Positions 1-64,000 of a DNA stretch of 64,000 bases are shown in pieces. The position numbers were made by a program, and so were the translations under genes. The notes beneath the pieces are model-generated. The model worked only from the letters and a program-made list of their open reading frames with translations. It had not been told where the DNA came from and searched no databases. This DNA comes from Chrysoporthe austroafricana (Eukaryota; Ascomycota; Sordariomycetes; Diaporthales; Cryphonectriaceae), in the NCBI GenBank assembly GCA_001051155.2, contig JYIP02000010.1:992001-1056000 (forward strand), read 5' to 3'. The first letter of the stretch is position 1. Every line of letters begins with the position of its first letter.

Positions 1-1220
1 GGAAACTGCGTCGGTCGCTCCCCATCGAATTCCAACCACTCTCGGGCTTTTACCTCAGCAAGGTCGATTCCATACCGTACCAGACCGTCCTTTTCCACGC
101 TTGCCGGCAGGGGAAGAGGAACCACGAACTGAGCTGCTTGGGTGAGCGGGTGAGCCACTTGATGGAGTTCGCGTTCATTGATTTCACCGTCCCGAAGCAT
201 TTCCAGGCTCAGTATATTTCGTACGTAGTCTGTGGCTAACAGACCGCTGGGAGCTGCGAGACCGCTGAGAGTTGACAGATTGCTAGGAACTGCGAGATCG
301 CCGAGAATCCCGAGACGAACGAGCTCGTCGCGCTCCACGTTGGACCCGAATTGACGGCAAAGATCACCCCAACCTCGATCGCATACGGTGCATGAGCACG
401 TCTGGGGTTGGTCTAAGACACAAAATTCCCCCTCCCTTCGTGGCTTGATGCGCTTCGTCACTTTGCGTAGCATCTTGGCAAGGTAGCCCTTGAAATCGAC
501 TTGCCGTTTGAGGACCGCCTTCTGCTGAACCTCAATGCGTTCTATAGCCTCATAAATCTCCTCAACCTGGGCGACAACGTTAGTTCCTGTTAGATTTGTA
601 TCATCAACAGTAGGCCCGGTGCACGAGCGCCGGGGTGTGGGTGAGACATCAACCACTCCAGCATCCCTTCGCGGAAGGTCTAACTTGACGCGCTTCATCA
701 ACTCGCCTAGCGCCCTGGTAAAGTACTCCTCGATATCAACTTGGTGCTTGTGGATCACCTTCTGCTGAGCTTCGATGCGTTCTATAGCCTCATCGGTCTC
801 CTCGAGCCGGATGATGATGTTGGTTCCTGTCAGATTTGTATCATCAACAGTAGGCTCGGTGCCTGGGATATGGTCCTTGAAGGAGCCGTTGCTTGTGAAG
901 AAGTTGGCAAGTGTAGGGGGTGATTCCACATGTCTGTCAAGATGCTCGATCGACTGACAGTCAGGTGCTCTGACTACCAGCGTAGAGCTGCCGCCGTGAT
1001 GCTTGCCAGCCTGGAGAGGATTGTCCTCGGACGCACCGTCGTCTCGAGTAGGCATCTTAATTGTGGCTCGCTCTTGGTATTGAGAACTATCGTTCAGGTG
1101 CTCAAGCTTATTGCCAAGCATGCTAGCCGAGTTGTTGCTGCCCGAAGTGCTGGGGTGCAGCTTTTGGGGCTGCGCACTACCTTGACCCTCTTCGCGCTCG
1201 AAGTTAGGGGAGTTGGACAT
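1..1220 (-). CDS. Hypothetical protein with internal duplication, 3' end outside window
   Basis: Reading the minus strand from an ATG at 1220-1218 gives an uninterrupted frame of 406 codons that leaves the left edge, so the stop is not seen. The first 120 residues are low-complexity (Ser, Gln, Asn). A module of roughly 60 residues then occurs twice in tandem: both copies begin with PTVDDTNLTGTN and continue through EAIERIE.QQK to a Lys/Arg-rich end, at about 604-855 and 430-615 on the DNA. After the copies comes a Cys-containing stretch (CSCTVC) and a region rich in Leu and acidic residues. I recognise no domain and assign no function. The long open frame and clean codon structure argue for a real gene, although an intron could still end it before the edge. 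Confidence 0.55.
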   Translation of the reverse strand, partial: MSNSPNFEREEGQGSAQPQKLHPSTSGSNNSASMLGNKLEHLNDSSQYQERATIKMPTRDDGASEDNPLQAGKHHGGSSTLVVRAPDCQSIEHLDRHVESPPTLANFFTSNGSFKDHIPGTEPTVDDTNLTGTNIIIRLEETDEAIERIEAQQKVIHKHQVDIEEYFTRALGELMKRVKLDLPRRDAGVVDVSPTPRRSCTGPTVDDTNLTGTNVVAQVEEIYEAIERIEVQQKAVLKRQVDFKGYLAKMLRKVTKRIKPRREGEFCVLDQPQTCSCTVCDRGWGDLCRQFGSNVERDELVRLGILGDLAVPSNLSTLSGLAAPSGLLATDYVRNILSLEMLRDGEINERELHQVAHPLTQAAQFVVPLPLPASVEKDGLVRYGIDLAEVKAREWLEFDGERPTQF

Positions 1221-2442
1221 GATGGGCTAGTCCTATGGCTGGAGGCTCTGACAGATAAGAATCGCTCGGCAAAGGATGCTTTCGGCCTGCGGCTGGTGGT
1301 CTAGTGCTGAACGGCAGGGTGATGATGATGGTGATGAGGATGGGGATGAGCACAGATGACAGTGGACGTCAAGTGACTGGATTGTCGTCGTCTCGTACGT
1401 GCAGAGATGAAAGAACTGGGTACGTCGGGCTGTTGCTTGGTAGTTCTTATCTCAGTGTCGATGCTGGGTAAGTACTGAGAAAATTTTCAATACAGCAGCG
1501 ACGATATCTCTTCAATATAATGACCAATATTTGCGACTTGAGTGATTAGAGAGACGGTTTGATTTAGTACAGCACCTGTAGTAATTATAAAGAGCTATAG
1601 TAGGTGTACGCTTCCTTTCCGTTTTGCTCTTTTTCTTTCCTTTTCTTCCTTTTTCTTTTTCTTTTTAAGACGAAGTACCTTGTACGTTCTTGACTAGCAC
1701 TTCGGTATTGTTTCCAGAGAACCTTTCATATCATTTCCATTTCGATATTTTGTTAGCCGTCGCGTTTAACGTGAAAGCTACCTAGCTACACGCTTGCTTC
1801 TCACTGCCCTCTGCTTTATCGCCCTCTAGATCACTCGCCCATGGTTCGACCTCACAGACCCCGACCCGATCTAGCTTCTGGCAGCTCATTCCTAGACAAA
1901 AATCATTGAGCACCAGCTCTGTCTGGTTTGCGAATAGCCACGATCCCTGCCATGCTCTTTCTTTGAACACTAGGCTGCATTCCCTTGAATAAAGACTGGA
2001 TCACTTCGCAGGTATAGCCTTGCAACAGCCTGAACCATGACATTTGTGCGATTTGCTATTTGCCATTTGATAGGCAGCTCATCTTTCGTCCTCTTGTTCT
2101 TCTTTCTTATGCTGCGTTCGGGAACCACTGTTGCCTAACTGGTCCCCTTGTGCTCTTGTTCCATCTTGCAAACCACGTAGCAATGTTTTCGAGGCAATGT
2201 TGCATGCAATAAAGAACGCTGTTGCAAATGTTTTGCAGGCAGAACATCTTCTATGCGCATAACTATGTATCGTAGCATCGTAGCAAGCGCAGAATAGCCT
2301 CTAGAATTGCTCTCGCCTTATGCACTCGATTTCCTGGACGCATAGGGCAAGATCACCAGCATCACACCGAAGTTTTCTCCCCTCAGCCTACATTTGCAAA
2401 GATTTGGTCTCTCTGTCTGTCCTCTTTGGCTCTCTCTTCACT
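1221..2442. other. Intergenic region without recognisable gene
   Basis: No frame here resembles a known protein. A GAT-rich patch lies at about 1320-1350 and a pyrimidine-rich tract (mostly T with C) at about 1617-1668. The last few hundred bases are the likely promoter and 5' leader of the plus-strand gene that follows, divergent from the left-edge gene. Confidence 0.5.
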
Positions 2443-3866
2443 ATGCCTCTCATTGTTTTCCCGGGAGATTTACGCGGTGGCCGTAAGACGAGGGAAGCAG
2501 ATTTCGACCGTTATGGCAGTTCAAATATCCTCCGCGCCGTAGTCTGGACCTGCAAGACGCATGGGGCCATGCTGGGGGATGCAAGGACTCTAGACCAGCC
2601 TCTTGAACTTGAAGTGACCCGGAAGCTTGTTCGGCTTTGCATGGAGATCAAGCGCCACATGGACGCTGGTCACAAGGTCTTGTTGAAACGCAAAGACGTG
2701 AATCAGGATGACTTGAACGAATCAGAACGTGAGATCCAGGACCTCACCAATCATATCAACGCAGCAGGCCTCAGCAATGAGGACCAGAGAGGCCCCATTG
2801 CTTGGGAGACGGCATTCGAGTTGTTCATCCACTTGATTGTGACCAAGAAACAGAACGAATTCGTTCGAGACGTCACATCTCTCAGTAAGTCCTTTCGTGC
2901 CCGCAGAGACTTGATAACGAGCAGAGATACCAACCAGAAATCTTGCATAAATATACAGTACAGACATGCCGAGTAGACACCTGCTAACCTCGCTTCCCAC
3001 TTCTATTAGGGACTCTGCTGGGCCAATTCGAGATATCTCGTGTTATCGAAGATGCCTCCAAAGAGAATGCCCTCAAGCTCTCGGGGCTGCCGGCTACGGT
3101 CTGGGTCTGCTTCATTGGACCGACTCAGCAGCCAAGAGACAATCAGAACAACAGCGAGCCTTCCAACAAACTTTCCTCAAGCAAGTGTGCAGACGACGGG
3201 CAACCGACATACGTTGTGATTACATCCACCGCCGAACGGTGGACGAGGGTATGGACGTTGGTCAGATGGTCCGCAGCTGTCGGCAAAGCGCGCCGCACAG
3301 CCCTCCTGAAACAGTACGAGCCAAACAGCCCCTTTAACAAACTTCGAGCAGACCGCAAGGACTTTCGAAAGACCGCTCAATCCAGTAACATCAACGTGAA
3401 AGACCGCCGCGACTTGCACGGCGCAGCAGAAGAGTGGAAGTTGACGGAGCCAGATCGGGCCCATGGTGGTGCCCACTTGCTGCTTCGCAACACGCAGCTC
3501 AATCCGAACTCGGAGAGGCTCGTGCAAGAGCAGACTGAAGACCAGCAAGAACAGACTGAAGGCCAGCAAGAACAGACTGAAGGCCAGCAAGAACAGACTG
3601 AAGACCAGCGCCATCCTTCATGGACAGTCAGGGCGGCGGCTCTGGGTATCAAAGAGAATTTTCCCATCAAGCCACGCTGCGCTGTGTGTGTCGCGACGAT
3701 ACAGGTTCCCCTGGACGCGGAGGCGGAGCGGGCGGAGGACGACGCACTTCAGCCAGGTCGCGAGGGCAACGTCGGTCTCCATGACTGGACATGTGCCGAA
3801 GTGGCTGGGATCGCTCTCGGCAACGAGCTGATGAGGCGTCTTTCCAAACCGCCGTACCGGATCTGA
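2443..3866 (+). CDS. Hypothetical two-exon protein with Gln/Glu repeat (432 aa)
   Basis: Exon 1 is 2443-2884 and exon 2 is 3010-3866. The intron has a GTAAGT donor at 2885 and a TTAG acceptor ending at 3009; the reading frame stays open across the joint and the model is 432 aa. A further in-frame ATG at 2320 would add 41 residues; I prefer 2443 because the extra stretch looks like untranslated leader. The N-terminal half is helical-looking and charged, with segments such as LVRLCMEIKRHMDAGHKV. The second exon contains a predicted compact region (LPATVWVCFIGPTQQ) and then a tandem 7-residue repeat. No family recognised. It may be one of the lineage-specific nuclear or NLR-associated proteins common in fungi, but that is a guess. 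Its 3' end converges on a glucanosyltransferase remnant. Confidence 0.55.
3528..3608 (+). repeat. In-frame 21-bp minisatellite (EQTE[D/G]QQ x 4)
   Basis: Four near-identical 21-bp units encode the 7-residue repeat EQTEDQQ / EQTEGQQ inside exon 2 of the hypothetical gene; the last unit is cut to 18 bp. The units differ only at the Asp/Gly codon. The unit length is a multiple of three, so copy-number changes would keep the frame. Confidence 0.85.
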
Positions 3867-3884
3867 TGCTGTGGGGATAAAAAG

Positions 3885-4105
3885 TCCTTGCCAGTCGGAG
3901 TTGACAGCGGGGCAGGCGGCGGCTGAGTTGGTGAAGGTGTAGGGGGCCATCGAGGTCGGGGTCGGGGAGGCGGCGTTGACACGAGAGCTGAGCGAGGTGT
4001 AGTCCTTCATGATGGACACGCTCGTGGAGTCGATATCTCGCTCACCAGGCCTGTACGCATGGGGCATGATCAGCACCAGGGATGAACCGTATCAAGGGGC
4101 AGGGC
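3885..4105 (-). pseudogene. Remnant of GH72 beta-1,3-glucanosyltransferase (Gel/Gas family)
   Basis: On the minus strand the frame from about 4070 to 3885 reads like the region of a GPI-anchored beta-1,3-glucanosyltransferase between the catalytic domain and the Cys-rich X8 module: a stretch like DYTSLSSRVNAASPTP, then SMAPYTFTNS, then ACPAVNSDW. The preceding family motif, GLVSE before the Asp-Ser run, sits in a neighbouring frame at about 4050-4080, so a frameshift separates them. Nothing of the catalytic domain lies upstream, where a CAA microsatellite begins, and the Cys-rich module does not follow. I infer a short dead fragment; the family assignment rests on recall of Gas/Gel sequences. 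Confidence 0.4.
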
Positions 4106-4110
4106 AAACC

Positions 4111-4166
<56 letters not shown>
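4111..4166 (+). repeat. (AAC)n microsatellite with A/G-rich tail
   Basis: About 18 uninterrupted AAC units are followed by an A run, AAG units and a G run up to about 4190. Open frames through it translate as poly-Gln or poly-Asn and look spurious. Confidence 0.95.
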
Positions 4167-4167
<1 letters not shown>

Positions 4168-5299
4168 AAAAAAGAAGAAGAAAGGGGGGGTGGAACGGTC
4201 TTCAAATGTGGCGCAGAAAACAGCAGAATCCGAACCGTGCCTTCACTGCGAACTTCCACAGCCGCCAACCCGACCGAACGACCACTTGAGAAAGAACGAC
4301 AGGAAGAGCATCACAGCGTGTTTTCTTTTCTTGATACCGATCTGCGCTGTGTTTCGCTGCACGTTGCCTGGGAACCCGTCCATGATAGTCGTCACGAGGC
4401 TGCAGCGCTACCTCAGCGTTGGTGGTGGTGGCATTGGCTGCTTTTGCTGATGCCAAATAAAAGAAGCCCTGGCGGGTACAGCCTGGACTCAGGAGGGGGA
4501 AGCGCGTGGGAGGGTGTGCTGCGGCCCCACTCCACCTTGCCCAGGGGCCTGCTGCTGGGCACCAACCAATAGAAGGTTCTGTGCGCCTGTTCTGGGGGCA
4601 CTGCAGGGTCCCCTCCGCCTCTGTATGGCTCATCAGGGGGCCTGGCTAGGTAGGCCTGGGCGCTCCTGTACTACTAGGTTTTGGATATCAGATTCGCACG
4701 CTCACTCGCTCACTTCACGGCCAACCCCTCGGCCTCACCTCGATATCAAGATCAACCTCTGCTGTCTTCCAGACCAGACACACGACTTCCTCTTTTCCCG
4801 TACGCGCACAGAGCAAGGGCAGCAGAAACACTCACTCAAACTGACTTGACCTGGGGCCTTGCAATCGTGCCAGGGCCGGTCATGGGAGAGACGTTTGCTG
4901 AACTGTTGGATACAGATACAGACCTACGAGGATGCATGTAATGTTGCTGCGGTGGATGATTGGACACTAAGAGCGGGATGGATAGCACCGATGAAGCAAA
5001 TAAAACAATATCAATACAAGATGTGCATGGCACCTTCAGTGTCTTCCCCGCCGTGAGACGGTAGAAACAAACCTCACGTGGACCGGTGCTGCCCTTCACA
5101 AGCATCTTCTACCATTTGGAAAAGCTCTTCGGAGCCGAGGGAGCCGAGGGCAAGAAAGCCCTGGGCTCTCAAGTCCATGAGTGTCTTCGGAATTAGCAGC
5201 AGGCACAAAGTCCCCGAGTGCGAGCCGCAGCTTCAGATTCCCAGATGGATAGTCTAAGTCTATATAGTCAAACGCCAAATAGTCCCGCATCGTGGAGTT
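4167..5299. other. Intergenic region, no recognisable gene
   Basis: Short frames on both strands show no recognisable family. The part next to 5300 is the 3' flank of the highly reducing PKS gene. Confidence 0.5.
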
Positions 5300-8200
5300 T
5301 CATTCTGAAGCTGCAACCAGCTTGCTCTTCTCGGCAATCTTGGCCGCAAACGCCGTCATCGGCATGGCGGCCAGGATCTCTAACAGGGCGATGTTCGCCT
5401 TGAGTTCCCTTGTGATCCAGTTCCTCACCTCGAGCGCCACGAGCGAGTCGACGCCATAGCGGTACATAGGTCGGCTCGGGTCGACCTCGGAGGCCGGGAT
5501 CTGCAGCATGTCGGCGATCTTGCGCACCAGGGCGTCCAGGATGACCTCGACGGCCTGCTCGGGGCTGCCGGCCTCCGCGAGGCGCGACGCGAGCGACGCG
5601 GTGACGCCCTGCTCGCCCGCCGATGCCTGGGCGGCGACGCTCGCTACGGCCAGCGGCCCCAGGCGCGGGTCGGCAAAGTAGTACGGCAGGGCTAGGCCGT
5701 GGGCAGCGATGAGGTCGGCAGAGCCCAGGCCAGTGCACACCTGGGCGGGGCATGCGTCGCCGTCGCGCTGGCGGACGATCAGGCTCTTGACGAGGGCGCG
5801 GAAGGCCGGCTCACGGATGCCGATGACGTCCTCCCACTGCGACAGGTTGTTTCCGACGCCGGCCGTCTCCGCGATGGCACCGACGTCGCGCATAATGCCC
5901 AGGTTGATGGACACCGCCTTAAGCCCCCGGGCGCGCCGGTGGTGCGCCAGTGCGTCCTGATACGCATTCCCGGCGGCGTACTGCGCCTGGCCGGCGTTGC
6001 CGCATACACCCGACACAGACGAGCAGGCGATGAAGAAGTCGAGCGGCCGCGTTTGGTCAAAGAAGCGGTGCAGGTTCCATGTGCCCTGCACCTTGGGTCG
6101 CAGAGGCTCTGTCCAGTCGGCGTACGACATGTTCTCGAGCACACTATCGCGCAGCACCATAGCCATCTATTTTATCCATTCCGAGTTAGTATTTTTGCTC
6201 TTATGAGGTGTCTGAGGCGATGTGTAGGGACCTGCCCCGGGAAGTGCACAACCATAAAACCCCTTCAGGAGGGTTTGGCCCACAGGACAGCTCCTAATAT
6301 ATCTCCTAATACGCCTCACAAGCAGAAATTACAGGTGGGGGAAGACTGACCTGCACGACGCCCCGGATGGGCGGCAGCTCGCGCGAGCACTGCTCTATGG
6401 CAGCGAGGAATGACGTCTCGTTGGCAACGTCGGCGCGATATGCTTTAACCTGGGCACCGCGCGCCGCGAGCTCCTCAACAGTAGAGCGAGCCTCAGCACT
6501 GGCAGCGCCCGACCGAGACAGGAAGGCGATATTCTGCGCACCGCACGCGACGAGCTCACGCGCGAGACTGCGGCCTAGGCCTCCCAGGCCGCCGACGATG
6601 AGGTAGGTAGCGCTGGAATCGAGCTTGACGGTGTCCTTGGCGCGACGGTACACCTTAGCCTGGGCGCCCTCGGGGTACGACAGAGCCAGCTTGCCACGGT
6701 GCTTGCCACGCTGCATGGTGCGGAAGGCCGTCTCGATCTCGCCGACGGGGTACGCCGTTAGGGGGCTCGGCGCGTAGAGCACCCCCCTATGCACGAGGTC
6801 GAACGTGTCCTGTAGGATCTGGCCGGCGATATCCTTGTGGTCGTCGAAAAAGTTGGTTAGGTTAATGAAGGCGAAGGTGGTGCACTTAATAAAGGGCCGC
6901 ATATCAAGGCGCATATTGTTAGTAATATCACGGAGGCCGATCTCGACAAAGGTACCGAACATGGCGACACACTCCCACGATGCACGCAGAAGCTCGCCCG
7001 ACAGCCTACACATCTAGGAGTTAGCGATCGACAGAAACAGTAATGGGGAGGAGTTTCGAGACATGCGTCACGAGTAGCAAGATAGAAGTATCTGAGAAGC
7101 ATGAAGCCTAGAGCTCAAAGTGCAGACAGAACGGGAATGAATCTACTCCCGCGGGTGACTTACGAGTTGAGCACACAGTCGACGCCGCGCCCGACCGTGA
7201 TACGCTTGACGGCCTTAACGAAGCTGGCGTCGCGCGAGTTGAAGATATGCGCCGCGGGCACGCCGTACTTATCCATGACCAGCGCGCGCTTGTCCTCGCT
7301 GCCAACCGTTACATACGCCACAAGGCCCAGGTGCTTAGCCAGCTGCAGCGCCGCTTGCCCGACTCCGCCGGCTGCAGCGTGGATCAGGACTGACTGGCCC
7401 CGGCGCAGCTTAGCGACGTTGACGAGGGCGTGGTACGCCGTTGCGTGCACCGTTGGCAGCACGGCTGCCTCCTCAAAGGACATGGAGTCGGGGATCTTCA
7501 CGGCCAGGCGGTGGTCGCTTCGAAGCCTCGTTGCGTGCATTCCCTCTCCAGACACGACGACGCGGTCCCCAAGCTGGAACCTCTCGGCGGCCTTGCTGCC
7601 CATGGCGACGACAGTGCCGCTCGCTTCGTGGCCGATGAGCGACACCTCGACCAGACCCATGGACGCCATGACGTCTTTAAAGCTGCATACGGTGTTAGCC
7701 TTTCTGTCTCGTGGGTGGAATCCGTCGGCGAGCAGTAAACCTACTTAACACCCGTTGCCTTGACATCGATCTCGATTTCCATCTCCGCAAGCGGGGCATC
7801 AAAGCGCTCGTCGTGGACGAAAGCCAGCGAGTCCAGCAGACCCGGCTTCCCGATCGTGAGCCTCAGGGCCTCGGGCGTATCGTTGTCTTTCAGAGGCTGG
7901 ACGCGAACGGAATCCTCGAGGCAGTGGCGCAGCGCCTCGTTACCCGCGACGCTGTCGAAGAAGCGGCTGACCTGGAGCAGGCCGCCGTGCTCGCGGAACT
8001 CGTCATCCTTGGTGCTCGACGTCGCAAGGCGGGTGACGAGAGACGGCCCGTGTCGCAGCGCCGTAGCTGGGCTGCTGAGGAGGTGCAGGACCTGGAACTT
8101 GAGGCTCGCGTTCTCGTTTCTTGCCGTCCTCGAAAGGCCGTCGACAATAGCCATGGACGGACTGTGGCCGCCGGTGACCCAGAGAAGGCGCTCGGAACTC

Positions 8201-11200
8201 GAGACCAGCTTCTTTACTTTCTCAAAGTCGGGCTCGGAGAGGCTGTCCAGCAGTGGTTCCTCCAGTTCCGCGAGACAGATGAACGTCTTGCCCTCAGCGT
8301 CGTCGGCGCCCCGGATGCTGAGGTCCGCCCACTCCGTGGTCACTGACTTGTAGCATTCCTCTCCGAGGGCCTTCTGCAGGGAGCCGGAGAAGGACTTGAC
8401 GGCACTCGAGGGAGCGGACGGTTCAATGATGACAAAGTCGCGCTTGCTTTGGGCGGCGCCATTCACGCCATTCACGCCATTCACTTCATTGGTATGCTCG
8501 GCTTGCTGCTTGTACAAGGCAGCGCCATCGACGCTAAACGCGAGGCGGAATCCCTTCGTTTCCAACGCAGGCGCGGCTTTGCTATCGACGGCGAGGATGA
8601 CGGCCGCATTCGGCTTGCTGAGGCCAGCCAGGCGAGCTATGACTCTATCCAAGTGCTCAAGTGTGCCGACTGACTGGGGAACGACCAGCAAATCCGCCGG
8701 CGTGATGTCGGTAGGCAAGGGTTCATCGGTACGGCCCAGAGAGAATGCGTCCCCGAACAAGAGTGACTTGTCCAGGTCCGCGTTGGTGCCCCCAGCTACA
8801 GCATATCTCACCTGACTCGGAAGAATGGTACCCTTGGGCAGCCGCGGCACGATTGCATGCGAGAGCGCCTCGTTGTCCGAGGTGAGCTCAATGACAGTCG
8901 CCGCGGGATTATCGTGGATGAGTATATGAAGGAGCTGGAGCACGAGTTAGTAGAGGGCGGGAGAAGAGAAAAGAATAGAGAGGTGGGATAAGCAAACTAA
9001 AAGAAGAAAAAAGAAAAAGAGAGAGAGGGAGAGAGAGAGAGATCAACCAAGGCCACGCACCTCGACGGCCCTGTCGTTTTGGGCAGCTGTGGAAATGACA
9101 TTGGCGATCTCACCGGGCTCCATGACCTCGAGCGCATAGTTCCAGCGCACCTCGGAGGTGATCTCGGCCGGGTCGACCTCGATCTTGCCATTGTCCTGCT
9201 TGTCATCGTTCCCCAGCTCCGTAAGCCGGAAGTCAGTCATGGATAGGAAGGCCTTGGAGACTGCGTCGTCGAACGAGACGATGTTTGAGGAGAGCGCGTT
9301 GAAGCCGAGCTTCTTGGACACGCACGAGGTGGGCAGGACGTAGCCGACGTCGTCGGGGATGTCCAGCGAGATCTCGAGCTCGCCGATGTAGGTGGGCAGC
9401 AGCGGCTTGTCCTGCTGGAAGCTCTTGTTCCTGTAGGTGGCGCCGAGCGCGCCGTGGATGATGGCGTCGAGGGCCGCCCCGTGTATTAAGAACGGGCGCT
9501 CCAGCCCCCGGCTATATGTCTCGCCGAGGTCGACGAGCTTGACGTCGTACGCCGCCTGGCCGTCGCCGAGGTGGATCTTCTCGACGCCCCGGAAAACCTC
9601 GCCGTAGTTCCACGAGATCCTAGCGCACTGGGCGTAGAATTCCTCCTTGGACAGCGTGTCGGGACACTCCGTGACAATGCGGTGGAAGTCGGCGATCCGG
9701 GCGGCCTCGAGCTCGGCATTCTCGTAGGTCATCTGGGCGCTTGTCGACTCCTTATACTCGATAGCGATGAGTCCGCGGCAGTTGTCACGCAGCTGATCGA
9801 CACCTACGCACGACGAGATCGTGAACTCCCACCAGGTGGCCGAGCTCGAGCCCGACGTGGCTACAAGGTGCGGCCGCAGCGTGGTGATGACCTCGGTCGC
9901 CGAGTCCTCAGGCAATGCCATGGCGGCGAAGAAGGAGACCTCGCGCAGCCGCAGCGCGCGCAGCGTCTTCTCGGGCTCGGCCAACTGCTGCGCCGCTCCG
10001 AGCGCCATGCTGACCATGCCCGCTGCAGGCAGTAGCACCGTGCTGCCGATCGTATGGCCGCGGATCCAGGGCTCGTCGGCCAGTCGGATGAAGTTGCGCC
10101 ACACATGCTGGGTCTCGTCCATCATGGCGTTCTTCGCGCCGAGGAGGCTCTTGCTGGGGAACCGGCGCGTGACTAGCTCGCGCTGGATGCGTGTCTCGTG
10201 GCGGAACGCTTTGGCGTGGTTCCACTGGTATGGGGGCAGATCGGTCAGCCGGCGTGCGTGGACGTCACCGTTGACCTGGGCGAGGTTCAGCGCGGAACCG
10301 GCGAGGAACAGCTTGGACGCAAGCTGCAGACCTGTCTTGAGTGCGTCCATGCCGCGCGTGAGCATCGACTCGTAGCCGACGTTTTCGATGCCATGTTGGC
10401 TCAGGATCTGCTCGACGGGCCCACCAAGGGCGCCGTGCGGACCGACCTCTATCAGGAGGTCGACCGCATTTCCGTCGCCGTCGTCTGGGGAAACAAGCTC
10501 TTTAACGGCGTCGGAAAACAGCACGGGCGATACCAGGTTGCGCACCCAGTAGTAGGGCCCCAGCGCCTCGGGGCTGATCTCGAAACCGGTGACACTCGAT
10601 ACCATCGTGCCCTGGTCTTCGCATGCCGGCAGGGGCTCAATATCGGCAATAGTCGAAAGGTAGTAGTCCATGACCCTGTTCATATGCGCGCTGTGGTAGG
10701 CCATCTCGACCTTAAGACGCCGCGCAAACACCTTGCGCTCGTCGAGCGCTGCCCGTAGCTGCTCGAGCGAGCCGACATCGCCCGACAGCGTCACGCTCGA
10801 CGGCGAGTTGACGCAGGCGACCGTGGCCTTGCCGCCGTTGTTGAGCGCGGCCTGTGCGATCAGGGCGTCGGCCTCGTCGCGCGAGCAGCCCACGGCCATC
10901 ATGCCGAGCTTCAGGCCCGGGGCCTCTGTGAGCAGCTTGGTCGCGGCCACGCCCCGGAAGTAGGCGGCCGCGATAGCGTCCCGGTGGCTCAGGGCGCCGA
11001 TGCTGTAGGCTGCGGCGATCTCACCGCTCGAGTGCCCGGCCACCCGGGCCGGCGTCACGCCCCACGCCCGCAGCTCGTCGACCAGAGCGATCTGGAGCAC
11101 CGAGCAGATGGGCTGGCTGATCTCGGGCTGGCTGAGGCGGGAGCCGTCCTCCTGGCTCCTGAGCAACTCGGCGACGGGGTCCCAGGCGCAGCCCAGGTCG

Positions 11201-13242
11201 CGCAGGAACTGGGCAGACTTGGCAAGCGACGCCCCAAAGACGGGGCGGTCCAGCATCTCGACGCCCATGCGCGCCCACTGGGCGCCCTGGCCCGTGAAGA
11301 CGAAGCCGATGCGCTTCGGACCAGCGCCGGCGCTGGTGTCTCTGGAGGCGCCCTCGCCCGGGCGGGCGGTCAGGTAGTCGCGGAGCTCTAACACGGTGTC
11401 TGCGACACAGGTGGCCCTCCAGGAGAGGCTGGATCGCGCCCCAGAGAGGGTGTGCGCCAGGTCGGCCAGGTAGCCGGGGCTCGACGCGGCCGGGCCGAGG
11501 CTGTCCAGGTGCTCGACCAGCGCCGCGGCATTGCGCTTGAAGCCGGCCTGGTCGTGGCTGCTGAAGGTAAAAAGCCGGGTCTTGCTGTGCGGCTTGTGCG
11601 GCCTGGCTACGAGGCCGCTCGCGTTGAGCAGCTTCGCGGTACCGTTGGCCATGGCGGCGGGGCCTGGGTTGAAGGCTTCCAGCACGACGTGGCCGTTCGT
11701 CCCGCCCATACCGAAGCCGTTGACGCTCACGCGCTTGGTTTGGGCGACGGGCCACGGGGTGAGCTCGGTGGGCACGGCCATATTCCACTCGTCAAAGGGT
11801 ATGGCCGGGTTGGGCTTGTGGAAGCGGACGTTTGGTGGGATCAGGCCGTGCTCCAGGGCCAGAACGCCCTTGATTATAGATGCTACGCCGGCAGCGGGCT
11901 CGAGATGGCCGATCTGGTTTGCGCAGTGTCAGCGTTGCGTTGGCTGTTGTATATGCAGCATTGGGGCCGGAAACAGCCTCACGTTGGGCTTCGCGCTTCC
12001 CATCCACAGCCTCCCCTTTCTCTTTCCGGACGCGCCCTTCCCGATGGTGGAATAGATGGCTTCGGCCTCGATTGGATCTCCAGCCTTGGTCCCGGTGCCG
12101 TGCGCCTCGACGTATTGAGTCGAGCCGAAGTCCAGCCCGTGAGATTCGTAGACGCGCCTGATGAGGGCCGCCTGGGCCTCGAGAGACGGCATCGTCACTG
12201 CAAACGAAACAAGAGGGGGTCGGGTCAGCACTGATCTTCCAATAATGCGTCAGCACGGGGGAAGCGGAACGGCTTACCGCCTTGTGTGTAGCCGTCCGAG
12301 TTGGCGCCTGTAGCCCGTATCACGGCGCGGATGCTGTCGCCGTCTGCGAGTGCCTTGTCGAGCCGCTTCAAAATGATGATGCCACAGCCCTCACCGCGAC
12401 CGTAGCCGGCGGCGCTCTCGTCAAAAGCCCTCGACTGGCCGGCCGGGCTGAGGAAAGACAAGTTGGCCAGGTGCGTGGTGAAGTCCGGCGTGAGCATGAG
12501 GCCGACGCCGCCCGTGATAGCCATGTCAGCCTCGCCCGACTTGATGCTCTGCACGGCCATGTGGGTGGCCATGAGGCTCGACGAGCATGCCGTCGCGATG
12601 GTGGCGCTGGGGCCGTGGATGTTGAGGAAGTGCGAGATGCGGTTGGAAATCATCTCCTCGCCCGTCCCGAGGAGGTGGTACTTTGGGTTCTGCATAAAGT
12701 CCCGTATGACGGCGTCGCGGTAGTCGCTCACCGCGGAGCCGATGTAGCACGTCGTCTGGGTGCCTCCAATGTCCTTTAGGCTGAGGTTGGCGTTCTCGAG
12801 CGCCTCGTACGTGACCTCCATGGCGATGCGCTGTTTAGGGTCCAAGGCGACGGCCTCGGCCGCCGTGATGTTAAAGAAGGCCGCATCGTAGACATACGGG
12901 TCTTCTTTGAGAAAGTGCCCGCCCTTGGTGGGAATGGTGTTGGTCCGGGACGTGTTGGGGTGGTAGAAGGCGTCAGAGTTCCATCTGCTCGACGTCGGGG
13001 AGTAGGCATCTGTATCATCGTGTCAGCCCAGGCACGGGTTGCCTCTAGGGGTCCTCGTCAGGGGTCCTCGTCAAGGGTCCCCGCCGAGGACTCTCGACGA
13101 TTCACGGCTGCGTCTTACTCCTGCCCTCCTTCAGCATGTCCCAGAACTTAGATGGGGTGCTGGCGTCGCCAGGGAAGCGGCACGCCAGACCCACGACCGC
13201 GATGGGTGTGTCGCTGGCCATCTTTGCAGAGGGAGAAGGCAT
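5300..13242 (-). CDS. Highly reducing polyketide synthase KS-AT-DH-(psi-MT)-ER-KR-ACP (2384 aa)
   Basis: Eight exons (13242-13119, 13009-12278, 12197-11983, 11913-9061, 8934-7745, 7682-7164, 7005-6351, 6166-5300) join in phase to 2384 codons; all seven introns are GT-AG. Domains in order: KS with TACSSS near residue 180 and EAHGTGT; AT with [11 protein letters not shown] near 640; DH with catalytic His in [15 protein letters not shown] near 970; a degenerate methyltransferase region from about 1300; ER with VNFKDVM and [13 protein letters not shown] with [17 protein letters not shown] with GVDSLVALE close to the C-terminus. Length and order match the reducing partners of benzenediol lactone pathways (Rdc5, Hpm8 and Zea2 type, from memory). 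It should build a reduced, unmethylated chain and pass it to the NR-PKS encoded divergently. Product chain length and reduction pattern cannot be read from sequence. Confidence 0.93.
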
Positions 13243-13988
13243 CTTGACAGCTCCTCTCCATGGACCGGAATGGCGTAGCGTCTTCTAGATGGTAGTCAGG
13301 ACAATGGATGAGATGAGACAGGCGAGCAGCTATTTAGACGTGTCTGAAAGGCCCAGCACATCCACACAGTATCCCGTCCCACTCCTGTGGCGGCGGATGG
13401 ATCAGAGTCATCGCATCCGCATTCCCGAGAAGCGCGAAGTTCGGGCACCAGACGCCTGTTTCAAGTTCAACCCACGGCCAGGGGCGAGGCTCCGTCCCAA
13501 GAGAGTGACGAAGCATAAGATAGGCTCGATATGCATGTCGTGTGCGCGCAAGCTTATCTCTGCATAGGGCAGCCTCACGCGAGATCCCGGTCGGGAATCC
13601 CACGAGGCGAGGTGGTCAGCTGACATCGGCAAAGCAGATGAGATATCGGGGAAACGGCGGAGCCTCAGCAAGAGCTGAGGACGCTTCGGGCACGGCGGTA
13701 GACTTACACTAGGAGAAGAATAGGGAATACCGCCAGATAGGCGCTGTATGTCAGTCGCTTGCCCGGAAAGGGCGTTGACAGCATGGGGAGGAGGAAAAGG
13801 GGGGGGGGGGTGCGCGGAAGGGCGAAAGAAAGCGGAGGGTGATATTAAATAATTAATCATTACAAAAGGGCGCAAAGACTCCCCCTTCTCCCGTACCTTA
13901 CCCTTTCTTACTTGTCCGTTGCATTCAGCGTGACGTGATTGTGGTGAGGCCTGTAGCGATGCATCGCACCCATGATCATCCAGCAACA
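13243..13988. promoter_or_regulatory. Shared divergent promoter of the HR-PKS and NR-PKS genes
   Basis: The 746 bp between the two PKS start codons must carry both promoters, which fits co-expression. Visible candidates for Zn2Cys6 binding are CCCGGTCGGG at 13586-13595 (CCG and CGG half sites around GT), and two similar CGG-rich sequences: TCGGGGAAACGGCGG near 13646 and TCGGGCACGGCGG near 13685. No AflR-type TCG-N5-CGA site was found by eye. A G run lies at about 13800-13810. The binding sites are inference. Confidence 0.45.
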
Positions 13989-16900
13989 ATGGGCCCAACT
14001 CACCCTCGTCCCAGCATCCTCCTCTTTGGGGACGTCACAGACGCATGGGTTGATGGCATGGACTATGTCTGCGGCCAGGCTTCCACAACGTCATGGCTCC
14101 AATCCTTCTTGCGGGACCTTTTCTCCGCCTTCACGGCCGAGGTGGGAGCAATGGACCGCTTCTTGCAGGAGAGCTTCGGGATCGGGGCTTGTTCCAGCTT
14201 CCAGGAGCTCGCCCAGAAATATCGCCATCTCGGCGACCAGGTCGGCATGGTACACGCCATGCTTCTTTACGCCGTGAGAGCGGCGCTGCTGTTGGAGTGC
14301 GTCCATGTCTCCTCCTCCCTGGCCTGGGTTCTGACTCGGACCATGTCTCTGCTCGCTTGCTGACATCGACCGCCCGAACGTGAAGGGCCGCGAGCCGCGA
14401 GCCGCTTTTGCTTAATCCAGGAGAGGGCAAGCCAGACTCGCACACGCACCTGATCGGCATCTCTGGCGGTCTATGGAACGCTGTTGCCGTGCCCACTTCC
14501 ACCAACTTCGCCAGCCTGTACGATGCCTGCATCGAAGCCGGTCGCGTGTACGCCCGGCTCTGCAGCCTGACGCTGGTCCGGTCAAGAGCCATGGAGGACC
14601 GCCCTGGAGTCTGGGGCTGGGCTGTCGTCGGCGTCGCGGCAGATGAGCTCGACAGGATATTGGAGCAGTTCCAAAACGCCATGGTATGGTGACCCTCCTC
14701 CCCGCGGGGCCCAAGTCCTTGTGTTGAAAGAGGGTATCCGATCATATACTGACCTGGGACGCACTATCAGGGCGTCCCCCCTTCCAAGAGGGTCAAGATT
14801 GCTATCACGGGAGACCGGTGGAGCACCATCATAGGACCGCCGTCGGTCCTGGAGCTCGTCTTCGCCCAGTGCTCCGAGCTGAAGAGGCTCCCAAAGAACG
14901 AGCTGGCTGGGATCCGCGCCATGCAGCACACCCTCGACGTCTCGGAGGCAGATATCGACTACGTCGTCGGGAACTCCCCTCTCTTGTCCACCCAGCTCCA
15001 CCCGGGATACAGGTTATGGGGCATGGCCGGGGACCACAACGAGGCCAGCATGAATGCCACCTACTCCAGCTGGGGCCACCTGCTGAGGGTTGCGGCGTTG
15101 CAGACCCTGTCGCAACGGTTGGATATTGTGCAGACCGTGGGCAAGCTAAGCGCCCATCTCGGGGCGTCACAGCATGTCGGCGTCAAGATGATGGGCCCTA
15201 GCGGCCACGCCGCGTACCTTGTCAGCGTTTTAAAGGCTGGTGCTAGCCACCACACTCCCGGCGCGCTGACAAGGCACGTGTCGGTCGATGATGGCCTCGC
15301 GGCCGCCGCCCAGCCGTCGAGCCACAGCGACGGTGTCCGAGAAGGCGCCATCGCCGTTGTGGGCATGTCGGGCAAAGGACCCGGCAGCGAGGACCTGGAC
15401 GAGTTGTGGGACGTGATCGCAACCGGCAAAGACTGCCACCAGGAGATTCCCACCGACCGCTTCGACCTCGACGAGTACTACTGTGCCAACAAGCACAGCC
15501 CCGGAGGCCCGGGCAGGTGCACCATGAGCTGCCGGCACGGGTGCTTCGTCAAGAACCCGGGCCACTTCGACGCCAAGTTCTTCCACATCTCGCCGCGCGA
15601 GGCCCTGTTGATGGACCCGGGCCACCGGCTGTTCCTGATGAACGCGTACGAGGCCCTCGAGGCGTCTGGGTACTCGGCCGGCCAGACCAGGACGACGGAC
15701 CCCAACAAGATGGCCGTCTTCTTCGCCCAGAGCGCGGACGACTGGCACAAGGTCAGCCACCACGCCCTGGGCTGCGACGCGTACACGATGCAGAGCATCC
15801 AGCGCGCCTTCGGCCCCGGCCGGCTGGCCTTCCAGATGAAGTGGGAGGGGCCGACATACGCACTGGACTCTGCGTGTGCGGGCGCAACTTCGTGCATCCA
15901 CCTCGCCTGCATGAGCCTGCTCTCACGGGACGTCGACATGGCCGTTGCAGGAGCTACGAACGTGCTGTCGGACCCCCACTCCTTCACCATCCTCAGCAAG
16001 GCCGGCGTCCTGTCCGAGACGGGGAATTGCAAGACGTACCGCGACGACGCCGACGGCTATTGCCGCGCAGACTTCAGCGGCGCCGTCGTTCTCAAGCGGC
16101 TCGAGGACGCCATCGCCCACAACGACAAGATCCTGGCCGTCATCGCATCGTCGGCCAGAAATCACTCCGGCAACTCGACGTCCATCACGACGTCGGACGC
16201 CAATGCCCAAGAGCGGCTGTTCCACAAAGTCCTCCGGAACGCGCGCCTCGGCCCTGGGGATGTCTCGTACGTTGAGATGCATGGAACGGGGACCCAGGTC
16301 GGGGACAAGGCTGAAATGGGCGCGGTTTCCAAGGTCTTTTCACCAAGACCCGACGGGCAGCCTCTGCCAGTAGGAGCCATCAAGGCCAACATCGGCCACA
16401 GTGAAGCAGTGAGTAGTAGATATCCCTTGTCTTGCGGTTGTTGGAGGCCTTCCCGGGTAGACGCTGACCTGTGGACCATATATAAGGCTGCCGGAATGTC
16501 CTCGGTGCTTAAGAGCATTCTCATGCTTCAAAAGGGCATTCTACCCCCTCAGGCGGGCATGCCACACAGCATGAATCCCAACGTGCTGAAGTTTCTGCAA
16601 GACGATAGCAGCATTGTGATTCCCACAGAGCCAGCCGAGTTCATACGGGTGGCTGACAAGCCGAGACGCATTCTCGTCAACAACTTCGACGCGGCGGCAA
16701 GTTTCCTCCCTCCTCTCCCGCGCGATGGCCCCGTGATCGTCACGTCACGCTGACCGTAGATACCTCATCTCCAGGGCGGCAACGCATGCGTACTCCTCGA
16801 AGAATACAAGCAAGATCCGGCCAGACAGAGGCGAAGGGGAGCCGACGCCCGATCGACCCACGTCATCACGACCTCGGCCAGGACGCCGTCGTCGCACCTC

Positions 16901-19900
16901 GCCAATATGCGTCGACTCGCCGGGTGGCTCCGGGCAAATCCCAACGCCCGGATCCAGGACATCGCCTACACGACCACAGCTCGGAGAGTACACCACCCCA
17001 TCCGGTTCGCGTTGGCCGCATCCACAGCGCAAGAGGCCGTTTCCAAGCTCGAGGCCGAGATCGAGCGCGCCGGCTCCGGCGCCGCCAAATCCGCACCCGC
17101 CGATGTCGTCTTCGTCTTCACCGGCCAGGGCTCCCACTACGCGGGCATGGGCGTCGAGCTGTACAGCACGAGCCCCGTGTTCCGTAAGACGGTCGACTTG
17201 TGCGTCGCGCTCTGTGCCGCCAGCGGGTTCCCGCCCTTCCTGGACATCATCACCGACAGCGCCGTCGACGTATCGTCCGCGCAGAAGAACGCTGCGCAGG
17301 TCCAGCTCGCCGTGGTCACGCTGGAGATCGCCCTCACTGCCTTCTGGCGGTCCACCGGCATAGAGCCCGCCATAGTTATGGGCCACAGCCTAGGAGAGTA
17401 CGCCGCGCTGCATGCTGCCGGGGTGCTGTCGCTGGCCGACACGCTGTACCTTGTTGGCCAGCGCGCCCGGCTGCTCCTGGAGCGATGCGAGCCTGGCTCC
17501 TGCGCCATGCTCTCGGTGTCTGCTTCGGTGGAAACTGTGCGAGACCACCTCGTCCGGCTCGGGGACTCTTCCTGTGGCGTCGCATGCATCAACAGCCCCA
17601 GCGCCACCGTCATCAGCGGGACGACCGAGGACTTGGAACGGATCCAGGCAGACATAACGGCTCAGGACGCAAGGGCGCGCACCAAGATGCTGTCCGTCCC
17701 GTTCGCATTCCACTCGTTCCAGATGGATGCCATACTGCACGACTACAGGGCCCTAGCAAGCGGCGTGACCTATCAGACGCCCAAGGTTCCCGTGGCGTCG
17801 ACGCTGCTCGGATCCCTAGTCGACGGGCCGGGCGTCTTCAGCGAGGAATACCTCGTCCAGCAAACGCGCCAGGCGGTCGACTTCTGCGGCGGCCTCGGCG
17901 CCGTTAAGATGGCGCTCAAGGACCCGGTCTGGCTTGAGATCGGCCCAGGGCCGGTCTGCACCTCGTTCGTGCGCGCCACGCTCTCCCCGCCGCCGGCCAA
18001 GATTCATCACACCATCGATGGAAACACTAGCAACTGGGCGTCCATTTCCAAGAGCCTCGCAGCGGCGTACACGGACGGTGCCGACGTGGACTGGCTCGCA
18101 CTGCATGCACCGTACGAGAGCAACCTCGAGCTGTTGCCGCTCCCGACCTATGCGTGGGACGTCAAGGACTACTGGATCACCCACACCGACAGGAACAGCG
18201 CGCTGGTCCCCGCCAGGACCCAGGCCGCAGCCCAACCCGAGCCCTTCCTCGCCACGACCGCGCAGTATCTCGTCGAGAAGGCTCTCTCTCCTAAGGTTCA
18301 GGCTACTTTCCGGGCCGGCCTCTCGGATCACGGCTTCCTGGGCCTTATCGACGGCCACAAGATGCAGCACGTCGGCCTTGCTTCGGGGAGCGTCTTTAGC
18401 GACGCTGCCGCGACGGTGGCCAAGTATGCGCTCGAGCAGGGCGGCAGGAAGGGCGTGACGGCGGCCCACCTGACGTTCCACGACCCTGAGCTCCTCGCTC
18501 CCCTGACCCGGGACCTTGTCGGCATAGATGGCGAGCTGCTCTCCACGGCCACCATGGAGAGCGCGTCTGCCAACGCCGTCCTAGTCACGTTCAAGGCCAC
18601 GTCCAAGCGCGGAGAGTCCCACGATCTCGGGTCGATGAGAGTCAGGTATCGCGACCCCGAGAAGGCCCAGGCCGACTTGGACCGCGTGTCGTTCTTCATC
18701 AAGGACAGGATGGAACAGCGGATCCGGCTTTCCAAGGAGGGTTCGGGCCACAGGATCCAGCCCGACGTCTTCTTCGCGCTCTTCGCCAACGCCGTCGAGT
18801 TCTCCCCCGACTTCCGGGGCGTCCAGGAAGCGTACGTGGCCAGCGACTTCCAAGAGGCCGCCGCAACGATTGTTCTGCGGCCTGACCCGGCGGGCACCCG
18901 TTTCACGTCCTCGCCGTACTGGGGCGAGGCCCTGCTGCACCTGGCGGGGTTTATGGTGAACGGGAACCCAAGCAAGTCGCCGCAGTCGACATTTGTCGTC
19001 ATGGGCTACGACAGCGTCGAGCAGCTGGCCGCCGTCGAGCCTGGCAAGCAGTACCTGACGTACACGCGCATCTCGCGGTGGGAAAAGGACACGGCCTTCT
19101 GCGCTGGTTACGTCTTCGACCCGCAGACGTCTAAGATCGTCATGCAGGCCGTCGACTTGCGCTACCAGGAGTTCAAGACGGCCACCTGGCGCCATATCCT
19201 CGACGGGCCACAGGCTGCAGGACCCCAGCATGGGGCTACCGCCCTGCCAGCCCAGCAGTCGGCTACGAAGGGAACCAAAGCCAAGATCCGCGGCGACCAG
19301 TCTCCTGACTTGACCGCGGCGCCGGTGGAACAGCGGGCGCAGGACGGCGATGGGGCTCAAGGCACGGGTGACTTCCAGATTATCGTGGACAGCCTCGCCA
19401 CGGCGACCGGAAGCGACCCTTCCGAGTTTACAGACGATATGCTGATAGCCGACGTCGGCGTCGATTCGATCATGGCCATCGAGGTCGTTGCCGCCGTCAA
19501 GGAGTTGGGCGTCGACCTGCCCGCCGCGTTTGTCTTTGATTATCCCACAATCGGCGACCTCCGTCGCGCGTTTGGCGGGCAAGACGCCGAGGCTCCCGAA
19601 GACGGTGTCAGCGCGCCGCCGCCTTCCAGCGAAGATGGGGATGTCCTGTCCCCGACGCCCGATGAGGACTTTGCTCCTGTCTCGGTACCGGAATCCGTCT
19701 CCTCCTTCTCTTCCCCGGCCTCAAGCGTGATCCACGTCGAAAAGGAGCCAGCAACTCCCGCACCGGAGGCGGACGACGACACGTCACCGCCTCCCAGTGT
19801 CAGGATCACGCTGCTGCAGGGCCGCCCGAGCGCCGGCAAGACGCCGCTGTACATGATGGCCGACGGCACCGGCACTGTCGCGTCCTACCTCCACCTGCGG

Positions 19901-20671
19901 CCCTTCAAGTCCAAGCAGGCCGTCTACGGCATCGACTCGCCCTATTTCCGCTGCCCGTCCCGAATGACCAGCAAGGTCGGCATCGAGGACGTGGCCAGGC
20001 TGGTGGTGGACGCGCTGATTAAGGCGCAGGGCACGGGGCCCTTCCTGATCGGCGGCTACTCGGCCGGCTGCCTCGTCGCCTTCGAGGTCTCGCGCCAGCT
20101 GGCCGCCGCCGGGCGCACGGTCGACGGCCTCCTGCTGGTCGACATGTGCTGCCCGCGGTCGCGGCGGAGGGACCGGCACACGCTGCTCGCCGAGGACGAG
20201 TTCAGCTACGCCGTCTTCGAGGCTGCCGTCAACAGGGACGGCCTATGGAGCTCGCTCGGCTCCAGCCGCGACCACTTCCGCGCATTCCTCGTCGCCATGA
20301 ACGAGTACACCCCGGCGCCGATGACAGCCGCGGAGCGGCCCGGTAAGACGGCTGTCATCTGGGCTGAGCGGGGGCTGGTCAACCGCGTGTCAGACGACCC
20401 TGCGCTCATGCAGAAGCTGGCGGGCTCGGCGGTCCCTACCAGGCCGTACCCGGGCTTCATGGAGGATCCCAACCTGGGCACGTTTGCGTGCCTTGTACCA
20501 GACAAGGGCGGGATTGAGAACCTAGGCCCCAACGGCTGGGACAAGTACACCGGTGGAGACGTCATGGCCCTGTCTGTGGCCGGAGACCACTTTGAGCTGC
20601 CCATGCCCGGACACGTCCATCTTCTCCAGGCGCAGATGGAGAAGGCTCTTGCGTATTTTTCCTCGAGTTGA
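13989..20671 (+). CDS. Non-reducing polyketide synthase SAT-KS-AT-PT-ACP-TE (2116 aa)
   Basis: Five exons (13989-14296, 14386-14683, 14771-16408, 16487-16696, 16775-20671) join in phase to 2116 codons. The start at 13989 precedes the SAT motif ILLFGD. Domains: SAT with GISGG near residue 129 (Ser in place of the usual Cys); KS with DSACAG near 570 and EMHGTGT; AT with GHSLGEYAALHAAG near 1020; PT with His in LSDHGFLG near 1336 and Asp in EFSPDFRG near 1497; one ACP with GVDSIMAIE near 1716; an acidic, Pro/Ser-rich linker; TE with GGYSAG near 1914 and GDHFELPMPGH at the end. There is no methyltransferase or reductase domain. Architecture and length match Rdc1/Hpm3/Zea1-type synthases that extend a starter from an HR-PKS, fold it into a resorcylate-type ring and release it as a lactone. 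The intron at 16697-16774 appears to use a GC donor. Confidence 0.93.
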
Positions 20672-22075
20672 GATGTTTCGTCTTTTCTCCTTCGTGTAAC
20701 TAGACTGACTGAGTTGCATGCGACGTGGTCGCTAAAACCTGAACAGCGCGCCTGCGTAAGCGGCCCCGACTAGTTACGGTTAGGATCGTTCGAGCCACGG
20801 CTCACGTAATGTTGCAAGAGACATGATCTAGAGTACAGACGTATAGAGTTTACTAAGCAGAAAGGACAATTCAGTATGGATTAGATTTACTTAGATGCAG
20901 CGTGCATGTGTTTGCAACTTGTAGCAGTTGAGCAAAATACAGTAAAAGTCATGCTACGTAAATTAATATCTTCAACTCTTTCTGATCTTGCCCATGTGAG
21001 GAAGCAATGCCACCGAGCAGGGTATATTTCAAAAAAAAATATATATATAAAATTAAAAAAAAAAGGGGGGGGGGGAGGCCGGTGTTGGGTCGAACATGCG
21101 ACGACACCTGTCTTGCTGTTGTGTTCTTTCCTCCAACCCACCGCCATCTCTCTCCCTCACTCAACCGTTCACGTCGCTTGAAGCAGCCGCTGGCCTCTGT
21201 CGTTTGTAACTATGTAGTTATGCAACTTGAACCGTCAGCATCACCCCATTCCCGGCCTGGTGACCACAGGATTACATATACACGGCTTGCATAGCCTCCC
21301 CGAAGTTCGGGGATCCTTTGTCCGATTTGCCACTTGGCTGCCGAGAGCTGTAAGCCTTCCAACGGGCAAATCACCAAGTACGAAATTACCCAAGGGGTCC
21401 ATAACAAACTTTAGCAGCCCAAGGAAGGATGGAAGGATTCCCGGCGGAGGAACAGCAATTAGTAACCGGCCACAACGAAGCGAATCCCCATGCGTCCTTG
21501 CCTTGACGACGCTCACCGAACAGGGGGGGTAGATGGCGGCCGCCTTATCATCGGTGAGATCAATGAATCAGTCGCCCATATACGAGTAGGCGGCTGTTCC
21601 AAAGATCGCGGTGGCTTGCCGCCGCCCGCGACGCCCGGAGAAGCTGAAGCAGTTAGTGTCTTTCACAGACTTGTGTGTCTGGCCATGGAGAAGCCACCCA
21701 GCAGCCAGGGTGCTCACCTTCTGGCTCGCCGGCAGAAGTAAGTTCCCGAGATCGATGTCAGCCTAAGAGCTGCCATTACCATCATCGGGAAGCCCAGAGG
21801 ATTGCCATGTGGGAAATGGAGCTACGTCGGGGACAATGCTGTGGTCAATGCTCGTCCGACAAATGCGGTGGCGGGAAAAGCTCGAATTAGAAAAGTTGCA
21901 CGACAGGGCAGGCGCAGAGAGCTGATAGCCCAGACGTGGCGAGACATCTATCACGACGCTTGGCTTCTATATGTACACACGTAGAGCAAGGGCGTGTTTC
22001 GGGACCGCTGTGACCCACGACCGACTTCACTCATCACTGCTGAACAGCCGCGGCAGTGCGTAACGGATCGGAGCC
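20672..22075. other. Intergenic region between NR-PKS and monooxygenase
   Basis: Holds the 3' flank of the NR-PKS and the promoter of the monooxygenase. A purine-rich A/T then G run lies at about 21030-21077. No gene seen. Confidence 0.5.
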
Positions 22076-23664
22076 ATGGACATCATCATCGTGGGTGCCG
22101 GGATCGCCGGCCTCGGTGCTGGAGTTGCTCTGCGCAGGGCAGGTCACAGAGTGACGGTCAGAACTCCCCGCCCCGACGGCAACGCTCACTTCTGACAAGG
22201 CACTAGATTCTAGAACAATCGTCGTTGCTGCACGAAGTGGGAGCGGCCATCACGATCAAACCCAATGCCTCGCGGGTCCTCCAGTCGTGGGACTTCGTCC
22301 CGGAGCAGTCCGGCATGGTTGCCATACGCAAGGGGAGCCTGATCGACGGCACGAACATGCACGTGCTGATCCCCAGCTACTACAAGGACTGCGAGTCGAC
22401 ATGGGGCCTGCCCATGTACGCTGTCCATCGAGAAGATCTTCACACCCAGCTGAGACTGCTTGCCACCCAAAAGGAGGGGCCCGGACGCCCCTGTGATGTC
22501 CAAGTGCGATCCAAGGTTGTCGACTATGTAAGCAACGGAGTGAAACTTCGAATCGGACTCGGATGAGATGCTACTAACACGCGCATGCACCAGGATGCCA
22601 AGAACGGCAAGGTCACGGCCGAAAATGGCGACGTCCTGGAGGCCGATCTCATTGTCGCCGCGGATGGTGTGCACTCGACAGCTGTGAAGCACGTCCTCGG
22701 CGACGAGGTCGTCGAGGCTGGAGATACAGGTTGGGCGTGTATGCGGTGGCTGGTGCCGAGAGAGGACTTCCTCTCGGATCCAGAGACCGCGCACATGATC
22801 CAGGACTCGTCCACGAGGTATTTCACAACGGCCGGGGGCGCTGCTGGCTTGGTGTGGTATCCTTGTCGAAAGTGCGTTGTGTCATCTCTTCACAAATGCG
22901 TGGGGCTACCTGCTGACTATGTTGGAATTCAGCAACGAGGTGCAGAACTTCCTGTATCTCTCGCGAGAATTTGACACCTCCCACGTCGGAGAAGGCATGG
23001 ATGAGCCCAGTTCATCTTGCAATCAACGAGAGATCAATCACTAATGCGGGGTATAGATTTCCGAGCCGTGGTAGAGCCAAGCATGCCGATAGAATATGCA
23101 AAGAAGCACTTTGCCCCGGCTCTGCAGACTATAGTAAAGTAATTTTGACCGTGACTGATTCATATCATATCATATGCTTACACATGGCGCAGAAAAGCGA
23201 GAGACGTGAAGTTCTGGAAACTGGTCGCCAGAGGGCCGATTCCCAAGTGGCATAAGGGCCGACTTCTCCTAATTGGTGACGCTGCCCATCCCATGCTCAC
23301 CTGTAAGCGGATTTCCCATGGCAATTAAGGTTCGAGCGAGTGCTTGCTAACTCTGGAAACAGTCCAGGGTCAAGGTGGCGGACAGGCCATCGAGGATGGT
23401 GCGGCTCTCGGTGTTCTGTTTGACCAACTTCACGACAAAGGGGCTATAGAGGGTCGACTGCAACTGTTTGAGCAGGTTAGGAGGAACAGAGGCTCTGCGC
23501 TGCAGGTTCTTTCCAACACCAACCCTCCGGCACCGCAAAGCGTCCGCGATGCTGCCGCCGAGTACCTTCCTGGTAGCAGGCTCGATTCTACGGACGACAT
23601 CAACGAGTACGTGTTCTCGTTTGATGTGATTGCGGAATCGAAGGCAGCACTCTCCGCTGCGTAG
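22076..23664 (+). CDS. FAD-dependent monooxygenase, salicylate-hydroxylase-like (416 aa)
   Basis: Seven exons give 416 aa in one phase: 22076-22156, 22207-22527, 22594-22871, 22933-23009, 23057-23138, 23193-23302, 23363-23664. The fourth intron (23010-23056) is the least certain splice. Family motifs are the N-terminal FAD-binding [13 protein letters not shown], the middle motif [10 protein letters not shown], and GDAAHPM followed by [16 protein letters not shown]. This is the class A flavoprotein hydroxylase family, which uses FAD and NAD(P)H to hydroxylate or epoxidise aromatic or olefinic substrates. Lying between the NR-PKS and the exporter on the same strand, it is the best candidate for oxidising the polyketide lactone. 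Hypothemycin clusters carry a flavin monooxygenase (Hpm7) in a similar setting, by recall; orthology is not shown. An intron branch-point-like CTAAC occurs at 22574. Confidence 0.85.
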
Positions 23665-25179
23665 GATGGCTGTGGAGGGTTGGAAGTGGGAGGGTTTTAG
23701 TCAACAGCCAAATATAGCTAGCACTCTCAGAATAACACCTGGACACGTCGTCCAGAGACGCAACAGATGTAACTCTCAAGCAGATGGCTTAATCACCAAT
23801 TGCCTTTTCCTTCAAGCTGTCCTGGAATGGACCATCTGGGGAAGCAGCTAGCCTCGAACCCAAGCCTACGTGACTGTAGGCGATGTAGTTGTGGGTATCT
23901 TGGATGGTTTGATACCAACCAATAATAGAAAGTGTAAAAGTTTTCTTGGCAATACGATTTGCCCGAGTTTTCCTTTTTATGCGAAAGTGGTTACAATGTA
24001 ATTATTGAAGCAGGCATCAGATCCTCCACCAAGGGGAAACTAAGAAAAAAAAGAGGGGAGTGGCGGGGGTGTGGTCTAGTACGGCGAAGAGAAGAGAGGA
24101 CCAGAGTGATACCTGTTCTCTCGTCCTGCACGACGAATGGACTGGTCGTCGAGCGCAGCAGCGAGGCGCTGAGAACAGCAACCAATACAGTTAAAATGGC
24201 ACGAAACGGTACACATCTAGGCGCGAAACACTTTCCTTCTAGCTACGACAGCGCCCGTCCGGTCTTTCAATCTACATGAGCGGGCAATAAAGATCCATGA
24301 GAAAAGAAGAAGTACTTAGATTTGGCTTTTCCCAAACTAGAGTGGAGTATGGCAGCCTTGGCATCATATGTCTCTGATCAGAGTCCTGACAGAGTCTCTC
24401 GTCCCCAGAACAATATTGTAAGTGTACACAACAAATGTCATGATTTCGTAAATGATTCCGTAAGTATCAGGTCTTCTTTGTTGTCTAGAAAAAGTATCTA
24501 AAGACCGAGAAGCCGTCGGCTTGAGAATAATACACCGAAGAGACCCGTACCGTCGTACCTTTTCCTCACAACTGGCGTAGGATTCTCGGGCTATGACTGA
24601 GAAGCCCGCCGAGCCGAGTGGGATGGAACGGCGGACGTAGCCGGGCGGAGGAAAAGTCAGCCCGATGTACAAGACAATATGGTTTATCATCTACCGTTTT
24701 AGGCGGGTGCATTCTGAACTCGTGTTTACAAAATAACACCAGCAACACGCCCTCCTCGGACAGCCAATTCTCCTTTGGAAGAAAAAAAGAAAAGAAAAAA
24801 AAATCATCACGATCATCTCCAGTCACTTTCTATACGGTGAGATTCGTCTTGAACTTTCGAAGTTCGTTCTGAATTGTTCAAATCCGTCCGTCTTAGTCAG
24901 ACGCAAAGGAAAGCATCCAGACCTTGGAGGATAACAGCCCTAGCCGCACTCGGGAATCCTGCCCTGCCAGGAGTAAAACGTTTGGTACCTGGCAAAAAAG
25001 AAGAGGCTCTCCAGGTACATGTGTCTCACTGCATATGGCGGGATTACCGTCTCAACTCTGAGATTTATCAGCAGTCCAAGTATACTGTTCGATAAAAGCT
25101 TGGCTCCGTCCCTGCGAATTATCCACTGCCTTCCCGCCCATTCAGGACTGAGCAGCAACATTTCACCCCATTAGCAGCC
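23665..25179. other. Intergenic region, no recognisable gene
   Basis: Only short uncharacteristic frames occur. An A-rich tract lies at 24780-24803. The right end is the likely promoter of the MFS gene. Confidence 0.5.
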
Positions 25180-26979
25180 ATGGAGAGTGATGGAGACAGC
25201 AACCGTACGAGGGTGCCGACCACGGCAAACTCAGTGAACGAGAAGATAGCCGAGCACGTCGACCAGCCGAATGCCCAGTCTGGCTACTCCATAGGCACCG
25301 GCGTTACCGGGTCTGACAACGAAGCGCAAGTCGGCAGGAAGGCCAGCCAGTCTTATGATGAGGATCTCGTCGATGCTCATGCCGCGCCGGTAGAGCTGAC
25401 TCTCAGCCAGCAGCGCCACGCTGCCGAGACAGACCAGAACTATCCGACCGGCCTCAAGCTTACCATTATCATCCTTGCCCTTGAGCTTGCCGTGCTCTGC
25501 GTTGCCCTCGACAACACCATTATTGCCACGGCCATTCCCAAGATCACAGATGATTTCCACGCACTAGACGACGTCGGCTGGTACGGGTCTGCATATCTGC
25601 TTACCCTGAGCGCTTTTCAACTCTTCTTCGGCCGTCTCTACAAGCGCTTCAGCGTCAAATGGGTCTTCCTCTTCTGCCTCTTCGTCTTCGAACTCGGCTC
25701 TCTCATCTGCGGCGTTGCGCCGACCTCCAACGCCCTCATCGTCGGCCGCGCCTTCGCCGGTGTCGGCGCGGCAGGCATTTTCTCGGGCGCGCTGATCATC
25801 ATCGCCTTCTCGACGCCTCTCGAGAAGCGCGCCATGTACACGGCCCTTGTCTCGGCCGTCTTCGGCATTGCCAGCGTCGTCGGCCCGCTGCTCGGCGGAG
25901 CCTTCACCGACCACGTGACCTGGCGCTGGTGCTTCTACATCAATCTGCCCTTTGGCGGCGTGACGGCCGTGGCGCTCGTCTTCTTCCTCAAGCTGCCCCG
26001 CCAAGCGCGGCCCGAAGCAGACGAAACGCTGCGCGAGAAGATCATGCATTTCGACCCCATCGGCACCGCCATCTTCCTGCCGTGCGTCGTGTGCGTCCTG
26101 CTGGCGCTGCAGTGGGGCGGCACCACGTACGCATGGAGCGATGGCCGCATCATCGCGCTGTTCGTCCTCTTCGGCGTGCTGCTCATCACCTTCGTCGGCG
26201 TGCAGTTCTGGATGGGCGAGGACGCCACGGTGCCGGTGCGCATCGCCGGGCAGCGCAGTGTCGGGAGCTCCGCCTTCTTCTCCCTGTGCGTCGGCGCGTC
26301 CTTCTTCACCATGGTCTACTACCTGCCCATCTGGTTCCAGGCCATCCACGGGGCAAGCGCCACCTCCTCAGGTATCGACACCCTGCCCATGATGATCTCC
26401 ACCACGGTCGGCAACATCATCGGCGGCGTTTTCGTCTCGCTGACGGGCTACTACACGCCGATGATGTACGCGCTCCCACCCATCGCGTCTGTCGGCGCCG
26501 GGCTAATGACCACGTGGACGGTCGACGTGTCGACGGGCCGGTGGATCGGCTACCAGATCCTGTTCGGGCTCGGCATCGGCCTCGGGATGCAGCAGAGCAT
26601 GGTGGCGGCGCAGGCGTCGCTGCCGCTCGCCGACACAGCGATTGGCACGTCGCTCCAGATGTTTGGGCAGATGTTTGGCGGCAGCCTGTTCGTCAGCGTG
26701 GCCGAGAACGTCTTTACCAACAAGCTCCTCAAGGGGCTCGCGACCGTCAGCGACCTTGGTATGACCCCCCAAGCTGTGACCGACGCCGGCGCGACCGAGT
26801 TGGAGAGGCTGTTTGGCAGCAACCCAGCACTGCTGGCCGAGGTCAAGTTTCAGTACAACGCTGCCGTCATATGGGCCTTCCGGACGGCGCTGATCACGAC
26901 ATGCCTGAGCGTATTGGGGGTCATCTTTGTAGAGTGGAGGAGTGTCAAGGGGAAGAAGATTGAGATGGTGGCGGCGTAG
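25180..26979 (+). CDS. MFS multidrug/toxin efflux transporter, DHA2 (14-TMS) family (599 aa)
   Basis: A single-exon frame of 599 aa starts at ATG 25180. About 85 hydrophilic residues precede the first membrane segment, typical of fungal DHA2 exporters. The conserved membrane-border motif appears as [17 protein letters not shown], the loop motif as [11 protein letters not shown], and the drug-antiporter motif as [16 protein letters not shown]. Membrane segments continue to the end with a short basic tail. Position in the cluster suggests export of the polyketide lactone and self-protection, as for Rdc3 or Hpm6 type transporters (recall). The gene is GC-rich, which produces long antisense and shifted frames without meaning. 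Confidence 0.92.
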
Positions 26980-29422
26980 TTTCGACCGAGGGCGGTGAGC
27001 GTCGGTTTTCCTTGGCTGTTTAGGGCTTGCATACATACTTTACGGGTTGGTAACTACGTTGGTCTTAGGCTCTGGAATATAGGCAAGTGGATATACTCAA
27101 CTCTTATTTGCAATTATTATATATTAGGACGAAACTAAAGCTCTCTCGTCCGAGTTTAGATAATTACTTAGAACCCAACTGCAATGGGAACTGGCTGTGG
27201 CGAACTCCCTAGATCGTTCTCTAAAATTCAAGTTTGGGTTGTCTCTGAGTGGTCTGCTGTGGAGCCACGGAGTGAGCCGCTGGCAGATTGCATGGTACAA
27301 CGTCCTGCAGCTTGTTCAAAGATTTCAGCACAGTAGTAACACGTGGATGCGTGCGTGAGAATAGACTGGCCACCGAGAAATCGTCAGCATTGATCCTCTT
27401 TCACCCCCAAGTGCTCACCGTGAAAGCCCATTCGGCATACCAGAAACAGCCTTTAGGTGCAATTGCTTATCTTAAGGAGAATTAGACATAGCTGGCGCAA
27501 CTCGAAGTTGCCACCCGCACAACCTGTTGTTCAATCCGTACTTGCTCTGGTCCCTGCCCGCCTTATGACAGCTGCGTGTATAATAGGCTCGCGTGCGAGG
27601 AGTATGCTGGAATCAGCCTTGTTATTTGGATCTTACAAAGCCCTATCTCTCGACAATCAGCCGGCAGGGATCAGGATAGGTAATTATATGTTCGAAAAGA
27701 TTACTGAGTATGGTACGTTTTGCGGTTGGCACTTAGGGCGCCACCCGCATCTCAACGAGCTCCTAGGGCTGACCGAGCCACCTAGCTGCATGTTCTAGCC
27801 ATGAGCGAGGCTTGGCTTAATAAGTACCATGCGATCGCGTCCGGTGGGCCATCGGTCGCCTGGAAAATGCCCGATCCGCCGCGATACTTGGTGACAGCGG
27901 AATGATCCAACTAATTACTAGGGCTTACAAATCACGACGTACCGTGCGCGGTCTGTCGCAAAGCATAAACGGTCTCTGATGGATCTCAAGTTGGAGTCGA
28001 AAGGATGGCAATCCCTCAAGGTCGCTCGCGTATACGGACCAGCGCCTGCAGACGGTCCAGGGATGTAGAGCCTCGCCTTTGCCGCTACAACTACGCGAAA
28101 CGGCGATCGACGTTACGCTACCCTCACTGCACCAGCAGCCTTGCTGCCAGAATCCTAATGTGGCTCAAAGGGGGAGGGCCGTCGTAACCCAGTACGTGTT
28201 TCCCTGGAGAGGCACGTGTCGGCGGTATCCCACCGAGCTTATCAATCATCATGGACCTATTATATTGCGGGACTGCCGATAAGCCTTGAAGTGCACCGAG
28301 ATCCTTCTTCTTGGTCCTCCAATCGGTTCTTGGCCGACAAATGCTTTGCATGGCATGCGGGATGGTGGGGGGGCGAGGAGGATCGACACGACGGGCCGAG
28401 CAGTCCATCCAGCAAGCCTATCTGGAAATGCAATGGGATGACTCACCACACACATAACCACACAGATACATGTCGTGGGCAACACAGGGACACGGACCAA
28501 GGAGGATCCTCGGCCTCCCACCGGCGCTGTCAACGCTGAGCAGACCGCCCTTCCTATCCCCCGGGAGCGGAAATCCACTGCTCACTCAGGTCCTCGAATG
28601 CGTATGTCGACCGATGCTCCCAGGGAGTCCACGGTGGGACCGGAAGCTTAAGAATGCTAGTCGCCGTCGCTCCCGTCTGTTTGTGTATATTAGTGAATGA
28701 AGCGCTTGGCTGCACATGCCTGCGAAACGCGAGCCGAGACATCTCATCATCCTCATCCTCCTCGAGGTAAACACGTCAGCGAGACTCAAGCCACGTCAAC
28801 TTACGACTCATTGACAAATCGACTTCTTCGGGTCTTAGCCAATTCTCATTCCGAACTCCGAGATAAAGTCATCCAACGTCAGCACTGCGCCGCCGTGAAT
28901 GCAGGGACCGAAACGGGTGAGGGTGCTGCTGCGGGCAGCTACGTGCCAGCGTAGCATTCACCAGTGGATTCCGTTGTTCCATTGTGCCTAGGCCAGGCGC
29001 CGGGGACCGAGGCCTCTCGGACAGATGGGTGATCCCACGGGCTCAGTTTAGTGGATACCATCGATTTCGGGTCCGGGCAGGAGGAGGGCACCCGAGGAGG
29101 ATTGCATGGAGGGTTGAGACTATGTGGTCGATGGTAGGCGAGAAGGAATAGACAGAGAGTCTCTGTGAGTGTTGTCCTTTGATGGAAGCGTTTGCTCGGA
29201 GGCGAATAAGACGGCGGAAACTGAAAAAGATGGCGGTCGTGAATATAGTCATTTGCTGTCTAAGTCTATCAGAAGGATTTGAGGCTCTTTGTCGCGATAC
29301 CATGATGATGTCTAGTCGTATATGGGCCTGTAAATCAAACCCATAGCCCGTGCGCCCCTCAAGCAAAAAGAAGGAGAGGGAGGGAAAAAGTAAACAGGAC
29401 TGTCCCCGTCCCAAAATTCTCG
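26980..29422. other. Long gene-poor interval
   Basis: No protein family recognised on either strand. A possible transcript-end hairpin, GGACGA with TCGTCC, lies at about 27127-27152 after the MFS gene. The remainder shows only short random frames. Confidence 0.45.
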
Positions 29423-30796
29423 TCACAGCTCCATGTGCTGTGCAAGAAGTGTCGGGTCCACCGTCTCGTCTCCCGCAGAGACCGATAACAGCCTCTTGAC
29501 GTCCTCGGCCTTCTTTTCCAGCCACAGGCGCGTATAATCGCAGGCCATCACAAATGCCATATGCCGCGACGGGTGCGGGAGGCTGGTCCGCGCGTCGTGC
29601 AGATTCCGCAGGTGCAGCGTCAGCTGCGACAGCAGCCTCTCTAGCCTGCGAAATGACAACAGGTACAACCTCCGCCGCAGGTCTACCTCCTCCTCATCCT
29701 CCAACTCGAAAACACCCCACGACAGCCGGGGCTCTAAGAGCCCTCCTGGGGACATGTTGGCGCTCCTGGGGGCCGTGCTGGACACGGACTCGTCCGAGAC
29801 CGACGAGAGACTGCTCCCCTTCTCCGTATTCCTGCGCAGCGGGGGCTCGCTGGCGAGCGCCTCGAACTCGTCGATAACGTAGCCGATGAGCGTGGCGACG
29901 GCCATGATGTGGATAGGCTCGGCGTCCTCACGGCCGTGCGCGCACCCCATCGACGTCTCGGACAACGCGATGCACCGCTTCAGCCTAGCGAGCTGCGCAT
30001 CGAGCGGCAGCCGCCGGTCGTCGCCGCGCATCGTCGCCAGCAGTTCCATGACGCCCGCGTGGCAGGTGCACTCGCCGCACAGCGGTGATGGCGGCGCTGT
30101 CGTAGGGCCCGCCACTCCCATCTGTCGCGCCCAAAACGCGGCCATGTCGGTGGCCCAGGGGCTGGCATACTCGGCGCCCGGCGTCGGGAAGCGCGTGACG
30201 ACCGCGCCGAGAGGGTCGTCAAGCGGGCCGCTGCTGGTGCTGGTGCTGGTGCTGGTGCTGGTGCTGGTGCTAGTGCTGGTAGCCACCCCCAGGCTGCTAA
30301 AGTCCAGCAGGGGCAGCCCGTCGCGGTGTCTTAGATGGGCTGCCGTCGAAGCCAGGGACGGGGCGGCCTGCGGAGTGTGGGCGGTGTAGATGTGAAATGG
30401 CGACGCTGCTGCTGTGGTATTTTGTTGCTGTTGCGGTGGTATCATGAACTGTGGCCCAGCCGGGGACATGTAGTCGCCGAAGAGGGTTTCGTCGTGCGTT
30501 CCGGCCGACCGGTCGGGCGATGCGCTGCGGTTGTTGGTGCTGTTGCTGTTGCTGTTGCTGTTGCTATTGGCGTTCATGTCGCCGCTGGACGAGGACCGCG
30601 AAGGCCCGCGTGGCCGTTGCGATGCCGACGGCGGCATCGATATGGGCGGGGCGTCCTTGTGTGTCCGCCGCGACAACCCGTAGACGCACTCGGCCCCGTT
30701 GCGTTCGCACCGTGCGCATGTCGGCTTGCGCTGGCTGCACCGCACCTTGGACTCGTTGCAGGCGTTGCACGACGCCCGTAGCCGGATCGTCTTCAT
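29423..30796 (-). CDS. Zn2Cys6 transcription factor, AflR-like (457 aa)
   Basis: Single-exon frame of 457 aa from ATG 30796. The N-terminus holds a complete binuclear zinc cluster with spacing CX2CX6CX6CX2CX6C (residues about 10-37), followed by VYGLSRR, which resembles the linker after the AflR cluster. The middle contains Asn-Ser and Thr-Ser runs encoded by microsatellites. The C-terminal half ([36 protein letters not shown]) resembles the AflR-type regulatory domain found in polyketide cluster regulators. As the only regulator near the PKS pair, it is the likely pathway-specific activator. An unrelated target cannot be excluded, because the gene lies 2.4 kb beyond the MFS gene. Confidence 0.88.
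30234..30283 (-). repeat. 6-bp microsatellite coding Thr-Ser run
   Basis: About eight CTGGTG-type units (plus strand) encode alternating Ser and Thr in the linker of the Zn2Cys6 regulator. Unit length is two codons, so expansion keeps the frame. Confidence 0.9.
30532..30570 (-). repeat. 6-bp microsatellite coding Asn-Ser run
   Basis: About five TGCTGT-type units (plus strand) encode alternating Asn and Ser shortly after the zinc cluster of the regulator. Confidence 0.85.
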
Positions 30797-33700
30797 CGAG
30801 CTCGCTTGGTGGGAGCAGCCAAAAGCTCAGCGTACTTGGGGGAAAGTGGCACAGGAATAAAAGCCACTGCCAACAGTTCCGTATGCGTAGGACTTAGGGT
30901 ATAACAGCGCTGATTGTAGCTAGATTACAAGCCGAACATGTATGATACGCCAAAAATACAATTAACTCATCTTTGAATGAAACAAAATAAATTCACAACT
31001 ACATATTGTAAAGATAAATACCGCAAGATACAAACGCAAAGTATACGTCTATATTTGTTATCCTGCACAGGATAAAATGTCGCATTAGCTGTAAAGGGCT
31101 GTTACATTCTTAGGTAATATAAGACGCTTTGAGAAACTTGCAAAGGACCGGGCAGTTTTCTTTCGGGATTGGGTTGCTGTCCTCAAATCGCCAGGCTCCT
31201 AGCCAGTTTGCGACGACCAATAGATGGTCGACTAATCAAATATATGTATATGTTTTACTGGTCATTTTCCAGCATGCATGCATTCATCCGCCTAGACAGG
31301 ACCCTATGCATTGATTAGCCGCTTTTTCAGGATTTTCGACTAAGAAAGACCCCGAATGTTGCTGAAAGAGGCTTCAAAGCTTTTATGTACCTCAATCTCA
31401 ATATTCGAACCCTCTTTCTTGGCTGGACTAAGGATCTCCGAGCGGGTATATTAGTCGTTGAGCAATCGTTTCCAAGTTCTGATATCTTTGGGAATGGCTA
31501 ACGTAGGGACTTTTGAGGCGCCGGGTGGATGGTTTCAAAAAGGTGGGTTGTACAACAGATGTCGTCAACTTATGCACGAAAGATGAGAGTGAACTGCAAA
31601 GCATGTGATAATGAACTCCTACATACGAAGGATACACCCTTGTAGACCCGGTAACTCCGGTCCTAGGAAATACAGTCAGATCGGACATTGTATCACAAGC
31701 AGTGCAATGACGATATGCTCGCTCCTTGCTGGGTATTCGTTCGCATTGCTCGTACTTATTGAGTACCCAACACGGTGGGTGTTTGGTAGGATTACGTGGT
31801 GGGAGCGGCAGGCTGCGTTGCTCACATGTATGATGAATTTGTATCAAACCAACTCGCTACGCCGTCCCGACTGGGATTCGTATATTTTCGCTTTTACCGT
31901 GTCTTTGCCAGGGCTGCTTGGAGCCCAGCAGGGCTTAGCCGGGATCAGCTAAGCAGCCCTGGCTGACACGAGATGATCCGCAGGATATTAACGCTCCACT
32001 GCGGAATTCCGTGATGAAATCTAGCCTTTGCCAGCTCTCCGCATCAAAACAAGTACATTCATATATTTTGAAAGGAGGCTGTTTAGATCTGATTCTACTG
32101 CAGAAGTACAAATCATCACAGGGGGGCGGGGGCGGTCCCTAGCTCATCCTCATCACCCAAGCATCATTGCCCTAACCGGTACCCACCGACCGCCGTTTGT
32201 CTGGTGTTAGCTGTGGCCCTCGTCCTCTCCAAACTAATTTTGCCACCTTTGATTAAGTGCATCATTGTCTTTCAAGTCCAGTGCTAGGGGCTAGTTTCGG
32301 ATCTTGCTTGAAATCCGCTTTCCAAAACACTCTGAGCCTATGGACCCCTGAAGAGTACAACGACCTTGACGAGCCAGAAAGTGTTCCGAAATCATACTTG
32401 GTTCGCGTCTGAATCAGCTGACGGCTATTATGGCGGCCACTTGCACGCACTGTCTCTGTCGTAATGCCCATTGGAATTGGTAAGCAGCTGTTATATTGAG
32501 TAGGTGAGTTTGTAAGTCTTCATAAGGATAAATTGGAGTAGAGTCGGAACTTAGCTGATATACATGACTCCCCGACTAGGCTATAGGGAGAGTTTCAAGC
32601 CATTGGTTTTTTCTGCGTCGAGCTAGTAAGGGGTAGGGAGCGCAACCTATTACCGCAGGGGCTGGAAGTGGTGTGATGCTGAAAGACCAACATGCGAAAT
32701 ACCGAAAAGCATCGCAAAACTATGTATAATTTGCTATACTAAACTCCCGAACCCATTGCATTCCCTTCTACCGGAACTCTGGATGGAACACGTTGGCCAG
32801 CGGAGTATCTCCGTGGAGTGGCCAATTGAGTGTAAAAGCAGTGGTATTTAAACGTGTTGTACTAAACACAGGGCGACTGATATCTTAGCTTGAACGCAGT
32901 TGAGATGTAGTCCGATACAAATTTAGTTCCCAATCGTAGAAATGAGTTATTCTGAGATGAGCTGCACAACTTTAAGGCCGTCGACGCCTTATAGTACCTG
33001 CAGCTGAACGAGGACTGTCTTCGGGTCGCTATCCCTACAATGGATAGAGAGCCTCGCAGAGAAAGTCCTTCACCCAGTGCAATTGATAAAAGGACATCGA
33101 GCCGGATCATACAGAGAACGAAGATTGTCACCATAGCCACGTGTCCCATCAATTTTAACGACTGGTGGATGTCAGCGAAACTCACCCTATCTGTGCTGCA
33201 GGTATAGATCAGTAAGCCCCTTCTTCTTGTAAAGCACACTGTCCACAAGCCGTAATTCCTAGTATTTCAGTGGCCACATACGATACTTACATGGGTTTGG
33301 AGGACAGGAACATGGTGATACTGCGGTAGAAAGCAAGTGAGCAGCCTCCACATAGGACAGGGCGACCTCTGAGCCGGATATCATGAAGGTCGACCAAGAA
33401 GCGCGTCTCCTATAAAACTCTTCAAATATGACGTCTTTCGGAGCGCATGTGCAACGAGGATGCGCGATGTGAATATTTGGCGCCCGCTACATACTTCCCG
33501 CGGCAAAGGGCGTGTAGGATAACCTCCAGCCTTTGAAGCTAAGTAAATGACTGGATGTCCAGTTTGTAGAGTGGCTAGGGAGGAATTATATTCTTTCGAC
33601 GACAGTTTCTTTTAGTCTACATTCAGCTTGGCGGGAGCGAGAATGAAGGGTTAAGAAGAAGACAGTGGTGGACGGGGAGGCAGAACACTTGGAGACAGGG

Positions 33701-34087
33701 AAGTTATCCTTTCGGAGTCACCTACCAGGGGTCGGTCTATAGAAGATTGTCATTCACGATTTTCAAAAGCATCGCCCCTAGGTAGGCAAAGGCTTGGTGC
33801 TTGTGCGGAGTGTATTCTCACCCCTAGGACTATCCAGCTTCATAGAATCACATTCATCCTGCCACTCATTTGAACCTTCAACCCACCTCATCCATAGTCT
33901 AAGTTTCTCTTGTCGGGCTTGTGACTCGCGAGTATATCTATATTCAGTCAACATCGGCCACTGATTTATCCATCCACCGCAACAAGTCTGATATATCCCT
34001 CAAAATACACCCACCTTACGAGCCTCGCATTGAACCCTCTTCCTTCAGTTCCCAGAAGGCTCCACATTCTCGATTCCATGACTATAA
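30797..34087. other. Long AT-richer interval without recognisable gene
   Basis: About 3.3 kb with lower GC than the flanking genes. Frames are short and show no recognisable family. The only structured element seen is the inverted repeat at 31898-31970. It may be decayed repeat DNA. Confidence 0.45.
31898..31970. repeat. Interrupted palindrome with nested hairpin
   Basis: The arms GCCAGGGCTGCTT (31907-31919) and AAGCAGCCCTGGC (31951-31963) are perfectly complementary. They are extended outward by CGTGTC (31898) and GACACG (31965), after 3-base and 1-base interruptions. The loop contains a second small hairpin, AGCCC with GGGCT. The arm begins CAGGG, as do many hAT-type terminal repeats, but no 8-bp target duplication is evident. 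Confidence 0.7.
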
Positions 34088-34636
34088 TCATTCCCCAATA
34101 TTTTTTCCATTAACCATAAATGGCTTTGCTTCCTGTGACACAAACAACATACGCCCCCACTTCGTTTGGCTCCTGTTCCTCCATATATGATTCGTCCCCC
34201 TCTGAACTGATACATCGCCCCTCTTCATGACCCTACTCTCTCCGGAATCCAGGCGTAGCTCGATTTCCCCCTCCAACACAACGCCATAGTCGAGACTCAT
34301 CGCCCTATGCATAGGACTCTCGCCGCCTGGCCGGACGTCTACGATGCGCAGAACACTGCCGCCGGGGATAAAGATTCCGGGAGGGGTAGACAGCAAGGAT
34401 GAGTAAGTGGCGATGTCAGACTGCTCTGTGAAGTCCACGGGAGTGCTCGTAGTAGCGTAGCCGAGGTGGAATGCCATATTTCCGAGAACTTGGGCTGGAA
34501 TGCGATCAGGTATGGCGGTGTTAAAGACAGCAAGGCCGCTGGCGTTGTAGTCTGTGATGAAGCGGTTGGGAGTGCGGAGTGCAGGTGACTCTTGACTCTG
34601 GGACTCTGTCATTGTGGTTTCCTGGTTATGAGACAC
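34088..34636 (-). CDS. Small cupin-domain protein (182 aa)
   Basis: Single-exon frame of 182 aa; a second in-frame ATG at 34612 could be the start instead. The central and C-terminal part fits the cupin fold: motif 1 around PGGESPMHRAMSLDYGVVLEGEI (read in two parts, with one His and a later Glu) and motif 2 around GDVSVQRGTNHIWRN. Small fungal cupins of this kind occur in several secondary-metabolite clusters as decarboxylases, cyclases or proteins of unknown role. No signal peptide, so cytosolic. It diverges from the short-chain dehydrogenase gene with about 420 bp between. Membership in the PKS cluster is possible but unproven because of the 3.5-kb gap to the regulator. Confidence 0.75.
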   Translation of the reverse strand: MSHNQETTMTESQSQESPALRTPNRFITDYNASGLAVFNTAIPDRIPAQVLGNMAFHLGYATTSTPVDFTEQSDIATYSSLLSTPPGIFIPGGSVLRIVDVRPGGESPMHRAMSLDYGVVLEGEIELRLDSGESRVMKRGDVSVQRGTNHIWRNRSQTKWGRMLFVSQEAKPFMVNGKNIGE

Positions 34637-35058
34637 ACCTTAAAGGATTTCATGTAATAATTAAGGTCATCTGCAGCTGTTAAGACAATCTTCTGCGAGT
34701 TTCTAATTCACCGTAGCCTTATAAACAATGTAGCGAAAAGATGCTTCGGGGTGTAGAAACGCGAACCAGCGGTGGAATATATGTCAGCGGTAGGACACGC
34801 CCCGTCACCTGAATTCTTGCACTACCTAAGTAGCCTGATAACTCATCGATGTAGGCTTTCCCGAGGTCGTCTGTGGACTAGGTAGGTAGTGGACTAAAGC
34901 GTCCACGGAATGCCCGGTACGTCGGGGAAGTTCGGGGATGTGAAGTAACACATCGACAGTGTCCAAGTAATATAAAGCCGATTATGAGACCTTTTAGAGA
35001 ACGCTGCACCAAGGGACCGCCGATCATCACCGAATATTCTCATCAACCTCAGAGCATT

Positions 35059-36295
35059 ATGTCTTCGTTCAATGCGCCATCTCTCGCTGCAGCGAACCTC
35101 TTCAACGTCAACGGCCTCGTTGCCGTCGTTACGGGCGGCGCAACCGGTATATTCCCCAAGCCATATTCGCAACTCCTACCACTTAACCCTCGCCAAATCA
35201 TCAGCCCTATCCACATCGCTATCGTCCAAAATGGCCTGCGAGGGAAAAGCAACCATAAATTCTCTTAGCGGGCACCTCCTCAATCTCTGCCACGCCTCCA
35301 CCACCACCCCCGTGTCCCTCAACCTTTATCCGGCCAGCGAAGCTTACTCATTCGCATAGGTATTGGTCTTATGATAGTTAAGGCCTTGGAGGAGAATGGA
35401 GCCAAGGTTTACATTATCGGGCGTCGCAAGGAGGTGATAGAGAAGGTAGCTGAGGAAGAAGCGGTACGCCTCAATCTATAAATTTAACAAAGTCTAGCAA
35501 TAACATTATTAGAGCATGGCCAGCGGCAGGGTGCTAATACTAAAGGCAGAAGCACGGAAATATCATTCCGCTACAAGGCGACGCAAGCTCTAAGCCCGAC
35601 CTAGAACGCATCGTCACTTACATTACTAAAGAAACCGGCTATATCAACCTCCTCGTCGCAAATGCTGGCATCCCAGGTCCCACCCCTATCAGATCTCCTC
35701 CTTCTACGCCCCTTGTCGATCTACAGAAGGACCTCTGGAACCTCGACGCCGCGGCGTTCGACCAGACCTTTAGCAATAACGTCGGCGCCGTATATTTCGG
35801 CATCGCGGCATTTCTACCGCTACTGAATGCGGGCAATGAGAAGGGTAATGTGACCCAGAGCAGCCAGATGATCATCACCAGCTCGATTGGCGCATTCGGT
35901 CGTGTCCCTCTCGCGCATTTTGCTTATTCAGCGAGTAAGGCCGCTGTGATGCATATGGCAAAGCAGTTTGCGACGGCATTTACGAAGTATAAGATCCGTT
36001 TCAACGTTATTGCGCCGGGCTGTGAGTATTGCCCCTATGTTAATGTATTGGACAGCGACAAGCTAACATGGTCGCAGTGTATCCGTCCGAAATGACCGCA
36101 GAAGTTGTAAAATCCGCCGAGAAGCTCACGCCAGAGGAGTATTCGGCTCGAGTCTCCCCGCTGGGCAGACCTGGCAATGCTGAGGATATGGCGGGCTGCA
36201 TCCTCTGGCTCGCGTCTAAGGCGGGCGCATGGCTGTCGGGAAATGTTGTTGTGACGGATGGTGGGAAGTTGGGCCTCGTGCCTTCGTCGTACTAG
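35059..36295 (+). CDS. Short-chain dehydrogenase/reductase (293 aa)
   Basis: Four exons (35059-35146, 35360-35463, 35550-36021, 36078-36295) join in phase to 293 aa. The first intron splits the cofactor motif TGGATG-I-G. Other classical SDR features are the LVANAGIPGP segment (NAG motif), catalytic Ser in IITSSIGAFG, the YSASKAA motif with Tyr and Lys, and a C-terminal DGG. The fold implies NAD(P)H-dependent oxidation or reduction of an alcohol or ketone. Intron 2 has a good branch-point sequence, GCTAATAC, at about 35533. The gene could tailor the polyketide of the upstream cluster or act in general metabolism; sequence alone does not decide. Confidence 0.85.
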
Positions 36296-37080
36296 AGGCA
36301 AGACGCAGGTGAAATGGCACAATGCCGCAGTATTTGTGTGTCTCTGAACATGATTAGATTTTGAAAATATGTGAGTACAGGTACAATGTAGCATTTTACA
36401 ACCATGAATGACTTACTATCAGCCACTCAAGCTCTATAACTGTATATACGTGCATAGTTAGCTCAGAAATAGATCAAAAGCCTTCAAACATCACTTGCTG
36501 GTGAAGGGTGTCACCGAGGCAGCTATGACCTGCAACCAGAGCGTTTTGATTATCACCAAATTTGACATAACGGTCTGGTGGGCGAGACCGACGTTCATGA
36601 CTTTCCGAATGTTTACAGTGTACTGTGATTCACGGCAGGCATATGGCTAAGCTAAATTTTGTCTCCTCCATAGCCCGCCGGAAGATACACGTATCGCAAC
36701 ACTCCTCATCCAGGCTGATGTCTTTGTCGCAGGTTATCCGCAAATATGTATAGAATGCACCAAGGTGGGTGATGCCATCGGACAAACGTTCACAGAACGT
36801 TCTTCGCAGTTGGTTCTCTATGCCCCTTGCGTTCCATGGCCTTACAAAATGGCATGTTGCGCCGAAAGAATGGCTGCCAGCGATAGAGTCTCCCCGAAAA
36901 AATTACACTTTATAAGTGTTATTACTTCAATCTTAAAGTATATTTTTTTGTTCTTGCTTTTTTTTTGGATTGTTTCTGGCAAGCAGCATGACTCTTGTAT
37001 TAGACGTTCAAAGCGGGATAATGAATGTCAAATTGCTATTGCCCGGGCAAATTTCCTGACCGGCATGCTGAGTTGAGAAG
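36296..37080. other. AT-rich intergenic stretch
   Basis: No gene recognised. Contains A/T runs at about 36940-36968 and ends near a C run at 37111-37121. Confidence 0.45.
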
Positions 37081-37620
37081 TCATACATCTACCACTCCAG
37101 AGTTATAACCCCCCCCCCCCCGGGGACTTCTGACATCTAATAATGTGGGGTTACAATCAGGCCAGAAATCATCAATACCACTTTTCAGACTTCTGCTACG
37201 CGCACTACTAAATATGCTTTTCTCCCTTGCCGTCTCTTCGGGATCCATACTCTTCTTTGATACCGATTCCTCTAACTTGGATTTTGATATATATTCCTGG
37301 ATCTTAGGTAGGAATACGAGTGGCCGAAGAGCTTTAGACTCCTGCCACATCTGTCGCCAGTTCCTGGGTCGGAAATCGCTCTCGGGGCGAGGCGCGTGAG
37401 CGAAAACAAAGACACCTCCGCGCCAGGGAACGACATGATGGCTGACTTTATCTCCATGAGCATATCGTATCTGATCGAAAAGCCAAGGATTCGGTTTCAT
37501 GTCGTCGTCTTCTGTTCTGTATAGCAGTTGGTATACGAAGCGGCTGTCTTCAGAATCAATGTTTTGCTCCACCATGGTCGAGTCTATTGACGAGTTCTTC
37601 GATGATACTAACCTGGACAT
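37081..37620 (-). CDS. Uncertain hypothetical frame (179 aa)
   Basis: An open frame of 179 aa with charged composition (for example YRTEDDDMKPNPWLFDQIRY) and no recognised domain. The C-terminal Gly run comes from a C homopolymer at 37111-37121, so the last residues are unreliable. A plus-strand relic overlaps its 5' part; both cannot be genuine along the shared stretch. It may be a truncated gene whose 5' part is missing. I keep it only as a low-confidence entry. Confidence 0.25.
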   Translation of the reverse strand: MSRLVSSKNSSIDSTMVEQNIDSEDSRFVYQLLYRTEDDDMKPNPWLFDQIRYAHGDKVSHHVVPWRGGVFVFAHAPRPESDFRPRNWRQMWQESKALRPLVFLPKIQEYISKSKLEESVSKKSMDPEETAREKSIFSSARSRSLKSGIDDFWPDCNPTLLDVRSPRGGGGYNSGVVDV

Positions 37621-38100
37621 CTTAGATCTTTCCGATAGCCCTGCACCGATCCACGCCTATGTTAGCAACAAGATAACTGTACCTAATAAAGCCCAAGGCC
37701 TAACCTATTCAGTTAAAGCCCTGAATACCCAGCAGTAAGCTAAGCTTCTGGCGTGGATTATCATCCGTCTAGCTGAGGAGCGTTCGGAGACCTACGAAGC
37801 TCCCGCTAGGCTCCTGGGGCGTTTCAAATTCGACCAGTACGTACTGACGTCTCTTGCAGCCGGCAGGCAACATTTCTAACGAACTTCAGGGGCTCCAGAG
37901 CCATGCTGCTGCCGCTGCGCACTGGATCTTAGCGAGCGGCGAACGGCTTTAGAATGAGGTTGAGGATATTAGGAAACGTTAGATTCAATGGGGGGTAGAT
38001 CTTAGCTAGATCGTTGAGCAGGCTAGGTTGTATAATGCAACCAGATCGCTCTACCAGGGTGCAATGGCTAAGATGGCAAACAGCCCACTCTCGTAGAAAT
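37574..38100 (+). pseudogene. Decayed coding relic of unknown family with TAA/TAG stops
   Basis: One plus-strand frame from ATG 37574 (MVESIDEFFDDTNLDILDL) continues as coherent sequence beyond a TAA after NTQQ (37736). Fragments such as KLLAWIIIRLAEERSETYEA and GVDLS-stop-IVEQARLYNA follow, with further TAG codons. The pattern of otherwise protein-like sequence with TAG/TAA replacements resembles the RIP-mutated transposase at 56.5-58.1 kb. I suspect a dead repeat-derived gene, but recognise no family. Confidence 0.3.
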
Positions 38101-38222
38101 GGAGATCCATCAGAGTTAATATATTATTTACCTGTAGAAATGATGCATATATGTTGGCCTAGGCTTCATGCAATTGAATTTATGTACTATGGCCTGCCTC
38201 TGTGCAAAGTTTTCGTGCTAAG

Positions 38223-41200
38223 CTAGAATCCGATGGGCATCTCTTCCTGAAATGAAAATGTAACCGGCCCAGTGAGCCCAATCAGCTCAGGTTCCAGTGA
38301 TCCATATATTGCGGGCCATACAACGATCAACTTGTTCCACAAGGTGGTGGCCACCGTGATCTCGAGTTCTGTTTACCACTCAGAATTAGTACGAAGTTAT
38401 TTTCTCTTCCTTTTCCATTTCCACTTTTCCCTTCCTGGGGGGCAGGTGTTACGCGAGTAACGAGGCAGCATAACTTACTATTAACTCCTTCGACAACCAG
38501 ATCAGTGACATCAATTGGTGTTTGGCCAACCAGGTCGACGGGAAGCACGTCCTGACCGTTCAGTTGCATGCCCCATGAGCCCACCACATCGCCCACGTCC
38601 AGGATGATGCGTGTCGAGGCGTCGCTCTTGGTCAGGTTCACGGAGGTTGTGTAAAAGCCGACACCGCTGGCGCTGGCGAGAGCGGTGATGTTGGGCCATG
38701 GGAGCAGTTGCTGCAGTGTGATGGCGCTCAGGTTGGTCTTGACAGTGGCGGACGAGTTGAGTGCAGTTTCATTCACTACGGCGGGGCTCCAGTCCTCCAC
38801 CTGCAGCGCCCATGCGCTGGGGGTAACGGACGAGGGTAGCGAGGATAGGCTCAGAGTAATGGTTGTGCCGTTGGCCGTTGTGGCGCTGCAACTCGAGTTT
38901 GACGCGATGAAAGCCGTGCTTCCTCGGACGTAGCTGTCACAGGTAGTAGCTACTAAGGTCGTACCCGGCACCGACGCCCCCCAGTCGTTAGTAGGCCCAA
39001 GGCTAAGCGGCATTGGCGTCAGCTAACATGGCCTCATTCTCATGGATGAAATTCGTGGACGATAAGGGGAGGAAACATACTAGATAATGGCAGAGGCAGT
39101 GGGCTGTAAGGTTAGGTTCAGAGACACGTAGCCTTGCGAGGAGGAAAACGACACAATTGGATCAACGGACCCGTTCCACAAGTTGAGCCGGAGCGGTGCG
39201 CCTTCTCCTTCAAATGAAATAGTACCGGAGAACGTATCTCCATCATTGTACACCCAGTAGAGATAGCCGGACTCCATGGTGCGCCGAGCGTGATCAAGCT
39301 GGCATTGCCCGTGGTAGGGTACTGCACCGAGGGTTGGATGTTGAGTTTGGCCAGAGCAGTCGGCACAGTCGCCGCATCTGTGACCAGGAGCACGTTGGAC
39401 AGGTTCAGAATCTCGGCGAAGGTGTCCTCCAGCTGCTCTTTGTCCTTGGTGAGGTTATGACTGAGGGACCAGGTCGTGTTGGGGAGCGGCTCGACGAAGA
39501 CGACGGGCAGGCCTTCCTGTGCGTAGCCCTGGATAAGCTGCGCGGTCGAAACATCCATGGATGTGCTGCTTATGATGAGCGCCTTGTATTTGGGGCCCTC
39601 TGACGCAAGGCGTGCGTCCTGCACGCTGACGTTGTACTTGATCAGAAGCTCAGGAGTCGGGAACTGGTATGAGTATCCAGCCCCATTCAGCCCCGCGTCG
39701 GGCCACGCCATGGAGTAGCCCCAGACATCATTGAGAATAGCCACGTCAATAGAAGGGCCTCCGTCCTGCATGATCTTCTGCGCATGAGCTAGATAGCGAC
39801 TGGCAGTGGACGCAAACAGCCACTGCGGCTGGCGGGGGCCCCAAGCTTCGGCGAAGCCGTTCGAATCCGTGCCCAAGGGCGTGAAAGGAGCAAAACCAGG
39901 CCACAGGCTGTCTGGGGAGTCACGGTAGGGGAAACCATGAATAACACCTGGCTAACACCTAGAGAGATATCGAAGTTCGCCGTACCCAGGAGTGTCTTCC
40001 ATGTAAGGCCGTACGCGTCTCCCATAAACGCACCTAGCTCGTCCGAAAGGATGGTCGTGGTCCCCGCAATGTCACGTCCCGTTGCCAAGACACGAAATCC
40101 ATCTGGGTCGCCATCAAATCCCAGTGATTCACCCTCGGGGATGTCCAGAAGACTCGCGGCGTATGCACTGTCGAAGCTCCCGGAGTACGGCTGACCCCTG
40201 AACTTCATCCCGATCGAGTTGGCCCATTTTGTGATACCCTTGATACGGTAGTCGGTATATAGATCCGATACGGTCTGGTAGAAGTCATTTGTGACCTGGC
40301 TTGAGATTTCACTGTCCCCACTGTATGTCGTGGTATCCTGCAACACATACAATATGTATGGTGCTAGATCGTAGCCTCGGCGCGTCTCAAACTCTTGCAT
40401 AAAGTTCAGCGTCCAATATTGTTTCACTTTCAGCTCGAGCGAGTCCTCGAAGATGGAGCCTCCAATACTGCCTCGAGTTTAGCGCAACTTGCAATGCTCC
40501 CAGGTAGGGTCCTGGTCTTATGAAGGGAAAGTATTAGCGAATCTCACCTAGCAAGACACGAACGCAAGTCAGCCGAAAGGATGTGTGCGTCCCAGTATTT
40601 TACGCCCTCCTCTACACCAGCCGCGCTGAAGTGATCGACAATGTACGCCGGGAAAGGGTAAGTAACCTTTGGTGCTTCCGGGTTGCCTTCGCAGCATGGT
40701 CAGCTGTGTGAAAAACGAGGAGGTTTTGTCCGTCCAGCTTACCGTCATAGAGGTTCTGAATTTGGCCAGTGCCCTGACCATACGCCGCAACAAGGACATA
40801 GTTGCCATCATTCGGAGCCGTCCACGTGATCGTACTGTTGGTCACGGTGGAGGTAATGACCTGTACCGTTGAAGGCTCGAATCCGATAACGGATGACGAG
40901 TTGCTGGTGGTATTGGCACGAGCAACTAGGACTGCGACCAGGAATGGCGTGGCAACGACGTTCGGATTACCGGTCTCATTCCCTGAGGGGGCTGCCACAG
41001 GTAAAGGTAAAGTGCCCGTATATGTTTGGCCGCTCTCGACGAAGAGCTGACCGTGTACGAGCTCTTTCATTGTCCCCGGAGAGTCAGGAGTATATCCAGG
41101 GAATCCTGTTGGCCAATGTGGGCCCAAGGTCAGGTCTAGATAATGGCCCGTGCTGTCGTATACAAGGGAGTCAGTTTCCAGCTCCAATGCAAGACGATTA

Positions 41201-41542
41201 GACATAATAATGTCACCTGTTAGCCTGTTGGCATGCAGCAGCAAGCCCGTCATTCCATCGAGCCTGGGCCCAGCCGTACACCTTAGGGTCCATCGGCACC
41301 TTGATGCTATCCTCCACATCTGCGATTTCACCGCCCCCGAAACCGGCATCGACAATGGCCCTCATCTCACGTGCGACTTCATCTGGCTCGATCCAGCCGC
41401 CTGGCCACCACCATCTGAACCTCGGTGACTGGTAAGGTGATGGAGTCGCGAGTTGAACGGCCCCCGAGGCCCGGGGCCAAACTGTTGCGGCATTCGCAAT
41501 AGGGCAAAGGAAGAAACAGGCAACCAGAGTCCCGGCCAACAT
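38223..41542 (-). pseudogene. Secreted GH106-like glycoside hydrolase (alpha-L-rhamnosidase family) with frameshifts
   Basis: Starts at ATG 41542 (an upstream ATG at 41620 is possible) with a signal peptide ending near PIANA. Exon pieces read FRWWWPGGWIEPDEV, GFGGGEIADVEDS, LTLGPHWPTGFPGYTPDS, GGSIFEDSLELK and, at the end, ILDVGDVVGSWGMQLNG and LWNKLIVVWPAIYG. These follow the order of GH106 enzymes with a C-terminal galactose-binding-like domain. Introns fit at about 41216-41155, 40730-40684 and 38500-38390. The frame breaks twice, near 39935 (between GVSQV and IHGFPYRDSPDS) and near 39285 (between SLITL and MESGYLYWVYND), each as if one base were missing, and the joint near 39070-39020 also does not splice in phase. 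Either a recent pseudogene or sequencing error. The family call is moderately sure. Confidence 0.6.
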
Positions 41543-43426
41543 CTTAATAACAAGGTATGGACAAGGGAAGCAAGTGGGTGTTAGGAATGCCCTCAAGTTG
41601 AAGGCCTGGAAGACTATCAAAGTGAAGAGCGTCGTCTCCCCAAGAACTTATATTCTAGGCTCCTTCGAAGAGATAGACCCAGAGCAATCCATGAATAGTA
41701 ATAACCATCTCCTAGTAAACTTAAGCCTCCATCAATAAAGTAACCATCATGAGGTGGCTCGTCAGCAGTTAGCCCGACCTTTCTGAGGGTGGCTATATAC
41801 GGTGATGCCTGCATACATTGCCCAAGCGGGGACACAGCTACAAATGTTCATGATTGACAAGAAGGGCCGACAGTGTTTCCATGAAGCTTCGACTTTTGAA
41901 TCTCGCTTATCCTGTCTTCGAATATGTCTTACGCATCAACATTCCCGGCATCTAATCACCTGAGTCCTGACAGCTGAGAATGACTGTAGGGGCCGAAAGA
42001 TCATGCCGAAGGTGAAAACCTCACGTTGCCATGCATTCGAGTCTCCACTACCACCACGTCCCACTCTTCCCCGAGTTGGCCCCAGAATTCTATCCCCGGA
42101 TCTACTCCCAGCCTATCAGCCGTACCGTAAGAGGCTGCCTAGTACCTACCTCGTGCTCCAACACACCGAGGGCCCTGGCACGTTCTGCAGTGCGCCAAAG
42201 TGGAGGCGAGACTGAATCGCACTCTCTTGATCGTGCCACTCTGTTAAGACGAGACACTACTCCAGCCATCGGGTTTATTGCCTTTCGCCCAATCCCAATC
42301 CCCGCGATCCGATCACAGCAACCTCGACGCAACCACAATCGCACGGCGTCTCCTAATACACCTCGTCGCTATACTGTCTATAAGGTATCATCTAGCAATT
42401 TCGCTTGCTCAAGCTCTTGTAGATTCTATAGTAGATTTATAGACTTGAACTAGGTTATAAATTAGACATATCAAGTAGAGCCCACAATTTGCGAACCACT
42501 GCAGGTTTTTGCATCTTGATTTGTCGCCATCAATCGCAATGTCGCCTTCGGTAGTAAGGGGCTCGACCCTGGCTACGACCCTGTGGTTGCGGAAGACGTC
42601 CGCATGGAACCACCACATATCACGAATCTTGCATATTACGAGGCGCCCGGGACATTTGGTTCATGTCGTGCGGATCCGTCCGCACGAGCTTCATATTACG
42701 CAAACCCAAATTTGTTTTATGCGAGCGCTGGATCGCCTGGCTGAACAGGAACCCCCGAAGATCAACCCTACTCCGGTTTCTTTCACCGCCGGCCAAAGAG
42801 CCGGCCAAAGAGCACGCTCATTAATCACAAAAAGAAACTTCAAAAGAGGGTATACAATCCACCCCTGCTGTTCGAAACAGGTAGAACACTGGACGTTACC
42901 CGTTTAATTGAAGACAAGAAGCCAGCCGATTCCGTCATTGGAAAAGCACTCTCGTGCAGAAAAGACTTGGCTTGTTAAAACTTATCAAGAGGATTTAACA
43001 GTAGGAGAAGGACATCCATTCGAGCGGAGAAGAGCAGTTGCTGTAATATATACCAAGGGAGTGTTGGTCCGTCTTTTTCAAATCTACAGGTGGGTTAATC
43101 GACGGCTTAGCATTGAAAAGGTAGGACAAACGCGGTCCATATATCAAGGTAGCAATGCCCACCGTAATAGACTATAACGAGAGAGTCAGCTTGGTTTAAT
43201 TTTTTTTTTTTACGAAGCTTGATATTTCTGTATTGAGCCACGGTCCTTGGGTCGTATCGACCGGAGTTTTGGAGGCTGAGAAATTATACTTAAAGTCGTT
43301 CTCGAAGAGGGCACGGGGGCCACTGTTTTCCTCAAGCCCCGCTTTATCATTGTCGAACTGGGTTATCAGAAGGGCATGGATCTGAGAGTATCCCGTCTGA
43401 TGAGTAAAGACGGCACCTGAAACGCT

Positions 43427-43472
<46 letters not shown>

Positions 43473-44597
43473 AAGAAAGAAAAGAAAAAGAGGAGAAAAA
43501 GAAATAAACAAGCTCCCGTCATCGTAAAGTCTCATATCACCACTAAAATGAATTTAAAATGGCTGGCCTTGTCTAGCTAGGTTGTAAATGAGACGACGTT
43601 TCGGACCAGAAGACCGTTAAGCGTGGAGTAGGGCTCGCGCGTGTCGACTAATAGATGCGTGTGGTTGCATCGTACAGTCTGTTTAGTTGTCTGATCGCTG
43701 CCTAAGGTGAGAAGAAGACTCTAACTAGCTCCTCTTTTTCATTGTGATTACCCTATCACACTAATTCTGCTCATTATTGCCGAAGATACAAGACTTGACG
43801 ACAGTTCTGCTGACGAGGGAGAGGCTCTTTACCTTACGATAAAGGACCACTTACTCAGCTAAAGTCGACGAGCCGCACAGCTGACCTATATGTCTTCTCC
43901 GGCAATACCGTCTCTGACAGCGCCGGAGGCTGTCATCGCGCCAGGGTAAAAACGCACATCGCTGCCAATATCAGCCGGGCGGTAGCATTTGTCTTGCTAG
44001 TCGCCCCGAAATGAGATATGACTAGCGAGATATCAGGCCTCCTACCATATCCGACCTGATATATAACGGCAAGTTGCAAATGTCGAATGCTTTCTTTCGT
44101 TACACCTGGATCTCACGAATCATGCTGGCCAGCCGTGCTTGGAGGTCTCGATCGGAATCGCTGCGGGTGATGAGCGGGAATTCGCTCAAGGCGGCAGCAA
44201 GGATCTGGCTGATATCGATTTGTTCGTCACTGATTGGGCTCTGATACAGTGCGATAGACTGGCCACCGTCGTCGGTGAACCGGGAGTCCCACAGCAAAGA
44301 CATGGCCGGGAGAGACGTAGACCTGGACATAATGCGAATGTCAGGAAGTATATGAATCAAAGAAGGCCTTTAAAGACAGTTTTGGTGCTTTAAAGCAAGA
44401 AGACGAGACGACTTTTGATATGAGAGCGGGGTATGCCATACATCATGCAACCCTTTCCTTAGATGCGGCTGTGAGGCTGGCCATATACATATGAAATGAA
44501 CAAGCATTAGCAACAACCGTGCCTCGTGACAAGGCTCAAACATTCTCCCGCGTCAACTCCTTGATTTTATATCAAGTCATGCCCAGAATTTCGACGC
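41543..44597. other. Gene-poor interval with homopolymer tract
   Basis: No recognised gene. There is a hairpin, CGTGCGGA-TCCG-TCCGCACG, at 42667-42686, a 12-bp tandem duplication near 42789-42812, a T run at 43200-43211 and a long A run at 43428-43470. A short minus-strand frame at 44100-44360 (86 aa, ending SMIREIQV) has no recognised family and may be the tail of a decayed gene. Confidence 0.45.
43428..43470 (+). repeat. 43-base A tract followed by GAAA units
   Basis: An uninterrupted run of about 43 A residues is followed by GAAAGAAAG and A/G-rich sequence to 43500. It may be the tail of a retroposed sequence inserted on the plus strand or a simple microsatellite. No reverse-transcriptase or SINE-like promoter was recognised upstream. 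Confidence 0.9.
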
Positions 44598-46344
44598 TTA
44601 GACACATGACCAACTACTAGCCAAGTCTGGGTCGGCTGCTCCGCCGTTGTATATAGCATTCGTTGGCCAGACACAGATAAGCCTCTGTCGAAGTACCTCT
44701 CCGGATGTATACACCGTCTTGCTTTAACGTTTCCACATCGTAGCTATGATACTATCGATGGCGACGTCTTCTTGTACCCAATTTATCAGTGAGGCGAATG
44801 TATCATATCTCGAGTTGCTCTCAAGATCAGATACCGACCAGCCGCTGCCAAAGCTCAAGTCCTGAACCCATCCGGCCTGGCCTCCCCCAGCGAACATCCA
44901 CGGCGCATCAACTGTTGTTGTAGATGGCGTATACGCATTCAGAGAAGGGTGTGTCCCACTATATAGAATATTCCGGTCAGCCTTTGCCCGATCCTTCGTT
45001 TGGAGGGCAACCTGGAAAATGAGGACTTACACAATGCTGCATTCCGGGCACAAGAAAGAGGCGGAAGAAGTCTCTAACATTCACGTTAGACATGGCACTT
45101 TGTGTCCTGTTGTAATACAGCTCCGATGACTTCGTAGGGACGATTGCATCTGCCAATCCGAGATACAAAGATTTTGGGATATTCGCCCTTGCTATTGGTC
45201 ATCAACTAGTATTTGTCTACTATTGCCACGCTATTCTCCCTCACTTGTGAGTCATACACGGTAGATGAATTATAGCTTGTTGTCTTCCACCCTGGTCCGT
45301 AGTTGAGAAAGTACCGCCCATACTCCCCATCAAAGCCTGTTGTGCTTGATCCAGCAAGGAAAGTGGACCACAGCTCCCACAAGCTCAATCCATAGCCATT
45401 GTGCACAAAGACTTCCATATTACTGATGTAGTAGTCGCCGTATATGAGTCTTGCGTTTTCGAGTTGTGCGCTGCTGAGGCAAGGGTTCGGACTACTAGCC
45501 GATCCACATGTGATATTGTTCCAGTCAATAACACAAGTATCAGGCGAGCCAGTGATGTTGTCCCTTAACCCGTCTTGTGCGTCGCATTGAGACTGTACAA
45601 AAACTGAAAGAGTACCAAATTCCGCATCATTCAGCCGGTCCTGGTTACTTGCGAGGTTCCAGATGCTAATTTGAGTTAATTAGGGCATGTGATTCTTCGT
45701 GTACCACGCAGGAGCACGGATCATTAGACCATCAAAACTGTCCGGATAATTCTGAATCTCTTTGAGGCCCTGCCTTCCCCCGATTGAGCAACCACTGTAA
45801 TAAGACTGGAATATCGTACCGTTGTAAAAGGATTCGACTAAAAGTTTGCTATATATAACTGCGCCGTGCATGGCGACTGAGCCCCAATCCTCACGTAGCC
45901 CCAATTTGCCGCCCAGGACTGATCTGATCCGGTAGAGAGATGTCCTGTATCAGTCGTGACTGTCGCCATTCTATACTAGGGCCCCGGGCTCATATCATAC
46001 TAATTTATGCCTCCTGAGAACGAGTAGCCTCCGATCACCATGAATCTGCCGCTCCATGGAATAGACCAAGCATATCCGCATGAGTTGCCCTCTGTGACGT
46101 TGGCAATGACAGCACATAGGGCAGGAAAATTCCACCCGTATACAGAATCTTACCCTGGACCGTCTGCGGATGACTGCCCGTACAAATTCCGGGCAGACGA
46201 AGTGGGAAATGGGGTGGCATCCAAGATCGACACGTCCAATGGAAGTGGGCCGAAACTCTCGATAGTGCATAATCTGGCATGAATAGATGATACGAGGCTC
46301 AGGAACAGCTAAAGAATGCTGCAGGTTCTGGTAAATGGTGCCAT
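44598..46344 (-). pseudogene. Tannase/feruloyl esterase family gene inactivated by nonsense codons
   Basis: Begins at ATG 46344 with a signal peptide interrupted by an in-frame TAG. Family landmarks follow in order: GYAWSIPWSGRFMVIGG; MATVTTDTGHLSTGS; the nucleophile motif GCSIGGRQG near 45770; a Cys-rich segment (QSQCDAQDG, CVIDWNNITC); the Asp region YLGLADAIVP; the His motif LVPGMQHC near 45050; and the C-terminal LINWVQEDVAIDSIIAT. In-frame TAG codons also lie in the middle (after GGIN and before YRMAT, near 45965-45995) and a TAA lies near 44727 before SKTVYTSGEVL. All are explained by C-to-T or G-to-A changes. Catalytic motifs are still readable, so inactivation looks recent. The intact enzyme would be a secreted esterase on plant phenolic esters. 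Confidence 0.75.
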
Positions 46345-46920
46345 CTTGGCGGGCTGGGCCAGAGTTATCGGCGAGGAGCGCTCGTCTCTAGAGGAAGTGG
46401 CGCCGACGGCCTACATGTGCACTGAGAACAGAGGACGGTCGTAGGAATGACCTGAGATTTTATAGTCCGAGAATTGTGTTATTGGAAGCCCGTCATAAAT
46501 AACAATGTCCGTTTGGTTTTGACTCGCCCGTATATGTGAATCACGTTTCGTCTGATCTTTTGGTTCATTCCGCCAGATCACGTCAGATCGCTTGATATCA
46601 TCCTTCTCGATTATACTGGCTACCGTGGCAGCATGTATCATGATAGCTCGTCTGCCAAGAAGGCATTGAACAATGACTCGCTAGCTTATATTACGGAACG
46701 AGTGCTCCTGTTTCTATCGATTTACCAGTGCGGATATCGCCTACTATGGAGCCGACGCGTCGTAAAATGGTCGTGAGCACTTGAAACTCATTTTCCGCAC
46801 TAGTAATCCTCCTAGATAGAACAGCCTAGCATGGAATCAATCTTGCATTTAGGGTAATTATTATCCATCAATTTGTAGCTGTGACAAAAAGGTATGCGAC
46901 TTTAGGAAAAGACTAACTTC
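46345..46920. other. Intergenic region, no gene seen
   Basis: Between the tannase relic and the MDR reductase; only short uncharacteristic frames occur. Confidence 0.45.
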
Positions 46921-48087
46921 TCACAACGTGATAACAATCTTCTTCGCCGAGACCCCCTTCTTACCCACCTCGAAAGCCTCTGGTATCTTCTCCAGCCCTT
47001 GTCCTATGATCTGCGGCTCCGGCATTGGCACAAACCTGCCCGAGGCCAGGGCAGCAGGTAGAAAGTCAGCATACACCACCCTCGCGATATCGCCATCAAC
47101 AAGCTCGGTGCCCCAGACGAATTGCACCGTTACACCCTTGAGTGTCTTCTTCACCAGCGTAGTGATTTGCGCCCACACCATCTTAGCCATAAAGGATACC
47201 ATTCCTAGAGCCCCAGGACCCATCTTTGCAGGCCCGTCCATAGACATAGACGCCACGAACTTTCTGTCTGAGCCCTTGCAACATGTCGCGAGGATCTCAA
47301 TGCACGGTTTGATAGATGCCTCGCCGATTGCCATTGCGCCGGCACACTTGGTCCCGCGCTCAGAAGTGAGGCGACTGACAGCCTGCACGATGTCCTTGAC
47401 GCAAGTTTTGCTGCTGTAACTGAACACCTCTGCAGCGCCTAGTCCTCGGACAATGTCGAAGTTGCGTACTCCGGCTGTTGCGACAACCCTATAACCCGCT
47501 GCAACGAGTAGCTGCACGGCGTTCATGCCCACTGCGGTGCTGGCGCCCCAAACGACAACCACGTCGCCTGGCCCCGTTTTCTGGGTATATTTATCCACAG
47601 AAGGATGGTTCAGCCCCAGGTACTTATCGCAGAATAACCCCGTGGCGGCTGTGCTCAGGCAGAGTGGCAAGACACACGCCCTCTCGTACGCCATTCCGTC
47701 TGGTATCCCTGACACCGCGTTGCTTCGCAGAACCACGTACTCTTGGAATGCGCCCTCCGAAGCCTTCGCAGATCGCTCGTCCATACCGAGGGCAAGGCCT
47801 GTGACGCGCTGACCAGGTCTGAATCGTCCTGATTTTTGAACTTCTGTGCCGACCTCGACGATCTCTCCAGCCACATCGCTGCCAAGAACGAAAGGGTACT
47901 TGATCCATCCGTACATCATGTCGCCCATCTCCTGCTTCATCCAGTCGATGAGATTCATGGCGATTGCGTGAACACGTACCACGATCTGGTCTGGCCCGGG
48001 TGCTGTGTACGGGGCGGCCGAGACGGACAAGGGGCCTTTGGCCTTTGAAATCCAGGCTGCATGATTTTCAGGTGTCTTTGTAGCCAT
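46921..48087 (-). CDS. MDR-family zinc-type/enoyl reductase-like oxidoreductase (388 aa)
   Basis: Single-exon frame; I choose ATG 48087 (MATKTPENHAAW), giving 388 aa, because the 33 residues from the upstream ATG at 48186 are low-complexity. The GroES-like N-terminal half includes YPFVLGSDVAGEIVEVG. The cofactor-binding half has VVWGASTAVGMNAVQLLVAAGYRV and GLGAAEVFSYSS. This is the ToxD/LovC-like branch of medium-chain reductases, which use NADPH and often act as quinone, alcohol or trans-acting enoyl reductases in polyketide clusters. No zinc-ligand set was seen. It sits 4 kb from a dead paralogue-like trans-ER and PKS, so it may be a survivor of that lost cluster or an unrelated reductase. 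Confidence 0.8.
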   Translation of the reverse strand: MATKTPENHAAWISKAKGPLSVSAAPYTAPGPDQIVVRVHAIAMNLIDWMKQEMGDMMYGWIKYPFVLGSDVAGEIVEVGTEVQKSGRFRPGQRVTGLALGMDERSAKASEGAFQEYVVLRSNAVSGIPDGMAYERACVLPLCLSTAATGLFCDKYLGLNHPSVDKYTQKTGPGDVVVVWGASTAVGMNAVQLLVAAGYRVVATAGVRNFDIVRGLGAAEVFSYSSKTCVKDIVQAVSRLTSERGTKCAGAMAIGEASIKPCIEILATCCKGSDRKFVASMSMDGPAKMGPGALGMVSFMAKMVWAQITTLVKKTLKGVTVQFVWGTELVDGDIARVVYADFLPAALASGRFVPMPEPQIIGQGLEKIPEAFEVGKKGVSAKKIVITL

Positions 48088-49789
48088 GGTGGTCTGTAGA
48101 CGGGCAGCCTTAAATGGTTCGCTGGAGTTCTTTGAATTGTTGTGAGGATGATTGTCCCTATGGGGGCTGTTATTGAGAGGATACAAGGAATCAAGCCGAG
48201 CTTGAGAGGCTCGCTATTTCTCCTATTAGGCGCATAGATGATAAGAGGAAGCAGAGGCGAGTGTTACAACTGAGCAATCAGGCAGTCTTGAGCTTGATAT
48301 ATGATGGGCTATGAGTATTTGATGTATTACTTAATGCGTGTTCACAGTGGAACTCCGCCAACTACGCCCAAGGGCGATGACTAAATTTGCTCCCCCCAAT
48401 GAGATCTTCTTTTTCGTCATTGGGCGTTCCTTTGAATGATAATTTGCTTGGCGTTAGGTGGCCTATAGGACTGGTTTGTCCGGGTGAGACTGTGACATAA
48501 TTAATTTCTGCCTCGGACAATCTGATGCGCCACGCCTAGTGCAGCGGACATAACGGCATTTAAAATCGAAATCAGCACAAATATACCGGAATTAGTAGGG
48601 CTGCGGCTGTGCCGTCTGCACGATAAGACAACCTTGAATCCTTGATACGAACCCGGGCTAGACTCATTTTGTCGACCAAAGGCAAGATCACCCCTCGCAG
48701 TGCCTGTGACGTGGTCCAGGGTTCCCGTTCGGTGGTTGGCTACACCCGCCGCCATGCAAGCTGCCCATCTGTGAGAGGCTGCGAAGTAACTCGCCGCTTA
48801 ACCGGATGCACTGCCTTCTACCCCACTACTTGTACTTTTTCGGCGGATTCGCGCGAAATAGGAGTATGTCATTCTGCCTGCCGAAGTTGCCTGCCAAGCT
48901 GCGCACTTATCGAAGCAGGCCTTACATGAAGAGTAGCAACGTGGGAACTCTAATATATCCAACAAGTACGACCCCCCCGGGGCCTCGGGCTATAGATTAG
49001 CAGTTTGTTCCAAGAATCAAGCCTGTCTCTAATTAGTCATATTAGCCCGTTTGGTAGCTAACAGACTGATTATGGCCAACACTCTAGCGATGCTGAAAGA
49101 ACGCTACCAGTTTGACGTATGTTAATAGCCCTGGCGAGGACTGGCTGCATCCGCCGATTTGATGACTAACAGGCTAGCTGGATGGTTATAACTACGATGC
49201 TGGCGATTAGCCTCCCGTTGCCACGCCGCAAAATCCTTATTCGGCCTGCCGTATGGTTAGGCATTTTGACGAGAGCACGACCAGCCGTATGCATCGCGAT
49301 GATATTGATTCTTTCCTTTTTGTTTCCTTTTTTATCCTTTTCTCTGATTCGGGCTTAGTTTATAAGCAAGAAGGCTTCTGGCTAGCTCTTTTCGAAATAC
49401 GAAACGTGGGCTCTCTTCTCTATCTGACTCGATGCTAAGTATGTTCGAAATATGGATATTTTGTGCGTGCGCACGTATTTCTCTATATTTGCCTCTGCGA
49501 AGTCAGTTTCGTAGAAGTTCTAGCGGTAGATTAACGAAAGGGCAGTTTCACGACGCCCAGCCCCTATTCACTCATTTTATCTATTCGTTATGTCTGAATT
49601 ACGTTTGCTTATTATTCTTTTGCTCTAGTCGTCGTCTGTTACTCAATTTCTTTCAAGTTTCCCGACTGACGAAGACGGACACCAAACTGAGATTTCACAG
49701 TGAGGCAAAGGACCAGACGTCCCTCTGTTCGAAGCTCAATGGGCAGCAGAGAGTCCAATCACGACTCGATAGAAGGTGAAATGGGAAAG
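48088..49789. other. Intergenic interval with no clear gene
   Basis: One minus-strand patch near 48501-48600 reads as a hydrophobic segment (FVLISILNAVMSAALG) that could be a membrane-protein fragment, but it stands alone. The rest is short random frames and T-rich sequence around 49310-49340. Confidence 0.4.
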
Positions 49790-50324
49790 TCCGTACTCGA
49801 GAGCCGTCGCCGAAAGAGAAGCATTGGCATCGAAACACTGACCCCTGAGCGCAACCTTGCTGGGATTCACCAACGGGTTGCTAGAGAGGAAGCTCACGGC
49901 GTCATGGAGATCTTCGGCTCGCCTACGGGGATCCATCTACGCGCGGAAATAACTCCGGGGGTTAGTGGTGTTGCTTCTCAGGGTGGTCTGCCCCCAATCA
50001 CTAGATACGAAAGAAACTCACGTCATGCCTTGGCTCGCCATCGCTAGAGCCGATGCTGCGCGTATCAAAGACGAGGGCTGTGATGTCGTGTTTCTGATAC
50101 CACATGGCGATGTCGGGCACGAATGCTTCCTTGGGCATGTTGAACTGCAGTGCGCTTCTGTGTCAACTTCCAGGCACCACCGCTCTTTAGAGGGGGGAGG
50201 GGGAAGGCCCGGTCCGTACTCCTGGAGAAATAATGATGCCCGGCCCCAATTTCGAGGCCGGGTAGAGCCAGCCACGAAGGGTCAGGCCATCGAGGGTTTG
50301 GAAGCTGACGTCAACGCGGGACAT
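49790..50324 (-). pseudogene. 5' part of an alpha/beta hydrolase gene, truncated
   Basis: Three exons on the minus strand fit exactly: 50324-50220 ([20 protein letters not shown]), 50144-50022 ([20 protein letters not shown], then [13 protein letters not shown]) and 49936 to about 49795 ([17 protein letters not shown], then [10 protein letters not shown]). Both introns have GT-AG borders in correct phase. The order matches the N-terminal half of the alpha/beta hydrolases often found in polyketide clusters, ending around the nucleophile elbow, where the usual GxSxxG reads GQCFDA. Downstream of about 49795 no hydrolase sequence continues, so the core with Asp and His is missing. I call it a truncated gene; the substituted elbow also suggests decay. 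Confidence 0.6.
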
Positions 50325-51257
50325 CGTTCTTGAAATAGACGGGTGAAGGCTGGAAAACGGTAGACTGCGTGATTGTTATGTAGGAGCTTGCTTTCGTATC
50401 CGTTCATCATGGCAAAGATCATCATGATGTTTGTTTAAATACTCGATTTCTATGGCAGAGATATTTAGTCCTCCGAGCCGGCGAGTCAACGGGATCCGAC
50501 CCAAGACTGGAAAGCAGGTCGCAGACCCAGGTACATGCCCGCTTGTACTCTGTGTCGCGATAGTTGTCGGCTCGGCCTGACATCGTAAGTCGGGACGGCG
50601 ACTTGGGGCTCGGAGGATACGGAGGAATCTTGGGGGAACGTCAACTTATCCGAGATATCACGCATTTCTCGGCTTCTTGCTCAGCTGAGATGAGATTTTG
50701 GACAAATTTGTGGACTCTGGGTAGCGCCAAATCGTTACATATAAGTTTCTATCTCCGGGACTCTATTTGTACTGCACCATGGAGACTTTTCCCAGGTAGG
50801 TTGGCATGTTTTCTACTGGGAATCAGTGGTAAGTATGCTCCAATTTAATTTACATGGCACACAAGCTTACTATAAGCAGATAAAGTACATACGTGGCGCA
50901 TCAACCCCCTAGCAGATAACTTAATTTTCAATAGGTCAAATGCGTTGGTAAGGCGTTGGAGAACTGGTCCATAGCTTAATTTGAGTATGGCGTGGCTCGT
51001 AACTGCGCTTTGCGCGCAGTGGGTTGCCCTGCACCGTCCGTTCTCTTATCTTAGGTAAAATGTCAAGGAAAACATCGCCATGACAATACGTCCCCTGAAA
51101 ACTAGTTCAGCCTACCTAAGACTTTGTGGCTTTGATACATGGCAAAAGCATGTTGTATGTGAATAAGGCCTTGTATTCAAGATGGTTGTAACCTTATGTT
51201 CCGAAAAGGACCGAAGACGGCTGGATTACTAAGCTACCCCAACCGTAATACAAGCTT
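50325..51257. other. Intergenic region, no gene seen
   Basis: Short frames only. It separates the truncated hydrolase from the trans-enoyl reductase relic. Confidence 0.45.
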
Positions 51258-52134
51258 TCAAAGCGACAACACGAACTTTTTGCCTCGCACATTTCCAAGA
51301 CGCAAATCTTCGACGCCGTGAGCAATGCTTTCCAAGCCCCGGTTGCGGATATCCAGCTCGTGATTCCTGATCTTTCCCTCGCGCAAGAACCTCTCAGCCA
51401 CGGTGAAAAGCTGTGTGGCAAACTCCCTATGCTCAGGCGTGCTTGGGCGCCCATATGTGCCGTCAAGCTTGACGGGCAGGCCGAGGACGGTGTTGGACAT
51501 GAGCCAGTCGGCACGCACGTCTCGCCGCGTGTATTTGACAGAGGTATTCACGGGCTCCAGAGCGATGCAGATTCTGCCTGAGGAGCCGATGGCCTCGTAG
51601 CACATCTTCATCGTGGCGGCGTCGGTGACGCAGTCGAAGACGTAGGTCAGGCACAGCTGCACCGCCCGCGTCCTCTTCGGTGATGTCTGGATCGGGCAGA
51701 GGCAGGTCAAGCCCAGGTGGCTGAAAAAGCGCCAGACCAGCTGTGGCAATGGCAAGCCCCATCGAGCACGCCTACGTCAGGGATAATGCCTCAGGGACAT
51801 GGCAGCTCAGGTGCTTGGTCGCCAGAGCATACTCAGCAAACACGCCAGCCGTCGCATCCGACAAGTTTAAACTAAAAGTAACAGCGAGCACGCAGTCGCC
51901 AGGCTTGAAGCGCGTCACGCCCTCGCCAACTCGCTCGACGACGCCGGAAAAGTCGCAACCGCCGAGCGCGCCTGACGTGTTGGAGTAGTCGACGTCTTTA
52001 GCGTCGTATGGGTTCAGCGCGACGGCTTGGACGCGGCAGAGCATTGTGCCTGGTTGTGACACGGGGATGTCGACCTTGTCGACGAGGCAGTAACCTCCCG
52101 ATTTCCCGCCGACGAGGGCCTTCATTGTGGACAC
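51258..52134 (-). pseudogene. Trans-acting enoyl reductase (LovC-like) relic with deleted cofactor domain
   Basis: The N-terminal part (52134-51774) is well preserved: MKALVGGKSGGYCLVD, then ALNPYDAKDVDY and GGCDFSGVVERVGEGV, as in trans-ERs of fungal PKS loci. An in-frame TAG follows after EALSLT, then a shifted segment (GLAIATAGLALFQ). The expected nucleotide-binding region (the GGSTATG-type Rossmann motif and about 80-100 residues around it) is absent. The C-terminal part resumes in another frame (FDCVTDAATMKMCYEAIGSS to the end, GKKFVLSL). It is divergent from the PKS relic with a 564-bp gap, the classical arrangement for a PKS and its trans-ER. Clearly non-functional. Confidence 0.75.
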
Positions 52135-52698
52135 GATGCAAATTGCTTCAGCGTGAGACGTTACTAAATGTCTATCGCGCGGCTTAAATGAGGTGCGAGG
52201 GTTATAGTAACCTGCACGGTCTTTTCTATCAACCCTCGCGTTCGCTTTTGTTCTCCCCAGCGTTATGACAACCCGCAGGCTCGGCAGATTGAACCGCCTG
52301 AGTGAGCCGGTGTCATTAGCAACAACCCTACCGGTGAAATCGGGTCAGAGGCCGGAGTGGAAAGAGGCGAACCCGCCTCACAAGTTTCTACTGATCCCGT
52401 TGACATCGGCATCTTCGAGCTGCTATCGGTAAAACAACGATCGGGCCGTCGTATTCTGGATGGAAACCTTATACTGACAGAAGTGAGAAAGCAGATCTAT
52501 GAAGAAAGCAATCCATACAGCTTCCAGATTGGATCTCGAGGCAGCCAGGGGCTGACCTTCCTGCATCCCTTTCCTCTCCAACTCAGGCTTCAAAAGGTGT
52601 GTCGTCGGAGCCAATTCCGGCCCCTTATGGCACAGAAATCTTGACACTCAAGGCTACAACCATCCCTCTCAGCTTCTAACGCGATTACCAACTTCAAC
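52135..52698. promoter_or_regulatory. Former divergent promoter of the PKS/trans-ER relic pair
   Basis: Lies between two head-to-head relics and presumably held their shared promoter. No specific site is recognised. A minus-strand frame inside it has no known similarity. Confidence 0.35.
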
Positions 52699-54990
52699 AT
52701 GGGAAGCAAAGTGTACGAGAGCAGCTGCTCGCAGGAACCCATTGCCATAGTGGGCAGTGGCTGCCGCTTCCCAGGCGGTGCCTCCTCTCCCTCCAAGCTC
52801 TGGGACCTCCTCAAGGACCCCAGAGACATCGTTCAAGAGATCCCGCCCAGCCGGTTCAATACCAAGGGCCTCTACCACCAAGATAGCCAGCACCATGGGG
52901 TGAGAAGGTCCTTTCCATTCCAACAAACCTACTAGTCAAGATGCGACAACTGACTGACAATGCCACCAGAGCACAAACGTCTGCCACGCCTACCTCCTCC
53001 AAGAAGACCCCCCCGTCTTCGACCGCGACTTCTTCGGCATCAGCCCAAAGGAGGCCGAGTCGATGGACCCCCAGAAACGCATGCTCCTCGAGACAGTATA
53101 CGAGGGGATCGAGTCGGCCAGCTACTCGATCCAGCAACTCCGCAGGTCGGCCACCGCCGTCTTTGTGGGCGTCATGTTTCTCGACTACCAGTCCGTGTCG
53201 GTCCGGGGACTTGAGAGTTTGCCGCAGTATCACGCTACGGGTGTGGCCATGTCCATCCTAGCAAACCGTATCTCATACTTTTATGGTTGGAAAGGGCCGT
53301 CCGTTTCCATTGATACGGCCTGTTCGTCTAGTCTGGTAGCGCTCTATCAGGCAGTCTAGACGCTCCAGAGTGGCGAGGCCAGGATGGCTGTCGCGGCGGG
53401 GTCGGACCTCATACTTGCGCCTAAGCCGTTTATTTCTGAGTCCAACGCATGTTTCTGCCTTATCCCAATGATACTAGCTTCTCAGGATGACCGATCACAC
53501 GCTAGCTCAACATGCTATCTCCCAACGGGCGATCCTACATGTGGGATACGGATGCTGATGGATATACTCGTGGCGAGGGATTCTCGGCCATCATTTTGAA
53601 GACCCTGAGCCAAGCCCTCGCTGATGGTGACCACATCGAATGTATCATTCGCGAGACGGGTGTGAACCAAGACGGCCGGACACCAGGTTCGTCTCGGTGA
53701 TTTAGCTCCTCTTGACACTACTATCCGTGCTAAGCTGAGTTGATCTAGGAATTACCATGCCGAGCGCCACTGCACAGGCAGCGCTCATCCGGTCTACCTA
53801 TGCTAGGTGCGGGCTCGACCCGACGCATGAACGTGATCGGTCGTAGTACTTTGAGGCCCATGAGATGGGTACGCAGGCGGGTGACCGCAAGTGATATGAA
53901 CCCTTTTACTTACTTCAGATGAATCACTAGAGCAGCAGGCACTGATAACCCTCCTCTCTCTAGCTATCGAGGCTGAAGCCACCCAAAGCGCCTTCTTCCC
54001 CAGTGAACCAGAAAATGAAGACAGTGAGCTCATAGTGGGTTCCATCAAAACCATTATCGGTCATCTTGAAGGCAGTGCAGGACTTGCTGGTGTCATCAAG
54101 GCATCTCTGGCAGTTCAACATGGCCAGATCCCAGCGAACCTTCACTTTAAACAGCCCAATCCGAAGATCCGACCTTTTTACTGTCATCTCCGCGTGCCGA
54201 CAGCCACGGTCCCTTGTCCCAGCCTTCCAGACGGATGCCCGCGTCGCGTCAGCGTCAACAGCTTCGGCTTCGGTGGCACCAATGCCCAAGCCATCATCGA
54301 GGGCTGGGATACCCGCGACGAAGGCTACGCATTTAGGAGGGCGCATGGTGCTGACCTCTTCGTCCTGTCTGCAAACTCAGCAGACACTGGCGACAAGGGC
54401 GGCAACGCTCTCCAGCTACCTACAGGCAAATCCTGACACTGATCTCGGCCGACTTGTACGTACCCTGTTCAAAAGGGACGACTTCCCATTCCGAGCAGCC
54501 TTTTCCGCCACTTCTACCAAGCAGCTCGTCGCCAAGCTCGAGACAAACAGGACATGCTCAAGAAGAGCTCGCGCATCACTACGATCCCCGGGTCTCTGCC
54601 ACCCAGGATACTCGGTGTTTTTACCGGGCAGGGCGCGCAGTGGGCCACCATGGGTAGGGAACTCTACGAGGCATCCGACGTCTTCCGCAGCGCAATGTAC
54701 CTGATGCAGCGAAGCCTTGACACACTGCCAGACCGCGAAGACTGCCCAGATTGGTCCCTTAGTGGGCGAGCTCTGTGCGTCAGGAGAAAGCACCCGCGTG
54801 GGCGAAGCCTCCATTTCGCAGCCGCTTTGTACCTCTCTACAGGTTGCTTTAGTCAACCTCCTGAATGCGGCTGATGTTACGTTCTCAGACGTTGTCGGAC
54901 ACTCATCTGGCGAGATCGCCGCTGCCTATGCTGCGGGATACCTGGATGCACATGATGCAATTCGTGTTGCCTACTACCGAGGCGTCCACC
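52699..54990 (+). pseudogene. Truncated polyketide synthase relic (KS and part of AT)
   Basis: Starts at ATG 52699 with [19 protein letters not shown]. The KS continues after an intron at about 52900-52970 with VDTA-like SIDTACSSS near 53320, [44 protein letters not shown] and [15 protein letters not shown]. The AT begins at [14 protein letters not shown] and reaches [20 protein letters not shown] near 54900. The reading frame is broken by a TAG at 53357 (position of Gln before TLQSGE), by a TAG and altered residues in the HGTGT loop (FEAHEMGTQAGD near 53860), and by frameshifts near 54400 and 54760. The AT ends abruptly near 54990, where P450 sequence begins. DH, ER, KR and ACP are absent. 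Confidence 0.85.
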
Positions 54991-56130
54991 CCCAGCGAGA
55001 TCCACATCGACGACCCGGCCTTTTACGAGGTCGTGTACTCAGCCACGGATATTGTCGACAAGCTGCCGTTCCTGACGCGTGGGGGCAACCTTCCTGGATC
55101 ACTCTCATTCACCAACCAGAGCGAGGCGCACCGCCTACACCGCCAGGCCGTGGCTCCCATCTTCACGCGCGGTCGGGTGCTCCACTACGCAGCAAGGTCG
55201 GGACTCATACAGGGCCTCGTCGACAGGGTCTCGCACCGTCTCAGCACTGAGTTCGCGCCCAGCGGCACGCTCGTCAACGTACGGTACATGTGGGCCTCCC
55301 TAGCCACTGACATGATCAGCGAGATAGTCTTCTGCGAGCCCTCGCACTACATCGACGCGCCCCGGTTCGACCATCCGTTCCCTAAGTCCTTTGAGGACGC
55401 TTTGCGGACAACGCACATCAACGCGCACTTCGACATGCTCATGCGGATATCGAACCGGCTCCCCCAGGCATTGCTAAAATGGGTCTGGCCTACAATGCGT
55501 GCTAACCTGGAGTGACGGGCCTCGCTGAGGTCTAAGATTAGCGTCTTGCTTGACCCGCAGCGGAAGGAGGCTATCGTCAATAGCCCGCAGAGGACGCTGT
55601 TCCACGAGATGCTGGACTCGAACCTTCCGACGCGGGAGTGCAGGATAGAGAGGATTGTGCTTGAGGGGACGAATACCGTCGCGGCCAGCATGGGTGCCGT
55701 CGAGTGGTCCATGACGACGGCTGTCTATTATATCTTGTCCGACGCCGGGGTTGAGAAGCGGCTGCGCGAGGAGCTGAAGGCGGCCATACTGGACGGCAAA
55801 TCTCTGCCCGATCTTCGTGAGTTGGAGAGGCTTGAATATCCCAATGCTATTATTGACGAAGCCCTCCGCCTCTCATTTGCTACTATCCAGCGCCTCACAC
55901 GCATCCGGAACAATAACCCCTTAACCTACGGCCCCTGGACCATTGAGCCCGCCACGCCCGTCGCCATGGACCACTGGCACTAGCACACCAACGAGGCCCT
56001 CTTCCTCGAGCCTCACCGCTTCCTGCCATCCAGATGGCTGGGAAACCCAGGGTGCCTATAGGTGCTGGGCCCTTTGTGCAGGGGGGACTGGCACCTGCAC
56101 AGGGAAGACCACTGAACCACTACATGTCAC
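54991..56130 (+). pseudogene. Cytochrome P450 relic joined to the PKS fragment
   Basis: P450 sequence begins directly after the AT fragment with [17 protein letters not shown] and continues through [17 protein letters not shown] and MWASLATDMISEIVF to a TGA at 55513. It then resumes with FHEMLDSNL, an I-helix-like EGTNTVAAS, and the K-helix ExxR in DEALRLS. A further TAG (55981) precedes HTNEALFLEPHRFLPSRW. The N-terminal membrane anchor and first 100 or so residues are missing. The heme loop region near 56060-56110 is out of frame and degraded, with only a possible Cys-x-Gly left. The sequence resembles the trichodiene-oxygenase-like group of fungal P450s. Probably once a tailoring enzyme of the lost PKS cluster. 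Confidence 0.8.
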
Positions 56131-56332
56131 TTTTTATTGTCATGGACAACTGAAAATGATTTGCTTGGCGAGGCAGGATTTTCGTATGGGAAAAATCATG
56201 ATCGAGGGAAAATCTCTACAGCGCGCTCGGGCATGTGGTTCTGTGTTAGGGATGAGGCTACTTCCACTGTCTCTTCAACCCAGCTTCCACTGTATTCACA
56301 TTACAATACCAAGCTATCCGACTCCTCGAGTA

Positions 56333-56385
56333 AGTCGGACCCGGTATTTCCGGACCCCCCTCCCGGACCACACCGCCACTTTAAC
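56333..56385 (+). repeat. Left terminal inverted repeat of the pogo/Fot1-like element
   Basis: Contains GTCGGACCCGGTATTTCCGG, then a C run, then CCCGGACCACACCGCCA; it pairs with the right end apart from an internal gap. Confidence 0.85.
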
Positions 56386-56466
56386 TACCTCTATATACTT
56401 AACGTTTTCTCTTTCATTTCTTTTCCAAATAGCTTCATATTTTTACCAGACGTCAATATAAACGCA

Positions 56467-58080
56467 ATGAAGACCTATTCCGAAAAAGAAGTAGCTAAGG
56501 CTATTAATGCTATCAGAAATGGCCTATCTATTAAAAAGGCTTCCTCAACTTGGGCTATTCCGAAGACTACTCTTCTCCGCCGTCTAGCTGGCAAACAGCC
56601 ATATAAAACAGCCTATCAAGCAAACCAGAGACTCCCGACTACCCAAGAAGACCATCTAGCCCAATGGGTTCTTTCTCAAGCTGCTTTAGGCTTGCCACCA
56701 AGCCATTCAGAAATAAGGTTCTTTGCCCAGAAGGTCCTCGAGATTAAAGGAGNCCAGAGACTCTCGACTACCCAAGAAGACCATCTAGCCCAATGGGTTC
56801 TTTCTCAAGCTGCTTTAGGCTTGCCACCAAGCCATTCAGAAATAAGGTTCTTTGCCCAGAAGGTCCTCGAGATTAAAGGAGATCTTCAGCCTCTTGGAAA
56901 AGATTGGATTGGAGCTTTTTTGAGAAGGCATCCAAAGATAGGAACTCTAAGGGCTAGAAGGATATCTTTAGATCGAATTAACGGAACAATAACGGAAGTA
57001 ATTCGGTCTTGGTTCCATTTACTAGACCTTCTCCGGATTCAAGCTATCAAGCCGGCTAACCGATAGAATATGGACGAAGCTGGGATAATTGAAAGTCAAG
57101 GAGAGAATGGATTAGTCTTCGGAAGCTTTTTATTACGTTCTATACAGAAAAAGGACCCTGGATCTAAAACCTGGATTTCGTTTATCGAATGCATTTTAGT
57201 AACGGGCAGCTACCTCCTTCCTCTAGTTATTTTTAAAGGGAAGATTATATAGCAGCAATAGTTTCCATCTCTCTTAGAACCTTTCAAAGGCTGGCAATTC
57301 GATATTACGGATAACAGATAAATAATAAATATAATGGCATTCGAATAGCTTAAAAAGATCTATATCCCTAATAGCCAGCCAGAAGACCTTTCGGAAGCAA
57401 AGCTATTAATTCTAGATAGCCACGGCAGCCATATAATTAACGAATTTATATGGGAATGCTTCCAGAATAATATTCTATTGCTCTATTTGCTTCCTTATAC
57501 TTCTTACGTATTTCAACCTCTCGACTTAAGCATCTTTTCTTCGCTTAAAAGGGCTTACAGAAAGAAGGTTAACCTTTTAAATCAATAGGGCGACTTTACA
57601 GTTTTAGGCAAGCAACTTTTCTTCGAGAACTATCGCCTGGCACGAGAGGAAAGCCTATCTAGCCAGAATATCCAGTCTGGCTAGAAAGCAACAAGTCTAT
57701 AGCCGATCAGGCTAGCTAAACCACTTTTCAGCCCTTTTCTCCTCGAGAACGTCCGGCAATATACTTCTAGGCAATCGGATTCAGGTCCAGAGCAATTAAC
57801 AAGACCTAAACCTATCCCGAAATCTAGCCTGAATCAATCAGATATATATTCAACCCCTAGGAAGGCTAAAGATTTATACTATCAGCTGCAAAGCAATCGG
57901 CACTATCTCTCTTCTATACCTGCATAGCGTTTACTTTTCAGAAAGATACAAAAAGCTTGGGACGAGAGAGACCTATCGCTAGCTAAGGCTCTCGAAGAAA
58001 ATAAAGCTTTAAAAGTACAGATTGAAGCATTCAGACCTAGGAAACGAAAGTTCCAGCTATAATCGGGCTTAAGGTTCAAA
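56467..58080 (+). pseudogene. Pogo/Fot1-like transposase, RIP-type inactivated
   Basis: Starts at ATG 56467 (MKTYSEKEVAKAINAIRNGL) with a psq-type helix-turn-helix, then the CENP-B-like DNA-binding region (LPTTQEDHLAQWVLSQAALG). The DDE-type catalytic acids are visible in NMDEAGI (about 57070), LLILDSHGSH (about 57410) and QPLDLSIF (about 57520). From 57064 onward one frame stays aligned to the family but carries at least eight nonsense codons: 57064, 57250, 57259, 57319, 57346, 57586, 57682 and 57700. Most are TAG where the family usually has Trp, for example in SG-stop-KATSL-stop-PI. No frameshift is needed to read the protein. This is the pattern of RIP (CCA to CTA on the other strand). 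The element is therefore non-autonomous. Confidence 0.88.
56625..56881 (+). repeat. 128-bp direct duplication around an ambiguous base (likely assembly artefact)
   Basis: Bases 56625-56752 are repeated at 56754-56881 with a single difference near the start (CCCGAC versus CTCGAC), separated by the only N in the window at 56753. The duplication repeats the CENP-B-like part of the transposase in frame. An N between two near-identical copies points to a badly closed contig gap, not biology. Confidence 0.85.
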
Positions 58081-58234
58081 CGACTATAGTCCCGATATGT
58101 CTCCCGAGTTTTACGTCAATTAGTTGTTCTGGATAGTTCAGATAGAGAGAGCGATATCGATTTACCTATTGCTGAAAAGGAATATATTGTAATAGCTGAA
58201 TAGAAGAAATAAATCAAGAATGTATCTAGTTGTC

Positions 58235-58301
58235 TATATGGTGGTGTGGTCCGGGAGGGGGGTCCGGAACTAGGGGGGGTCCGGAAATACCGGGTCCGAC
58301 T
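58235..58301 (-). repeat. Right terminal inverted repeat of the pogo/Fot1-like element
   Basis: Reverse complement of the left end, with about 16 additional bases that repeat the TCCGGACCCCCC unit. Confidence 0.85.
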
Positions 58302-59289
58302 TATACGCATTCTGACCGGGTCCACTAGAAAGAACGAGTAAATTATTAAATTTGCAATCCTCAACATGATGTTCAATCATCCAGTGAAGAGCGTAGTAGG
58401 CTAATCATACATACAAATCCATGATACAAGCAACGTATAGCCGAAGGGCAACACCATTCCTCAGTAGCATGAACAGCCACACCTCTCAACAATGAATATA
58501 GGAGCGGTGTATGCTTGGACATTGGCTCCACTATTGCGTTCCTGGTGGCTTTGCCTTCGGCTGTTCCCTCAACAGTAGTGCTGTGCACGCAACTGTCTAT
58601 GCTGTGATACGAATATCGACACATATTGACTATAGTTATAACAAGTGAGATTAGACTGACAACTCTCGAGCTCAGGGTGTATTAGGCAAGCCCTCACATG
58701 ATCTCTTCCCACCGAAGAGAGCTCGCTAGCCTTGTGACTGTCGAACAGCGAAGTGAAACATCCTTGACTACCAGTCGAGCTTACTAGCAAAGCAAATGCA
58801 TAGGCCGTGTTGGCGGTCTTGCAAGGCGTGAAGCTAAACTTCCTTAGTGTGATCATCGTCTCCCTCGATCGAGCCGCCAAACGGTGCATCACTCGTTTTC
58901 CTGTCATGATCTGTATCGACCAAACTAGGATAATGCTGTGCGAAGATAGGTGACATTGGGGTAGTAATCAAGTCCTGGGTACATTGAACCGCTAATGGGC
59001 GTGTTTTGAGTATGATTAGCCAACGCTTTATCATGGAGTACCTAGACGAACACGTGCCCTAGGAATAATCCTTGCATAGTTCTCCGCATGTTTTATTCTG
59101 ATTATGAACTGTCTGTTGTCAGCACTATTCAGAAACAGGAAGCTGGGAAGTCGGTCTCCAGTGCCGAGACATCCGAAGACTATAACTTCCGCGACAACTC
59201 CCAAGCGCGGCCTCTCTTATGCTGAGGTGTTTCGCATCAGGCATCGCTAGTCGCAATACCTATCATCAAAACAGCACGTACTAGCGAGA
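58302..59289. other. Intergenic region, no recognised gene
   Basis: Between the transposon and the transporter gene. Frames on the minus strand (58569-58907) show no known family. The right end is the likely transporter promoter. Confidence 0.45.
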
Positions 59290-61239
59290 ATGAATTCAGA
59301 GGATGAGAAGGGGCTGCCGCAGTCCCCGCCTTCGGACGAGCTGGCAAAGGCCGGCGAGGTCGTCCCCTCGAGCAATACAGGATACACCAGACCTCAGGCG
59401 CGTAAGCTGCATGACCCAGACGTCACATTCGAGGAGTATCACTACTACGCGATTCGAACACGCCAGCAGGAAAGAGACGATCCCAAACCGAAGACCAGCT
59501 GGCGAGAGATCATCCTGCGCAAGAAGCCCGAGGTGGAGGGCCAGGAAGAGGTCGGTGATATAACATCCAACAACCTCAACTTGTCCAACCGCGCCAACCG
59601 CCTGGAAATCACCGACGAGGAGTGGACGAATGCCTCGCGGGCCTTTCGAACAGCGTCCGCCGGCGCCTGCTTCTATCTTATCACAACCGATATTCTGGGA
59701 CCGTACGGAGTTGGTTTCGCCATGGGGGCCCTAGGCTGGATGCCAGGCATTATCCTGTACACCGTCTTTGGATTCATGGCCGGCTACAGCGGCTATCTGC
59801 TCTGGCACATCTTCCTAGGGCTCGATTCGTACCAGTTCCCGCTCAGAAACTTCGGCGACCTTGGTTTCCGCCTGTACGGTGGTTGGGCACGACATATCTT
59901 GAACATTCTCCAGGCGCTCGCCTTGCTACTTATCCTCGGGCAGGTGACCATCCAGAACGGCCAGGCGCTATCGCAAGTGTCAAAATTTCGCCTCTGCTAT
60001 GCGGTCTGCCCCATTATCTTCATAGCCGCCGGTTTCGCGCTGGGCCAGGTTCGCACGCTGCGCCGGTTTGGGCTGATTGCCAACCTGGCAATATGGCTGA
60101 ACCTACTGGTCATCTTCATCACCATGGGCATTATGGCTCACAGCGAGCCTAACTACGGCATCTCTGTGCTGGGCTCGGCAGGGGCCCTCGTCGACCCGGC
60201 CTCGATCACGCCCGATGCCAACGGCAATTATCCTCCCGTCCGGCACTACAGCTACCTGCCAGATTCCGGTAGCCTGATCGGGTCTCTCAACGGCCTCATG
60301 TCAGGTGTTCTTGCTTACGGTGGCGCTCAGCTGTTTGTCGAGTTCATGGCGGAGATGCGTCGTCCGAACGATTTCTTGAAAGCCATGTGGGGTGCGCAAT
60401 TCTTCATCTACAGTGTCTATAGTAAGTATCAATACCGGTCCGTCCGTGGCAGTGTCTTCTACAAACATTGCCGGATTGAAGCCCCCAACGCTGTATCCTT
60501 TCGGACAAGGAACCAGTTTTCTGACACAAGGCAGTGATTTACGGTTGCTATGTCTACTATTTTCAGGGGCAGTATGCGTATCAGATCTCCTACCAAGGTG
60601 TGTCCGCCTATGGCTTTCAGACTGCCGGCAATATGCTCGCGTTTGTAAGCGGGCTCATTGCTGCCGCGCTGTACGGAAACATTGGCATCAAGGTTCTCTA
60701 CAATAATGTCTTGATGGACTTGTTCTCAGCTCCTCCCCTCACCACTAGGTCTGGAAAGATTCTCTGGGCAATCATTGTGCCTATCTGGTGGTCTATCGCA
60801 TACATTATTGCGGCAGCCATCCCGGACTACTTCGGCTTCGTCTCCGTCATCTCGTCAGCAACGCTCTTGGAGTTCACGTACTGCTTTCCCCCGATGCTAG
60901 CCTTGGCTTATGATATCCAGTTGAATGCCATGGTAGACGGCGAAGGGTTTGATCCAGAGACCGGAGCAATTATTCGCAAGGATAGAGGCCTCAAGCGTTG
61001 GGCCCGAGGATTCATCCGTGGGAGGTGGTGGTTGAATATTTTGCATCTGCTGTATGCAGGAGGAGCTTGGGTTACGGCTGGTCTCGGTCTGTACGCTGCT
61101 ATCGAGGGTACGTTACGGAAGATCTCGACCGCATCAAGACCAACTCTGCTGACAACTGCGAGCAGGCATGATCGCTGCGTTTGAGAACCCCCAACTCAAT
61201 TCCTTCACATGCACCTCGCCGTTGAATCTCAATGCCTAA
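59290..61239 (+). CDS. Amino-acid transporter, Aa_trans (AVT/MTR-like) family (592 aa)
   Basis: Three exons (59290-60421, 60535-61107, 61166-61239) join in phase to 592 aa. A hydrophilic N-terminal region of about 120 residues precedes about eleven membrane segments, beginning in FRTASAGACFYLITTDILGPYGVG, a form of the first segment typical of the amino acid/auxin permease family. Other segments include ILNILQALALLLILGQV, LIANLAIWLNLLVIFITMG and ILWAIIVPIWWSIAYIIAA. The likely role is proton-coupled amino-acid uptake at the plasma membrane; the substrate is unknown. All splice sites are canonical and no nonsense codon is seen, in contrast to the relics on its left. No link to the PKS cluster is evident. 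Confidence 0.9.
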
Positions 61240-61517
61240 CCCGCAACGTCCACACCTATATGTATAGTAATACAGAGTCAGATTGATTTCCAAGGATGCG
61301 CGTGCTGCTCCACGGCTGGCTGCGTTCGGGCCTGCTCTTATCTACCGGGTTAGGGTCGGTTGTGATGTGCGCAGACCTGCCCCGCTGTGATAGATCTGCA
61401 GTATGTGTTCTAGTGAACCGTCAACCACCGCATTTACACAAGCATCAGCTTTCTAGTCTATTCCTTAAAGCATCTCTTCTGTGACTATATTCTGCCAGGC
61501 TCGTTGCTGAAGTGAAG

Positions 61518-62630
61518 ATGGTCAGTCATGCAGAGATCAATGGCGCGCGTCTTGCCTATCGCATCTCCGGCCCAGACGATGCGCCATTGATGATCACCCT
61601 CCACGGAGGGCGTGGCATGGGTGAGCGGCTTCTTTGCTCAGGACCATGCATGGTCTGGCCACTGACGGTCATTATCCAATAGGCGACCACAAGTCTGACT
61701 TCGCGATATATAGCAAGCTTAGTGACAAACTCCGGGTTCTGTCCTTCGACTTTAGGGGCCACGGTCAGAGCTCACGCAGCAAGCCATACACCTTCGAGCA
61801 GATCGTCGACGACATTGAAGGCATGCGCAAGCGCTTTGGTGGCCATAAAAGGCAGGTCATTATCTGTGGAGGAAGTTTCGGCGGTTTTCTAGCCCAGCAT
61901 TATGCCATCAAGTATGCTCCTCATGTATCCCATCTGATCTTGCGAGGAACTGCCGCGTCTCATCATCGTAAGTCCTCTCTTCATAGCGCACTTTTCGTCA
62001 CAGTCTGGGCTTACATGACCGTCTCAAAGACGAGGAGGGTGCTATCGAGACCCTGAAAGGCCGCCTCGCGAAAGCCCCCGGCTTTTCCGAAGCCATGCTG
62101 CGCAACAAGGTCTTCGGCGCATACGAGAGCGATGTCGAATTCCAACTCGTTCATTTTGCATCTATGCCTTTGTACAAAGAAGTCTTCGACCCGGACAATG
62201 CTTTGAAAAGCTGCTTGGGCACCGTCTACGTAGCAGAGTCTCACAGTGAGTGCCGATTGCCAATACCAATCACGCAATTTCCAAAACCACAGTGGTGGCT
62301 GACATGGCACAGACGATTTGTATTCGGAGACCGAAAAGTATTTTGACTATACCAAAAAGCTTGGCCAGATAACGGCCAAAACATTGGTTATCGTCGGTGA
62401 CCAAGACTGGATATGCCCGCTAGGTATATTGAGCGCCTCACACTGTCGCTTCGAAAGTCGAAGCCTTGCATGGCCACAGTGCTCATCATCCAACCACAGA
62501 GAACTCCAGAGTCATCGCCAATGGCATATCGGATGCGGAATTATTTATAGTGGAGGGGGCAAATCATAGTGTCCATACCGAGAAGCCCGATCTTGTTCTT
62601 GCTAAGATCAGAAACCATGTCGAATGTTAG
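61518..62630 (+). CDS. Alpha/beta hydrolase, proline-iminopeptidase-like (281 aa)
   Basis: Five exons (61518-61620, 61683-61967, 62030-62245, 62313-62423, 62500-62630) give 281 aa in phase. The oxyanion-hole motif is MITLHGGRGMG, the nucleophile elbow GGSFGGFLAQHYA (Ser), the acid lies in VGDQDWICP and the His in EGANHSVHTEKP. The middle cap carries KVFGAYESDVEFQLVHFASMPLY, as in fungal proline-iminopeptidase-like hydrolases. No signal peptide, so probably cytosolic. The substrate may be a small ester, lactone or peptide. It lies tail-to-tail with an FAD monooxygenase, 36 bp apart, so the two transcripts converge; together they could form a small catabolic pair for aromatic or lactone compounds. 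Confidence 0.85.
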
Positions 62631-62666
62631 TCTGGGATTGATTCTACTGTAGATGAAGGTCACTAT

Positions 62667-64000
62667 TCATTTGGCTCCACGAGACATGACAGCCTCAAAC
62701 TCGGTTTCGACGTCATGCTCTGTCAGCCAACTCATGTCTGGTCTATTTGCGATTCTTTTCCTCAGGTCCTCATCCGTCTCCGTCTGCACGTTAGTCTCGC
62801 CATTCTTAGTGGCCCATAGCCTAGCATGAGCCTGGTTATGAACAATGTCCAGCAGTCTGGTAACAAGTGGTCTCCGCGTCTGATCGTAGAGGTCGAGACA
62901 CATTCTGATCTGCTCATGCGTCGGTCTTTGTTGTAGTGCTTGGGGGCACCAAACGTGAGCCAGCGCAAGCGCAAGGGCGTATGCGTCGTTGATAGCCAAG
63001 GAGCCACCCGCCGCGAAGGCGCCACCATGAGTATGGGCTGCATCGCCCAGCAGAGCAATGCGATCGTTAAATACTAGAGACGGGAGTGTAGTGCCGGCAT
63101 AATTCGGATAGGTCCTGACGTAGGGTACTGCCTCGACTATATCCTGCACGATGGGATTCCATCCCTGCATCTCACTCGGTCAGTCGCCAGTCACTCACTA
63201 CTCACTTTGTGAAAACTAAACGTTACCTGATAAAGACTTTTCAGAACGTCCAGATCGCCGTGCCCATCCCATTTCGCGTCGCGATACGCGGCACGCGGGT
63301 CATCCGGGCTGCAGTTGTAACTCGCGACAATTGTATACTGGTTTTTCCCTGGCGCAATTAATTATCTTGTCAGTACGATGGGCACATATCGGCTTTGCGA
63401 ACTTTTAGCGCACCAAGTCTCGACGCAAACAAGCTCCTCCTGTGTCCAACCTAGAATACGGCATCTTCCGGCAGACCGTTGATATGCTGAACAAGCGAGA
63501 AATCGAATGTTGCCCTCAGAGCCACCATACCCGTCCACTTCAGCTCGTGCTCGGGATGCACCGCTCTTCTGACCTTGGAATGGATGCCGTCGGCTCCGAT
63601 AAGCAAATCCGCCCTCTCGAAGTTACCATCATCAAAGGAGATTGTAACCAATTTCTCAGGTTCAAACGTCTCCGTCTCCATGCTCACCGCGATGACGCGC
63701 CTTCCTAGCTTCAGCTCCACGTTCTCTGGCAACGCATCCAACAAGGCATTCTGCAAATGTGCCCGGTGGAATCTCGCCATGCGATGCTTCTCCTCCACCT
63801 GACCCTGTATCTCATCGTGTCCCAGCTCCTCATTAGTTTTCCAATGCCTGAAGACCATCGGCCGGCCGCTCGGTTGCCGGAAGGCGATGGAGTCGTTCAG
63901 TACGGCGTGGACGCCTATCTTGTCAAGGGTGCGTAGTCCGCTCGGGGTTAGACCTATACTAGCTCCCACCTCGCGCAGCTGCTGCGCCTGCTCATAAATT
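62667..64000 (-). pseudogene. FAD-dependent monooxygenase, 5' end outside window, with in-frame TAG
   Basis: Exons 64000-63414, 63348-63227 and 63164-62667 fit GT-AG introns in phase; the gene enters from the right edge, so the first FAD-binding GxGxxG is not visible. Seen are EVGASIGLTPSGLRTLDKIG, the middle motif LLIGADGIHSKVRRA, NQYTIVASYNC and GDAAHTHGGAFAAGGSLAINDA (FAD ribityl-binding GD motif). It belongs to the salicylate-hydroxylase-like family. In exon 1 a TAG at 63451-63453 interrupts DAVF-stop-VGHRRSLFASRLG, where the family usually has Trp. I see no plausible intron that removes it, so the gene is probably dead, unless the base is a sequencing error. The remainder is free of damage. 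Confidence 0.7.

What the first reader, a model, noticed from the sequence alone, without database searches (positions are those of the whole stretch)
5300..20671. Intact collaborating HR-PKS/NR-PKS pair for a benzenediol lactone of unknown structure
Both genes were assembled exon by exon and close perfectly in phase (2384 and 2116 aa), with all catalytic motifs present. Domain order, absence of methylation and reductive release domains, head-to-head layout and TE-type release are those of resorcylic or dihydroxyphenylacetic acid lactone synthases. The tailoring set visible here (one FAD monooxygenase, possibly an SDR and a cupin) lacks the halogenase and P450 of radicicol and the O-methyltransferase and GST of hypothemycin. 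The product may therefore differ from the known lactones.
Basis: partly seen in the sequence, partly recalled or inferred. Interest (0 to 1): 0.8.

Follow-up and report, generated by a model that had tools for sequence, protein, structure and literature searches.

The report
Fungal C3–C8 polyketide synthase pair
Two intact fungal enzymes encoded back to back probably build a dihydroxyphenylacetic acid compound related to curvularin or the cytosporones; it is a new member of a known family, and its exact product is not known.

Summary
A highly reducing PKS (minus strand, 8 exons, 13242-5300, 2384 aa) and a non-reducing PKS (plus strand, 5 exons, 13989-20671, 2116 aa) are intact and divergently transcribed across 746 bp. 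Annotated pairs in Cytospora, two Diaporthe species and Lasiosphaeria are 84-89% (HR) and 81-87% (NR) identical.

The interpretation can be narrowed. Whole-protein and product-template (PT) trees put the NR-PKS in the C3-C8 (dihydroxyphenylacetic) clade with A. terreus CURS2, away from resorcylic synthases. At four PT positions the window and the other 18 counted rows of its own and the CURS2 clade have S/F/Y/W; the 12 counted resorcylic-side rows have Y/F/L at three (12 of 12) and P at the fourth (10 of 12). The HR-PKS falls with HR-PKSs that mostly pair with such enzymes, not with HPM8, RDC5 or the Fusarium enzyme.

So this is probably not a resorcylic acid lactone pair. Release may give a macrolactone or an open-chain cytosporone. 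I lean to cytosporone-type: the nearest relatives' genera make cytosporones, and the published cytosporone subclade is sister to curvularin synthases. That placement is indirect; the reference cytosporone synthase was not recognisable in my listings.

The parts
5300..13242 (-). HR-PKS, 8 exons (13242-13119, 13009-12278, 12197-11983, 11913-9061, 8934-7745, 7682-7164, 7005-6351, 6166-5300), 2384 aa, KS-AT-DH-(degenerate methyltransferase-like region, by eye)-ER-KR-ACP
   Evidence: (6 of 8 exons scanned)
13243..13988 (.). shared upstream region between the two divergent PKS genes, 746 bp
   Evidence: coordinates; one CGG-N14-CCG match at 13475, no test of significance
13989..20671 (+). NR-PKS, 5 exons (13989-14296, 14386-14683, 14771-16408, 16487-16696, 16775-20671), 2116 aa, SAT-KS-AT-PT-ACP-TE
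14462..14464 (+). SAT active-site position Ser129 (GISGG)
18188..19240 (+). product-template domain region used for the PT tree (aa 1290-1640)
18356..18358 (+). PT conserved His1346
18383..18385 (+). PT Ser1355 (= CURS2 S1317; Pro in 10 of 12 resorcylic-side rows, 1 Ala, 1 gap)
18800..18802 (+). PT Phe1494 (= CURS2 F1455; Tyr in 12 of 12 resorcylic-side rows)
19163..19165 (+). PT Tyr1615 (= CURS2 Y1576; Phe in 12 of 12 resorcylic-side rows)
19187..19189 (+). PT Trp1623 (= CURS2 W1584; Leu in 12 of 12 resorcylic-side rows)
20060..20062 (+). TE nucleophile Ser1914 (GGYSAGC)
22076..23664 (+). FAD monooxygenase, 7-exon model, 416 aa; candidate tailoring enzyme. Two of its three best solved relatives are named decarboxylative vanillate 1-hydroxylase and 4-hydroxybenzoate decarboxylase; salicylate monooxygenases follow
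   Evidence: splice sites chosen by hand, one weak donor (GTTCAT)
25180..26979 (+). MFS transporter, 599 aa, single exon; candidate exporter
29423..30796 (-). Zn(2)-Cys(6) regulator, 457 aa; candidate cluster regulator

Best explanation
An intact, divergently transcribed pair of collaborating iterative PKSs of the C3-C8 type. The HR-PKS builds a reduced acyl chain (inferred tetraketide, C8). The SAT of the NR-PKS takes it over (inferred). The NR-PKS adds about four malonyl units (inferred from the family). Its PT domain closes the ring by C3-C8 aldol condensation to a 2-acyl-3,5-dihydroxyphenylacetyl thioester (strongly supported by residues and tree). The TE then releases it, most likely as a cytosporone-type acid or ester rather than a macrolactone (leaning only). 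The neighbouring FAD monooxygenase, transporter and Zn-cluster regulator are plausible but untested partners. Shown: gene structure, domains, catalytic motifs, C3-C8 clade. Inferred: chain length, release mode, product, tailoring. Confidence in C3-C8 closure alone is about 0.9; the figure below is for the whole statement with cytosporone-type release.
For: Intact models matching annotated relatives across junctions. NR whole-protein tree: window in a starred 10-row clade, which with Apiospora is sister to the CURS2 clade; the Hypomyces, LasS2, Fusarium and RADS2-annotated rows lie outside. PT-only tree with bootstrap: 29-row C3-C8 clade at 100/100 on a branch of 0.7. PT positions S/F/Y/W in 9 of 9 CURS2-clade rows and 10 of 10 window-clade rows (window included); Y, F, L in 12 of 12 and P in 10 of 12 resorcylic-side rows. 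HR tree: starred 15-row clade, namely the window, 5 close relatives and 9 others; for 7 of those 9 an NR-PKS is listed with the same species and contig length (not for A. filifer and P. egyptiacum); HPM8, RDC5 and Fusarium lie outside. PMC9114375 (passages) reports that C2-C7 and C3-C8 PT domains form two monophyletic subclades. For the cytosporone leaning: species of Cytospora, Leucostoma and Diaporthe make cytosporones. PMC12721105 (passages) places a cytosporone HR subclade, with a Diaporthe toxica amplicon 80.9% identical to DHC3 in its '2k-3k' block, as sister to DAL synthases. In codons 667-1000, over 142-residue stretches, the window and its Cytospora and Diaporthe relatives reach 76.8-78.9% to 8 DAL-clade HR-PKSs, against 64.1% for Corynespora P0156 and 62.7% for D. 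batatas P0185.
Against: No metabolite or expression data. The reference cytosporone HR-PKS (C. cassiicola BS50DRAFT_676138) was not recognisable in my listing. The C3-C8 NR-PKS of C. cassiicola that I did find (P0107) sits in a different C3-C8 clade, and the HR-PKS on a contig of the same length (P0156, BS50DRAFT_676305) groups with RDC5, so the cytosporone clade could be that one. The two trees disagree on the nearest C3-C8 neighbour: CURS2 clade plus window in the whole-protein tree (100), Corynespora group plus window in the PT-only tree (98/94). In the strict 2-3 kb block no window-type HR-PKS reaches the published 80.9% (best 78.9%, and Lasiosphaeria only 70.4%); 79.6-85.2% is reached only in a wider stretch, and there P0156 reaches 75.4%, or 81.0% elsewhere in the protein. 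DHC3 itself was not in my set; proxies were used. PMC12721105 put its Valsa and Leucostoma amplicons in basal uncharacterised clades, not in the cytosporone subclade.
Confidence: 0.47

Rival explanations
1. Same C3-C8 pair, but the TE closes a macrolactone of the curvularin or aldaulactone kind (a true dihydroxyphenylacetic acid lactone).
For: The window clade plus Apiospora is the sister of the CURS2 clade in the whole-protein tree; HR-PKS in one starred clade with HR-PKSs of which most pair with CURS2-clade enzymes; TE triad positions present.
Against: Closest named relatives are in genera with cytosporone producers. In the PT-only tree the window clade joins the Corynespora/D. batatas group rather than CURS2 (98/94). 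TE release mode cannot be read from sequence.
Confidence: 0.37
2. A resorcylic acid lactone pair (zearalenone, radicicol or hypothemycin type).
For: HPM8 is 61% identical to the HR-PKS over its length; same domain order.
Against: PT tree, PT signature residues, NR tree and HR tree all place it outside the resorcylic rows.
Confidence: 0.03
3. The pair is a mismatched or silent system yielding only shunt acyl-dihydroxyphenylacetates or nothing.
For: No transcript data; a natural mismatched pair is described for Rhytidhysteron (PMC12721105 passages).
Against: HR and NR trees are congruent here at the clade level; annotated pairs of high identity are kept in four named species.
Confidence: 0.12

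Closest known systems
Uncharacterised pairs in Cytospora schulzeri (VMCG_08954/08955), Diaporthe amygdali, D. ilicicola (diail_11219/11220) and Lasiosphaeria miniovina
   Same: HR 88.5, 87.0, 84.8, 83.7% and NR 87.3, 86.0, 85.4, 80.7% identical over the aligned residues; consecutive locus numbers in two of the four, HR and NR on contigs of equal listed length in all four
   Different: no product known to me for any of them
10,11-dehydrocurvularin synthase CURS1/CURS2 (Aspergillus terreus)
   Same: C3-C8 PT clade and identical residues at the four PT positions; SAT Ser; NR-PKS 64% identical over 2126 alignment columns
   Different: separate clade; macrolactone release not shown here; CURS1 was not recognisable in my HR listing
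Cytosporone synthases (Li et al. 2024, known to me only through PMC12721105)
   Same: the published HR subclade is the sister of DAL synthases, a place that fits the window HR-PKS; producing genera include those with the nearest named relatives
   Different: reference sequences not available here, so membership untested
Resorcylic acid lactone synthases (Hpm8/Hpm3, Rdc5, LasS2, the zearalenone pair)
   Same: domain order and collaborating HR/NR logic
   Different: PT residues Y/F/L (and mostly P) instead of F/Y/W (and S); separate clades for both proteins

Membership tests
C3-C8 (dihydroxyphenylacetic) collaborating PKS pairs | NR-PKS SAT-KS-AT-PT-ACP-TE without C-methyltransferase or reductive release | tested here: met
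   on the segments holding exons 3 and 5; exons 1, 2 and 4 not scanned by HMM
C3-C8 (dihydroxyphenylacetic) collaborating PKS pairs | PT domain in the CURS2-type C3-C8 clade | tested here: met
   100/100 support
C3-C8 (dihydroxyphenylacetic) collaborating PKS pairs | PT residues as in CURS2 (F1455, Y1576, W1584; residue names recalled from Xu et al. 2013, not read) | tested here: met
C3-C8 (dihydroxyphenylacetic) collaborating PKS pairs | adjacent HR-PKS of the matching clade | tested here: met
Dihydroxyphenylacetic acid macrolactone synthases | TE forms a macrolactone | not testable with these tools
   release mode needs expression
Cytosporone synthases | HR-PKS in the clade of C. cassiicola BS50DRAFT_676138 | tested here: inconclusive
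   reference not recognisable; indirect identity test fits better than for P0156 or P0185 but falls short of the published 80.9% in the strict block
Cytosporone synthases | product is an acyl dihydroxyphenylacetic acid or ester | not testable with these tools
   no metabolite data
Resorcylic acid lactone synthases | PT domain of the C2-C7 type | tested here: not met
Resorcylic acid lactone synthases | HR-PKS with HPM8, RDC5 or the Fusarium enzyme | tested here: not met

The most novel reading that the evidence does not exclude
The pair and the adjacent FAD monooxygenase, two of whose three best solved relatives are decarboxylating aromatic hydroxylases by name, form a cytosporone cluster in which the monooxygenase adds the third ring hydroxyl or trims the acid side chain, giving trihydroxy cytosporones (D/E type; those structures are recalled, not read).
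Probability: 0.15. Interest if true: 0.5.

Novelty: new member of a known kind. Interest (0 to 1): 0.34.

Why it matters
It gives a complete HR/NR sequence pair of the rarer C3-C8 ring closure, in a clade for which I found no characterised enzyme and whose other members include Cytospora and Diaporthe. It makes testable which C3-C8 clade makes cytosporones and which makes macrolactones, and whether the TE or the starter chain decides release. It does not change how the family is understood to work.

Tried and rejected
Resorcylic type: rejected by PT residues and by the NR and HR trees. Azaphilone or orsellinate type: not tested in a tree; disfavoured because the scanned segments show no methyltransferase or reductive release domain and the named nearest relatives are benzenediol lactone-type synthases. 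Reading the clade with Corynespora P0107 as the cytosporone clade: not decided; its HR-PKS groups with RDC5, unlike the published HR placement. Bidirectional promoter motif search: nothing useful. Papers on cytosporone biosynthesis and on chain-length programming: not held; further searches gave no other account of the cytosporone synthases that I could use. A paper on the Alternaria alternantherae synthase: two papers that mention the species, not opened. Synteny in other fungi could not be examined: no fungal genome collection is offered.

Selection notes. One search flagged 15 columns in the PT region (one a gap column). Of the 14 others I report three: one because PMC5386248 mentions a Pro near the catalytic dyad, two because I recalled them from Xu et al. 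2013. The Trp lay just past the end of the scanned region and was looked up because I recalled it. The resorcylic-side set of 12 rows was chosen by me from the tree; other rows outside the C3-C8 clade (P0265, P0276, P0281, P0283, P0290, P0258, P0249, P0298, P0300, P0301, P0306, P0311) were not counted, nor was Apiospora P0118. The Cladosporium and Penicillium antarcticum rows and the C6 paralogue were shown apart: they have Y/F/L, with Ala, Ala and Pro at the fourth. In the further C3-C8 clade of 10 rows (Corynespora, D. batatas and others) the residues are F in 10, and S, Y, W in 9 with one gap each; the conserved His is Asn in one of these and a gap in one CURS2-clade row. The NR and HR trees used 55 and 44 proteins that I picked by name, length and spread out of the 120-row listings, plus the window and (NR) the C6 row; both are quick trees without bootstrap. 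Hpm3 (P0261), the Fusarium zearalenone rows (P0296, P0142) and Lasiodiplodia P0140 are taken as resorcylic synthases from memory of species and locus names. P0138 and P0174 carry UniProt names, P0262 the name LasS2; P0288's RADS2 label is an annotation. The identity test used a wide stretch that I chose; the strict block was added on re-check, came out weaker, and moved the cytosporone figure from 0.50 to 0.47.
Full report
What is there. The window lies in a 48.15 Mb, 22-contig genome, presumably of a fungus of the Diaporthales (inference from nearest relatives only). Between 5300 and 20671 two PKS genes stand back to back. Introns are GT-AG except the last NR intron (GC-AG). The start codons are 746 bp apart. 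Against annotated relatives the protein runs through the junctions without gaps in 34 of 35 (HR, 5 relatives) and 22 of 24 (NR, 6 relatives) cases, the best available substitute for transcripts.

Domains. Pfam on 6 of the 8 HR exons gives KS, AT, DH, ER, KR and ACP; on the segments holding NR exons 3 and 5 it gives SAT (its C-terminal end), KS, AT, ACP and thioesterase, and NCBIfam gives PT (TIGR04532 at 245.8 bits). Catalytic motifs line up with relatives in both. No methyltransferase family is reported for the HR exons scanned; the stretch between DH and ER reads, by eye, as a degenerate relic. The SAT has Ser in GxSxG, as do CURS2 and the Hypomyces row; LasS2 has Cys.

Relatives. The NR search returned 804 proteins at E <= 1e-50 among 7992 candidates, of which 120 were listed. 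The HR search returned 3783 at E <= 1e-100 among 7994, 120 listed. The closest named species are Cytospora schulzeri, Diaporthe amygdali, D. ilicicola and Lasiosphaeria miniovina for the HR-PKS, and these four with Kalmusia for the NR-PKS. In all four the HR and NR proteins are on contigs of the same listed length; in C. schulzeri and D. ilicicola the locus numbers are consecutive. A. terreus CURS2 is 64% identical to the NR-PKS. UniProt HPM8 and RDC5 are 61% and 55% identical to the HR-PKS.

Which ring closure. In a 57-row whole-protein tree the NR-PKS is in a starred clade of 10 (window, Cytospora, two Diaporthe, Lasiosphaeria, Kalmusia, Clohesyomyces, Alternaria alternantherae, Bathelium, one environmental row). 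With Apiospora that clade is sister to the CURS2 clade; the resorcylic references are outside. A PT-only tree of 44 rows with bootstrap gives the C3-C8 clade (29 rows) 100/100 on a branch of 0.7. Four PT positions separate the sides: window S1355, F1494, Y1615, W1623 (CURS2 S1317, F1455, Y1576, W1584) against P, Y, F, L. Counts are 9 of 9 CURS2-clade and 10 of 10 window-clade rows (window included) against 12 of 12 resorcylic-side rows for Y, F, L and 10 of 12 for P. PMC5386248 (passages) says that CURS2 is the C3-C8 exception in a group of mostly C2-C7 enzymes, and that a residue near the catalytic dyad is Pro in all C2-C7 groups; its numbering (PksA T1354) seems to match S1355, but I did not align PksA. 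PMC11026467 (passages) says that three residues switch the cyclisation mode, without naming them; that these are F1455, Y1576 and W1584 is my recollection of Xu et al. 2013. PMC9114375 (passages) found C2-C7 and C3-C8 PT domains in two monophyletic subclades.

The partner. In a 45-row HR tree the window HR-PKS is in a starred 15-row clade: the window, 5 close relatives and 9 others (Lentithecium, Onygenales, Pyrenophora, Apiospora, three Aspergillus, two Penicillium). For 7 of the 9 the NR listing holds an NR-PKS of the same species and contig length; for A. filifer the contig lengths differ, and for P. egyptiacum none is listed. HPM8, the Fusarium enzyme and RDC5 are elsewhere. HR and NR histories agree at this level, unlike the Corynespora/Hypoxylon/Curvularia group, whose NR-PKS is C3-C8 but whose HR-PKS groups with RDC5, the pattern described for Rhytidhysteron in PMC12721105 (passages).

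Lactone or cytosporone. The sequence does not say how the TE lets go. Indirect facts lean to cytosporones. Species of Cytospora, Leucostoma and Diaporthe/Phomopsis make cytosporones (PMC10096137 passages, which calls cytosporones A-E octaketides; PMC3366674 passages; PMC12029568 passages; PMC10745014 listing only). PMC12721105 (passages) names a cytosporone HR subclade that is sister to the curvularin synthases and holds a Diaporthe toxica amplicon 80.9% identical to DHC3. Over codons 667-1000 the window, Cytospora and Diaporthe HR-PKSs reach 76.8-78.9% to 8 DAL-clade HR-PKSs over 142 residues, Lasiosphaeria 70.4%, Corynespora P0156 64.1% and D. batatas P0185 62.7%. The window type is thus the nearest of those at hand but below the published figure. 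Against the leaning: the reference protein from C. cassiicola was not recognisable in my listing, the only C3-C8 NR-PKS of that species that I saw (P0107) is in another clade, the PT-only and whole-protein trees differ on which C3-C8 clade is the nearest (98/94 for the Corynespora group, 100 for the CURS2 clade), and Valsa and Leucostoma amplicons in that paper fell into basal clades. I give about 0.47 to cytosporone-type release, 0.37 to a macrolactone and about 0.9 to C3-C8 ring closure as such.

Surroundings. Downstream lie a FAD monooxygenase (22076-23664, 416 aa by a hand-built 7-exon model), an MFS transporter (25180-26979) and a Zn(2)-Cys(6) regulator (29423-30796, minus). The monooxygenase's best solved relatives are decarboxylative vanillate 1-hydroxylase (8x38), an unnamed FAD-binding protein (8r2t), a 4-hydroxybenzoate decarboxylase (8gsm) and salicylate monooxygenases. 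It could be a tailoring hydroxylase or an unrelated catabolic gene. A cupin (34.1-34.6 kb) and an SDR (35.5-36.1 kb) lie beyond the regulator, followed by GH106, tannase and alcohol dehydrogenase pieces, so I would end the likely cluster near 31 kb. Pfam gave no halogenase, methyltransferase or GST in the flank segments scanned (30, two more and the spliced monooxygenase); shorter exons and other segments were not scanned. A P450 piece at 55.5-56.0 kb belongs to a different stretch.

Verdict. A real, intact and conserved system of a known kind, in a clade for which I found no characterised enzyme. Literature searches were made, in an open-licence library that lacks the key JACS papers, so 'uncharacterised' means only not found there.

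Noticed in passing
own genome G000:C6, about 176-192 kb (L015, L016): A second divergent HR/NR PKS pair of the benzenediol lactone type; its NR-PKS is 45% identical to the window's, has the Y/F/L PT residues of the C2-C7 side and is 81% identical to a Discula destructiva protein. It sits in a deep clade, perhaps one of the uncharacterised Diaporthales 'BDL-like' clades of PMC12721105.
   Followed up: partly
window 51775-57063: KS, KS C-terminal and acyltransferase pieces (+, 52.6-55.2 kb) beside an alcohol dehydrogenase-like piece (-), a P450 piece and a Tc5-type transposase DNA-binding domain. May be a decayed PKS locus next to a transposon; not tested, described only.
   Followed up: no
NR listing against HR listing: NR-PKS relatives from Kalmusia, Clohesyomyces, Alternaria alternantherae, Bathelium and Bacidia have no HR partner recognisable by species or contig length among the 120 listed HR proteins, while the four Sordariomycete relatives do. 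[quoted passage not shown]
   Followed up: no
P0107 clade (Corynespora, Hypoxylon, Curvularia kusanoi, Cladophialophora, Agyrium): C3-C8 NR-PKSs whose species' HR-PKSs group in the clade of RDC5 rather than with other C3-C8 HR-PKSs, suggesting an old partner exchange.
   Followed up: partly
window 16697-16774: GC-AG intron in the NR-PKS; the annotated D. amygdali model (P0009) has a gap just after this junction, as if its predictor missed the non-standard donor.
   Followed up: no
window 61625-63179: An alpha/beta hydrolase piece (+) and a second FAD_binding_3 monooxygenase piece (-) near the right edge of the window.
   Followed up: no
L017 (C2:982001-992000) 6168-8197: Open frames that read like a type-B carboxylesterase upstream of the window, by eye only, not scanned.
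   Followed up: no
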